DNA from: Sabellastarte sp. h YS-2021
Lineage: Eukaryota; Annelida; Polychaeta; Sabellida; Sabellidae
NCBI GenBank assembly: GCA_964017235.1
Contig: OZ024929.1
Location: forward strand, 111,709,793-111,773,792
Reading direction: 5' to 3'
DNA: 64,000 bases
Shown here: piece after piece, positions 1 through 64,000 of the stretch
Layout of the letters: each line of letters begins with the position of its first letter
Position numbering within the stretch: the stretch's first letter is position 1
Position numbers and translations under genes: made by a program
The notes under the pieces: generated by a model
What the model saw: only the letters and a program-made list of their open reading frames with translations
What the model was told of the DNA's origin: nothing
Database searches by the model: none

Positions 1-318
1 TTTTTATGTTTGTAAACCTAGTATTTCCTGAAGTTTAACATCAGTAGATGTGTTGAAGTGTTTCATCCTTGGGTCAAATGACATGACAAGTCAGACAAGT
101 AGAGCTATCACACCCTTCCTATTGCAATGCAATGAAATGTGTGACTTTTTGACATTTGTGTTCAGGCTACTAATAAAGATTACCACAAGTACTGACATTA
201 AATACTTTAGTTTATAACTGTTGGAGGAGATTCTACAGATTCTGGCTCATAGGCTTTAAGGGTATTTGATTTTGCATAAAAAACACACAGCTTAACACAG
301 TTTAATTTTGTTTACCAG
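1..318 (+). other. intron upstream of first visible exon
   Basis: AT-rich intronic sequence ending in a pyrimidine-rich acceptor (tttaccag, 311-318). I see no coding exon or repeat here. The preceding exons of the peptidase, including the membrane anchor, must lie left of the window. Confidence 0.8.
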
Positions 319-405
319 GCGACCATGCCAGGAGAGCTGAGACGAGACACAGAAGCCATCTATCACAAGATGACAGTGGCTGACCTCTACTCAGACATAT
401 CCAAT
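319..405 (+). CDS. M13 peptidase exon A
   Basis: 87 bp, phase 0 to 0, acceptor tttaccag and donor gtaaat. The translation begins [18 protein letters not shown] and ends YSDISN. It matches the M13 N-terminal helical domain segment in which an E/R-rich helix is followed by 'YxKMT'. It is the first visible exon and joins in frame to the exon at 1674. Confidence 0.9.
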
Positions 406-3400
406 GTAAATACAACCACTTTTTCTTTGTGTGACATTAATGACTAGACCAAGGACGCATCTGTGGCCAGATGCAAGATGTATCCACCGGAAAAGGCCAA
501 CTAACATAGTTTAGAAGATAAACAGCATTTTTCAAGAATAAGCAAGTTGAAAGCACTTTTAAGTTTGGCTACCCTCATGTGACCTTGAAGCAGGGTCCCA
601 AGGTCAAATCTGACCACATCAGAAGATTCGCAGCCCATGACTTCTTATAGGTTGCTTTCACATTGTAAACCTCTAGGACCAATAATAAGTGAGTTATAAG
701 CACTTTTAAGTTTGGCTATCCTCGTTTGACCTTGAAGGAGAGGCCCAAGGTCAAATCTGACCACATCAGAAGATTTCCAGCCCATGACTTCCTATAGGTT
801 GCTTTCACATTGCAAACCTCTAGGACCCATAATAAGCGAGTTATAAGCACTTTTAAGTTTGGCTACCCTCGTTTGACCTTGAAGGTGGGGCCCAAGGTCA
901 AATCCGACCACACCACAAAATTCCCAGCCCATGATTTTCTATATGTTGGTTTACCATCCCAAACCTCTAGGTCCAATAATAAGCGAGTTATAAACACTTT
1001 TAAGTTTGGCTATCCTCGTTTGACCATGAAGGGGCAGCCCATGGTCAAATCCGACCACACCAGAAGATTCGCAGCCCATGATTTCCTATGGGTTGGTTTG
1101 ACATTCCAAACCTCTAGGACCAATGATAAGGGAGATATAAGCACTTTTCATGACTGAAAAGAAACGCCTGTGGCGGCCATCTTGTTTTTCAAAATGAGGC
1201 CAAAAATTTTTCAGTCAAGACTTTGTAATTATGAACATATCCTGCGAATTTGAGATCTCTACCTATAATTCTCTTTGTTCTAGAGGGCCAACAAAACTCC
1301 TTGCTGAAAGTAGAAAAACGCCCGTGGCGGCCATCTTGTTTTTCAAAATGAGGCCAAAAATATTCCCAGGCAAGATTTTATGGTTATGAATATAACCTGA
1401 AAATTTGAGAAGTCTACCTATAATACCCTGGCCTCTAGAGGGGTAACAAGAAAATCTCTACACACTGCGGCGGTGGTGTACTCATGCATAATCCATGAGT
1501 ATTAGCAATTGGGTCAAATATAACAAATCTCCAGTACTTCATCAGTGTAAAAATTTTTCCAGAAAGATTTAGAAAAATATTTGTGGTATTTGTGAAGTTT
1601 ATATTGGAAAGCGGAGACTTAAAGGAACTTACATTTGATTCTATTATTTCTAGATAATTCTAATAATTTACAGCATGTAGACTGGCGGCGTTACCTGAAC
1701 CTGATTTTCTCCAATGTGAGTATGAGTGTGGATTATGATGAAGAGATTGTGGTCTACACCCCTGACTACCTCAAGACACTAGCCTCATTGGTGCAGACCA
1801 CACCAAAAAGGTAAGTTACAGGCTGTGAAAACCATTGCTTGATGCTCTGATATGGTATAGATGATACCACAAATGTAACTGTGTAAACCATCTTTTCTTG
1901 ACCTGAATTTTTTTCTCGGGTTTAAAATACAGCATACTGTAACAAAATGGGATGTTAATGTAAACAAGGCTGAAAAGTGTTTCGGTTTACATGCACGAGC
2001 AGAACAGCCATCCAAGACACAAGTAGTGCACTAGAATTTATAAAAGTCTGGTGACACAATGAAAATCTAACTCAAGACACATCCCATAGAGGGTCCAGAA
2101 CTCAGATGGTCACCCATCCCAGTACTAAGCCCATTGCCGCTTAACTTCAGTGAAGAGCCAGATACTTATCACACTACACCGCAATTAATGAAAGTCCGGA
2201 AACCAAAAAAAAAAAAATTAAAATGTGATTCCTAGAAGTGTGAACCTTGCTAGAGCTCGTGCTTAAAAAGACCACACCAAAAATACAGTTGAGTAAAACT
2301 ACTGACCTGAGATATTTAACTAGTGTACATCACAGTGTACAGTCTGAAAAGGGAGTATTAAATTTTTTTTAATATACAAAGGACCAAAGTGAAAGGGAAT
2401 AAAAATATTCAGCGAATGAAATGAGTCAAATTTCCAGACAACTGCACTGTTGCTTATGAGTGCAATGATGAGAAATTCTTTAAAAAAATCCCAGTTTCAA
2501 AATTGGTTTCAAATCATTCCCAAATCAAATTGATTTCTATGTTAGATCAAGACTTACCTACAGTGAAATTTGATGTAAATCCATGCAGTAGTTTATTTAT
2601 TATTTTGTTAATAAACAAACAAAATCCAGTGATCAGATACCCGTCTGGGCAGCAGTAATAATATGGACTTTCCCTATATTGTGGTCTCCATTAATTTTAG
2701 CAGATACTTGCACATTTCAGGCTTGTTTAATGGGTTTGTGTGAAATGAGTCTGACCTTAACCTGGTACCCATATTTTTAAGACCTATAAATGTGTAGTTT
2801 GGGCTTAGGTTTTAAATGAACATAGGTTGAATGGTAAAGGTGGTATTTCCCAATTGTAATAATTTCTGCATAATTTCAAAATAACTGGAAATATGTTACA
2901 TAAATGTTTTAACATAAAGTATCATAAAACCCGTGAAAAACCTCAAAGTTCAAAATCTTTTAATGTCTACTCTCGCTTATTTTTTGTACTTTTATCTTGT
3001 GGTCTAACACATAATACCTTGTAGAACTTATTATTGTCAGGGTATTTTACTGTGTATTCTCAATTGGGAACAGTTACTTTAAAAATATGTGCAGTGGTAA
3101 TATTTATCAATTATGCTTCATTAAGATGTTGCTACATTTGTATGTCACATATGTTGGTCACTAATAATTGTTATTGAAGTTATGCAGGCCATTATTGAAA
3201 GGAGGCGTTTTATCACAGAAATTATGGTATTGTCTTAAGTAAATGTAAGTATTCTAGTCCTAGTTTGTCTTTGTCATTCTGTGAGTATAAAGGATTCATT
3301 TTCAGGCTTGTGAGTAATATCATTGTTGACGGTTTACAATACTTTGGTACAAACTCCTTGCAAGTGAAATGAAAGTACTGCCCCAGAACACACAAACTCA

Positions 3401-6400
3401 TGTGCATGAGTGGTGCTGAAACAACAAACAAAACTCTGGATTTATTGATCCAGATCCGGATGAGGATTATCAACCTGGACCCAGATCAACTTTTAAGAGG
3501 ACCAAGCCAAGGCTGAACCCAACCTTATGTGAAATAATTACCTCGATCTGATGAATAGCTTTGAATTATGAATGTGGATGTTGCTGAAAAATAACAAAAA
3601 TTTATAGATTTGTGATCCAAACCTGGATTATCTTTGAAGATGACCAAACCACAGGTAGACTCCTGCTTGTGTGAAAATATCTCCTAGATCAGGTCAATAC
3701 TTTTCCAGTTATGTGTAGCTACAAACAAACAGACAAATGGACATGATTAACATACTGTTGCCCATCCTCTTCTGGGAATGAGAGTAAATGAAGTATTTCA
3801 TCTGTTTACTGATTGCTGCTTTTATCTTGTATACCAGTATTTACATTTATAATCCATTTATATATGTTTATAATCCATATAGATCTATATCTTTATAATC
3901 CATATATTATATTTATAATTATTTTTCAGAACACTTGCAAATTATCTGGTTTGGTTTGCCATTTATTACTCCTTTAAGTCGGATCCATTTCCCAGCCAAT
4001 TCCAGGCAGCCAAGACAAACTTCAATAAAGTAAGCTCCCGAGTGGCGCTCACATATGCTAAAATGTCTATATTTTGTATGTTTTTTCTGAGAGGGCTGTT
4101 CCATTATTATGATCATGCCCCTGATTGGAATACGATCCTTTCAAATGAGCGATCTTAAGCCATCAGAAACCATGATTGGAAAAATCATTTATGGAAGCTC
4201 TGGTACTTCCCGAATGCTTCCTGATTGGATGTGTTCATGGAGTCTGTCGGGACCTGTTTATGACAATATTAAACTGTTTGAATTTGTTTTGAAACTGCTC
4301 CTGATCCTCATTAGATCCTACAATTGGGAATCCATCTTAAACCCATATTAAACCTATCTTGCCATTCTTAAAGCCATCCATCTTAACATTTGCAAAGCAA
4401 TCTGTTCCATCTTAAATTGATCTTTTAGGTTTGTAAACCAATTAGATGGATCAGGAAACTATCACAAACTTTTCGGGAGCCAATCGGAAGAATTCTTGAA
4501 CCAATCATAACATCAGTCAGAAAGCTATCAGGAAAATATGGATTGTGAATTTTTCATTTTTTTTCCTATCAGGAAGTAGTTTTACGATCAGATCACAATA
4601 ATTGAACACTCCCATTATCACAGTGGTTGTGGTTAGCAGGTCTATATGTGTACATTGTGTTCTTTCTTTCAATTTTGTAGCTGACCCATAATGTGTACAT
4701 TGTGCGGTGTCTTTTTTTTGTTTGTTTCTGGCTTCAGTCTTGTTTTTGATTATTGTATTTCTTTTTAGTTGCTGACATATTAATTGTATATCTTCGGTGT
4801 GGGCCTTACAACTGCTTTCAGTGTATATTTGTCTCAGCATTGTCTTGTTTTTGCCAGACTCTCTATTTGTGTATGTTTTTATCTGATATCTTATGTAACC
4901 TGAGGCATTATTATTACTTCACTGTGGTATTAACTATAATTACTGTAATACATAATTACTGTTGGGTGAAATTCACCAGTTCTCCATTTTCTCTTTGCTA
5001 TCTTTGCTTTTGCATACTCTTGACCCTAATTTTGACAATCACTACAGTTGTTCCATATTGCTACAGGCTCAATATGGAATACTGTATAATCATATAATCC
5101 AAACTATACAAATAGTTTTTAAAGTAGTGATTTGACATTTAAGATATGTTGCAATACTTTACTTTTTTATTGTTGTACTTAAAAAGATCATTTCTCTTTC
5201 ACTAATGTAATCAGTTCTTCTGTAGACCATGCTTAAGTCATGGAAATATCATCTTCAAAATTAGTGTAACTATGAAAGCACCCTGAGAGTGCAGACCTTC
5301 ATCATGCAACTCATTTCCACCCCTATTTTTTCTGTTATGATTTATAGTATCCAAAATTTTCCTGGGATCAGGATCAAATCTGGATATATTTTATGTTTGA
5401 ACACTAGGGTGGGGTGCCCTGTATTTTTTGGCCAAGTAATCTGACATTTTATTACAGGTATTATTACAGGTGTATAAACACATATACTGAAAACGGCCCT
5501 ATCATGTAATGATAAAAGATCCTTCAAAAAATTCCTGGATCCATACAGTGATCTGGATCACCACTATATGATCAAGCTATCTTTTATTGGTGCCATTGTC
5601 AACATTTTAAAAAAAAAAATTCATCAAAATCTGCCTAAAACTTTTGCGTTGTTTTGCACACAGACAAACCAACATGGTCAAAAACATATCCTCCTTGAAG
5701 TAGGTAATAATTTACTTCACAGAAATGAAATATAGTTGTCACTATATACCCCTTACAGGGAATAAATACCTGATAAAATCTGCTTGTCAAAAGGTCACAG
5801 CAACAAAGTAAGCTTGAATGAATGCTTAGATGTGACAAACACAGTTGTTGTCATATCCAAAGCAACAATTTTTCACTCCAATGTATTTTTTTAGACCGCC
5901 AGCTATTTATCTGGTTGCTGGCAAGATTAATGATGATACTAAAATGTTCAAATCATTTTCAAACATACCATAAGTATCTCCCGCCTGCAGCAGAAGGGAG
6001 ATTATAAAATGCCTTCCGTCTGTGTGTTTGTGCGTCCGTTCGTCACATGTTTACATTTACCTCAATATCTCATTCATTTGTAAAGATATCCTCACCAATG
6101 TTTCAGGGAATATTTATGGCTATGAAAACCTGTCGGTGTAAAATTTTGGCCTCATTTTGAAAAACAAAATGGCCGCCATAGCTAATTGTTTGAAAATCAT
6201 AAAGGTGCTCTAAATCTTGAAATATTCCAGCTAGCTTCATCAAATTTGCACAAAAACTATATGGGTAGAAAAAGCTAGCCTGATAGTAATTTTGGCCAAG
6301 TTCAAAAAACAAAATGGCCACCATATCACATGTTTAATGTCAAATGGGGTTATCCTATTAAAAATGCCTTATATCTCCCCTAATATTGCTCCTAGAGGTT

Positions 6401-9400
6401 TGGAATGTGAAAACAACTTGTAGGAAGTCATCACCAGGGAATCTTTTCCAGGTGTTGAATTTGACCTTTGACCTCTGCTTCAAGGTTAAATGGTCTCATC
6501 ACACTAAAACGTCCTTATTTCTCCCTTATTATTAGTGCTATGGCTTCAGAATGTAAGGACAGACCACGAAAAGTCCTGGCCTGCAAATGTTTTGCCTGAG
6601 AAAAATTTTGGCCTCATTTTGAAAAAACAAAATGGCCGCCATAGCCAGTTATTTCAAAATCATTAAGATGCTCTAAAACTTGAAATATTGCAGCTAGCTT
6701 CAACAAATTTCCGCCAAAGATATATGGCTAGGAAAGTTAGCCTAATAGTGATTAGGCCTAGTTTCAAAAACAAAATGGCCTTCATATCATATGTTTAATG
6801 TTAAATGGGATTATCCTATTAAAAAGACCTTATATCTCCCTTATCATTGCTACTAGGGGTTCCAAATGTGAAAACAGCTTAAAGGAAGTCATTGCCTGAA
6901 ACTATTTTCCAATTGCTGACTTTTACCTTTGACCCCTTCTTCAATGTCAAGTGGGGTTATCTTACTACAAAAGCCTTATATCTCCTTTAGTTCTCCATTA
7001 TTACTGATTCTAAGGCGGGAGATAACTGCAGTGGCCTTGTTTCCATAATAACACACCCTCTCTGATCATGGATCCATCTCCAAAATTTTAATAACAATTT
7101 ACAGTGAACAGAGGTCATAAATTAAATAGTATGTGGTAACATACATTTCTTTATTATTAATTTTATCAGTCATGTTTGTAATCTGTTACACCATCATTAT
7201 GTAACACCAAAATATACTATACAAATAGAATTCAGCGACCATTTTAAGGTAGTTGTGCAACTTATATGAAAAAACTAAAAAATGCACAGTCCCCAGGGAT
7301 TTATGGCAGAATTTATCATATCTTACTTTCTTGTATATTCTAATGACAAATGTGAAGTATGCAACAATGTGTGAAGTTTACTTCCGATGAAACCCTTTTT
7401 TACCCCACAGCCCTTAAGGGCTGTCGGGGTATTGTTTTCACCCATGGTGTCCGGATGGGCGGGCGGAGGGAAATAGTTTGTCTGGGCTGTATCTCAGAAA
7501 CCGTAAGGTGTAGGAAGTTCATACTTGGCAGGGACATTGGTTGGGGGGTGTAGGTGTGCAATGTCATGGTCTGACCTTGATTTGACCTTTGACCTTGGCG
7601 TAGTGACCTTGAGTTTGAAAATCGTGTCCGGGCTATATCTCGGCAACCATAAGGTGTAGGAAGTTGATACTTGGCAGGGACATTAGTTAGGGGTTGTAGG
7701 TGTGCAACGTCATAGTCTGACCTTGATTTGACCTTTGACCTTGCTGTAGTGACCTTGACCTATAAAATCTTGTCCGGGCTATATCTCGGAAACCGTAAGG
7801 TGTAGGAAGTGGATACTTGGTAGGAACATTGGTTAGGAGTTGTAGGTGTGCAACATGATGGTCTGACCTTGATTTGACCTTTGACCTTGCTGTAGTGACC
7901 TTGACCTATAAAATCCTGTCCGGGCTATATCTCGGCAACCGTAAGGTGTAGGAGTTGATACTTGGTAGGGACATTGGTCAGGGGGTGTAGATGTGTAACG
8001 TCATAGTGTGACCTTGATTTGACCTTTGACCCTTGCCGTAGTGACCTTGACCTATAAAATCTTGTCTGGGCTATATTTCGGAAACTGTAAGGTGTAGGAA
8101 GCTGATACTTGGTGAGGACATTGGTTGGGGGTAGTAGATGTGCAACGTCATGGTGTGACCTTGATTTGACCTTTGTACTTGCCATAGTGAACTTGACCTA
8201 TAATACCTGGTCTGGGCTATATCTTGGAAACCGTAAGAGGTGTAGGAAGTTGATACTTGTTAGGGACATTGGTTAGGGGTGTAGGTGTGCTACATCATGT
8301 GACCTTGATTTGACCTTTGACCTTGCTGTAGCGACCTTGACCTATAAAATCTTGTCAAGGTTATATCTCAGAGACTGTAAGGTGTAGGAAGTTTATACTT
8401 GGTAGGGACATTAGTTGAGGGTTTTAGGTGTGCCACGTCATGGTGTAACACTGATTGACCTTTGACCTTGCTGTATTGACCTTTAAAATCTTGTTGCACC
8501 TTTGGGTCTGTCTGTTGATGCAGATTAAGCACTGTTAAAGTCATATTAGAATTCATTAAGAATTTCCTTTTGCAAGTTCCCATTGTAACAGATGGAATTT
8601 CATCAAGTGAGCCACAGGCTTTTCTCCAACACCACACATAAGCATTCATTCAAAATATCCAAACCATAATTCGGCCATTTTTGGTTTACTGATAAATGCT
8701 GTCATTTTAGTATTGAATTGTCTTGTTTTAATACTTCATCTTTATATACATTTCTTTTCGTTAGATATTATTTTCTCTACTTAAGCATTATTTGGACCTT
8801 AATATAACTTACACTGCTCTGAAAGTATCTTGAACTTTGTACTGTTACACTACTTCTATATCTCATGGTGTTGAAAAATATTTCCCCAGGCTGTGGGGTA
8901 CGGGCATCTCTGATGCTATTTTCTTACTTTAAAATGTGGGACATTCCCACCAAATCTCTGAATCTTGTGACAGTTTTAACCGATTTGTGTAAACTGATGG
9001 AAACTTGTTACAAATTTTTCTTCTTCATGGTTAATTTCAGCTAATTTTACTCTTTGTCGCAAATTCACATATTTTACTGTACCTAATTACTTTGTGTATA
9101 TTTTTATGTATATGTTAATGTGAGCTCTGTTCACACTTCTGACTGAGGCTGTTTGTTTTGATGTTTGTGCTTTTGTATATCACAGTAGGCTCTGTATAAA
9201 TCAAATGTCCTATGTCTACTTATAGCTTTGATTCTTACTTCTTGTGCTTTGATGAAACACAAAATTTTTGAGTGAGAAATTGGCTTAAATTGGATCATTT
9301 TTACCTTTATATGTACAGTTTTTGTTCACAAAAAAGTGGAGGTTTGGGCCTTCACTGCACAACACGAGCAAAATATCTAAATTTCAGTTTCTTACATACA

Positions 9401-12400
9401 CTTAAATATAGATTTTATAATATAGCTGGGGTTGTTTTACTAATAGTTTAATCCTATTTAAATCATGTATGGACTAAAAGGTCTTTAATCTAGAGGTGAG
9501 ACCGGGGTTTTAATAAACCATGTACAGGTAAAGCAACCTTACTACAGAGTCTACTGTCCACTTTGTATGTGTGCTATACTATACAGGGTGCTCGCTAATT
9601 ACTTGCTGTGGCGCATTGTGATGAACAGAGTCAACAACATGCCTCGCCAGTACCTGGCTGCCAGACAGATCTACAATAAAGTAATGTCAAATACCTCCAT
9701 TATTCAGACTATATAATCTGAATATTCGATTTTATGAACTGAGGTGTCCTTTCAAAATTTGTGGTTTTACCCTAAAAATTTTTTTTTTTAGTTTTTATGT
9801 CAGCTGACTTGTCAGTCAGCTGACATTATGTCGTCACTCTGCGGCGTGGGCGTACGCGTCCGCGTCCGCGTGAACAACTTCTCCTCCAAAACTACAAGGC
9901 CTAGAGACGTGCTGTTTTTTTTAAAAGATACCTTATCTATCGAGGATGAAAAATTGTTCAAGGCATGCAAATCTGTCTGTTCGTCTGTTTGCTAGAGACA
10001 TTACAAGGGGGGTACCCCCACCAAAAGTGTGAAAATTTCAACACTTAATCACAATTTTCTCAGTGACTATTGCAGGGATTTCTCTCATATCTTGCATATA
10101 TGTACTAGGCCACAGGTAGATTCTCTTGTGTGAGTATGAGACCTGGATCTGTCTTACTTTTTTTTTAATAAATTTTTTTAATAATTTTTAATGCATTAAA
10201 ATTCATGAAATCATGCACAAAATCATTTATAACTTGAAAAGTGTTGCATTTAGAGCATTTTGTTAAAATATGTTATTCAGCTACTTTTTTCATAGCTACA
10301 ATATGGTGAGTAAGTTGGGTGCCTGTCTCAATAGCTAAGTGAGTAATAGGTACTTTTGGGCTTTTCAGTAACTTCCATCATGAGTAAAATCACTTGTAAC
10401 TTAAGAACTATTGCATTTAGAGAATTTCGTATAAATATGTTATTCAGCTACTTTTGGGTCAGCTATAACATAGTAAAATTTTAGACCTGTAGCTCATGGC
10501 ATAGCTGAGTAATAGCTACTTTTAGGTTATCACTGTTGAGTAAATCGCTTATAACTTCAAAACTATTGCATTTAGAGAATTTCGTATAAATATGTTATTC
10601 AGCTACTTTTGGGTCAGCTATAACATAGTAAAATTTCAGACCTGTAGCTCATGGCATAGCTGAGTAATAGCTACTTTTAGGTTATCACTGTTGAGTAAAT
10701 CGCTTATAACTTGGAAACTATTGCATTTACAGTATTTTGTTTCAATATGTTATTCACCTATTTTGGGATCAGCTATAACATAGTGAAGTTTCAGATCTGT
10801 GGCTCATTGCATAGCTGAGTAATAGCTACTTTGAAGTTCTCACTATTGAGTAAATCACTTGTAACTTAAAACCTATTGCATTTAGAGAATTTCGTATAAA
10901 TATGTTATTCAGCTACTTTTGGGCCAGCTATAACATAGTGAAATTTTGGATCTGTAGGTCATGGCATAGCTGAGTAATAGCTACTTTGAAGTTCTCACTA
11001 TTGAGTAAATCAGTTGTAATTGGAAAACTATTGCATTTAGAGTATTTCGTATAAATATGTTATTCAGCTACTTTTGGGTCAGCTATAACATAGTAAAATT
11101 TCAGACCTGTAGCTCATTGCATAGCTGAGTAATAACTACTTTGAGGTTCTCACTATTGAGTAAATCAGTTGTAATAGCAAAACTATTGCATTTAGAGTAT
11201 TTCGTATAAATATGTTATTCAGCTACTTTTGGGCCAGCTATAACATAGTGAAATTTCAGATCTGTAGGTCATGGCACAGCTGAGTAATAGCTACTTTGAA
11301 GTTCTCACTATTGAGTAAATCAGTTGTAATTGGAAAACTATTGCATTTACAGAATTTCGTATAAATATGTTATTCAGCTACTTTTGGGTCAGCTATAACA
11401 TAGTAAAATTTCAGACCTGTAGCTCATGGCATAGCTGAGTAATAGCTACTTTTAGGTCATCACTATTGAGTAAATCAGTTGTAACTTCAAAACTATTGCA
11501 TTTACAGTATTTTGCTTAAATATGTTGTTCACCTACTTTTGGGTCAGCTATAACATAGTAAAATTTCAGACCTGTAGCTCATGGCATAGCTGAGTAATAA
11601 CTACTTTGAGGTTCTCACTATTGAGTAAATCAGTTGTAATTGCAAAACTATTGCATTTAGAGAATTTAGTATAAATATGTTATTCAGCTACTTTTGGGTC
11701 AGCTATAACATAGTAAAATTTCAGACCTGTAGCTCATGGCATAACTGAGTAATAGCTACTTTTAGGTCATCACTATTGAGTAAATCAGTTGTAATTGCAA
11801 AACTATTGCATGTACAGTATTTTGCTTAAATATGTTGTTCACCTACTTTTGGGTCAGCTATAACATAGTAAAATTTCAGACCTGTAGCTCATGGCATAGC
11901 TGAGTAATAGCTACTTTGAGGTTATCACTGTTGAGTAAATCGCTTATAACTTGGAAATTATTGCATTTAGAATATTTTGTTAAATATGTTATTCACCTAT
12001 TTTGGGGTCAGCTATAACATAGTGAAGTTCCAGACCTGTGACTCATTGCATAGCTGAGTAATAGCTACTTTGAAGTTCTCAATGTTGAGCAAATCACTTA
12101 TAATTTGAAAACTATTGCATTTAGAGAATTTAGTATAAATATGTTATTCAGCTACTTTTGGGTCAGCTATAACATAGTAAAATTTCAGACCTGTAGCCCA
12201 TGGCATAGCTGAGTAATAGCTACTTTTAGGTTATCACTGTTGAGTAAATCACTTATAACTTGGAAACTATTGCATTTAGAGTATTTTGTTGCAATATGTT
12301 ATTCACCTATTTTGGGGTCAGCTATAACATAGTGAAGTTCCAGACCTGTGGCTCATTGCATAGCTGAGTAATAGCTACTTTGAAGTTCTCACTGTCGAGT

Positions 12401-15400
12401 AAATCAGTTGTAATTGGAAAACTATTGCCTTTACAGAAATTTGTGCAAATATGTTATTCAGCTACTTTTGGGTCAGCTATAACATAGTGAAATTGCAGAC
12501 CTGTAGCTCATGGCACAACTGAGCAATAGCTATTCTCAGGCACTGACTGTTGAGTAAATCGGCTATAACTTGAAAAATATTGCATTTGGAGTATTTTGTT
12601 AAAATATATTGTTCACCTACTTTTGGGTTAGCTATAACATAGTGAAATTACAGACCTATAGCTCATGGCATAGCGGAGCAATAGCTATTTTCAGGTTCTC
12701 ACTATTGAGTAAATCAGTTGTAACTTGAAAACTATTGCATTTACAGTATTTTGCTTAAATATGTTGTTCACCTACTTTTAGGTCAGCTATAACAGAGCAA
12801 AAATTCAGACATGTAGCTCATTGCATAGCTGAGTAATAGTTACTTTGAGGTTCTCACTGTTGAGTAAATCAGTAGTAACTTGAAAACTATTACATTTAGA
12901 GTATTTTGTTAAATATGTTTTTCACAGACGTTTTGGTCAGCTATAACATAGTGAAATTGCAGACCTCTATGTCATGGCATAGCTGAGCAATAGCTTCTTT
13001 CAGGTTCTCACTGTTGAGTAAATCATTGTATCCAACCTGTAGGAAATCATGGGCTGGGAATCTGTTAATATGGTCCGATTTGACCTTGGAACCCTCCTTC
13101 AAGGTCAAATGAGGATAGCCAAACATAAAAGTGCTTATAACTCGCTTATTATTGGTCCTAGAGGTTTGGAATGAAAACCAACCTATAGAAAATCATGAGC
13201 TGGGAATTTTTTGGTGTGGTCGGATTTCACCTTGGACCCCTCCTTCAAGGTCAAATGAGGATAGCCAAACTTAAAAGTGCTTGTAACTCGCTTATTATTG
13301 GTGCTAGAGGTTTGGAATGGAAAACCAACCTATAGAAAATCATGGGCTGGGAATCTTTTGGTGTGGTCAGATTTCACCTTAGACCCCTCCTTCCAGGTCA
13401 AACGAAGATAGCCAAACTTAAAGTGCTTATAACTCGCGTATTATTGGTCTTGGAGGTTTGGGATGGTAAACCAACATATAGGAAATCATGGGCTGGGATT
13501 CTTTTGGTGTGGTCAGATTTGACCTGGGACCCCTCCTTCAAGGTCAATTGAGGATAGCCAAATTTACAATTGCTTAGAACTCGCTTATTATTGGTCCTAC
13601 AGGTTTGGGATGGTAAACAAGCTACAGGAAATCATGGGCTGGGAATTTTTTTGTGTGGTCGGATTTGACCTTGGACCCCTCCGTCAAGGTCAAACAAGGA
13701 TAGCCAAACTTAAAAAGTGCCTATGACTCACTTATTATTGGTCCGAGAGGTTTGGGATGGTAAACCATCCTAAATTCTTTGGCTGGGAATCTTTTGGTAT
13801 GGTCAGATTTGACCTTTGGACCCCTTCTTCACGGTCGAACGAGGATATTGCATTTATAGTATTTCTTTAAATATTTTTAACCTACTTTTTACACTTAAAC
13901 AATTACCTTGTTACTTTATTTCATAATACCATTTGCAGGGCACAACTTTTTTGTCCTTTTTTTCTGTCAGCTTCGGAATTTCTTTCGAACATGCTGTTCA
14001 GTTACCATTTACTGTATTTCTGTACAGCCCTTTCCCTGATAATTATGCTTTCCTCTCATTATCACCATCACAAATCAAAAACATTCAGTCAGCTGACACA
14101 GTGCCCGTTCACGGGCACTCTCCTCTTGTTTTATTGAAGTTTCTAATATCTAAGCAAAATTTCAGTCCCCCAACATATTGGGATAATAGAGTTTCTACTA
14201 TATTGCCGCGAAACAGTTGTTGATATCAGAAATTATAATTTCTTCAAAAATATCACCTAGCTCCCTGCTTTTCTGTACAACCTGAGTAATGCTCTGTATG
14301 GATTGGTTCTCCAAACAATGTAACATAATACTTTGTTGGAAAAAATATTTAAAACAATGGTCGCTTTAGAGTATTGGAGCTATTCATTCCATTTGCACTG
14401 TGTGTTGGCCCACTGGCATAGTAGTAACACACCTGCTTCCCTTCTCTGGGGTTCTGGGTTCAAATGTGTTGGTAAAGTAATTTCACTTTCCATCTGAAAG
14501 GTTATATGACATAGGCCTAAAAGCTTAAACAGAAATCAGTAGTGTGTACTGATGTCCTCCATTCATGTAATCTACCGGGTAACCACTGTGGTGTGACCTG
14601 CGCAAATACGACCTTGAACTAAAATTAATTAAATTTCGTGAAATCCAAAATATGGCCTTAGAGTTAAGTGATTCTATGTTACCAGACCAGGTATTACCTC
14701 AGTACTTTAAATATTGGCAGCAGTATTTTAAATGCAGCCAATTTAATTGAAGATTGATTGAGAACATTATCAAAGTGTCTATTATATACTCAGCAATTTC
14801 TGTCTCCAACAGAAAACCCAATCGAAATTGATAGTTTTTGGCTTTAACCGATAAAATGTAACTAGATATACTGGGGCATTTTGTAGGGAATATTGTTTGT
14901 CTGTGCTGTGCCATTAGGTAATATAATGTTACCAAGCTGACTTATAAATGTCTGTGTTTTTGGATGTGTTGTGTCTTCTGTTTCTTTAAGTTATTGTTCA
15001 ATAGTTCCCTTAACATTTTTACATGTTACTCATTTAAATGGAAGCTTCATCTAATTCTCCTAAAACAATCTGCTTTATTTGTGGATAATTAATGTAATAA
15101 CATGATTTAATGTCATTGACTTAATTTGTAAATATTTTTCTGATGTTGCCTCAATATTTTATCTCTTCATCTACATTTCTTTTTGTTTGTTTTGTTCTTG
15201 TATTTCTAATTTGTCATGTTTTTGTCTTTTAAAAATTTTAAATAAATATTTTTTTATTTTATTTTGCTATTAAAGTACGGCAAAATATGTTTTCCATTTA
15301 AATTAAGCAAATAATATCAAACACACAAAAAAACAAACAAACAGTGCTAACTATGCTAAAGTAATGCTAAAAATAGCCGTTCTTTGTCAAAAGGGAAAAC

Positions 15401-18400
15401 TTTCATCTTACATGATAAAGTTGCAGTTTATATAAAGTACTCTTGCATATACTGGCTTTTACTTCAGCATACTGCAAAGACAGACCTTCTGATGACCTCA
15501 TATCTCCTAACATGTTCAGAAAAGATGTGATACAAATTTGAGCCATTATGCAAAACTATGCTAAACTATGCCAACTTTTGATGATGTTATATTTACAAAG
15601 TGTAAAAGAAATAAATTTTCCATTTGTTTATGTCATTGATTTTGAGACAAGTACTACCTCTACATTACTGGGTAATTTATTGTTTAAATAAATGTTACTA
15701 GATTGGATTAACATTATACTGAGTTCCTTGTAAATTTTATCATGAGATAAAAGTAAATGAGAATTTGATGAATCCCTCCTGTTGAAGTGTTGAATAAATT
15801 TCAGAGTAAAAGACATAAATCCAGATTGATTGCAGTTCTTCTATATCTTAAATAATAAAAAAAATCTCCAATTTGTGGAAAATAAACCGTAGATTATGAA
15901 AAATCAGTTATAAATTTCACATACTTTGACATAATTTATGATTTCTAACTTTATGACTGTCCCCAGGTATTTTATGGAACAGACTCTGAGCGTGCCCGCT
16001 GGAGGACTTGTGTCACTTATGCCAATGATAATTTTGGAATGGCACTGGGCCGGATGTTTGTCAGTCGTAACTTCGATGAAGCAGCAAAGCACACAGTAAG
16101 TTACTAGACTGAGTGAACATTGAAATATCTGTTTACCTGAATGAAAAATCTCTGATATACTTTTGCTTTCTTCATGCATATTGGTACTGAAGTAACTGAA
16201 GACTTTCAAGAATTTGCATTTCTAGTGCAATAACAAAAGTATCTGACTTATAAGCGTATAGAAACTACCTAGTTCACCCATTCAGTTATCTAGTATCCTA
16301 GCAATCCAACATATTAACACATTATCATCCCATATCCTTGCTGAAAACTAGAGAAATGCCAGTAAAGTTGTTGTAATTCTCAGTAAAATGAAACTGAGAG
16401 CCAAAAAGGTACATCACTGTCTCTATAGAAAGATAGAATTCTGTAGTGATTGAAGAACTAATACAGTCAACATTCAAAGAGTAAATTAGATAACAATTAA
16501 ATTGTGTTAGTGATTGAAGAACTAATATAGTCAACATTCAAAGGGTAAATTAGATACCAATTAAATTGTGTTACTGATTGAAGAACTAATACAGTCAACA
16601 TTCAAAGGGTAAATTAGATACCAATTAAATTGTGTTAGTGATTGAAGAACTAATACAGTCAACATTCAAAGGGTAAATTAGATACCAATTAAATTGTGTT
16701 AGTGATTGAAGAACTAATATAGTCAACATTCAAAGGGTAAATTACATACCAATTAAATTGTGTTAGTGATTGAAGAACTAATATAGTCAACTTTCAAAGG
16801 GTAAATTAGATACCAATTAAATTGTGTTAGTGATTGAAGAACTAATATAGTCAACATTCAAAGGGTAAATTAGATACCAATTAAATTGTGTAGTATTCAT
16901 ACTTCAAGCACAAAAGCCAAAACTCCATAAAAGCGTAAGTCTATTCATTGTCAATGCCTGATTCAGTATAATTTATTGGAAACAATAGATATTTAGACTG
17001 CAAAAAAAATTATTTTTTACTTGTGGGATTAATACATTTTCAGCCTTTCTGTTTTCTACAAACACAACAGTCAATATATTAATTAAGCGTCCCGCAAGGG
17101 ACGCTTGTTTGTGTATGGGAGAGCATCTGGCTCCGCCGGCTCCGGCGGCTCCGCCGGCTCTGGCGGCTCCGCTGGCTCCGCATTTTGTTTTCCTTATAAC
17201 TCTGTAACCGTTAGGCGGATTCTTTTCAAATTTGGCAGGTTTAGGCAGTAGCCTTGGGGAATTTTTTTGAATATGCTGCAGTGACATTTCAACCAATCAG
17301 AGAGGTCACATGACCAAAAATGTCTTTTTTCGATGGGGAAGCTTGTCCGGATGATAACTTGAAAGGAATTTTATCAATTCACCTGAAACTTGGCAAATAC
17401 ATTCATTCTATTAAAATCTGGAAATCATTAAATTTTGGCATTGATTGGTCAAGAAATGACCGAGTAATTAATGATTAATTAATCATTACGAATTTTCCAA
17501 ATAAGGAAAACACAAAAATGCTTATATCTCGAAAACTGTGCTAGATAGAGCGATTTCGACGAAATTTTTGATCCGCAGGGTATCTCTGCAGAGTAGTTAT
17601 CCCAATTTTGAAAAAATTTTTGTCTCGCCAAAAATGGCGGCCATTTTGAATTTTCGAATTTTTCGCAAAAATTGCAAAACAAAAATGCTTATATCTCGAA
17701 AACCGTGCTAGATAGAGTGATTTCGACGAACTTTTTGACCCACAGGGTATATCTGCAGAGTAGCCATGGCAATTTTCAAAAAAATTTTGTCTCGCCAAAA
17801 ATGGCGGCCATTTTGAATTTTCGAATTTTTCGCAAAAATTGCAAAACATAAAAATGCTTATATCTCGAAAACTGTGCTAGATAGAGCGATTTCGACAAAA
17901 TTTTTGACCCGCAGGGTATCTGTGCGGAGTAGTTTTCCCAATTTTCAAAAAATTTTTGTCTCGCCCAAAATGGCGGCCATTTTGAATTTTCGAAATTTTC
18001 GCAAAATTGCAAAACACAAAAATGCTTATATCTCGAAAACCGTGCCAGATAGAGCGATTTCGACGAAATTTTTGATCCGCAGGGTATCTCTGCAGAGTAG
18101 TTATCCCAATTTTGAAAAAATTTTTGTCTCGCCAAAAATGGCGGCCATTTTGAATTTTCGAATTTTTCGCAAAAATTGCAAAACATAAAAATGCTTATAT
18201 CTCGAAAACCGTGCTAGATAGAGCGATTTCGACGAAATTTTTGACCCACAGGGTATCTCTGCAGAGTAGCCATGCCAATTTTCAAAAAAATTTTATCTTG
18301 CCAAAAATGGCGGCCATTTTGAATTTTCGAATTTTTGCGCAAAAATTGCAAAACACAAAAATGCTAATATTTCGAAAACCGTGCTACATAGAGCGATTTC

Positions 18401-21400
18401 GACGAAATTTTTTATCTTCAGGGTATCTCTACAGAGCAGCTATCCCAAAGAGCTTTCACTTGGTGAAGTTTCAGACCCATAGCTAATTGCTCACCTACTC
18501 AAAAAGAGTAAATGCGAATTACCTCTAAAAGTATTGCAGATGGCCAATTTTTCTCAAATAACTCATTCACCTACTTTTGGAAGAGCTTTCACATGGTGAA
18601 GTTTCAGACCCATAGCCAATTACTCACCTACTCAAAATGAGTAAATGCGAATTATCTCTAAAAGTATTGCAGATAGCCAATTTTTCTCAAATAACTCATT
18701 CACCTACTTTTGGGAGAGCTTTCACATGGTGAAGTTTCAGACCCATAGCTAATTATTTACCTACTCAGAATGAGTAAATGCTAATTATCTGTAAAAGTAT
18801 TGCGGATACCCAATTTTTATCAAATAACTCATTCATCTACTTGTGGGAGAGCTTTCACATGGTGAAATTTCAGACCCATAGCTAATTACTCACCTACTCA
18901 AAATGAGTAAATGCGAATTATATCTAAAAGTATTGCAGATAGCCAATTTTTCTCAAATAACTCATTCACCTCCTTTTGGGAGAGCTTTCACTTGGTGAAG
19001 TTTCAGACCCATAGCTAATTACTCACCTACTCAAAATGAGTAAATGCGAATTATCTCTAAAAGTATTGCAGATAGCCAATTTTTCTCAAATAACTCATTC
19101 ACCTACTTTTGGGAGAGCTTTCACTTGGTGAAGTTTCAGACCCATAGCTAATTACTCACCTACTCAAAATGAGTAAATGCGAATTATCTCTAAAAGTATT
19201 GCAGATAGCCAATTTTTGTCAAATTAATCATTCACCTACTTTTGGGAGAGCTTTCACTTGGTGAAGTTTCAGACCCATAGCTAATTACTCACCTACTCAA
19301 AATGAGTAAATGCGAATTATCTCTAAAAGTATTGCAGATAGCCAATTTTTCTCAAATAACTCATTCACCTACTTTTGGGAGAGCTTTCACTTGGTGAAGT
19401 TTCAGACCCATAGCTAATTACTCACCTACTCAAAATGAGTAAATGCGAATTATCTCTAAAAGTATTGCAGATAGCCAATTTTTCTCAAATAACTCATTCA
19501 TCTACTTTTGGGAGAGCTTTCACTTGGTGAAGTTTCAGACCCATAGCTAATTACTCACCTACTCAAAATGAGTAAATGCGAATTATCTCTAAAGGTATTG
19601 CAGATAGCCAATTTTTCTCAAATAACTCATTCACCTACTTTTGGGAGAGCTTTCACTTGGTGAAGTTTCAGACCCATAGCTAATTACTCACCTACTCAAA
19701 ATGAGTAAATGCGAATTATCTCTAAAAGTATTGCAGATAGCCAATTTTTCTCAAATAACTCATTCACCTACTTTTGGGAGAGCTTTCACTCTGTGAAGTT
19801 TCAGACCCATAGCTAATTACTCACCTACTCAAAATGAGTAAATGCGAATTATCTCTAAAAGTATTGCAGATAGCCAATTTTTCTCAAATTAATCATTCAC
19901 CTACTTTTGGGAGAGCTTTCAGTTGGTGAAGTTTCAGACCCATAGCTAATTACTCACCTACTCAAAATGAGTAAATGCGAATTATCTCTAAAAGTATTGC
20001 GGATACCCAATTTTTATCAAATAACTCATTCATTTACTTGTGGGAGAGCTTTCACATGGTGAAGTTTCAGACCCATAGCTAATTACTCACCTACTCAAAA
20101 TGAGTAAATGCGAATTATCTCTAAAAGTATTGCAGATAGCCAATTTTTCTCAAATTAATCTTTCACCTACTTTTGGGAGAGCTTTCACTTGGTGAAGTTT
20201 CAGACCCATAGCTAATTACTCACCTACTCAAAATGAGTAAATGCGAATTATCTCTAAAAGTATTGCAGATAGCCAATTTTTCTCAAATAACTCATTCACC
20301 TACTTTTGGGAGAGCTTTCACTTGGTGAAGTTTCAGACCCATAGCTAATTACTCACCTACTCAAAATGAGTAAATGCGAATTATCTCTAAAAGTATTGCA
20401 GATAGCCAATTTTTCTCAAATTAATCTTTCACCTACTTTTGGGAGAGCTTTCACTTGGTGAAGTTTCAGACCCATAGCTAATTACTCGTCTACTCAAAAT
20501 GAGTAAATGCTAATTATCTCTAAAAGTATTGCAGATAGCCAATTTTTCTCAAATAACTCATTCACCTACTTTTGGGAGAGCTTTCACTTGGTGAAGTTTC
20601 AGACCCATAGCTAATTACTCACCTACTCAAAATGAGTAAATGCTAATTATCTCTAAAAGTATTGCAGATAGCCAATTTTTCTCAAATAACTCATTCACCT
20701 ACTTTTGGCAGAGCTTTCACTTGGTGAAGTTTCAGACCCATAGCTATTTATTCACCTACTCAAAATGAGTAAATGCTAATTATCTGTAAAAGTATTGCGG
20801 ATACCCAATTTTTATCAAATACTCATTCATCTACTTGTGGGAGAGCTTTCACATGGTGAAGTTTCAGACCCATAGCTAATTACTCACCTACTCAAAATGA
20901 GTAAATGCGAATTATCTCTAAAAGTATTGCAGATAGCCAATTTTTCTCAAATAACTCATTCACCTACTTTTGGGAGAGCTTTCACTTGGTGAAGTTTCAG
21001 ACCCATAGATAATTATTCACCTACTCAAAATGAGTAAATGTGAATTATCTCTTAATAGTATTGCAGATAGCCAATTTTTCTCAAATAACTCATTCACCTA
21101 CTTTTGGAAGACCTTTCACACACGAAAATGAAAAATTGTGAATATCTCGGAAAAGCTATTTCTTCTGCTTTAATGCTCAGCGGGAGATACACACCACGGC
21201 AGTGGTCTTGACAAAAATTTTTGTCTCCCCAAAAATGGTGGCCATTTTGAATTTTCAAAGTTTTTGCAAAACACAAAAATGCTTATATCTCGAAAACCGT
21301 GCTATATGGAGCGAACTCAACAAAATTTTGGACCTGCTGGGTATCTCTGCAGCCATGCCAATTTTCAAAATATTTTTGTCTCGCCAAATATAGCGGACAT

Positions 21401-24400
21401 TTTGAATTTTTTAAGTTTTTGCAAAACACAAAAATGCTTATATCTTGAAAAGCGTGCTAGATAGAGCAGACTGCGCTGACTTTGGTTGCCACAACAGGAT
21501 AAGGCTAGAAACGAAGCATTTTCTTAATACTTTAGCACTCACCTTTATATCCTTTTCGGGACGCTTTGTTTTTGCTATGCAAAAACATTATCTTTTTTTT
21601 TTGCGAGCGATCCTCTAGTTGATTCTTCATATGTAATAACAATCGCAAATTGAATGTCAAATTGGTATATTATAAGCTGAATGAATTTCCACATTTTTAG
21701 GCAGAGGAGATGATTGGTAATATCCGGGAGTCTTTCAGTGACTTGCTGAAGGAAGTAGTTTGGATGGATGATACAACAAGGGAGAAGGCACGAGAAAAGG
21801 TAAGGAGGTGTAAAAATGGGAAATAGACCACAGATTAAACTCCTTTATTATACATTGAACTCTTAGACATGCATGGTGATTTCTGTGACAATTACCGACC
21901 ACTTAGAATACAGAATGTGAAATTTAAAAGATTATTTATTTCAAATTCGCCACCAGGGGGGTACCATTGATAGGTAAGACAAAATAATCATATTTTGTAT
22001 CTATGTCACATCAGTGCAGGTTACAGGCTTGATGTGTAATTTCACATACCATGGTGAATTCATATACTGTGGTGAATTTCACACACTGTGATGAATTCCA
22101 CATACCTTAGTGAATGCACACACTGTGGCGAGTTTCACAGACTAAAGACTGTCACAAGCTATGTTGAATTCACATATGTTGGAGGATTTTAAATAGTTTT
22201 GTGAATTCCACATACCATAGTGAATTCACATACTGTGGTGAATTTAACAGTTCTTATTTCACCAAATCTCTTGCTAAATTTCAGAAAAGTTAGCTTCTTG
22301 TTGCTCAGTTATAAGGGGTGTTTCCAGTGGTTAAGTCCAATGTTTCTTACGCTAAGGCGAAGTGAAATAAGAAGCTACAGCTCATGTCCAAATCACTGTC
22401 AGTTATTCAGACTTGAAACTTCTTAAATTTGAATGTAAATTTGGAATGTACTTTCAACTTTAGCTTCACGTTTCAGGCATCAGTAAACGTGATTTCATCA
22501 CCTGGAGAATGATAGACTTGTACAATTACATCATGTTTCCATATGAAAAATTATTGCAACTGAGATAGCATTTGAATTCACTAGTGATTATTTGAGAGAA
22601 AAAAACACTACTGGCCCACTGTAAATCTCAAATCTGCAGTTTCTCAGATAAGGATGTGCAGAGATTATATCCGCTGTCCTGTGACATAGGAGACAGTAAA
22701 CTCTTCCATCCATTATAATATAATAAGGCAGTCAAGACTATATTGTGGCATGTGTAAGAGGAAAAGGTAAATACATGTAATTATTTTTCAAGGCTTTCTT
22801 CAATTTTTTTGGCTCTGCCTGATTGGGTTATAGAACATTCTAACTTAAGTGAATCAGTGATCTGGTTGGTAATCAAGTAGAAAAAAAACTTTTGTGTCTG
22901 TGATCATTGGTTCAACTCTAGTGTATGACTATATGAGTAGAACTGTCCCAATATGGCTTACTGTTAAAAGGATGTAAAACCTTAAGTTTACGTTATAGCT
23001 TATGTTTAAACCTCATATTACTGTCCAAATGAGTTCTGGTACCTAGAATACATTGTGTTAATGGATGTTCTACTGTTTCTGTAAATTTCTTTTTAGGCTA
23101 ATTATATGCAAGAGAAGATTGGTTATCCCGATTACATCATGAATGATACAGCTCTCAATGCAGATTATGAAGGGGTACATGTTTATGCATTTAATTTCTT
23201 ATGTACATTGAATTTTGATCTCTACATAAAAACATGTTTCTGCATAACTACAGTAAAACCTATGTTTATTTTGTGTTTAAGTTTAATCTATTTGTTCCAA
23301 ACCATGCTCTTGCTGAAGTACATTGAAACCACTGATATCTAATCATCCTGAGAGAGTGAGATTATTTTCAGATAATAGCAGGGTCACAAAATATAAGAGG
23401 TATTGTAGTAAAAGGGGTAAGGAAATTCACATTAAGGAGATTGGGTGTGATTCTTGAAATTAAATATTCAGATAATATATAAGGTTCACATGTAATCTCC
23501 ATGTTAAAATGATTACAAGTGGGATAATATTTCAACTTACAACCTGGAGTATTTCAGATAATTTCATCAATCTATATTGCTCAGTTTTATCGCCATCATT
23601 AATTTGTTGTGGTAACTGACAAACTCTGTGCATCATTAAATGATTTCAATGAAGTGCTAAGCTGTGGAGAATCTATTAGTACATTTAGGCAAGTGTTTCC
23701 TCATAAATTAATTAATGAGTTGATCACTGTCACTTTCGATACATTTGATTGGCCATATTAATTACTGCATAGTACTATGGATAGCTGTGAGGGGATTGAG
23801 AAAAGTATTGAATACTTGTTGGTCCAGATTCTGTACCTTCAGAAACTTTGAGAAACCTTCAGACATTATATCAGGCAACTACCAACTTTCCGACTTAAGG
23901 TTGCAACAAATTTTGAACCCACAAATAGTGAAGTTAGAGTCAGGTACATTACAGCACATAAAATGTGTCCACTCACAAAATTGATGAAGCATGCTTCAAA
24001 GCACTAAATGTGCAAAAAATGATGGTCCTTTAGAAAAAGTATATTAGTAATGAAATGAAATCACACCATCTATGCATTTCTCTGTTTGCAGGTGGTCATT
24101 GACCCAAACTTGTACTTTGAAAATGTACTAAATAACCTGAATGTGGTGACCAGAAACAATCTGAAGAATCTCAGAAAACCTGTGGACAAAGAGAAGTGAG
24201 TGCTGTGCAGTTAAATATTCTGGGCCCGTATTCATGAAAGGTCTTAGCCAGGGCTTGGGCTTAAAGTTGAGACTTTTGTCTTAACTCTCGCAGAAAAATT
24301 GCTAAGACTTTTGTTAAGACAAATCTTAGGCTTAAATAAGGGCTTAACTTTAAGACTGGTTGGTAGTGGGCTTAATTTTTGTAAAGAGGACTTAAATATG

Positions 24401-27400
24401 GCCGCCATAAACTTTTCTCCACTTCAAAATTTGAAATGGCTGTAAATAAAGTATAATTATACAGAACACCTCACTAAAGCAGTCTTTGGGAAGTTTATTT
24501 CAAAACAGCACTTTTCCTCAGATAAAATGCATTAAATGAAGTATAGTATAGTTTGAAAAGAAAAGAAAGGTCACATGACACAGAAAAACACTGTGGTTAT
24601 TTGATAATCTTGGACTTAGCTTAGACAAAACTTAGCTGAGACAAAAGTCTTAACTTTAAGACTGGATTTAAGCCTAAGACCTGGCTAAGTTTAAGACCTT
24701 TCGTGAATAAGGGCCCTGCAATATTACCTCTCAGAAATATGGCACAGACATTTATTATTTTGAAAATGACTACACATCACATGTTCAAATGACAAAGGTC
24801 TGAGGCAGTTAAAAAATGCCAGAAATTGAAGCCATGGTGTTGTGTATTTTTTTAGAAGTAGCCATTGATATAAACAGATGTTTTTTCTGAATAATATTCT
24901 GATAATATTTCTACAAAGAAATGTATCTTTCTGTGATTTGGCAATGAACAAGATAAAGATATGATCCATATATAACTTGGAAGCTATTTTGCAGAAATGT
25001 TACACTTGAATGTAAGTTCAGTCCATAAGTAATTACTTGGGTCATCTGATAATCTTTCTTTCAAGATAAAGCCAACATATAGAGTGTTACGATAAATATA
25101 CGTCACCGCCTTAACCAAGGCTACCGTATTTTAGTAGACTGGGCGAAAAAACAAGACGGTAAATAAACGTGGTTCTATGGATATACTTGTGTTAATATAT
25201 TCAGTGTCCTCCATACAAACATAACATGGTGTCAGATAAAAAAGGCTAAAAACAGAACTATAATGTGCCTGGGTAATTCCCCAATGACGTTTATATTACT
25301 AGCATGCTTTGTGTGTCTAAAAGAAAGAAGGCCACTTTGCTGCAGTGCAGTGTGATAGTTGTGTAGTGACTACTGTAAAAAATATAAGTGTACAGTACTG
25401 AGCATGGAGTCCTTACAGGCACCACGGCCCATGGAATTTACTAAACAAAACATAGGTGAACAGTGGAAGAGGTTCAAACAAAGGTTTGAAATATATAAGC
25501 TTGCATCTGGAGCTGCAGAAAAGGCACAGGATTTACAGGTTTCCTTGTTACTTCACGTCATGGGTGAAGATGCTCTGGACATTTTTAATAGTTTCACTTT
25601 TGCAAATGATGATGAAAAAAAAAACTATGATGTTGTTATAGAGAAATTTAACCAGCATTTTGTACCTCAGCAAAATGTTGTTGTGGAGAGGTTCAACTTT
25701 AACCGTGCTCATCAAGAACCGGATGAAGATTTCGACCACTTCTTAACCAGGATTAAAAACTTGGCTGCAACATGCGAGTTCCAGGACATTAAAGACAGCA
25801 TGATTCGAGACCGTATTGTTGCAGGAATTTCGGATAATCACACCAGAGAGCGCCTTCTTGCGAAGAAAGACTTGACACTAACAACAGCAAGTGAAATGTG
25901 TCAAACGTCAGAACTGGCAAAACAACATTTAAAGACACTCAATGAAGATACTAGAGAGGTAGCTTCTATAAAATGGAAGGGTAGGGGTCAGTTGTCAGAT
26001 ACAAATAACAATCAAGTTGACAAAAGAGGTCAAAATAGCAAAGATAGCAAAGGTCAAAATAAAAGTAAATTTCCCAGCTTCCCAAAAAAGCGTACCAAAC
26101 ACAAATGCAATAGGTGTGGTACTGAGCATACTAGTGGTCGTTGTCCAGCATATGGTAAACGGTGTAACAAATGCCATCGCCTTAATCACTTTGCAAAATA
26201 CTGCATGTCAAAAACAGTCGATGCGATTGAGCAATCAGATCAGGCTACAGGTGTAACAGTTGGCCCAGAATCACTGTATTTTGATTCAGTAGAAATAAGT
26301 AGCAATCAAACTGACCAAACTGAAACAAAATCTGTTCCCAAAGATTGGATTCACCCTCTGGTAGTACAAAACAAGATAATTCCCTTTAAGTTAGACACAG
26401 GGGCCCAAGCCAATGTTCTATCCTATGATGATTACAAAGGTATGACCAGGGTAAAACTGCATTCAGCCAATGAAACTCTCAGAAGCTTTACAGGTGACCT
26501 AGTAAGACATGAAGGAAAATGTGTGCTATCAGTTAGATCAGGCCACAGGGAAACAAAAGCTATGTTCTTTGTGAGCAAAAATTCCAATACTAGTTTGCTA
26601 GGGAAAGATACTTGTGTAAAACTAGGCTTGATTAAGCTGACATGCAAGGTTGACACTATTAGTTCAGTTAGACCAAGTACCCAAAGACTTGATGACAGTA
26701 CAGTATTTGAAAAGTACCCAGACGTATTTGAGGGACTAGGGTGTATACCGGGGGAGTATAACATTGAGATTGACCCATCGGTCACACCAGTTGTCCATCC
26801 TTGTCGCAAAATCCCATTTAAGCAACATGAAGCTCTGAGAAATGAGTTACTCAGAATGGAGGAAATCGGTGTTGTTGTAAAGGTCAATGAACCAACGGAA
26901 TGGGTGTCGTCGATAGTTCTCGCCAACAAACCAAACGGCAAGGTAAGGGTTTGTTTAGATCCAAAAGATCTGAACCGGGCAATTAAACGGCATCACTACA
27001 AATTACCAACAAGAGATGAAATTATGGCACAATTTTCCAATGCTCGCGTTTTTAGTAAGTTAGACGCTAGTCAGGGATTTTGGCAAATGAAACTTTCAAA
27101 GGCAAGTAGTTACTTGACAACATTCAATACGCCACTCGGTAGGTACCGATATTCAAGGCTGCCCTATGGAATAAAATCCGCTCCGGAAGTTTACCACAAA
27201 AAGATAAGAGAAATGTTCCAAGGGCTAGAGGGTGTTGACACATCGATGGATGATATAATCGTTTACGGAAAAAATCATGAAGAACATGATAAGTCATTGA
27301 TCGCAGTCCTAGATAGGGTTAAAGAAATAACCTAAAACTCAACAAAGATAAGTGCAAAATAGGGGTAAAGGAACTGATATTCCTCGGGGACAAACTCACA

Positions 27401-30400
27401 TCAGACGGGTTAAAGCCAGACCCAGCAAAGGTGTCCGCAATTGTAAACATGCCATGTCCTAAATGTAAAGGGGATGTCCAAAGATTCCTAGGCATGGTTC
27501 AGTATTTAGGGAAATGGGTTCCAGAGTTAGCTCAAAAAACAACCCCACTACGAGAACTTTTGCATAAACAAAATACGTGGGAATGGACAAATAGGCATGA
27601 CCAAGCATTTAGTTGTATAAAAGAAATACTGACGAGACAACCGGTGATCGCTTATTACGATCCGGATAAGAAAATCAAAATCTCAAGTGATGCATCAAAA
27701 GATGGTTTAGGTGCATGTCTGTTGCAACTTCATGAAGACCAGTGGCGTCCGGTTGCATATGCTTCTAGATCGTTGATACCGGCTGAAACTCGATATGCAC
27801 AAATCGAGAAAGAACTATTAAGCATCGCTTTTGCATGCAGTCGGTTCCATCAGTACATCTATGGTTAAACGTTCATAGCCGAGACGGACCACAAGCCGTT
27901 GATTGGTATCTTTAAGAAATCCTTAAATGACTGTCCGTTAAGGATACAAAGACTCTTGTTGACGCTTCAGAGGTATGACATGACTTTGACATATGTACCA
28001 GGTAAACTGTTAGTAACTGCCGACACCTTGAGTCGTGCAACAGATCCAAATAGGTCTAGTGACCAGTTTAGCAAATCACTTGATGTAGAACTATATGTTA
28101 GTTCCATAGTATCCACCATGCCATTCACAGACAGTAGGCTCAGTGAAGTTAGAGACCAGACAAAGACTGATCGCGTATTATGTACCCTAAAGCAAGTTAT
28201 CTTAGATGGTTGGCCAAACTCCAAGGCTCAATGTGATCCTGATATAGTACCCTTCTGGAACGTTAGGGATGAATTATCAGTTGCTAGTGACATTATATTC
28301 AAAGGATCAAAAATAGTCATTCCAAAAGGTATGCGTAAATCAATTCTTGCCAAAATACATGAGGGACATCAAGGTATAGAGAAATGTAGAAAACGGGGCC
28401 GTGAAGTCCTTTACTGGCCACAAATTAATGCGGATATTGAACAAATGGTGAAAAATTGTAGTTCATGTCTCAAGTTTAGTGCCCAAAAACAGGCTGAACC
28501 ATTGAAACCTCAGGAGATTCCCTTGAGACCATTTCAAAAAGTGTCGAGTGACCTATTTAGCTGTAAGGGCAAAGATTACATGATTATTACTGACAACTAT
28601 TCCTTTTATCCAGAAGTTTTAAAGCTGCCGAATACTTGTGCCTCAAGTGTAATAGAGTGTCATAAAACTGTGTTTGCCAGACATGGAACACCAGATGTTC
28701 TCATGACAGACAATGGTCCACAGTACACAGCTACCGAGTTTAAGACCTTTTCAAAGAGTTGGGACTTTCAACACATTACATCAAGTCCACATTTTCCAAG
28801 TTCCAATGGACTCGCAGAAGTTTCTGTGAAAGTGGTAAAAAACATTCTGTTAAAATGCCATGATAGGGGTGATGACTTTTACAAGTCTCTTCAGGCATAT
28901 CGTGCAACACCACTGGACTGTGGTAAATCACCTGCACAGTTGTTATTCCAAAGACGAATAACGACTTCATTACCAGTCCATCATTCTCTACTAAAGACTG
29001 AAAAGGGAGAAGATATAGTTGATGTCAAAGTGAAAGATAAAGAAAAGTTAAAGTCTAAATATGACAGCCACACAAGATCCAGTACACCTTTCAATCAAGG
29101 TGCACAAGTTTGCATAAGAAACTCGTGTACCGGTAGATGGGACACTCCTGCACGCATAATTAAAGAAGCCGCACCAAGATCTTACGCTGTAATGACAGAC
29201 AGTGGAAGTTGTGTTCGCCGTACCAGTCGACACATCAAGCCTATGTATTCGTGTCGACCCGCAACACCAGTCGCGCCACAGTGCCGGACAGAGGAGAGAC
29301 AATGGGATAACAGCAAAATTCAAACTGAGAACATAAACCAAAGTGAAACTAATGCACAGGATGTGACAAACCTTCAAAGCCCGGATCCTCAGTTGAGCCG
29401 CAAATCAATTAGAGCAGTAAAACCACCTAGAAGATTAATTGAAGAACTGTGACTACCTGTTGTTTGCTAATTTTAGTGACTATACTAATAAATCCAGGAC
29501 GATAGATTAAACTTAAAGTCAAAGGATGACAACAGTAAGAAGACAGTTCTTAAAGACTTTGGACTGATTTATTTGTATTACACTTTGGACTGATAGATTT
29601 ATATTACATTTATTAAAGTTATAAATGTTTCAAAAAAAAAAAAAAGGAAAATGTTACGATAAATATACGTCACCGCCTTAACCAAGGCTACCGTATTTTA
29701 GTAGACTGGGCGAAAAAACAAGACGGTAAATAAACGTGGTTCTATGGATATACTTGTGTTAATATATTCAGTGTCCTCCATACAAACATAACATAGAGGT
29801 TCTTAACTTCTTTGTCATGTAAATCTTAAAACATCATGTCCATTTCAAATATGCAGGTTGTGTTGTCTTTCTGGACCCTGTTTGAATGTGGAATTCCGAA
29901 GTTAATTTGTGAAGTATGAAAGAGACTACTACAGAAATAAATGTTAATGTTTACGTACATGTCTTTGTTACAGATGGTCTACGACACCAACAGTTGTGAA
30001 TGCATTTTACAGTGCCACCAAAAATCAAATCAGTAAGTTCCATTTTTGCATAAATTGTATTTAAACAGTGTATTGATCTGTCCTATTGACTAAGTTGAAG
30101 TGTAATTTTTACCATAATAAAGTATCTGCTATGAGGTTTAAATGATCCAAATTGACATTGTCAAAGATTTTTATTTTTGACTTTTTAAAACAATTTTTTT
30201 AGTACATGTATATATATATCATTGCACATTCTTCTTATTTCTTCATAAAATACAGTAAAATTTGTTGATGAATTTTACAGCAGATCAGGGGCATTGATGA
30301 AGCATGAAGAAATTAGTGCCATTCTCAATTTGAAGGACCTTTAAAAATTGATAAATTACACTGTTTTAGTGTTTTATTTTGTTACATGTAATTTGGAATA

Positions 30401-33400
30401 AAATATTGTGAAATCGTATATTCCATGGGCTATACAGTGACTTAAAAAGTCTATCTGAATTTTCATTGGATCATATAAAATCGATGAATCATATTTTTTT
30501 CATTGTTATTATAATGTAACATATCAAATCAATAAAGTCTACTGAAATCTATCATAAGAAATTACAAAGACATCATACACACTTTGCTGCACTTAGGGAT
30601 TGTAGATCTAATTTTTCTTTGAAGTATAGTGTATATCGATTAATATGTTACACCAAATTTTTCAGTGTTTCCAGCCAGTATTTTGCAGCCTCCTTTCTAT
30701 GATGAACTGTATCCAAAGTAAGTGACAGTGTATACTATTCAGATATTTAGAAGTTTTGAAGTCTTATATAAAAATAACTATGTGGTTGAAATAACTTTGA
30801 CCAAAAGTTTTTGGGAGGTTATGTATGAAGTAATGTATCACACAGCAACATAAAGTTCTTGTGATTTTTGCACTATTTTAAAATCAAGTTAATACTGTTA
30901 GTTTTAGGTTATAAAATTTATCCTGGAAAAGTTTAGGTTGAAATAGTTCAGAGACAATTGTGACATGGTAAAATGTTTGTTAGTATATTTTTAGTAACGT
31001 AATAAACCTAATATTTGATCTTTCACTGCAGTAAATTTTATTTGTGTCAGCACTAAGCAATGTTCTTTTTATCACATGTTTAATGTGTTTCTATAATTAA
31101 CATTTCAAAGTAGAATGGAATATTAAAATTTGGTAAAGTGTGACAACTGAAAAACATTTATTTTTACCACAAGGTCACTGAATTTTGGAGGCATCTCCAT
31201 GGTGATAGGTCATGAGATAACACACGGTTTTGATGACAGAGGTATCAGGCTGTAATTAACAACTGTACCAGTTTCTCCAGCATTCTTTAGTGTTAATTCA
31301 TGCCAAAAGCTGGGATGAAAATGAAGATAACAGCATAATTTTCTCACTGAACAAAGGATGAAATTCTCCATAACAAGTGAAATCTGCAACTTGAAATTAA
31401 ACAAAATTCCTTAAACGCTAGAAACAGGTTTGGCAAATAGAGAAGCTTTAGTGTAACTAGACCCTCCAATATCTACAGGATTTGGTTTTATTTATGCTTA
31501 ACTTCTACTTGTTTCCAGCACCATAGTATGGTGGTTTGGTGATCTCAAGACAACTGGTTCCATTTATTCCTGAATTCCACTTGTACTTCTTCCACTTACA
31601 CAGAGTTGTCTCTAGCCTAAATGAAAAATCTTTACTCAAGTATCCCATAATTCAAAGCCCAATATGGGTCACCTTTACACAAAATGTCATGTGTCACATG
31701 TTACATTTTGTACTCCAGAAGTTTCTCTTCAATGGTAATTGTTGACTAAATAAAATTACATTTCACCAACTGAGTAAAAAGGGTAATAACTAAAGAATTA
31801 ATAAAGATGAATCAACCTGAAGAATGCTATGTGAGAAGATGGTACTGGTGTACATATAACTTAGTTCTTTGTGTAGATGTGTACACTTTTCAAACGATTC
31901 AGCATGACCTTGAGAATTTATCTGGAGTCATCTTAAGTATATTGTAAACTAAAAGAAAACTGATTTATAACTCATTTGGAAAAATTTTTAAAATTGCTGT
32001 TGTATTCATAATATATTATAATTCAAGCACAATTTGAATAATATAGATAACCTAAATCAAAGTAAATGTACATTTTACAATTCAACCCTGAAAAGTTGAA
32101 TATTAAAGGACAAATACTTCTATGTAACCAGGATTTTTGGGTATAAAAATAAATTTCAATGGACTGTGCCATATAAGGGCTTTATAATTATGTCTACTTT
32201 AATAAAAATTCAATTTAAAGTGGTTTGACTTTGTTTGCATATCCTTAAGATGGCCATAACAGTGACTAGATGCCTATACGTTTCCTGTTTTATCTCTATA
32301 TCTGTTTTTCCAGTTCCTTTGTTTCATTGTTAAAAAGTCGAGTAGTCAGCCATATGTAGCTCTGTTATTTTAATTTTCTTTTCAGATAATACAAATTTAC
32401 CCTTCTTATGTATCTGTATGTTCCCAAACAGCTTCATTATCTTGTAAATATTGTATGTCTAGTGTTGTCGTGTTTTTGTGTTACAGAGCTAAAGTGTATG
32501 AAATATTATAACATTTCTTTTATACTGCCAGTTGTACGTAGGATAGTGAACAGATCCATCCATATCTTTATATAATCATTCAGTGATAAAGGCAGAACTA
32601 CCTTTTAAAGTGGAAAAAAAATTGTCACCTTATTCGCTATGTTTTAATAAAACTAAAATTATAACTGAATTTAAAATTTTAACATATACATTAAACTATG
32701 AGAAAAGTGTGGATATTTTTATTGTAGCTTTAATTTGTACCATTACAATGACAATGTTGTTTTATATAGATGTAACTATCTCATCAAATAATTATCACTA
32801 CAAAAATGCTACTTATGTGGCGCTTAATTCTAGAAGAGAGACAAAACATGAATCTCAATTGATGAAAATGTTTTGGGCTCATGTTGTAATAATTCCAATC
32901 ATTTTAACACCATTAAAGCATCTACAAAAACACAGGATTGTATGAGAAGTGTGAACAAGGTCTTATGAAAATCAGTTGTCAGTATATAAAGTCCTTGCAT
33001 GTGCTTGTCCCCCAGGGCCCTGCAGTACAGTGGGGTAGGGATGGCTATAGGCCATGAGTTCTCCCATGGGTTGGATGACAGAGGTATTTTATTGATGTGG
33101 TGTTTATTGGGGTGTGTGTTAAAATGCAAGGAATTGTATGTTTCCAGAGGTCATTACTTCTGTCAAATTCTGAAAAATTAATGTAATATAAACGTAGAAA
33201 ACAGGATAAAGTCCACTAAATTTGATCTACACTAGTGTCAAACTTAACCCCTTGATAACCATGTTTATTGACTGCCAGTCTTTTAAAATTGGCACATCTG
33301 GTGAACGTGCAGTCGTTAGCACTGTAGCCATATCAAACAGAAGTTTGAAATGAAAGAAGAACAAAACATTAGCTCAAGTTTCACAAAAATTCCTTTATAC

Positions 33401-36400
33401 CTGAACTGATTTTTGTTATCTTTGCTTATTTTCTGGTTTACTTTGTGGACACTGTGCCAGTATTGATATTGGACTTGCCTTTAGCCCTTTAGAATTACAC
33501 TATGGCCATTTTACCAACAATCATTAATTAAAATTAAAAAGTGTGCTGGGATTCGATGTTTATACATCCATTTATGAAAATGAATAAAGGAGCCCCTGAA
33601 ATTTGCCTTTTGATAGCTTACATGGTCTGTATCCTATACAACCCAGAATTTCTGTTAGCTGAATTGAATACTGAAGCTCTGCAGGGGTTTCAGAGAATTA
33701 CTCAATTGTTGTGTAAGTGCTGAAAAAATCAAATAGTGGTTCTCAGTCACAATATCTGTGTCCTATTTGGCTTGGCGTGCAATTTGTGTCCATGTTTAAA
33801 ATGTTACTGTCTTGTAGAGGATAATTGGTGGTTTTGATGAATGTGATCATCATAATGCTCAGACTATGTCACTTTTTTATTTTGAATCAAAGTATAACTT
33901 GTCTCAAACAAATAATGTTTGGTTTTAAAATTGAACATCACAGTAATATCTTCTTGAAACTACAATTCTTTGTTATTCTTGCTTTGTGTTTTGGATTGAT
34001 CTATTGTTTATATGTTTATCCATGACAATGTATATTGTACAGTAACATATTTGTATGTATTGAGCCCAATTAATACTACCAACAAAATAAATTGAAATTA
34101 ACATGTCCTCTCACAGGAAAATTTGAATGGTAATGGACAAGTTAAAGTTTAGTTCAGCAATAACAAGCTTTTTCAATGTTTACTGACATTAACTATCGTG
34201 TAGAATGAGGTAAAATACTACTCAAGTTGTATGCAGTAAACCCACCAAATTTGACAGGCCTTAAGCTCATTAGTCAAATGAGTTTCGAGCATGTTTGCTT
34301 TTCATATCATAAACTAATGGGACCCTATGCACAAAAAGGATAAATTCCAAAAAAAAAGCAACTATAATTCTTTTTAAAAATTGAAATGATACTTCATGCC
34401 ATGTACATAAAATAGTTTTTCAGAGGTATAACTGTGAACTTGATGAAAATATAAGGAATTGGGATATAAAGTTTGTCACAATCATAAATAGCGTCATATC
34501 GTAATCCAACATGTTACAATTTGAAGTAAAACCTACATGCTTTATAACCCCAGTCAACCATACACTATGCGCTGGACATTCTTCATTTTCTTCATGGACT
34601 TTTGACTCCCAACATTTCATCTTGAGCCAATAAAATGTCAATTTACTGTGATTTCTGTTCAGATCACTGACTTATGGAGGAATTGGAATGGTTATTGGTC
34701 ATGAAATTTCTCATGGTTTTGATGATCAAGGTATAGTCAACATCTCAAGTATCACAGACCACATGTAGCATGAAAGCACACATGACACAATCAGTTTATT
34801 TTCTTATTACCCCCACCAAGGAGGTTTATGTAATTGCCAGTGTGTGTTTGTTTATTTGTTTGCAAAATAATTACCTCCGCCAAGGAGGTTATGTTTTTGC
34901 CTGGGTTTGTTTGTTTGTGAGTTTGTTCGTGAACAGAATCACTCAAAAACTTATGGACGGATTTTGATGAAATTATCAGGATATGTGTGAAAAGGTAAAA
35001 GGAAGAAATGATTCAATTTTGAGAGTGATTCGGATCACTATCTGGATCTTCTGGATCCATGAAATGTAATTTTAAAGACAGATAACTCAAAAAGTTCTGG
35101 ACGGATTTTGATGAAATTTTCAGGATATGTGCTCCCTTGGCGGAGGTCTGCGCTCTCTGAGTGCTCTTGTTTGAAAAGTTACAGGCAGATTTTAATTTAA
35201 CATTCAGGAAATATTGACAATGGCACAAGGAATAGATGATTATAAAGACCGGAAGTGCGCAGTGAACGAAAACCCGTCTGTGTGCATAGAATCAGCTGGG
35301 AGTAAAACCTCCAATAACCGCCCGCTGAAAAACGGAAGAGTCGTTCCGAATTTCTCGTTTGGAAATTCCTCCACTTTTTTTCGAGGGCGATCATGCATTC
35401 AAAACAAAATGGTAGCTCCCTTGTTTGTGTCACCTCGTAAAAATAAAGGGATATTTCTTTCAACCAGGTAGGCCGGTCTTTATAATAGTAATAAATACCT
35501 CATGCTCGGGCATTTGTTACAGGATATACGCCCGGCAAAAATTCCTTAATAATGCCCTCGCGCCTGACGGCGCTCTGGCATTATTTGAAATTTTTGCCGG
35601 GCGTATATCCTGTAACAAACGCCCTCACAATCGGTATTTATTACTACATTAAATTTGATGGTGATCCAGATCACCATCTGGATCTAGGAATGTTTTGAAG
35701 AATTTTATATAATTGCACTCACAAGCTATGTTGGAGGTGTTGGGCCTTTGCAGAAGTATGCACTCTCCGAGTACTCTTTTCATTCAAGGATACCTTGCTG
35801 AAATGTTGGTAGAAACTCAATATCAGATGGGCATAGGGAGGAGGGGAAGCTGAATTGCATTTTGTTGTACTCACAAGGTTTTTGACAATGAAGCAAAACA
35901 TATCTCTTTTGCCATTTCTTAAATGGTAAAATTCCAGTTTAATGGTTAAGTGATGCATATTAATATGTTTCAGAATAAATTAAAAATTGACAGGCCTATT
36001 CATTTTCATTTATATGGTGTATGAATTCCATTTCCAGCAAGTACTTCCCAATTTTAACAGTCATTTATATGATACTGGGCCTTATAGATACTAAAACTTG
36101 CAATGTCAAGTGATAACATGTGTTGGTGGTTAATATTCCCATTGCCTGCAAGTAGAGGTCAAATTGTTGTTTAATACTGTAACATATTGGATTTGTTTTT
36201 ATAGTCATTGGAGGGCCATGGTGGCACAGGGGTAACACACTCGCCTCCCACCTATGAGATTGGAGTTCAAATCCCGTCCCAACTTTAAGTGGGAAAGCTG
36301 GTAGTTGCTTGCCATTGGTCAAAAGTTTACAGTACAGAAACTTGACCAACTGTATGTACTGGTTTCTTCTGCCCTTTCAACTATCCATCACAATGTAACC

Positions 36401-39400
36401 AGTAATGATACTAGGCTTGACATAAAACACCAAATAAATATATTTTAGAGCCATTGACAGGTAATCGGATGGATGTAGTTTTGTGGCTAGTATAAAGCCT
36501 AAAACATGCCGCATTTGGTATAAATAAAAGTGATATCTTTTAAATAAAAAGTAACAGGATACATGTTGTGATTCTTGATTTATGGTACAATGTATTCATT
36601 CTCTGTCTGTTGGTGTGGCTACCAAGCATTGGGTTTTCATAATTATCAGCTGATTATTTTTATTATTATTATTATTAAATTACTGGTTAATGCTAGTTTT
36701 TTTCTATGTATATTTATGGGCACTTACATTTAGAAATCACACCACACATTTCTGGTTATTTGAAAGACATCATAATAAAGGGCCTGAATAATTAATAGTT
36801 TGGTGTTTGTTTTCTATATGTAGAATATTTAATATCCCTTTGAAGCACTTTAGGCAATAATTTATTCTTTTATGAGATACAATATATGTATATTATCAAG
36901 TAATACTTACATTTGTTTTATTGTACTTTAATATTAAAAGTATTAACTGAAGAGCTTACATTGAATGTCATTTTGCTGGATGTGTATTTATCTGGGATTC
37001 AATGTTTATTTTATTTTCCAAAAGTACTTTTAGTTCTGGAGTGTGAACACTATATTTTGTGGAATTTTTCTGCTGAATCTTTGTAATAAATAAATTTGAC
37101 CTCATCTCCATTCAATGACAGTAAAATGGTAATCTGTGACAGTAGTATACTTGACTTATGTGAAAAGGGAGATCAATAACCTTTTTGAATTTATGACATT
37201 AATATTAAAACAGTAAGTTGTGCAGATAGAAATACATAAAATTAATAAGATATCAGTTTACATGTCAGGTTTAAACTTAATAAAGATTCAAAGGTGTCAT
37301 ACTGAAGAGCGTACAGCAGTTAGAGTACAATGAAAAAGCTAGAAATCTTTGAAAGTTTTGTATTTTTTGTCAGTGTTTATATCATGGATAGATTCTTATC
37401 ATCTAATACATTATCATTTCTTATATTTTAATGTATAGTTTTCTCAGTCATACTTGAAAAGGTTTGACTACTTCATAGTGCAAAATATTTATGTTTAATC
37501 AAACTCATGAAGCTAACCTTTGGATGTAATGCTTTCTTCCAGGGCGTCAGTTTGACAAAAATGGTAACCTGCAGCAGTGGTGGTCTGACAGTGTGATAGA
37601 CAAGTTTAAGGAGAGAGCTCAGTGTATTGTTGATCAGTACAGTAACTATACTGTGAAAGAAGTCAACCTCAATGTAAGTGGACACACTTTTTACATACAG
37701 TGTCATAACTCCTGTAAGTTGAACTATGTTAAAGTAGAAATCCCCTTTAAGTAGAATATATGGTAATACGGGATCCAAAGATGGCTTTTCCCACTGTAAA
37801 TTAGACTCTGTTATCTACAAATCATGGTACAGTTTCAACTTAAGTCATTGTATTTTTGTGCTGAGAGAATGTAAACCATCATGATAGAGACCTCATTACA
37901 TTGCAAAGTCAAGGTCAGGAGTATCTCTAGTTGTTGTATACTTTTGGCAAATGGTCACTTGGGTCTCACTTCTGTGGTCTTGAGCTTATTTGTTTATTTG
38001 GGGTTTTACATCGCTTTCAATACTGTACTGATCATATCCTGATGGGTAGTTTTATGAGCAGAGGAAACCAGTCAAGGTTCTGTACTGTAAACTGCCGACC
38101 ATTGGTATGCAACTACCAACTTTCCCACATAAGGTCTGGGGTTTGAACATGTGGAAAATACTGTGTAGTGACATCTCCCAATGTGTTGCTCATGATTTAA
38201 AGAATGGTTAAAAAGTCCAAACTGACAAAACATTGGGAGTAACACTATAAAATTTGTAAGAAAGCTTGCCCAGAAACAAAAGATTACATGGACTCCTTAA
38301 ATCTACATGTACATTTTGTAATCACGGAGTAAACTTTGAAGTTTAAGTTGAAGATGCTTTCAACAATTGCTATGGTATTGTGCTGGAAAATTGTGGTAGT
38401 AATATAAATTTGACTTCAGAATTGGCTTTACCTTACATTCATCATCTTGAATAACACATTTTTTTACAATAGTTTATAATGGTGGAAAAACCAACTATGG
38501 CTTTTAATGGTCTGCAAACTGTTAACCAATCTAATGATTATTTTCAAGCAGAGTGTTACTATATTCGGTCCAGATGTAAACTCTGAAATTACAACCCCCT
38601 GCCCTCAACCTTTGAGATGCGTTTTCATTCTGTGAGCCCAATATCTCCTCAAAATCTACCCTTGAGTCTTCAGTGGATTTGGGTACAAAAAGCAGATGAT
38701 CAGTTTCATATGTAGCTGTGATTCATATATAGCTGTGATAGTCTATTTGACAACACATAATTTCTATTACGTTGTCTTTTTTAAAATTCAGTCATTAAAA
38801 TTTTTATTTTATCTTTAGATCAATGGGAGGCAGACACAGGGTGAAAACATAGCTGATAATGGTGGCCTGAAGCAGTCATTCAGGGTAAGGCCTGTGTTTG
38901 AGTATTGTTGACAGTAATACAGTATGCTCTTATTAAAGCAAACCTATTGAGTAGGCTGTTTAGAAACAGGGGTATCTTTACCCGGAGACATGAAATGCAG
39001 CTCAGGTTTAAGCAGGGTGGAATTACAACATTAAGTTCTTCAGAGTGTAATCATTCAGCTATTTTTCCATATTAATTAATTTTATCAAGTTACAGTAAAA
39101 TGTAACTTAACTTTTTCAATAAGGTTTTATAGTCTGCTTTATAGTGGATATGCCTAGGGTTTGGTGACTATATGTTTATTTTGAAATGAAGATTAATATT
39201 TAAATGCATCTTAGGTAACACTGCATTTTGTGATATTATATTAGTGTACACTGTATTTATAACTGCAATGCTTGATAAACTGGAGTCACAGTCTAGGTTT
39301 TGAAAATTATTTCTGTTTAGGAGAGATCACTAGCACAATGAAAATGTTATTTTTACTCTCTTAAAGGCATACAGAAAATGGGTCAACAGTCAAGGTAAAG

Positions 39401-41048
39401 AAGAGGATGCTCTTCCTGGTATTAACCTCACACACAACCAGTTATTTTTCCTCAACTTTGCACAGGTAAAACCAAGGGTTTTTCTTTGTATTTTGTAAAA
39501 TTTATTTGGCAAAAGTGTAAGTGATTAAAATAAGTGCGAGGCTATGGATGATATTTAAAATATGAAGTAAACTGATGAATATACTGGTGGCATTACTGTT
39601 ACTGATTCTATTTTTGGATTCTTAGTTTTAAGTATTTTTTACTGACTGGGCAATTTAAACTCTACAAGATCTACAGGAGGTAGTAAAGGAAACAAAATTG
39701 TAAAAGTATTAATTTAATGTGTATAAAGGAGACCAACTTTAAATTCGATGTATCATGTAATACGGATATGCCCAGCCAAGGGAAGGCCAAAGTTATTGAA
39801 ACCTGTGAAGTAGACTCTGGAACCAGGGACCTCCTACCTCCTTGTCCCAACTTTTCTACCACAAGCGAGCAACAGGATAAATTTATCTCTCATTTCTGTG
39901 TCATAATTTAGCAATTCATCTCACCATTCTATATTGTAGATCTGGTGTGGTTCAGCTAGACCAGAGAGCTACATCCAAGCCATCCGATCAGGGAGACACA
40001 GCCCTGGCAGATTTAGGTAAGTCTCTGTGGTCATTGAATGTTTTACTTCTGTCTTTTTTAAATGTTAAGCATGTATTCATGTTACTGAAAGTGCTCTGTT
40101 TTATATGTTTTACAATTGAGAAGATTATAAAAACCCACAGAGTCAAGGTGGAATAAATAACTGATACACTGAAAGATATAGTGCTTAAAGCTTCAGGGTA
40201 TAGTCCCTCATATTGAAAACAAGTCTGTATGTAAACATGTCAATAAAAATGTCAGAGCTGTCACATATAAAGTGTTGTCGAACTTTCTACAATATTTAGG
40301 TAATATGTTCCCTTAAATGTGAAAAATTAACTTTATTATAATACAGACTTTTAAAATAAAATATGAAGAGACTTTTGTATAAATAAAAATAATACAAAAA
40401 TAGGGATTATACTTTTCATGTTGAAATAGGGGCCATGGTGGGGTGGTGGCAACACACTCCCCTCCTACATCTGAGGTTGGCGGTTTAAACCCCAGACCTG
40501 ATGTGGGAAAGTTTGTAGTTGCTTACCGATGGTTGGCAGTTTACAGTACAGAACCTTGACCAACTGTATGTACTGGTTTCCTCTTCCCACAAAACTATCC
40601 GTTGTGATATGACCTGCAGTGTATTGAAAGTGACGTAAAACCCAAAATAAATTTAATGTTGAACATTAGTGTTACAGTTGATACGAGCCATTGCAACACT
40701 CCATGGCACAAATTACACAAGGAATGGTATAACCGTTAGTAGAATTTTGTGAACATAGACATGATGTCTTGTTTGTTAAATTCACTAAGATTTGGTATAC
40801 CATTGATGTATTTAATTTGAGGTTATAATATTCATTAAATGGCATGCCACTCAACTGTGTTGATGTTAAAGTACCTGGAATTTGAGACATAACATCACAA
40901 ATTTAGCATTGCCAAAAACACTTTATCCTTGTCGTTTCTTACATCTAGGGTGATAGGTTCTCTGTCCAACTCCTATGACTTTGCTGAAGCCTACAATTGT
41001 CCTGTTGGGAGTCCTATGAACCCACGCAGCAAGTGCTCTGTGTGGTGA
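319..41048 (+). CDS. M13-family zinc metallopeptidase (neprilysin/ECE-like), 3' part, with two alternative-exon cassettes
   Basis: Gene model joined from exons 319-405, 1674-1810, (3930-4029 or 9587-9680), 15967-16095, 21701-21799, 23097-23174, 24092-24195, 29974-30032, 30666-30717, (31174-31241 or 33016-33083 or 34663-34730), 37543-37673, 38819-38884, 39367-39465, 39940-40016, 40949-41048. With the 94-bp version of cassette 1 the sum is 1380 bp (459 residues plus stop); with the 100-bp version it is 1386 bp. Family hallmarks appear in order: VNAFY (substrate-backbone site), HExxH with downstream [15 protein letters not shown] (third zinc ligand Glu), [18 protein letters not shown], and the C-terminal CSVW. 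M13 enzymes are type II membrane ectoenzymes that cleave small peptides such as hormones and neuropeptides; location is inferred because the N-terminus is absent. The C-terminal wording ([14 protein letters not shown]) resembles ECE-type and invertebrate neprilysins. I do not assign a specific orthologue. Confidence 0.93.
406..1673 (+). other. intron A-B with satellite block
   Basis: 1.27 kb intron. About 548-1490 is a tandem repeat block listed separately. The rest (406-547 and 1491-1673) shows nothing recognisable beyond the acceptor tttacag. Confidence 0.85.
548..1490 (+). repeat. truncated family-A copy: 147-bp tandem repeats plus two 153-bp units
   Basis: Four units of about 147 bp start with aagcacttttaag (551, 698, 844, 992; next start 1139). 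They carry 'tttgaccttgaag', 'caaggtcaaatc' and 'cccatgacttcctat'. Two further units (about 1165 and 1318) start 'gtggcggccatcttg'. The same units occur in the same order in the family A copy at 55242-58288 and reversed at 13030-13860, so this is a fragment of that element. Long open frames here are by-products of the periodic sequence. Confidence 0.85.
1674..1810 (+). CDS. M13 peptidase exon B
   Basis: 137 bp, phase 0 in and 2 out (last codon begins 'ag'), donor gtaagt. It encodes [14 protein letters not shown] ... [15 protein letters not shown] ... TPK. The 'V-x-Y-x-P-x-Y' segment is characteristic of the M13 N-domain. The trailing two bases are completed by either version of the next exon position. 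Confidence 0.92.
2070..2185 (-). pseudogene. 5S rRNA-like sequence (5S-derived SINE or pseudogene)
   Basis: On the minus strand the core reads gaagttaagcggca ... ggcttagtactgggatggg tgacc. This matches the internal promoter half of 5S rRNA (box A 'AAGCTAAGC'-like, box C 'GGATGGGTGACC'-like). Flanks do not form a complete 5S gene. An A-rich stretch lies nearby at about 2204-2222. It is probably a 5S-derived SINE or retro-copy and not a functional gene. Confidence 0.6.
2190..3425 (+). other. intron B-C' proximal part, nothing recognised
   Basis: AT-rich non-coding sequence. I see no splice-framed homology to M13 proteins and no clear repeat. Short open frames here lack any recognisable composition. 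Confidence 0.6.
3430..3730 (-). repeat. degenerate F-family ('ggatccagatc') relics
   Basis: Two weak copies (about 3440-3500 and 3600-3720) of the 'gatccagatc / tggatcc' repeat that is well preserved at 34805-35172 and 51840-54725. The end of the second resembles the reverse complement of the 'gtttgtttgtttg' segment of F. Heavily diverged. Confidence 0.45.
3930..4029 (+). CDS. M13 peptidase alternative exon C' (cassette 1, version 1)
   Basis: 100 bp, acceptor atttttcag, donor gtaagc, phase 2 in and 0 out. Joined to exon B it encodes (R)[13 protein letters not shown] ... [14 protein letters not shown]. It aligns along its length with the exon at 9587-9680, which encodes VLANYLLW ... AARQIYNK at the same place in the protein and with the same phases. 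Version 1 is two residues longer, in a K/S/D/P-rich middle. Both versions are open and have good splice sites, so they look like mutually exclusive exons. No transcript evidence is available here. Confidence 0.88.
4030..5335 (+). other. intron C'-C, proximal part
   Basis: No exon recognised. 4110-4540 has repeated 'gattgga / ccaatc' words in both orientations, suggesting an old foldback element, but I cannot set its ends. The rest is AT-rich and unremarkable. Confidence 0.5.
5340..5800 (-). repeat. degenerate F-family element
   Basis: Minus-strand reading gives 'ttcaaggaggatatgtttttg', followed by a T/G-rich stretch, 'gcagattttgatgaa', then 'ggatccagatc'-like words. This is the same order as the better-preserved F element at 34871-35172. 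Strongly diverged. Confidence 0.55.
5976..7023 (+). mobile_element. 1.05-kb non-autonomous DNA element with 11-bp terminal inverted repeats
   Basis: Begins atctcccgcct (5976-5986) and ends aggcgggagat (7013-7023), perfect 11-bp inverted repeats. The interior has no coding potential. It holds two units containing 'cctcattttgaaaaac' and 'aaaatggccgccat' followed by 'gggttatcctatt' and 'ccttatatctccc'. These words are also shared with the family A satellites. The superfamily cannot be determined from the ends alone. Confidence 0.75.
7024..7394 (+). other. intronic spacer
   Basis: AT-rich sequence between the TIR element and family C. Nothing recognised. Confidence 0.6.
7395..8935 (+). mobile_element. 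family C hairpin-ended satellite element (left copy)
   Basis: Starts at a T-run, then a perfect 18-nt palindrome at 7407-7424 (acagcccttaagggctgt) flanked by tacccc/ggggta. About 6.5 tandem units of about 146 bp follow (7550-8500). Each contains 'tatatctcggaaaccgtaag', 'tgataettgg'-type text (tgatacttgg) and 'tgatttgacctttgacctt'. A non-repetitive tail runs about 8700-8935. The whole structure recurs in reverse orientation at 58565-59816, which sets the boundaries. No protein is encoded, so it is a non-autonomous element of uncertain class. Confidence 0.75.
8936..9586 (+). other. intron C'-C, distal part
   Basis: AT-rich intronic sequence up to the acceptor actatacag. No further copy of the cassette-1 exon and no repeat recognised. 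Confidence 0.6.
9587..9680 (+). CDS. M13 peptidase alternative exon C (cassette 1, version 2)
   Basis: 94 bp, acceptor ctatacag, donor gtaatg, phase 2 in and 0 out. It encodes (R)[15 protein letters not shown] ... [13 protein letters not shown]. It is interchangeable with 3930-4029: same phases, same flanking junctions. If both were spliced together the second would read ggt gct cgc taa, an immediate stop. The family A element begins only 112 bp after its end. Confidence 0.9.
10250..13030 (+). repeat. 155-bp tandem satellite inside family A
   Basis: 'agctataaca' recurs every 155 bp (10461, 10616, 10771 and onward), about 18 units. Each unit has the order ctacttttggg, agctataacatag, tttcagacctgtagctc, gagtaatagctac, gagtaaatc, 'aactattgcattta', 'atatgttattc'. 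Units differ by a few substitutions, so this is an old but homogenised array. Confidence 0.9.
13030..13860 (-). repeat. 147-bp tandem satellite inside family A
   Basis: Reverse-complement versions of the units at 548-1140: 'aggatagccaaact', 'cttataactcgcttattatt', 'ggtcctagaggttt', 'atcatgggctgggaat'. About 5.6 units. Apparent open frames here are periodic artefacts. Confidence 0.88.
14100..14119. repeat. terminal hairpin of family A
   Basis: agtgcccgttcacgggcact is a 9-bp perfect stem with a 2-nt centre. The identical structure is at 55254-55273 in the other copy. It sits 12 bases from the element's inferred end. Confidence 0.85.
14395..14610 (+). mobile_element. possible tRNA-derived SINE remnant
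   Basis: 'tggcatagtagtaacacacctgc' resembles a tRNA A box, and 'ggttctgggttcaaatg' about 45 bases later resembles a B box. This matches the clearer SINE copies at 36210 and 40429. The tail is diverged. Confidence 0.45.
14611..15966 (+). other. intron C-D, distal part
   Basis: AT-rich sequence with poly-T/A runs (15170-15280). No exon or defined repeat seen. Ends in the acceptor ctgtccccag. Confidence 0.6.
15967..16095 (+). CDS. M13 peptidase exon D
   Basis: 129 bp, phase 0 to 0, donor gtaagt. It encodes [16 protein letters not shown] ... [20 protein letters not shown]. 'YGT-x(5)-RWRxCV' and 'AxGRMFV' are M13 N-domain signatures. The Cys corresponds to a conserved disulphide cysteine in the family. 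Confidence 0.93.
16446..16890 (+). repeat. 64-bp minisatellite, 7 units
   Basis: 'tgattgaagaactaata' recurs at 16447, 16511, 16575, 16639, 16703, 16767 and 16831, a strict 64-bp period with very few differences between units. Near-identity indicates recent expansion or homogenisation. Intronic, between exons D and E. Confidence 0.92.
17126..17180 (+). repeat. GC-rich 9-bp minisatellite
   Basis: 'ggctccgcc / ggctccggc' repeated five to six times in otherwise AT-rich DNA, just inside the hairpin end of family B. A shorter version on the opposite strand is at 63625-63655. Confidence 0.85.
17510..18430 (+). repeat. 168-bp tandem satellite inside family B
   Basis: 'cttatatctcgaaaac' recurs at about 17521, 17688, 17857, 18025 and 18194, with a diverged unit at 18363. 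Each unit has 'gatagagcgatttcgacg', 'cagggtatctctgcagag', 'ttttgtctcgcc' and the palindromic aaaatggcggccatttt. Open frames on both strands are repeat by-products. Confidence 0.92.
18440..21115 (+). repeat. 133-bp tandem satellite inside family B
   Basis: About 20 units with 'agctttcac' spaced 133 bp (18451, 18584, 18717 and onward). Order in each unit: 'gtgaagtttcagacccatag', 'ttactcacctactc', 'gagtaaatgcgaattatctc', 'agtattgcagat', 'attcacctacttttggg'. Most units are near-identical. Variant units (for example about 18780-18840, 19990-20040 and 20770-20830) share the same substitutions, indicating higher-order structure. Confidence 0.93.
21701..21799 (+). CDS. M13 peptidase exon E
   Basis: 99 bp, phase 0 to 0, acceptor atttttag, donor gtaagg. 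It encodes [16 protein letters not shown] ... [15 protein letters not shown]. 'WMDxxTRxxAxEK' is an M13 hallmark. Confidence 0.94.
21800..23096 (+). other. intron E-F with a short tandem repeat
   Basis: 1.3 kb intron. About 22040-22255 has an irregular tandem of 'gtgaattcacata / ctgtggtgaatttcac' words. The remainder shows no exon or known repeat. Confidence 0.7.
23097..23174 (+). CDS. M13 peptidase exon F
   Basis: 78 bp, phase 0 to 0, acceptor ctttttag, donor gtacat. It encodes [15 protein letters not shown] ... LNADYEG. 'KIGYPD' is strongly conserved in M13 enzymes. Confidence 0.93.
23175..24091 (+). other. intron F-G
   Basis: AT-rich. About 23820-23960 contains 'gcaactaccaactttcc' and 'ttttgaaccca', resembling a decayed minus-strand copy of the tRNA-SINE at 36210. 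Otherwise nothing recognised. Confidence 0.5.
24092..24195 (+). CDS. M13 peptidase exon G
   Basis: 104 bp, phase 0 in and 2 out, acceptor gtttgcag, donor gtgagt. It encodes [16 protein letters not shown] ... [11 protein letters not shown] plus two bases of a Lys codon. 'YFEN' and 'LRKPVDK' match the M13 segment just before the WxxxPxxVNAFY block. Confidence 0.93.
24222..24716 (+). mobile_element. 495-bp MITE with long inverted ends
   Basis: Starts gggcccgtattcatgaaag and ends as its imperfect inverse (acctttcgtgaataagggccc). Subterminal 'cttaactttaagactgg' also appears inverted or repeated. The interior is AT-rich and non-coding with an 'atggccgccata' word. A degenerate relative lies at 41430-41800. 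Confidence 0.8.
24717..25079 (+). other. intron G-H spacer
   Basis: AT-rich sequence between the MITE and the LTR element. Nothing recognised. Confidence 0.6.
25085..25226 (+). repeat. 5' LTR (142 bp)
   Basis: Begins tgttacgat and ends cataaca (TG...CA). Every base I compared matches 29652-29793. It includes 'cgccttaaccaaggc', an imperfect inverted repeat. No obvious TATA box. Confidence 0.95.
25227..25240 (+). other. probable primer-binding site
   Basis: tggtgtcaga immediately after the LTR matches the first ten bases of the tRNA-Leu type primer site used by many Mag-clade elements. The match then stops, so the assignment is moderate. Confidence 0.6.
25359..27335 (+). pseudogene. Gag, protease and N-terminal reverse transcriptase of the LTR element (truncated by frameshift)
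   Basis: 658-residue open frame. The likely true start is the second Met at 25404. Residues about 30-200 are capsid-like. Zinc knuckles have C250, C253, H258, C262 and C269, C272, H277, C282. The protease has DTGA at 346-349. The reverse transcriptase has LPYG at 601-604 and the catalytic 'MDDIIVYG' at 630-637. The frame ends abruptly just after the catalytic motif at 27333-27335. RT homology resumes at once in another frame, so a single-base loss near 27330 is inferred. In intact relatives Gag and Pol are one frame, so this is damage and not the normal Gag-Pol junction. Confidence 0.9.
27336..27868 (+). pseudogene. reverse transcriptase thumb and RNase H part of pol, ending at a nonsense codon
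   Basis: Continues RT ('KLNKDKCK', '[15 protein letters not shown]') into connection and RNase H ('[15 protein letters not shown]', 'AYASRSL', 'IEKELLSI', 'FHQYIYG'). The stop at 27866-27868 lies in the RNase H domain, and homology carries on in the same frame after it ('AETDHKPL'). It is therefore a point nonsense and not a natural end. Confidence 0.88.
27869..29452 (+). pseudogene. RNase H C-terminus and integrase of the LTR element
   Basis: Open to 29452 in the same frame as the preceding segment. Counting from the Met at 27899: the HHCC zinc domain has H154, H157, C187, C190. The integrase triad is D218 (SSDLF), D271 (MTDNGP) and E307 (GLAE), with 35 residues between the second Asp and Glu as expected. 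The C-terminus has '[10 protein letters not shown]' and is basic, with no chromodomain seen. All catalytic residues are present, but the frame is cut off from Gag by the upstream lesions. Confidence 0.9.
29630..29651 (+). other. polypurine tract
   Basis: A-run followed by ggaaaa immediately before the 3' LTR, the usual plus-strand primer position in LTR elements. Confidence 0.85.
29652..29793 (+). repeat. 3' LTR (142 bp)
   Basis: Same length and same sequence as 25085-25226. Followed by the tagag target duplication. Confidence 0.95.
29974..30032 (+). CDS. M13 peptidase exon H (VNAFY exon)
   Basis: 59 bp, phase 2 in and 1 out, acceptor tgttacag, donor gtaagt. It encodes (K)[19 protein letters not shown]. 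The Asn-Ala-Phe-Tyr segment corresponds to the NAYY/NAFY motif, whose Asn and Ala bind the substrate backbone in M13 peptidases. Confidence 0.95.
30033..30665 (+). other. intron H-I
   Basis: AT-rich, with a short 'tatatatat' stretch near 30210. Nothing else recognised. Confidence 0.7.
30666..30717 (+). CDS. M13 peptidase exon I
   Basis: 52 bp, phase 1 in and 2 out, acceptor atttttcag, donor gtaagt. It encodes (M)[16 protein letters not shown] plus 'aa'. 'FPAxILQPPF' is one of the most conserved M13 blocks and directly precedes the zinc-site exon. The 'aa' must be completed by the first base of one of the three alternative exons. Confidence 0.95.
31174..31241 (+). CDS. M13 peptidase alternative zinc-site exon K1 (cassette 2, version 1)
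   Basis: 68 bp, acceptor ttaccacaag, donor gtatca, phase 2 in and 1 out. It encodes (K)[22 protein letters not shown](G). Zinc ligands His and His and the catalytic Glu (HEITH) are intact, as is FDD. Of 23 residues, 18 match K3 and 13 match K2. Confidence 0.92.
31242..33015 (+). other. intron between K1 and K2
   Basis: 1.77 kb of AT-rich sequence. A 120-codon open frame at 32583-32945 is probably chance: it has no recognised domain and lies inside the intron. No additional zinc-site exon seen. Acceptor for K2 is gcttgtcccccag. Confidence 0.7.
33016..33083 (+). CDS. M13 peptidase alternative zinc-site exon K2 (cassette 2, version 2)
   Basis: 68 bp, acceptor gtcccccag, donor gtattt, phase 2 in and 1 out. 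It encodes (K)[22 protein letters not shown](G). HEFSH keeps the zinc ligands and catalytic Glu. It is the most divergent of the three, with Ser for Gly, Ala for Val, Phe for Ile and Leu for Phe around the active site. It has higher GC than its surroundings, so it looks maintained as coding sequence. Confidence 0.92.
33084..34662 (+). other. intron between K2 and K3
   Basis: 1.58 kb of AT-rich intronic sequence. No repeat or exon recognised. Acceptor for K3 is atttctgttcag. Confidence 0.7.
34663..34730 (+). CDS. M13 peptidase alternative zinc-site exon K3 (cassette 2, version 3)
   Basis: 68 bp, acceptor tctgttcag, donor gtatag, phase 2 in and 1 out. It encodes (K)[22 protein letters not shown](G). 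HEISH and FDD are intact. It is the version closest to typical M13 enzymes and the last before exon L. Confidence 0.93.
34805..35172 (+). mobile_element. F-family element ('ctccgccaaggagg' ends)
   Basis: Two starts, cccccaccaaggaggttt (near 34809) and ttacctccgccaaggaggtt (34871). Interior: 'gacggattttgatgaaatt', 'gatccatgaaatg' and a second 'ctggacggattttgatgaa'. End at 35134-35172: cccttggcggaggtctgc and gctctctgagtgctcttgttt. The acctccgccaagg / ccttggcggaggt inverted ends are near-perfect. Non-coding. Confidence 0.75.
35173..35800 (+). mobile_element. F-family relic split by a composite foldback insertion
   Basis: 35173-35239 and 35647-35800 read as the two parts of one diverged F element ('cagattttaattt...attgacaatggcacaagg', then 'ggtgatccagatcacc', ending 'cactctccgagtactctt'). 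Between them lies an insertion, listed next. Confidence 0.6.
35240..35646. mobile_element. composite foldback/MITE insertion
   Basis: First part: attataaagaccgg (about 35240) matches the inverse ccggtctttataat (about 35474-35487). Second part: tagtaataaatacc (35486-35499) matches the inverse ggtatttattacta (35633-35646). The second part has long arms containing 'acaggatatacgcccggc' and 'gccgggcgtatatcctgt' around a central gcgcctgacggcgc. Non-coding. Confidence 0.8.
36210..36450 (+). mobile_element. tRNA-derived SINE
   Basis: A box 'gtggcacaggggtaacac' near 36221 and B box 'ggagttcaaatccc' at 36262-36275 have tRNA spacing. The body ends 'acaccaaataaata'. It shares body words ('accaactgtatgtactggtttc') with the copy at 40429. 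Confidence 0.8.
36451..37542 (+). other. intron K3-L, distal part
   Basis: AT-rich, with a short ATT microsatellite at about 36658-36677. No further copy of a zinc-site exon seen. Acceptor is tgctttcttccag. Confidence 0.65.
37543..37673 (+). CDS. M13 peptidase exon L
   Basis: 131 bp, phase 1 in and 0 out, donor gtaagt. It encodes (G)[13 protein letters not shown] ... [16 protein letters not shown] ... NLN. It follows the HExxH exon, giving the continuous 'DDxGRxFDKxGNLxxWW' of M13 enzymes. The Cys is the conserved disulphide partner. Confidence 0.95.
37674..38818 (+). other. intron L-M with minus-strand SINE fragment
   Basis: About 38030-38165 reads on the minus strand as a partial copy of the 36210 SINE ('gtcaaggttctgtactgtaaac', 'gcaactaccaactttccc', 'gtttgaac'). 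The rest is AT-rich with nothing recognised. Confidence 0.6.
38819..38884 (+). CDS. M13 peptidase exon M (third zinc ligand)
   Basis: 66 bp, phase 0 to 0, acceptor atctttag, donor gtaagg. It encodes [22 protein letters not shown] in part as [12 protein letters not shown]. The Glu of ENIAD is the third zinc ligand and the Asp stabilises the first His in M13 peptidases. Confidence 0.96.
38885..39366 (+). other. intron M-N
   Basis: AT-rich, nothing recognised. Confidence 0.7.
39367..39465 (+). CDS. M13 peptidase exon N
   Basis: 99 bp, phase 0 to 0, acceptor tcttaaag, donor gtaaaa. It encodes [18 protein letters not shown] ... [12 protein letters not shown]. 'LPGxxLTxxQLFFLxFAQ' is a typical M13 C-terminal block. 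Confidence 0.95.
39466..39939 (+). other. intron N-O
   Basis: AT-rich. A possible minus-strand SINE scrap lies at about 39790-39860 ('tggaaccagggacctccta'). Nothing else. Confidence 0.55.
39940..40016 (+). CDS. M13 peptidase exon O
   Basis: 77 bp, phase 0 in and 2 out, acceptor atattgtag, donor gtaagt. It encodes [15 protein letters not shown] ... RHSPGRF plus 'ag'. It carries the conserved WCxxxRPE motif. The Arg/His-Ser-Pro segment follows, as in other M13 enzymes. Confidence 0.95.
40429..40655 (+). mobile_element. tRNA-derived SINE, second copy
   Basis: Starts 'gggccatggtggggtgg' and has a B-box-like 'gcggtttaaacccc' near 40480. It shares 'accaactgtatgtactgg' and the tail 'aaaacccaaaataaat' with the copy at 36210. 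More diverged in the A box. Lies in intron O-P. Confidence 0.75.
40949..41048 (+). CDS. M13 peptidase terminal exon P
   Basis: 100 bp to the stop, phase 2 in, acceptor acatctag. It encodes (R)[19 protein letters not shown] and [13 protein letters not shown], then TGA (41046-41048). The C-terminal CxxW is the universal end of M13 enzymes, so the stop is the true end. Confidence 0.96.
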
Positions 41049-44000
41049 ATTGTCAATCTTCTCTAACCTGACTGCTGTTGTATTGAAAACACAGAATCTG
41101 TGGACTGAGGAGAGAATTTTTAATGTATATGCATGAAAAATATACTGCAGTGGGACTATTCATGTGAGCAATATTTTCACTGGTCTCCAATTGCACTGCG
41201 ATATTTATGTAAAAAAAATCCATGTAAATTTATAAAGTGTATGAACTTTATCATACTGTGGCTTAATTGTGAAGTACATATACAGTGGCCTGTGTGACCA
41301 GGACCTCAAATATGTACAGAATTTGTTACTTCATAATTTGTGGCTAATTTCCACTTATATTTACCATATATGAGTTTGTAATGTTATGTGACCTTCAACT
41401 AAAGCATGTCTGTGGCCATGGATTTCAGAAAGCAGATAATTCTAAGCTTTGGCTACATTTAAGGCTTTAAGTTAAGTTCACGAGAGAGTAGCAAAGATTT
41501 AAATATGGCTGACATAAATTTTTCTCCACTTCAGAATTTGAAATGTCTGATGATAAAGTATATATATATTTATAGAACATGTCCCTAAAATAGTCTTTGG
41601 GAGATTTTACCTGGTTGCAACATTTTCTGTTGCCAAACAGCATTTTTCCCAAAGATGAAATACATCAAGTGAAGGATATATATCACCAATAGAATATTTG
41701 TACTAGGAATAAATGGTTGCATGACACAGAATACCATGGTGATAAATTCTTTATCACTGGCCGCGAAAGGGTGGTCGCCAATAAAGTTTGCCACTGGAAC
41801 ACCCCTAAAAGTTATCAAAGTTTACCCGTTATTATGTTTTAATGGAGTTAATTTACCTTGGGACAACATATTGCCAATTTATTGACGATTATGAAAAGTT
41901 GAGATGGTTGGCAATTGCAAAAACATGGGCTTTACAGACAGCAGTTAAGTAGATGTATCGACTACAAAACTTATTGTTTTAGGGTTACTAGTTGTTATGG
42001 AATTACTATTGCTCAGACTTTGAAGTTCATCATCCAGTGAAGTATGTCACCTGCCCAAAAAACTGTTAAAAGACAAGTAGTATTCATATTTCAATAAATC
42101 GAACAAGTGCTCTCAACAGGCAATACATAATTCTGAAATGAACCTTTTTGACAAAGAATTTTTATTATTGTCACAAAATGCAAGTGACAAACTCCACTGG
42201 ATGACAAACTTGCCTGGCTGAGCAGCAATATGGATATTAAGTTATCAACTGCTATACCAGGTGTACATATTGTTAAAGAATATTTTCATTTTTGTTAGAA
42301 TAACAAAAAATATTATTAGTTACTTCCCTGCTTTGGTAAATTGTTGTTTTAATGCTAGACATATAAAGTATAGAACCCAGAAACTATATTTGTATTTAAT
42401 TTTGTAAAAAGTATTTGTTTATCTGTAAACACTTACAATAGGAAAACTTCCCGAATGACATATACAGAAACAATATATCACGAATGAAGATAACAATATT
42501 ATACAAGTGTGTATAGCACCAGTATTATATTGTTAATCTTTATAACTGATATATTTATTATGTATATGTATGATGACTGATGAGGGATGTTTTACTTTTA
42601 TTATCCACCATTTTGTATGGGTAAAAGATGAATAATAAGATGAATATTTAATGAGAGAACGTGAAAAAAGCTATCAAAAAGCAGTGGCAACAGTGAATAT
42701 AAAAACTTCAATCTTTAACTTGCAATATCTCAATCATTTCTGCTTAGATTTTTAGGTAATTCACATGAGCAGCAGCGCTGTAAGAATATCTTTCTAATGA
42801 TATATAATACATACTTATAAGTTACATACTTTCCGAGATATTATTGAAAAACCGGAAGTTATTCACACTCATTATCCATAGTACTAGGGCACCAGTGTAT
42901 ACAAAAAAGACATCCCAGTCTGTGTTTCCCTGTATTTAGGGCAAATACGTCGCATGGTGGATGATAAAATATATTCTGAAAATGTAATATTTTTTGGCTT
43001 TGTTAATATTGTTTAACCTTTACTGAACAGTGTACAAATGACACTACTCCAGATCGGCATAACATATATCATTTCTGGAAGGAGATCTGACCACAAACTT
43101 ACTCATCTATTTGTAATATATCACAGCCTCCATTATCTGATCATGATGGGAGAGAAACATTGAATCGGTTAGCAGCTAGAAGGTTAAAAAAATAGAAGTG
43201 ATTTTTTTCAGTATAAAAAGTGGTGGAATACAACTTTGGGAATCAGTTCATAAATGGAATATTTGGATAATATAATGTCGGATAACAGAGGTTCTGCTGT
43301 GAATGGCTCATCTCTCTACCTTATATTTAACTAAATTGAAATAAAAGATCAAAAATACAGTCCAGGTTTATCAGAGACAAGTTAAGCACAAATTACAAAA
43401 CTCGGTTAAAGGTATTTGATATTAAAGGAGTGCTGGTTAACAAGGCTTGGGTGTTGTTAGTAAAAATATAAGTATGTTGTGTATTATTAGTAATACTGTT
43501 ACATTGTTACAAGCAGTTTCAAATGTAAATTTAATATGCCTGAGCCAATGTTTCCACGCAGCAGAGTGTGGACCACCATAGGGTAAGGTCTAATTTTATA
43601 AATCGGACATAAATACAATAACCTCTAAAGAGGTAGCAGAGTGATGTTTCATAAAAAATATGTCTTTTAATGTCAGATACAGTTTAGGTATGAAACAACA
43701 GAAGAAATAAACATCAGAAAGTGTCACTAAACGTGATTTGTTTGTTCACAGAAGTTTATAACATAAAGGGTGTTAGATTAAATAGTTTGAATAATTTTCT
43801 TGTGTTAGTGTTAAACTGGCAGGAGTATATTCTGAGGTGGCAGCTGAACAACTCGCGGAACAAAGATACCTCGACTTCTACCCTCATGTGTGTTGAAAAT
43901 TAGTTGCCCTGGAAAAAGTATGAAATGTAACTGGCTTTGTGATGTTTTTGGCATTAGGTTACCAATACAAATTCTGTGTTAATATTAATATTCTCATGGG

Positions 44001-45944
44001 TACATGATGAAAAGGTTGTAAAACTGCCAAGGTGTAAATATTTTGTTTTATTACATATAGCATGAGCTGTAATACTAGTATTTTTTGTAATCTGCATTTA
44101 TTAATATTTGTTGTATAATGCTTTTGTATGGGAGTCCCATTTCATGCTGAAATCACACATCAATTGAATAACATGTGCTTGTCGCTTACTCGATCACCAA
44201 AAAGGTCTAATATGGAAAGTTGTACAATTATCTTTAACAATATCATGGTTCTCTTACTATTTACAATTAGAATTGAATGGGATTGTAAATTCACATAAGC
44301 TGAAACAGTGATTTACAATTATTATGCTCTACAAGGCAACTCTCCACATTTAGAGACTATTTAGAGCTAAAACATAGTAACATAGGAATGTAACTATTAT
44401 AGGGTGCAATATAAATGGAACTAAATATAGTAACATATGAATGTACCTATTATAGGATGCAATATAAACAGAACTATGTATCTTTTTATATTTACTTTTG
44501 ATAAAACTGAGAACAATGTATGTCATGTTTTTGTAGTGGCTGGCTTAAACTCATTTATTTTATAAGAAATGGGAGTAGAGCTTGTCTTTGTGTATCAAAT
44601 GGTGTTGTGGTAGAATCTGTACATGCTTTTTGAGAAAGTAATATTATTATTGCTTAAAGTCTTGTTCTAACAAGCAATGAACCCCAGGATAATGAGCAGT
44701 AGATAATAACAAACCTTATTTGATGGGACTGGTGCAGGATTCGGCACTGAAGTGCATTTTCTTTTGTCAGCATGTCATTGGACCAGTCGGGCAGGCATAC
44801 TGGGTACAACAGGGTGTTGTGTCAACACATTAAAATTGCATTGTAGTTTTTATGTGAATATTAAATTATCACCAACACAGTTTTATGGCAACAGCTCATG
44901 CTTAAAGATGACCAATGTTGCTGCTCTCTAAACATATAAGTTTTGCAAAAAAACCCTCCCAATCTTGTGTTATCACTCATAAATTACTCTTGTGTCATTG
45001 AGGTAATTTATTTCATAATAACTCAAAAATTAAAATGCAATTTTAGGTCATGTATGGTTACCTTATATAAATTTTCAAAAATAAAAATTTACCTAATTAT
45101 TTTAAGTTATTTCACATTTAATTTACAATGAATTTGTTTACATTAAACCTTTTCCTTCCAGTTAGTGTGTACTAAAATGCAGACCACTAGATTCAGAGGA
45201 CTCTTTTTGGAATACCTAACCAGTTTTAATGCTTGTAATTGCAAATCCCCAACTTCCACAAATATGTGGTAACACTGCACATTTCAGAGAAGAAAGATGG
45301 CACTTATTCAGTTCATTAGCTTACAATTAAATTAACAGGTTATACCTATTTAAAGAATGTATTTTGTACAGAAATAGTTTAACATTACATATTATACTAC
45401 TTATATACCACAAGAAATATATGCATGGTCAAGTGTGTGAAAAATATGTAGTATGTTTATTCCAGCTTGTAATGTTTTAATTTGAATTTATTTGGGTTTG
45501 GAGTCATTTTTCAAGATATTGAAAAGGCTAGATGAGGTTGCGTAATGTTAATGGTGGACTTGGTCCTGATGTTGCACAGTAAATTACCAGGGGCCCTTTG
45601 AACAAATATCTTTCATTGGTCTTAGCTTTTGAATAAAGAATTTCTCATCATTCTAAGAATTTTTCTTTATTTTAAAGGATTATACTCAAACTATGAAGTT
45701 GTTCAATTATTTTTAAGCAAAGAGCTGTTCAAAGGTTTGTAAAACTTTTTATAAGCAATTTCTCTTTCTTTATGTTTATTGCAGGCATGTATCTTTTTAC
45801 AGTGACTATATGTCAATTGACTTTCATGTGAGATGTAAAAAAAGTCTTTAAAAATAAAGAAAAATTCTATATTTGAATATTATAAGAATACACAAATAAT
45901 CCGGTGAATATGGCCCCAGGCTTTAGCAAGCAAGCGAATTTGCA
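41049..45944 (+). other. 3' UTR and downstream non-coding region
   Basis: No protein-coding gene seen. The 3' UTR end cannot be fixed; an AATAAA lies at 42093-42098, with others further on. About 41430-41800 is a degenerate relative of the 24222-24716 MITE ('aatttttctccacttcag', 'tagtctttggga'). Two tandem copies of an approximately 62-bp unit ('tagtaacata...gtgcaatataaa') lie at 44370-44480. The rest is AT-rich and featureless. Confidence 0.6.
42595..42970. mobile_element. 375-bp MITE
   Basis: Left end ttttattatccaccat (about 42596) and right end atggtggatgataaaa (about 42953-42968) are inverted with one mismatch. The interior has 'gcaatatctcaatcatttc' and 'cttagatttttaggtaatt', which fit the motif order shared by the other repeats. 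Confidence 0.7.
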
Positions 45945-46265
45945 AATTTAATAAGTAAATTAAATTTTTTAAGTTAATACCCTATCCAATGGACAATTGA
46001 TAATCCGGTCGGCACAGACCGGCCTGCCAAACGATAGAAAAAGTCACCATGTATGTGTGTATACTGGCCGGCCGGTCCCACTGTGCAGTCGCCAGGTGGT
46101 GCATCGTACTTCTTTCCTGTCTAGACAGTGTGACGTCATAGCATCTTTTTCGTTGTCTAAACCTATTAAGACCCCAAGTAAGCTGATAGCGGGACTGTTT
46201 GGGAGGGTCTTGTCTGTCCATTGGATAGGGTATTAACTTATAAAAATTTAATTTACTTATTAAAT
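45945..46265. repeat. left inverted terminal repeat of the DIRS element, itself palindromic
   Basis: 'taataagtaaattaaat' and 'ttaataccctatccaatgg' at the outer side recur inverted as 'ccattggatagggtattaa' and 'atttaatttacttatta' at 46215-46265. The central part is GC-rich ('ggccggccggtccca'). Confidence 0.8.
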
Positions 46266-46568
46266 TTGCAATTTTATTGTGTTAATACATCCTGTCCAAT
46301 GGACAATTGCTGAATAACTACCGCTTGGTAGGCGGTAAGTTACTAGGGACTCAAGTGAACTCATAAACAAACTAACAAATTTTCTCCAGGCCTGGGTCAA
46401 TCTCAAGGTCAGGAAACCCTGTAAGGCCATGATTGGTTACCAGCAGCCGGTTACCCAGGGCTATACCGACATTGCTCTCTTCCCGTTTTTACAGACCTAC
46501 TCTGAGGTAGGGGAAGAGAGGGATGAGTTCAATCCCAGAATGCAAATAAACCTCCCGAAGGAAGCATG

Positions 46569-47639
46569 TCACATTTTTTTGGTGACTTTTTTTGTCTGTT
46601 CTGAGGAAACTCCCGATTGGAAGACCTTAGATGCAGCAAACTCCCTGACATCATGGTTTTTAACTTGATGTAAAGTGAGGGCCTCCTGATCAGAGAGCTC
46701 ATAACATTGCATCACAGTCTGTTTCATCCATGAGGAGATAGTGGCAGGCGAGATGTCCTTGTCAAAGCCTTTCTTAAAGGAGACAAAGACCAACTCCTGA
46801 GGTCTGTGGTCCTATCCAAATAGTAGCGCAATGCTGTGACTGCACAGGGACCTGTCAGACTTGAGGAATTTATCCAGAAGATTTCCTCCATCCTTTGGGT
46901 GTGTCTCTGTGGAAACTGTCCAGGAGACGAGTGAGATTTTTATCTTTGCTGACATTAATGGGTGAATTTCTCAGTTTATCAGCAATGGCTGACCTGTACC
47001 CATCAATAATACTGGGCTGTAACTTCCTGTCCTGAAATAGGTACGGGGGGAAATCAGCTTTGGCTTTTAGAGGTGGTGCTCTGAAGTCCACGTGATTACT
47101 GATGCACCACTTTGCCTCATAGAATGATCTGGTTGATCCTCTCTGAGGAGCCTCAATTTGTACTGCCACTGCCTCAGAGAAGCCCTGCTCCTTGATTGGT
47201 GAGGCTCTAGGAGCCATGCATGCAGATTTAGGTTTGACAGATTCCTGTGAGGAGTCTGAATGGCTGAGTGGGCAGACTGGGCAGGCTCAGTGGAATTTGG
47301 CTGGACACGGCCACCAGATCCCAGAACCAGGGCATGTTGGGCCACCCCGGAGCAATCAGAATGATTCTGCTGCGCGGGCAGTCCAGCAATTTCCCCACCA
47401 CTTTGCCCAATATGGTTGCTAGTGGGAAAGCTTATGGATCCAGATCGTCCCATGGCAGGCTGAGAACACTGACTGCCCAGGCCTGGTGGTCCGGTACCAG
47501 TAACACAAATTGGGCTAGTTTGTTGTAGGTCTATTTGAGGTTGGTGCCACCTGTTGCATATTGCCCGGAAGACCTCTGGAAGGAAAGACCATTCTGTTTG
47601 CATTGCCTGGCCTAGCCTAAATAGCTTGTCTGCTACCAC
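46569..47639 (-). pseudogene. DIRS tyrosine recombinase remnant
   Basis: Minus-strand fragments: 47639-47067 ('FRAICNRWHQPQIDLQ'), 47217-46870 ('SARFYEAKW'-like N-terminal SAM region, 'IDGYRSAIADKL', 'LDSFHRDTPKG') and 46793-46569 ('FVSFKKGFDKDISPATI', 'LHQVKNHDVREFAA'). The last resembles the HxxR part of the recombinase active site. The Arg-I box and the nucleophile Tyr are not found, and there are at least two frame changes. Confidence 0.75.
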
Positions 47640-47698
47640 ATTCAGTCGGCCTGGAATGTGTCAGGCTTTGAGCGTAACATGTTTGCTGGTACACCAGG

Positions 47699-48705
47699 TC
47701 AGGATTCTCCACAGAAAGGCACCCAGACTTCATCCCCCTCCCCGTGTTTGTTTATATAGGCAACCACTGTAGTGTTGTATGTGGTAATTACAACTATGTT
47801 GTTCTGGCAGAGGTCTTGGTACTCTTTTAGGACCAAAAAGACCGCCTTTAGTTCCAGGCAATTTATGTGTAACTTGCTTTCTGGAAGGGACCAGGTTCCC
47901 CTTCCAGTGTGGTCATTTAAGTGAGCGCCCCAGCCTTCTTTTGATGCGTCTGTAAACAATTCCAGAGCATGTTTTAGTAGGTGTAATGGTTGACCTTACA
48001 GCACATTGCTTTCCTCCAGCCACCATTTTAGACAGGGGTTGAGCGACCTGGGAACTGGTATCACCTTTTCTAGTGATTCTGGAATGCTCCAGTTTTGTTT
48101 GAGGTACCAGTGAATGGGCCTCGTATGCAGTCAACCTAGGTAAACCTGTTTTTCTGTTGCTGTCAACAAGCCTATGAGGGACATGAGTTGCCAGATCAGA
48201 CACGTCGATCCGGTTGATAATTCTCTGAATTTGGTTGTAATTATCTGCCACCGGTCCAGGGTGGGTCTGACCCAGCCCTCTTTCTGGTAACCTACAAAGT
48301 CAAAGACTTGCTTAATCTTGCTATCTGGCTGGATGCACTGTTGATCTTTGCTGAGACACAATGCCAGTCTTGGAACTCTTTTAGAACCAAAAAGACCAAC
48401 TTTAGTTCCAGGCAATTTATGTGTAACTTGCTTTCTGGAAGGGACCAGGCTCCCCTTGCAGTGTGGTTGTTTAAGTGAGCGCCCCAGCCTTCTTTTGATG
48501 CGTCTGTAAACAATTGCAGAGCATGTTTTAGTAGGTGTAATGGTTGACCTTGAAGCACATTGCTTTCCTCCAGCCACCATTTTAGATGGGGGTGGAGCGA
48601 CCTGGGAACTGGTATGACACAGAACCAGCCAGTTTGTCCTGATTGAGATGGAATCCATACCTTAGCATGACATTTGCTGTGTTTCACAAACTGGTCTCTT
48701 TGCAT
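47699..48705 (-). pseudogene. DIRS RT/RNase H remnant with internal duplication
   Basis: 'LFTDASKEGWGAHLN', 'SLPESKLHINCLELK' and 'VFLVLKE' are the RNase H D and E motifs of DIRS elements. They occur twice, in about 47810-48065 and 48362-48617, a direct repeat of roughly 255 bp with a few differences, 552 bp apart. RT motifs upstream are largely lost. Confidence 0.8.
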
Positions 48706-48879
48706 ACCCCCTGTCTCAAAGCTTCTGGACGGATATCCTTGTGTGTGTCAGGTTCAAATTGTCCATTTTCCTGCACAGCCAGTCATCTGTTGGTAGTGTA
48801 ACACTGACTTTTCCTGCTGACTGTTGTTTGGGTGCAGCAAAGGGGTTGTCCTCAGCACTAGAAGTATATGTATCCATAT

Positions 48880-50506
48880 CTGGGATATGTATTCAGCACA
48901 TATAGGAATGTACACCACACATTGTTTCTCTATAGTTCTGTTCCTCTGTAGAAGCCTGGCCTGTGTCAGTTACAGAGGTGTCTTGTTCCGGATCTGACAC
49001 TTCCCCTTCTTCATAGTGACCAGTGGGTAGTTCCTGGGTGCCAGAGTGGCTATCCAAATCAGAGTCGGTATCCAAATCAGTCTCTGGTGAATGCTGGACC
49101 GGTACAGGTGAGGTGCTGAGTTCAAATCCAGAGTTATGAGACTAAGGCCAGTCAGACGGCTGCTGATAAAGAATGGCCGGTTAAGTGGTCGATTGCTGGT
49201 GTGTAAATGAAGCACTAGGCCTGTTATCAGAAGCCTGTTACCTTATGAGAAGGCTGCTGATGGTGAGTGGCCGGTTGGATGGTCGGTGGTTGGTTAGAGC
49301 TGGCAATAGTAGGTCGGTTGTCAGACTTAGGCCGGTGAGCAGGCTGCTGAGAGTGAATGCCCGGTGGATTGGTCGGTTGTAGATGTTGGTCGGTAGATCT
49401 GGGCCGGTTATCAGTCTTAGGCCAGTGTGCAGGCTGCTGATGAACAGTGGCCGGTGAATTGGTCGGTTCCTGTTGACTGGTGGTTGGCTGGTTGGTCTGA
49501 TGTTTGAAGAATGGTTGGTTGTTGTCTACAGCACCAGCTGGTGGAGGTTTAGCTGTAGGTCCGACCACAGAGTGAAGAAATGGCTCTGGCCGGTAAAAAG
49601 TCTGTATTCGGCAATAAAAGTCGATTACTCCTCGGAGAAATCTTGCGCATGCACAAATGGCTTATTCCGAGATGATAAGACAAACAGTTTGGAACATCTT
49701 CTCAGATTAAAGTAAACAAATGGCAATGGTTGTAAATGCTCAGTTTCTGTTTGTGCAATAAGTAGCATGTAATAATTATAATAATAATTATTATGGGTGA
49801 AGTTTCCTTCATAGTGCTAGTAAGATTGATTAAATGTGACAATATAACCTGCATTTACTGGTGTTTGACCCCGCTTGGTTTATGTCACCATCTTGAAATT
49901 CTGAGTGCTCCCACAACAAGTGGAGATTGCTCGGCGCGGATAAATTTCACGTTCTGAGGATTAAATCTGAGGCATTCTTCAATTCCTTGTGCATCGCATG
50001 CGCCAACATACATTGCCAAATACGCTCTTGCATAACAGCATTGGCTTCAGTCAGTTAAACCTCTCAGACCATTTCTGGTCAAGCTGTTCAAGTTGATTGT
50101 CTGTGGTGAGCTTGGTAGTTTTAGCTGGTGATTTCTTCAAAGCCCTTATTTGTGGACATGCTAGCTTTCTGTTCCTTAGTACTCTTGTTAGACTCATCAG
50201 AACTCTGATGTTTTCTGCTTTTATTAATATCTGGAATACTGCTCTTGTTGAACATCCTTAGCAACCCCAATGATAGTAACAGAAGAGGGCTCAACAAGGG
50301 TGCTAAAATTCTGATTCCTCCATTATTGCTTTCTGGTCACGTTTTTTCTTCTTTTCCTGATATGATAGTGTAGCTAAACGTGCCTTTTGATCAGAGGACA
50401 GAGAGTTACAAAACTCGCAGTCTTACTCATGTTTCACACAGGGGTCATCGCCTTTGCCTTTATCTCTACAGCGAGCACAGTATGTATGGGAATCAAACAC
50501 CGCCAT
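48880..50506 (-). pseudogene. DIRS gag-like ORF remnant
   Basis: Begins at an ATG at 50506 (MAVFDSHTYCARCRDKG) with a Cys-rich segment (CARC ... CVKH ... CEFC). An in-frame TAA at 50425-50423 interrupts it. Further on are 'LATLSYQEKKKR', a Pro/Gln-rich tract with roughly 85-bp internal repeats (49227-49568) and an acidic tail 'HYEEGEVSDPEQ'. This composition is typical of the first frame of DIRS elements. Confidence 0.7.
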
Positions 50507-50629
50507 TTAGTGTCCACAAAGACCCCGTTTCTGTCCTGGTGAAGCTATAATGATCTTTCCAATTAGTAGCAAGTTAGACCACAAATAAGTAGCAAATTAT
50601 AGACACTCATCCACACTTTAAAGAATTTC

Positions 50630-50853
50630 TCAAAAATCTGTCTGCACAGTACACACGCCAAACAAAAAAGATGCTATGATGTCACGCTGTCTAGACTGGA
50701 AGGAAGTAAGATGCGCCACCAGGCGACTGCACAGTGGGACCGGTGGGCCAGTGTGCACACATACAGGGCGACTTTTTCTGTCGTTTGGTGGGCCGGTGTG
50801 CGCCGACCGGATTAGCAATTGTCCATTGGATAGGATGTATTAATGCAATAAAA
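50630..50853. repeat. right inverted terminal repeat of the DIRS element
   Basis: Inverse of 45975-46140: 'gatgctatgatgtcacgctg', 'ccaccaggcgactgcacag', 'gccgaccggattagc' and 'caattgtccattggatagg'. Confidence 0.85.
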
Positions 50854-51839
50854 GTCAACTTTCCCACTTGAGACAAGGGTCAATATTGGAATTATGACCT
50901 TATGGGTATACCATGAGGGTTATCCACTGTACCGCCATGCCTCCTTCAGGTAGTAGTAATTAAACTTGTATTACTATAATGAAGAGTGTGTCAGACTATT
51001 GTGTATTTTAATATATTTATATCACCATACTCTTCTTGTTTTAATATCTTTCATGTTCACCGATTTATTCTTGAAGCTGTCCCCAGATGGCACCCCTGGA
51101 TAAATTATACGTGTATCGACAAGGAGTACTACCTTGTAACAAAATGTAGAATAATTGATTAATCAGAGTACAAAATTGGGGGGAAAGAGAATTCATTTCA
51201 TATCAGTAGATTTCCCAATTATTTTCATGAAAGCAGACTAAATTTAGTCATGCTTTAACATTTGTATGAAAATAATGCAAATTATGGCCATTTTATGCTA
51301 AAAAAGGCATGTTTTCAAGAGTAATGGTAAGGAGTACTTGAGTTCAAAAGTTATTAGTCTTTCCAGCCCAGGACTGATAATCATTACCAGAAATAAAAGT
51401 TGGTACCAAAAATTACTGAAAAGGTTCTGTACACCTCTCACAGACTGACATACTACTGAGAAGATATCCAGTCATTTGATGCTATGGATTGTATTTACTT
51501 GGGTAAACATTCTGTACTGTATTCTGACATTGGCCAGAGACTGAAAAGTTTGCTATTTAAGGACAGGACAGAGATTTGATTTGAGAGACATTTGGAGGAA
51601 AGAGAATGGACCATTCTATTAATTTAGATCCCATGATATATGACAAGCCAAACCCACTTGAGATGGCAGTAAATGATAGATAACTAGACATTGCGTCTCG
51701 ACGCAGTGTATCCCCGGATGGGACATAGTTAAGGTGTGAATATGTCGGGCTTGAGCCTGTTTCCTGGAGCACCAGGTCAGGATTCTCCATAGTGTCAGAT
51801 TACTTCCAAAAGCTAATCACTAGTTGTTTCACTTATATC
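50854..51839 (+). other. spacer, with a possible DIRS scrap
   Basis: Non-coding. About 51755-51790 ('agcaccaggtcaggattctc') matches 47687-47712 of the DIRS element, so a small fragment may be present. Otherwise nothing recognised. Confidence 0.5.
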
Positions 51840-54725
51840 TGTCTTTCAAAATTACATTTCATGGATCCAGAAGATCTATATAGTGATCCGGATCACTTCC
51901 AGAATTCAGCCATTTCATCCTTTTCAGACATATCCTGAAAATTTCATCAAAATCCATCCATAAGTTTTTGAGCTACATTGTACACAAACACATCTGGCAG
52001 CCTGGATCCAGATGATCGAGACAGTGATCCAGATTACTCCCAAAAACTAATCACTTGTTCTTTGTCCCATTTAAGACATTTCCTGAAAATTTCATAAAAA
52101 TCCATTCATGACTTTTTGAGCTATTTGTCTTTAAAAATAACATTCATGGATCCAGAGGATCCAGATAGTGGTCCAGATCACTCACAAAATTGAATCATTT
52201 CTTCCTTATACCACTTCTTCCTTTTACCATTTCTAACATATCCTAAAAATATCTAAATCCATCCCAAGATTATGTGGCAGCCTGGATCCAGATGATCCAG
52301 AGAGTGATCCAGATCACTCCAAAAATCTAATCACTTGTTCTTTGTCCCATTTAGGAATTTCCTGAAAATTTCATCAAACTCCACCCATGACTTTTTGAGC
52401 TATTTGTCTTCAAAAATTATATTTCATGGATTCAGAGGATCCAGATAGTGGTCCAGATCACTCGCAAAATTGAAACATTTCTTCCTTTTACAACTTCTTC
52501 CTTTTACCATTTGTAACATATCCTAAAAATATCATCAAAATTCATCCTAAAATTATGTTGCAGCCTGGATCCAGATGATCCAGACAGTGATCCAGATCAC
52601 TCCAAAAATATAATCACTTGTTCCTTGTACAATTTAGGTCATTTGCTGAAAATGTCACCACAATCCATCCATAACTTTTTGAGGTATCTGTCTTATTACA
52701 TTTCATCGATCCAAAAGATCCATATAGTGATCCAGATCACTTCCAAAATTCAATCATTTTATCCTTTTACCTTTTCAAACATACCCTGAAAATTTTATCA
52801 AAATCGGTCGATAAGTTTTTGATTTATCTTGTACACAAACACATCTGGCAGCCTGGATCCAGATGATCCAGATGACTCCAAAAATCTAATCACTTGTTCC
52901 TTGTCCCATTTAGGACATCTCCTGAAAATTTCATCAAAATCCACCCATGACTTTTTGAGCTATTTGTCTTCAAAAATTATATTTCATGGATTCAGAGGAT
53001 CCAGATAGTGGTCCAGATCACTCGCAAAATTGAAACATTTCTTCCTTTTACCATTTGTAACATATCCTAAAAATATCATCAAAATTCATCCTAAAATTAT
53101 GTTGCAGCCTGGATCCAGATGAACCAGACAGTGATCCAGATCACTCCAAAAATATAATCACTTGTTCCTTGTACAATTTAGGTCATTTGCTGAAAATGTC
53201 ACCACAATCCATCCATAACTTTTTAGGTATCTGTCTTATTACATTTCATGGATCCAGAAGATCCATATAGTGATCCAGATCACTTCCAAAATTCAATCAT
53301 TTTATCCTTTTACCTTTTCAGACATATCCTGAAAATTTTATCAAAATCCGTCGATAAGTTTTTGATTTATCTTGTACACAAACACATCTGGCAGCCTGGA
53401 TCTAGATGATCCAGATTACTCCCAAAATCTAATCACTTGTTCCTTGTACCATTTAGGCCATTTGCTGAAACAATCCATCCATAACTTTTTGAGGTATCTG
53501 TCTTTAAAAATTACATTTCATGGATCCAGAAGATCCATATAGTGATCCGGATCACTTCCAAAATTCAATCATTTTATCCTTCTACCTTTTCAGACATATC
53601 CTGAAAATTTCATCAAAATCCGTCCATAAGTTTTTGATTTATCTTGTACCCAAAAACTTCTGGCAGCCTGGATCCAGATGATCCAGATCACTCCCAAAAT
53701 CTAATCACTTGTTCCTTGTCCCATTTAGGACATTTCCTGAAAATTTCATCAAACTCCACCCATGACTTTTTGAGCTATTTGTCTTTAAAATTATATTTCA
53801 TGGATCCAGAAGATCCAGATAGTGGTCCAGATCACTCGCAAAATTGAATCATTTCTTCCTTTTACCACTTCTTCCTTTTACCATTTGTAACATATCCTAA
53901 AAATATCATCAAAATTCATCCTAAAATTATGTTGCAGCCTGGATCCAGATCACTCCAAAAATATAATCACTTGTTCCTTGTACAATTTAGGTCATTTGCT
54001 GAAAATGTCATCACAATCCATCCATAACTTTTTGAGGTATTTGTCTTATTACATTTCATGGATTCAGAAGATCCATATAGTGATCCGGATCACTTCTAAA
54101 ATTCAATCATTTCATCCTTTTACCTTTTCAGACATATCCTGAAAATTTCATCAAAATCCATCCATAAGTTTTTGAGCTACATTGTACACAAACACATCTG
54201 GCAGCCTGGATCCAGATGATCCAGATCACTCCCAAAATCTAATCACTTGTTCCTCGCACCATTTAGGCCATTTGCTGAAAATGTCATCACAATCCATCCA
54301 GAACTTTTTGAGGTATCTGTCTTTAAAAATTACATTTCATGGATCCAGAAGATCCATATAGTGATCCGGATTACTTCCAAAATTCAACAATTTCATCCTT
54401 TTACCTTTTCAGACATATCCTGAAAATTTCATCAAAATCTGTCCATAAGTTTTTGAGCTATATTGTACACAAACACATCTGGCAGCCTGGATCCAGATGA
54501 TCCAGGCATTGATCCAGATCACTCCCAAAATCTAATCACTTGTTCCCTGTCCCAATAAGGACATTTCCTGAAAATTTCATCAAAATGCACCCATAAGTTT
54601 TTGAGTTATCTGTCTTTAAAAATTAAATTTCATGGATCCAGACAGTGATCCGGATCACTCCCAAAATATAATCATATCTTCCTTTTACCATTTTGGACAT
54701 ATCCTGAAAATTTTATCAAAATCCG
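51840..54725 (+). repeat. F-family tandem array, about ten units of 260-290 bp
   Basis: 'cagcctgg' of 'gcagcctggatccagatg' recurs at about 51998, 52278, 52561, 52848, 53106, 53394, 53663, 53935, 54201 and 54482. Each unit is a dimer of two similar halves containing 'gatccagatcactc', 'cctgaaaatttcatcaaa' and 'ccatccataactttttgag'. It is the reverse orientation of the F element at 34871-35172. Open frames are repeat artefacts. Confidence 0.9.
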
Positions 54726-54734
54726 TCTGTCAAA

Positions 54735-55145
54735 AATGACCCTCGGTCAGGTACTTTGGCGGTCAGTGGATGACCTTCAATGACGATCTGTAACCGGTAA
54801 GCCTGGATGCTGGTACTCCATCATGTACTCAACCTCCAAAGCCATTTTCAATAGTTTCCATGCAATGTAGTCAGCATTAAGTGTGAAAATATCTCCAAAT
54901 ATGCCAAAAATGACCCTTGGTCAGTACTTTGGCGGTCAGTGGATGACCTTAAATGAAGATCTGTAACCAGTAAGCCTGGATGGTAGAAGTCCATCATGTA
55001 CTCAACCTCCAAAGCCATTTTCAATAGTTTCCATGCAGTATAGTCAGCGTTAAGTGTGAAAATATCTGGAAAAAGGCAAAAACTGACCCTCGGTCAGGTA
55101 CTTTGGCGGTCAGTGGATGACCTTCAATGAAGAGCTTCAAGGTCA
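54735..55145 (+). repeat. 173-bp tandem repeat, about 2.4 units
   Basis: 'gaccctcggtcag' and 'tactttggcggtcagtgg' recur at about 54738, 54912 and 55084. Each unit also has 'tccatcatgtactcaacctc'. Confidence 0.88.
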
Positions 55146-55241
55146 AATTTCTGCATGCTTACAGAGGACATATATATGTATTATATATGCCAGCCATAGG
55201 ATGATCTAACTTTCTGTATTTGAGAACTGGGCCAAAATGTG

Positions 55242-58200
55242 AAACAAGAGGAGAGTGCCCGTGAACGGGCACTGTGTCAGCTGACTGAGTGTTTTTGATT
55301 TGTGAAGGTGATTAGAGGACAGAATAATTATCAGGAAAAGGGCTGTACAGAAATACAGTAAATGGTAACTGAACAGCAAGTTCGAAAGAAATTCCGAAGC
55401 TGACAGAAGAAAAGGATAAAAAAGTTGTGCCCTGTAAATGGTATTATGAAGGAAAATAACAAGGTAATTGTTTAAGTGTAAAAAAATAGGTTAAAACATA
55501 TTTAAAGAAATACTACAAATGCAATATCCTCGTTCGACCTTGAAGAAGGGGTCCAAGGTCAAATCTAACCACACAAATACATTCCTAGCCCATGATTTCC
55601 TATGGTTTACCATTCCAAACCTCTAGGACCAATTATAAATGAGTTATAAGCACTTTTAAGCTTGGCTGTCCTCATTTGACCTTGAAGGAGGGGTCCAAAG
55701 GTCAAATCTGACCATACCAAAAGATTCCGAGCCAATGATTTCCTATGGGATGGTTTACCATCCCAAATCTCTGTCACCAATAATAAGCGAGTTGTAGGCA
55801 CTTTCAATTTTCGCTATCCTCATTTGACCTTGAAGGAGGGTTCCAAGGTCAAATCGGACCATATCAACAGATTCACAGCCCATGATTTCCTGTCTGTTTA
55901 CCATCCCAAACCTCTGGGACCAATAATAAGCGAGTTATAAGCACTTTTAAGTTTGGCTATCCTTGTTTGACCTTGAAGGAGGGGTCATTGAAGGTCAAAT
56001 CTGACCACACCAAAAGATTCCCACCCCATGATTTCCTACAGGTTGGTTTATCATCCCAAACCTCTAGGATCAATAATAAGGGAGATATAAGCACTTTTCA
56101 TGACTGACAAAAAACACCTGTGGCGGCCATCTTGTTTCTCAAAATGAGGCCAAAAATATTCCCAGACAACATTTTATGGTTATTAATATATACTGCAAAC
56201 TTAAGAAAGCTAGCTATAATATTTTTTTTCATCAGAGCAGTAATGGTGAAATCTCTCTCTACACACTGCGGCTATCCAGTGGATACAATGATTTACTCAA
56301 CAGTGAGAACCTGAAAGTAGCTATTGCTCAGCTATGCCATGACATACAGGTCTGCAATTTCACTATGTTATAGCTGACCAAAAATTCTGTGAATAACATA
56401 TTTAACAAATTACTCTAAATGTAATAGTTTTCAAGTTACAACTGATTTACTCAACAGTGAGAACCTCAAAGGAACTATTACTCAGCTATGCAATGAGCTA
56501 CATGTCTGAAATTTTACTATGTTATAGCTAACCCAAAAGTAGGTGAACAACATATTTAAGCAAACTACTGTAAATGCAATAGTTTTCAAGCTACAACTGA
56601 TTTACTCAATAGTGAGAACCTGAAAATAGCTATTGCTCCGCTATGCCATGAGCTATAGGTCTGTAATTTCACTATGTTATAGCTGACCCAAAAGTAGGTG
56701 AACAATATATTTTAACAAAATACTCCAAATGCAATATTTTTCAAGTTATAGCTGATTTACTCAACAGTCAGTACCTGAGAATAGCTATTGCTCAGTTGTG
56801 CCATGAGCTATAGGTCTATAATTTCAATATGTTATAGCTGACCCAAAAGTAGCTGAATAACATATTTGCACAAATTTCTGTAAATGCAATAGTTTTCCAA
56901 TTATAACTGATTTACTCAACAGTGAGAACTTCAAAGTAGCTATTACTCCGCTATGAAATGAGCCACAGGTCTGAAACTTCACTATGTTATAGCTGACCCC
57001 AAAATAGGTGAATAACATATTGAAACAAAATACTCTAAATGCAATAGTTTTCAAGTTATAAGTGATTTACTCAACAGTGATAACCTAAAAGTAGCTATTA
57101 CTCAGCTATGCCATGAGCTACAGGTCTGAAATTTTACTATGTTATAGCTGGCCCAAAAGTAGCTGAATAACATATTTATACGAAATTCTCTAAATGCAAT
57201 AGTTTTTAAGTTACAAGTGATTTTACTCATGATGGAAGTTACTGAAAAGCCCAAAAGTAGCTATTACTCACTTAGCTATTGAGACAGACACCCAACTTAC
57301 TCACCATATTGTAGCTATGAAAAAAGTAGCTGAATAACATATTTTAACAAAATGCTCTAAATGCAACACTTTTCAAGTTATAAGTGATTTACTCAACAGT
57401 GATAACCTAAAAGTTGCTATTACTCAGCTATGCCATGAGCTACAGGACTGAAATTTTACTATGTTATAGCTGGCCCAAAAGTAGCTGAATAACATATTTA
57501 TACGAAATTCTCTAAATGCAATAGTTTTCAAGTTATAAGCGATTTACTCAACAGTGATAACCTAAAAGTAGCTATTACTCAGCTATGCCATGAGCTACAG
57601 GTCTGAAATTTCACTATGTTATAGCTGGCCCAAAAGTAGCTGAATAACATATTTATACGAAATTCTCTAAATGCAATAGTTTTTAAGTTACAAGTGATTT
57701 TACTCATAATGGAAGTTACTGAAAAGCCCAAAAGTAGCTATTACTCACTTAGCTATTGAGACAGACACCCAACTTACTCACCATATTGTAGCTATGAAAA
57801 AAGTAGCTGAACAACATATTTTCACAAAATGCTGTAAGTGCAACACTTTTGAAGTTATAAGTGATTTAGTGCATGATTTCATGAATTTTAATGCATTAAA
57901 AATTATTAAAAAAATTTATTAAAAAAAAAGTAAGACAGATCCAGGTCTCATACTCACACAAGAGAATCTACCTCTGGCCTAGTACATATATGCAAGATAT
58001 GAGAGAAATCCCTGCAATAGTCACTGAGAAAATTGTGATAAAAAGTTGAAATTTTCACACTTTTGGTGGGGGTACCCCCCTTGTAATGTCTCTAGCAAAC
58101 AGACGAACAGACAGATTTGCATGCCTTGAACAATTTTTCATCCTCGATAGATAAGGTATCTTTTAAAAAAACAGCATGTCTCTAGGCCTTGTAGTTTTGG

Positions 58201-58288
58201 AGAAGAAGTTGTTCACGCGGACGCGTACGCCCACGCCGCAGAGTGATGACATAATGTCAGCTGACTGACAAGTCAGCTGACATAAAAA
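55242..58288 (-). mobile_element. family A hairpin-ended satellite element (right copy, inverted)
   Basis: Reverse complement of 9792-14131: hairpin end at 55242-55273 (aaacaagaggag, then agtgcccgtgaacgggcact), 147-bp units (55530-56100), one 'gtggcggccatcttg' unit, about ten 155-bp units (56290-57860), then the non-repetitive part with 'gcggacgcgtacgcccacg' and the gtcagctgac end at 58288. It is 1.3 kb shorter than the left copy because it has fewer satellite units. Confidence 0.85.
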
Positions 58289-58512
58289 TGGCCAAAATCT
58301 GATCTTTAAGTGGCCACCAGTGACCTTGAGATAGAAGGTCAAGGTCACAAAACAATAGTGTTTGTGGCATTGCCCATATATACCCACATACCAAATTTGA
58401 AAGTTCTAACTAAAATATTTTTTAAGTTATCGCGTCCAAAAGGAAATCTCTGCGGCGGCGGCATGACCATACTGAATCCTAAGTATCCCCGACTTTCGTC
58501 CGGGGATACAAT
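58289..58512 (+). mobile_element. short hairpin-ended element E
   Basis: Abuts family A. It contains 'gtgaccttgag...aaggtcaaggtcac' and ends with the hairpin 58483-58509 (gtatccccg, loop, cggggatac). Its left boundary is inferred from the end of family A. Confidence 0.5.
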
Positions 58513-58564
58513 AATGGGTAAATGCAAGATAATTAACAACCGACAATTGTGACAAATGGTAGGT

Positions 58565-59816
58565 TAGGTGATAGAAAATAGCATTAGAGATGTACATATC
58601 CCACAGCCTAGGGAAATAGTTTGCAACACCATGAGGTATTAAAGTAGTGAAACAGTACAAAGATCAGGATACTTTCAGAGAGTGTCAGTTATATAAAGGT
58701 CCAAATAATGTTAAAGCAGAGAAAAATAGCATCAGAGATGCCCGTACCTCACAGCCTGGGAAAATAGTTTTCAATACCATGACCTATAGAAGTAGTGAAA
58801 CAGTACAAAGACCGGAATACTTTCAGTGCAGTGTCACTTGTATAAAGGTTCAAATAATGTTTAAGTAGAGAAAATAACATCTAAGAGAAAGAAAATGTGT
58901 GTAAAGATAAAGTACTAAAACAGGACAATTCAACAGCAAGAATATGAAGCTGTAAAATTTATTACTTGGAGAATAGATGTCAATGGAAATAGCATAATGA
59001 TGTAAAAGTGCATATAATAATCAGTTTTAGCAATCCATATATCCTTGTCATAAGAGAAAGAGGTCTCAAATATGGCAGCTGAACACACTTTGGCAGAGAA
59101 AAAAGGCATTACACCATGATGCACACATAGATTTACATACACCCCTAACCAATGTCCTTACCAAGTATCAACTTCCTACACCTTACAGTTTCTGAGATAT
59201 AGCCCAGACAAGATTTTATAGGTCAAGGTCACTACAGCAAGGTCAAAGGATAAATCAAGGTCAGACCATGATGTTGCACAACTACACATCCTAACCAGTG
59301 TCCCTACTAAGTATCAACTTCCTACACCTTACGGTTTCCAAGATATAGCCCAGACAAGATTGTCAAACTCAAGGTCACTAAGGCAAGGTCAAAGGTCAAA
59401 TCAAGGTCAGACCATGACATTGCACACCTACACACACCTCCTAACCAATGTCCCTACCAAGTATCAACTTCCTACACCTTACGGTTTCCAAGATATAGCC
59501 CAGTCAAGATTTTCAAACTCAAGGTCACTAAGGCAAAGGTCAAATCAAGGTCAGACCATGACATTGCACACCTACACCCCCTAACCAATGTCCCTACCAA
59601 GTATCAACTTCCTACACCTTACGGTTTCCAAGATATAGCCCAGACAAGATTTTTAAACTCAAGGTCACTAAGGAGAGGTCAAAGGTCAAATCAAGGCCTA
59701 CACCTTACGGTTCTGTGATACAGCCCAGAGAAACTTCTTCCCGCCATCCGCCCGCCCATCCGGACACCATGGGTGAAAACAATACCCCAACAGCCCTTAA
59801 GGGCTGTAGGGTAAAA
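58565..59816 (-). mobile_element. family C hairpin-ended satellite element (right copy, inverted)
   Basis: Reverse complement of 7395-8935: tail (58640-58960, partly duplicated), about four 146-bp units (59130-59700) with 'aaggtcaaaggtcaaatc', then the hairpin around 59790-59807 (acagcccttaagggctgt) within taccc/gggta. Confidence 0.8.
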
Positions 59817-59888
59817 ATGTTTAAGAGATAGAAAATGTATGCGAAGATAAAGTAATAAAACAAGACAATTCAGTAGCAAGATAACAGC
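59817..59888 (-). mobile_element. second right-hand family C copy, first fragment
   Basis: Matches 58865-58940 of the adjacent copy ('gaaaatgt...aaagataaagta', 'gacaattca'). It breaks at 59888 where the insertions begin and resumes at 63694. Confidence 0.65.
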
Positions 59889-60593
59889 ATTAAATTGCAA
59901 TTTAATAAGTAAATTAAATTTTTATAAGTTAATACCCAATGCACAATTGCTAATCCGGTCGGCGTAGACCGGCCCACCAAACGTCAGAAAAAGACGTCCT
60001 GTGTTTCCACTGGCTAGGCCGGTCCAGTACTGTGCACTCACCAAGTGGCGTGTCGTACTTCCTTCCTGTCTATACAGCGTGATGTCATAGCATCTTTTTC
60101 GTTGTCTAAACCTATTAGACCTCTAGTAAACTGATAGCAGGGTCGGTGGGACGGTCTTGTGTGTCTTAAATTAAATTTGCATTTTTATTGTGTTAATACA
60201 TCCTATCCAATGGACAATTGCTGAATAACTGAATAAGTTACTAGGGACTTGGGTGAACTCATAAACAGAACAAAATTTTTCTCCAAGCCTGGGTACAACC
60301 TTGAGGTCAGACAACCCTTAAGGCTATAGTCGGTTATAAGAGACTGATTAGCTGGTCCAAACCGACTCCCCCCCCCCCCCCCTTTGCCAAACGAAAAAGA
60401 TGCTATGACGTCACGCTGTCTAGACAGGAAGGAAATATGACACGCCACCTGGCGAGTGCACAGTACTGGACCGGCCTAAACGGTGGAAACACAGGACGTT
60501 TTTTCTGATGTTTGGCGGGCCGGTCTGCGCCGACCGGATTAGCAATTGTCCATTGGATAGGATGTATTAACACAATAAAACAGTAAACTAAAA
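59889..60593. mobile_element. non-autonomous DIRS derivative (about 700 bp)
   Basis: Carries the same inverted ends as 45945-50853 ('aatccggtcggcgtagacc' on the left, 'gccgaccggattagcaattg' on the right) and the same subterminal 'ttactagggact' text. All coding sequence is deleted. A 15-base C run lies at 60368-60382. Confidence 0.8.
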
Positions 60594-63500
60594 ACTAGAG
60601 GATCGCTCGCAAAAAAAAAGATAATGTTTTTGCATAGCAAAAACAAAGCGTCCCGAAAAGGATATAAAGGTGAGTGCTAAAGTATTAAGAAAATGCTTCG
60701 TTTCTAGCCTTATACTGTTGTGGCAACCAAAGTCAGCGCAGTCTGCTCTATCTAGCACGGTTTTCAAGATATAAGCATTTTTGTGTTTTGCAAAAAATAA
60801 AAAAATAAAAAATGTCCGCTATATTTGGCGAGACAAAAATATTTTGAAAATTGGCATGGCTACTCTGCAGAGATACCCAGCAGGTCCAAAATTTTGTTGA
60901 GTTCACTCCATATAGCACGGTTTTTGAGATATAAGCATTTTTGTGTTTTGCAAAAACTTTGAAAATTCAAAATGGCCACCATTTTTGGGGAGACAAAAAT
61001 TTTTGTCAAGACCACTGCCGTGGTGTGTATCTCCCGCCGAGCATTAAAGCAGAAGAAATAGCTTTTCCGAGATATTCACAATTTTTCATTTTCGTGTGTG
61101 AAAGGTCTTCCAAAAGTAGGTGAATGAGTTATTTGAGAAAAATTGGCTATCTGCAATACTATTAAGAGATAATTCACATTTACTCATTTCGAGTAGGTGA
61201 ATAATTATCTATGGGTCTGAAACTTCACCAAGTGAAAGCTCTCCCAAAAGTAGGTGAATGAGTTATTTGAGAAAAATTGGCTATCTGCAATACTATTAAG
61301 AGATAATTCACATTTACTCATTTCGAGTAGGTGAATAATTATCTATGGGTCTGAAACTTCACCAAGTGAAAGCTCTCCCAAAAGTAGGTGAATGAGTTAT
61401 TTGAGAAAAATTGGCTATCTGCAATACTTTTAGAGATAATTCGCATTTACTCATTTTGAGTAGGGGAGTAATTAGCTATGGGTCTGAAACTTCACCATGT
61501 GAAAGCTCTCCCAAAAGTAGGTGAATGATTAATTTGAGAAAAACTGGCTATCTGCAATACTTTTAGAGATAATTCGCATTTACTCATTTTGAGTAGGTGA
61601 GTAATTAGCTTTGGGTCTGAAACTTCACCAAGTGAAAACTCTCCCAAAAGTAGGTGAATGAGTTATTTGAGAAAAATTGGCTATCTGCAATACTTTTAGA
61701 GATAATTCGCATTTACTCATTTTGAGTAGGTGAGTAATTAGCTATGGGTCTGAAACTTCACAGAGTGAAAGCTCTCCCAAAAGTAGGTGAATGAGTTATT
61801 TGAGAAAAACTGGCTATCTGCAATACTTTTAGAGATAATTCGCATTTACTCATTTTGAGTAGGTGAGTAATTAGCTATGGGTCTGAAACTTCACAGAGTG
61901 AAAGCTCTCCCAAAAGTAGGTGAATGAGTTATTTGAGAAAAACTGGCTATCTGCAATACTTTTAGAGATAATTCGCATTTACTCATTTTGAGTAGGTGAG
62001 TAATTAGCTATGGGTCTGAAACTTCACCAAGTGAAAGCTCTCCCAAAAGTAGGTGAATGAGTTATTTGACAAAAATTGGCTATCTGCAATACTTTTAGAG
62101 ATAATTCGCATTTACTCATTTTGAGTAGGTGAGTAATTAGCTATGGGTCTGAAACTTCACCAAGTGAAAGCTCTCCCAAAAGTAGGTGAATAAGTTATTT
62201 GAGAAAAATTGGCTATCTGCAATACTTTTAGAGATAATTCGCATTTACTCATTTTGAGTAGGTGAGTAATTAGCTATGGGTCTGAAACTTCACCAAGTGA
62301 AAGCTCTCCCAAAAGTAGGTGAATAAGTTATTTGAGAAAAATTGGCTATCTGCAATACTTTTAGAGATAATTCGCATTTACTCATTTTGAGTAGGTGAGT
62401 AATTAGCTATGGGTATAAAACTTCACCAAGGGAAAGCTCTCCCAAAAGTAGGTGAATAAGTTATTTGAGAAAAATTGGCTATCTGCAATACTTTTAGAGA
62501 TAATTCGCATTTACTCATTTTGAGTAGGTGAGTAATTAGCTATGGGTCTGAAACTTCACCGAGTGAAAGCTCTCCCAAAAGTAGGTGAATGATTTATTTG
62601 ACAAAAATTGGCTATCTGCAATACTTTTAGAGATAATTCGCATTTACTCATTTTGAGTAGGTGAGTAATTAGCTATGGGTCTGAAACTTCACCAAGTGAA
62701 AGCTCTCCCAAAAGTAGGTGAATGAGTTATTTGACAAAAATTGGCTATCTGCAATACTTTTAGAGATAATTCGCATTTATTCATTTTGAGTAGGTGAGTA
62801 ATTAGCTATGGGTCTGATCAAAATGGCCGCCATTTTTGGCGAGACAAAATTTTTTTGAAAATTGGCATGGCTACTCTGCAGATATACCCTGTGGGTCAAA
62901 AATTTCGTCGAAATCGCTCTATCTAGCAGGGTTTTCGAGATATAAGCATTTTTATGTTTTGCAATTTTTGCGAAAAATTCGAAAATTCAAAATGGCCGCC
63001 ATTTTTGGCGAGACAAAATTTTTTTCAAAATTGGGATAACTACTCTGCAGAGATACCCTGCGGGTCAAAAATTTCGTCGAAATCGCTCTATCTAGCACGG
63101 TTTTTGAGATATAAGCATTTTTGTGTTTTGCAATTTTTGCGAAAATTTCGAAAATTCAAAATGGCCGCCATTTTGGGCGAGACAAAAATTTTTTGAAAAT
63201 TGGGAAAACTACTCCGCAGAGATACCCTGCGGGTCAAAAATTTCGTCGAAATCGCTCTATCTAGCACGGTTTTCGAGATATAAGCATTTTTGTGTTTTCC
63301 TTATTTGGAAAATTCGTAATGATTAATTAATCATTAATTACTCGGCCATTTCTTGACCAATCAATGCCAAAATCTAATGATTTCCAGATTTTAATAGAAT
63401 GAATGTATTTGCCAAGTTTCAGGTGAATTGATAAAATTCCTTTCAAGTTATCATCCGGACAAGCTTCCCCATCGAAAAAAGACATTTTTGGTCATGTGAC

Positions 63501-63693
63501 CTCTCTGATTGGTTGAAATGTCACTGCAGCATATTCAAAAAAATTCCCCAAGGCTACTGCCTAAACCTGCCAAATTTGAAAAGAATCCGCCTAACGGTTA
63601 CAGAGTTATAAGGAAAACAAAATGCGGAGCCGGCGGAGCCGGCGGAGCCGGAAGCTCTCCCATACACAAACAAGCGTCCCGCAAGGGACGCTT
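60594..63693 (-). mobile_element. family B hairpin-ended satellite element (right copy, inverted)
   Basis: Reverse complement of 17085-21618: ctagaggatcgctcgc end, two or so 168-bp units (60750-61010), about 13 units of 133 bp (61100-62815), about three further 168-bp units (62820-63300), non-repetitive part, the GC-rich minisatellite (63625-63655) and the hairpin 63672-63693. Immediately abuts the DIRS derivative. Confidence 0.88.
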
Positions 63694-64000
63694 AATAATG
63701 ACGCTGTAAAATTTATTAACTGGAGAATAGATGTCAATAGAAATAGCACAATTATTTACAAGTACATATAATAATCAGTTGCAGCAATCCATATATATTT
63801 GTCATAAGAGAAACATGTCTCAAGTATGGCAGGTGAACACACTTTGGCAGAGCCAAAGCTAAGGTCACACCATGATGCACACCTACACCCCTTAACTAAT
63901 GTCTCTATTAAGTGTCAACCTTCTACACCTTACAGAATTCAAGAGACCGGACAAGATTTGAAAACTCATGGTCAATACTTTAAGGTCAAATCAAGATCAC
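63694..64000 (-). mobile_element. second right-hand family C copy, continuation to the window edge
   Basis: Resumes the copy broken at 59888: 'gctgtaaaatttatta', 'ggagaatagatgtcaat' and 'gaacacactttggcagag' match 58940-59105, followed by the start of 146-bp units. Runs off the window. Confidence 0.75.

Follow-up and report, generated by a model that had tools for sequence, protein, structure and literature searches.

Three zinc-site exons in one M13 peptidase gene of a sabellid annelid: a probable mutually exclusive cluster

One gene of the M13 (neprilysin) family in the genome of Sabellastarte sp. h YS-2021 contains three homologous exons that each encode the catalytic HExxH segment, and its reading frame stays open when exactly one of them is included. 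We consider it probable that these exons form a mutually exclusive cluster that tunes the substrate choice of the enzyme. Judged from the coding sequence, three enzymes that differ in the shape of the active site could probably be made from this one gene.

Anatomy of the gene and its zinc-site exons

The window, i.e. the whole stretch of 64,000 nucleotides of contig OZ024929.1 that was analysed, contains three zinc-site exons:

Zinc-site exon A, 31174..31241, plus strand: 68 bp, HEITHGFDD, the canonical-like copy
Zinc-site exon B, 33016..33083, plus strand: 68 bp, HEFSHGLDD, the most divergent copy, with Ala at the position of neprilysin Val580
Zinc-site exon C, 34663..34730, plus strand: 68 bp, HEISHGFDD

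All three have AG directly before and GT directly after them, share the same phase, carry an intact HExxH and stand in an equal frame relation to the neighbouring exons at 30666-30717 and 37543-37673. The zinc ligands and the catalytic Glu are intact in every copy, and B and C also retain the Asp-Asp and both splice sites. The sequence-only reading had described three open 68-bp exons with shared phase and these catalytic residues, and this description is borne out. A repeat search recovered the copies as a direct repeat family with three members of 74 nt; compared with copy A, the other two are 68% and 76% identical. The repeat stops a few bases beyond the exon edges. Because 26-36% of the coding sites differ between copies and the repeat is bounded by the exon edges, an assembly duplication is ruled out as their source. 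For the zinc exons, two tandem genes are ruled out as well, since each neighbouring exon occurs once in the window and the 80 kb upstream. A six-frame HExxH scan of the 64-kb window found no M13-type zinc segment besides A, B and C, and tblastn with the three segments against the window and the 80 kb upstream gave no extra copy of note.

The zinc exons sit in a single plus-strand gene, which begins before the window and reaches to 41048. Its assembled isoforms with A, B and C match Pfam Peptidase_M13 with 240.1, 230 and 242.6 bits, respectively (cut-off 24.5), and Peptidase_M13_N is matched with 135.8 bits. HExxH, ENIAD, NAFY and the terminal CxxW, which we take to be functional motifs of M13 enzymes, are all present and aligned with those of relatives, the closest named one being the annelid Ridgeia piscesae. 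Further exons of the gene are:

Exon X5, 319..405, plus strand: M13 match
Exon X6, 1674..1810, plus strand: M13 match
Exon X7a, 3930..4029, plus strand: candidate alternative exon, 100 bp, AG/GTAAGC, phase as X7b
Exon X7b, 9587..9680, plus strand: 94 bp, the form near relatives
Exon, 15967..16095, plus strand: M13 match
Exon, 21701..21799, plus strand: M13 match
Exon, 23097..23174, plus strand: M13 match
Exon, 24092..24195, plus strand: M13 match
Exon, 29974..30032, plus strand: M13 match, NAFY motif
Common upstream exon, 30666..30717, plus strand: single copy in the window and 80 kb upstream
Common downstream exon, 37543..37673, plus strand: single copy in the window and 80 kb upstream
Exon, 38819..38884, plus strand: M13 match, ENIADNGG, presumably the region of the third zinc ligand
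Exon, 39367..39465, plus strand: M13 match
Exon, 39940..40016, plus strand: M13 match
Last coding exon, 40949..41048, plus strand: ends KCSVW-stop (terminal CxxW)

The earlier statement that the flanking exons occur once therefore holds for the two adjacent exons, but not for the gene elsewhere. Upstream of the zinc exons, an alternative pair of 162/162 bp covers the region of the first Cys motif, the 100/94-bp pair X7a/X7b belongs to the N-terminal domain, and a dead exon copy, X3', carries four stops; these two pairs and the relic had escaped the sequence-only reading. A genome search with X7a returned X7a alone and must be regarded as insensitive, because X7b was missed too. M13 enzymes feature an N-terminal type II membrane anchor, and for this region weak tblastn matches lie upstream of the window near -12965 (hydrophobic, E 0.069) and -10743 (CLTASCVKT, E 2.2).

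Reading frame and mode of splicing

Eight inclusion sets were tested. The three sets with a single copy leave a 384-codon frame open, whereas the other five (no zinc exon, any of the three pairs, or all three) shift the frame and lead to stop codons, which agrees with the earlier proposal of a gene able to swap its active-site core. As in mutually exclusive clusters, A, B and C are homologous and lie next to each other, agree in length and phase and have kept their splice sites, and the reading frame is broken by skipping or multiple inclusion. The introns that separate the copies measure 1774 nt (A-B) and 1579 nt (B-C) and are too long for steric hindrance, which is ruled out as the mechanism of exclusion. 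A search for intron pairing of the docking/selector type in six intron pairs found longest complementary runs of 14-19 nt, none longer than the largest of 12 shuffles each. Out of 9 consensus positions, the donors of the three exons have 5, 6 and 6 matches; among the 19 other donors of the gene (range 5-9), 14 have at least 7. A 182-nt joined query for a spliced retrocopy of isoform B matched just the three separate exons.

We propose that an old tandem duplication of the HExxH-carrying exon would have given rise to A, B and C. All three would be spliced in vivo by a regulated choice, and the full enzyme would be produced only from mRNA with exactly one zinc exon, while skipped or multiple inclusion would lead to stop codons and to removal of the message by nonsense-mediated decay. 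Each choice would supply a complete catalytic set with an altered wall around the zinc site.

Other M13 loci and relatives

A loose search of the 1.79-Gb genome revealed 11 other places with a zinc exon and no second zinc exon at any of them, and the downstream neighbour exon has matches at nine other places. The zinc exons of these loci measure 68 bp in all nine cases measured and each is the only one found nearby, so that the segment looks like a normal exon of the family that was multiplied in the A/B/C gene. Domains and motifs are likewise those of the neprilysin/ECE family. This gene has more than one zinc exon, and no other such place appeared in the loose genome search or among the literature matches listed.

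Copy A is nearest to relatives (20/22 residues identical to Ridgeia P0001) and shares the Asn at exon position 3 with 121 of 122 of them. Copy B has seven residues that are rare among 127 relatives, and at near-invariant positions it shows Gln for Asn3, Ser for Gly5 and Leu for Phe19; its seven departures from near-invariant sites could mean relaxed constraint. Copy C has two rare residues, Thr3 and Ser16. One relative, P0035, possesses three of the seven rare residues of B, and every other of the 127 rows has at most one; its total identity is higher to A (13/22) than to B (11/22, counted by eye). The reading frame of P0035 lies on a single contig of 1,593 nt, although the corresponding exons here extend over 19 kb. 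No public protein with the rare residues of B was found in two further isoform-B searches (3/3 and 6/10 candidates), which is a weak negative given so few candidates.

The active-site pocket

We take the zinc exon to correspond by alignment to positions 571-592 of neprilysin, with the numbering based on an assumed chain start. Position 580 in this alignment is Val in A, Ala in B and Val in C. According to two sources, the S1' residues of neprilysin include Met579 and Val580 (PMC6060874), and position 580 belongs to the S1' pocket (PMC6060874, PMC11997989). The swapped segment covers both of these positions by alignment and would line the pocket, as expected for a substrate switch of the coq-2 type. 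The earlier observation that residues near the site differ is upheld, and the changed positions appear to include an S1' residue. With a different wall near the zinc site, position 580 included, the isoforms most likely differ in the peptides they cleave.

Divergence of the copies and alternative explanations

Synonymous divergence between the copies is near saturation (pS 0.70-0.92; 22 codons, about 15 synonymous sites), pN amounts to 0.13-0.26, and A, B and C contain no stops. Synonymous and nonsynonymous change differ in all three copy pairs (Fisher p 0.0015, 5.6e-5 and 3.1e-7), with pS 0.92 vs pN 0.20 in the B-C pair. On this comparison, amino-acid change between the copies is restrained despite near-saturated synonymous sites. 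The ratio pN/pS is 0.38 in the dead copy X3' and 0.34 in the A-B pair, and because of this resemblance pN/pS alone is no proof of present constraint.

It is improbable that exon A alone contributes to the protein and that B and C are still-open relics of old exon duplications, even though A is the copy closest to relatives, the rare residues accumulate in B and C, and the same gene harbours a dead copy. Under neutrality 22 codons remain stop-free with a frequency of 0.35-0.54, which is not rare alone, and when as many changes as observed were distributed at random (20000 trials), the exon was still open with HExxH in 0.013 (A-B), 0.056 (A-C) and 0.013 (B-C) of trials. However, B and C have kept frame, zinc ligands, Glu, Asp-Asp and splice sites at near-saturated synonymous sites, the B-C pair shows the discrepancy between pS and pN given above, and in neutral simulations from A (5000 per distance) the fraction open with HExxH fell from 0.018 at distance 0.5 to 0.0004 at distance 1 and to 0/5000 at distance 2.

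We give hardly any credence to B or C as regulatory poison or decoy exons, whose pairing with A would cause frameshift, decay and less enzyme irrespective of the residues they encode: a poison exon needs neither HExxH nor a restrained protein sequence, yet both are kept in all three copies, and a single B or a single C yields a full-length M13 match, despite the weak donors and the stop that every double inclusion hits. Less easily set aside, though still unlikely, is an alternative use in which the exon chosen affects the catalytic rate, stability, inhibitor sensitivity or localisation of the isoform and not its substrate choice, B being for example slow or near-inactive. This explanation overlaps with the preferred one and changes its last step alone; the altered positions 3, 5 and 19 of B speak for it, the intact zinc ligands and Glu against it, as does Val580 as a described S1' residue (PMC6060874). 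Mutually exclusive use of A, B and C with an influence on substrate choice is the explanation we retain.

Comparison with known systems

No M13 or HExxH gene with an alternative zinc-site exon was among the literature matches listed, a scope that left most subscription literature outside, and to this extent the earlier view that M13 precedents are missing still stands. The insect Serpin-1 is an inhibitor, not a protease, and is not known to have a metal site. It is nevertheless similar to the M13 gene in the duplicated, alternatively spliced exons that provide functional diversity to a protein of proteolysis (PpSerpin-1; PMC12758981). PGM1 likewise has old, duplicated paralogous enzyme exons that are both kept, but it uses alternative promoters and first exons, and the exon that is swapped does not contain the catalytic serine (PMC7101342). 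Tandem duplicated exon substitutions in human KHK, ACOX1 and PKM resemble the M13 gene in their homologous exons, of which each transcript contains one; the copies mostly agree in their ligand residues, and in KHK one catalytic arginine lies inside the swapped region (PMC9741552).

Novelty does not extend to the general device, because alternative exons that remodel the core of an enzyme are already known, e.g. from coq-2, whose mutually exclusive exons in C. elegans, helminths, annelids and molluscs swap a core part close to the active site, an exchange that is linked to a change of substrate (PMC7434440, also for what follows). In contrast to the M13 gene, coq-2 encodes a different enzyme, has two exons instead of three, and exchanges two helices of a putative substrate tunnel, not a catalytic metal-ligand motif; its splicing is supported by RNA-seq (PMC7434440), whereas the three M13 exons are known from genomic sequence.

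Implications

A bolder and tentative reading, quite possible although on balance we would not expect it, is that A/B/C combine with the 162/162-bp and 100/94-bp pairs, so that the gene makes as many as 12 full-length enzymes whose active-site walls differ, and that the zinc-site swap is old and shared with another animal (P0035, with its B-type residues). Such a combinatorial peptidase gene would be the equivalent, among proteases, of genes with several mutually exclusive clusters.

Neprilysin-type enzymes help to set the lifetime of many peptide signals, and animals commonly diversify M13 peptidases through duplication of whole genes. Here, one gene seems to have multiplied just the exon of the catalytic metal site instead. 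A, B and C may represent naturally occurring variants of the active site within one constant scaffold, in which the influence of position 580 and other S1' residues would be directly testable.

Three zinc-site exons in one M13 gene

An M13 (neprilysin-family) gene had been described, from the sequence alone, as holding three interchangeable 68-bp exons for its zinc site, and the three exons are borne out at the following positions, each preceded by AG, followed by GT and encoding 22 residues without a stop:

31174-31241, plus strand, zinc-site exon A
33016-33083, plus strand, zinc-site exon B
34663-34730, plus strand, zinc-site exon C

An independent repeat search recovered them as a three-copy family with edges a few bases beyond the exons, and a six-frame HExxH scan of the window found no M13-like zinc segment besides these. 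The plus strand between 9587 and 41048 yields a 384-residue protein with a stop directly after the terminal CxxW; isoforms A, B and C match Pfam Peptidase_M13 at 240.1, 230 and 242.6 bits (cut-off 24.5), and each matches Peptidase_M13_N at 135.8 bits. With 80 kb upstream of the window added, the gene reaches about 8.1 kb upstream of the window and about 670 residues in total, and beyond that point a membrane-anchor exon and a CLTASCVKT exon are each weakly matched. The better-fitting donor of another exon, X4, is GTAAAG, after GCAAAT.

The frame is retained with exactly one of A, B and C, while none, any two or all three lead to a frameshift and stops. The proposed swappable active-site core, with A, B and C as candidate alternatively spliced exons, is likely in its main lines. 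The introns around the zinc exons measure 456, 1774, 1579 and 2812 nt, which leaves enough room for splicing between the copies, and shortage of space is not what separates them. Complementary runs between introns are 14-19 nt long and in none of six intron pairs exceed the largest of 12 shuffles; since they fall within the shuffle range, they lend no support to pairing RNA structures. Of the 9 positions of the donor consensus, the three zinc exons have 5, 6 and 6 in agreement; among the other donors of the gene, 14 of 19 agree at 7 or more. If exclusivity is enforced, the simplest means would be the frame together with decay of wrong products, and a regulated choice among the three would be an additional layer above this.

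Age and constraint of the copies

Over 22 codons, with only about 15 synonymous sites, the copies differ at synonymous sites in a proportion of 0.75 (A-B), 0.70 (A-C) and 0.92 (B-C), and at nonsynonymous sites in a proportion of 0.26, 0.13 and 0.20, respectively; a separate calculation came to almost identical values. In a simple neutral simulation started from A (5000 copies), the fraction still open and with HExxH was 0.018 at distance 0.5, 0.0004 at distance 1 and none at distance 2. In a less severe control, in which no more changes than were observed are placed at random (20000 trials), an open HExxH was retained in 0.013 (A-B), 0.056 (A-C) and 0.013 (B-C) of the trials; amino-acid identity as high as that seen between the copies was attained in 0.008 (A-B), 0.0001 (A-C) and none (B-C).

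The same gene contains a dead copy of its GGWPVLD exon (-959 to -831, negative positions being upstream of the window start; locus L002), in which four of 43 codons are in-frame stops, and which is a useful control for the appearance of decay. Because its pN/pS is 0.38, at a pS of 0.50, this ratio alone cannot tell live from recently dead copies; A, B and C are set apart from it by intact splice sites and frame at a greater synonymous distance.

Relatives of the three exons

The nearest named relative is a protein of the annelid Ridgeia piscesae (P0001, 74%). Among 122 relatives, Asn3, Thr16 and Phe19 of the exon are conserved in 121, 120 and 122, respectively. Exon A is as in the relatives save for Ser8, exon C has the rare residues Thr3 and Ser16, and exon B has seven rare residues among 127 rows (Gln3, Ser5, Val7, Ala10, Phe15, Ser16 and Leu19). 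Three of the seven (Gln3, Ser5, Ala10) are found in a related protein, P0035; of the other rows, two have one each and 124 have none.

The reading frame of P0035 is 309 residues long and lies on a contig of 1,593 nt (source 'jgi'). Since the exons that it matches in this gene are spread over 19 kb, it stems either from spliced RNA or from a copy without introns. In a tree of proteins without the zinc exon, comprising 23 chosen relatives and this gene, P0035 is paired with another related protein, P0003 (support 0.89), and the pair falls in a clade that also includes this gene and Ridgeia (support 0.71). The shared residues hint that B-type exons may be old and in use. P0035 could instead be a paralogue whose zinc exon evolves rapidly. 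Over the full segment it shares more residues with A (13/22) than with B (11/22). Two protein searches with isoform B found no B-like exon among only 3 and 10 candidates.

M13 zinc exons elsewhere in the genome

A search of this animal's genome (1,785,957,881 bases) with the zinc-exon region gave 26 exon matches. These include eleven zinc-segment places outside the window, each the only one that this loose first search found in its neighbourhood. All nine measured zinc exons with a clear HExxH are exactly 68 bp with AG/GT, and 68 bp is thus the usual zinc-exon size in this genome; the remaining two places have HEMVH and, on contig C8, no HExxH in the matched frame. A sensitive search of the whole 17-kb stretch around the zinc exon of one paralogue gave a single zinc exon. 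Within this genome three zinc exons are found only in this gene, by a loose search that diverged extra zinc exons beside other paralogues could escape.

An M13-like match at C8:51016531-51016656 (L028) has GEEVF in place of HExxH and is perhaps an inactive family member. Contig C3 carries an M13 gene cluster at 16.07-16.67 Mb (L012, L013, L015-L017, L019, L026, L027, L029-L032, L034), in which near-identical zinc-exon pairs lie on opposite strands at 16.445/16.549 and 16.375/16.617 Mb, as if by inverted duplication.

Further duplicated exons and repeats

Two other exons of the gene are present in pairs:

-8134 to -7973 and -4595 to -4434, two 162-bp copies of the DPCEDFF-motif exon, both open with splice sites (contig C3, around 111,701,660 and 111,705,202, L002)
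3930-4029, 100-bp copy of the ANYLLWR exon
9587-9680, 94-bp copy of the ANYLLWR exon

The 162-bp copies share 29 of 53 residues (pS 0.87, pN 0.31), and inclusion of both would keep the frame; elsewhere in the genome this exon has ten matches, no two of them closer together than 70 kb. The ANYLLWR copies share 12 of 31 aligned residues (pS 0.92, pN 0.41, two unmatched codons excluded by hand), and since both lengths leave remainder 1 modulo 3, this pair would also be exclusive by frame. If all clusters were used independently, 2 x 2 x 3 = 12 isoforms would be possible, which is arithmetic and not observation.

The window also contains the following repeats:

25085-29794, LTR-element-like insertion in an intron, flanked on either side by an exact 143-nt direct repeat, and with an inner reading frame that looks integrase-like by eye
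10381-13030, tandem array, period 155 nt
18449-21119, tandem array, period 133 nt
51836-54642, tandem array, period 280 nt
56284-57706, tandem array, period 155 nt
61098-62817, tandem array, period 133 nt

The 133- and 155-nt arrays recur inverted at the window's other end (consensus units compared by eye), which suggests a large inverted arrangement.

Probable consequences for the active site

By alignment with 1dmt, the exon corresponds to residues 571-592 of neprilysin, in a numbering for which we assume that the 1dmt chain starts at 54. Because it spans these residues, each exon brings the catalytic glutamate, the two histidines and two residues of the S1' pocket, whose residues determine which amino acid is accepted just after the cleavage point. 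A passage of PMC6060874 gives this pocket as Ile558, Phe563, Met579, Val692, Trp693, Val580 and Arg717, and an overlapping list appears in a passage of PMC11997989. At one S1' position, by alignment, B carries alanine where A and C carry valine, which should widen the pocket. Since the exons carry S1' residues and B has this alanine, the A, B and C isoforms would be expected to prefer different peptides, in keeping with the tuning of substrate choice that the sequence-only reading had offered as a possibility.

In coq-2 of helminths, annelids and molluscs, alternative exons remodel the enzyme core and accompany a substrate switch, according to a passage of PMC7434440, and a passage of PMC12758981 refers to duplicated exons in serpin-1. 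No M13 or HExxH case with alternative exons was found among the matches listed in the open-licence literature. As a device the arrangement is of a familiar kind, but its site is new and unusually central, and the gene combines three copies of this exon with additional clusters.
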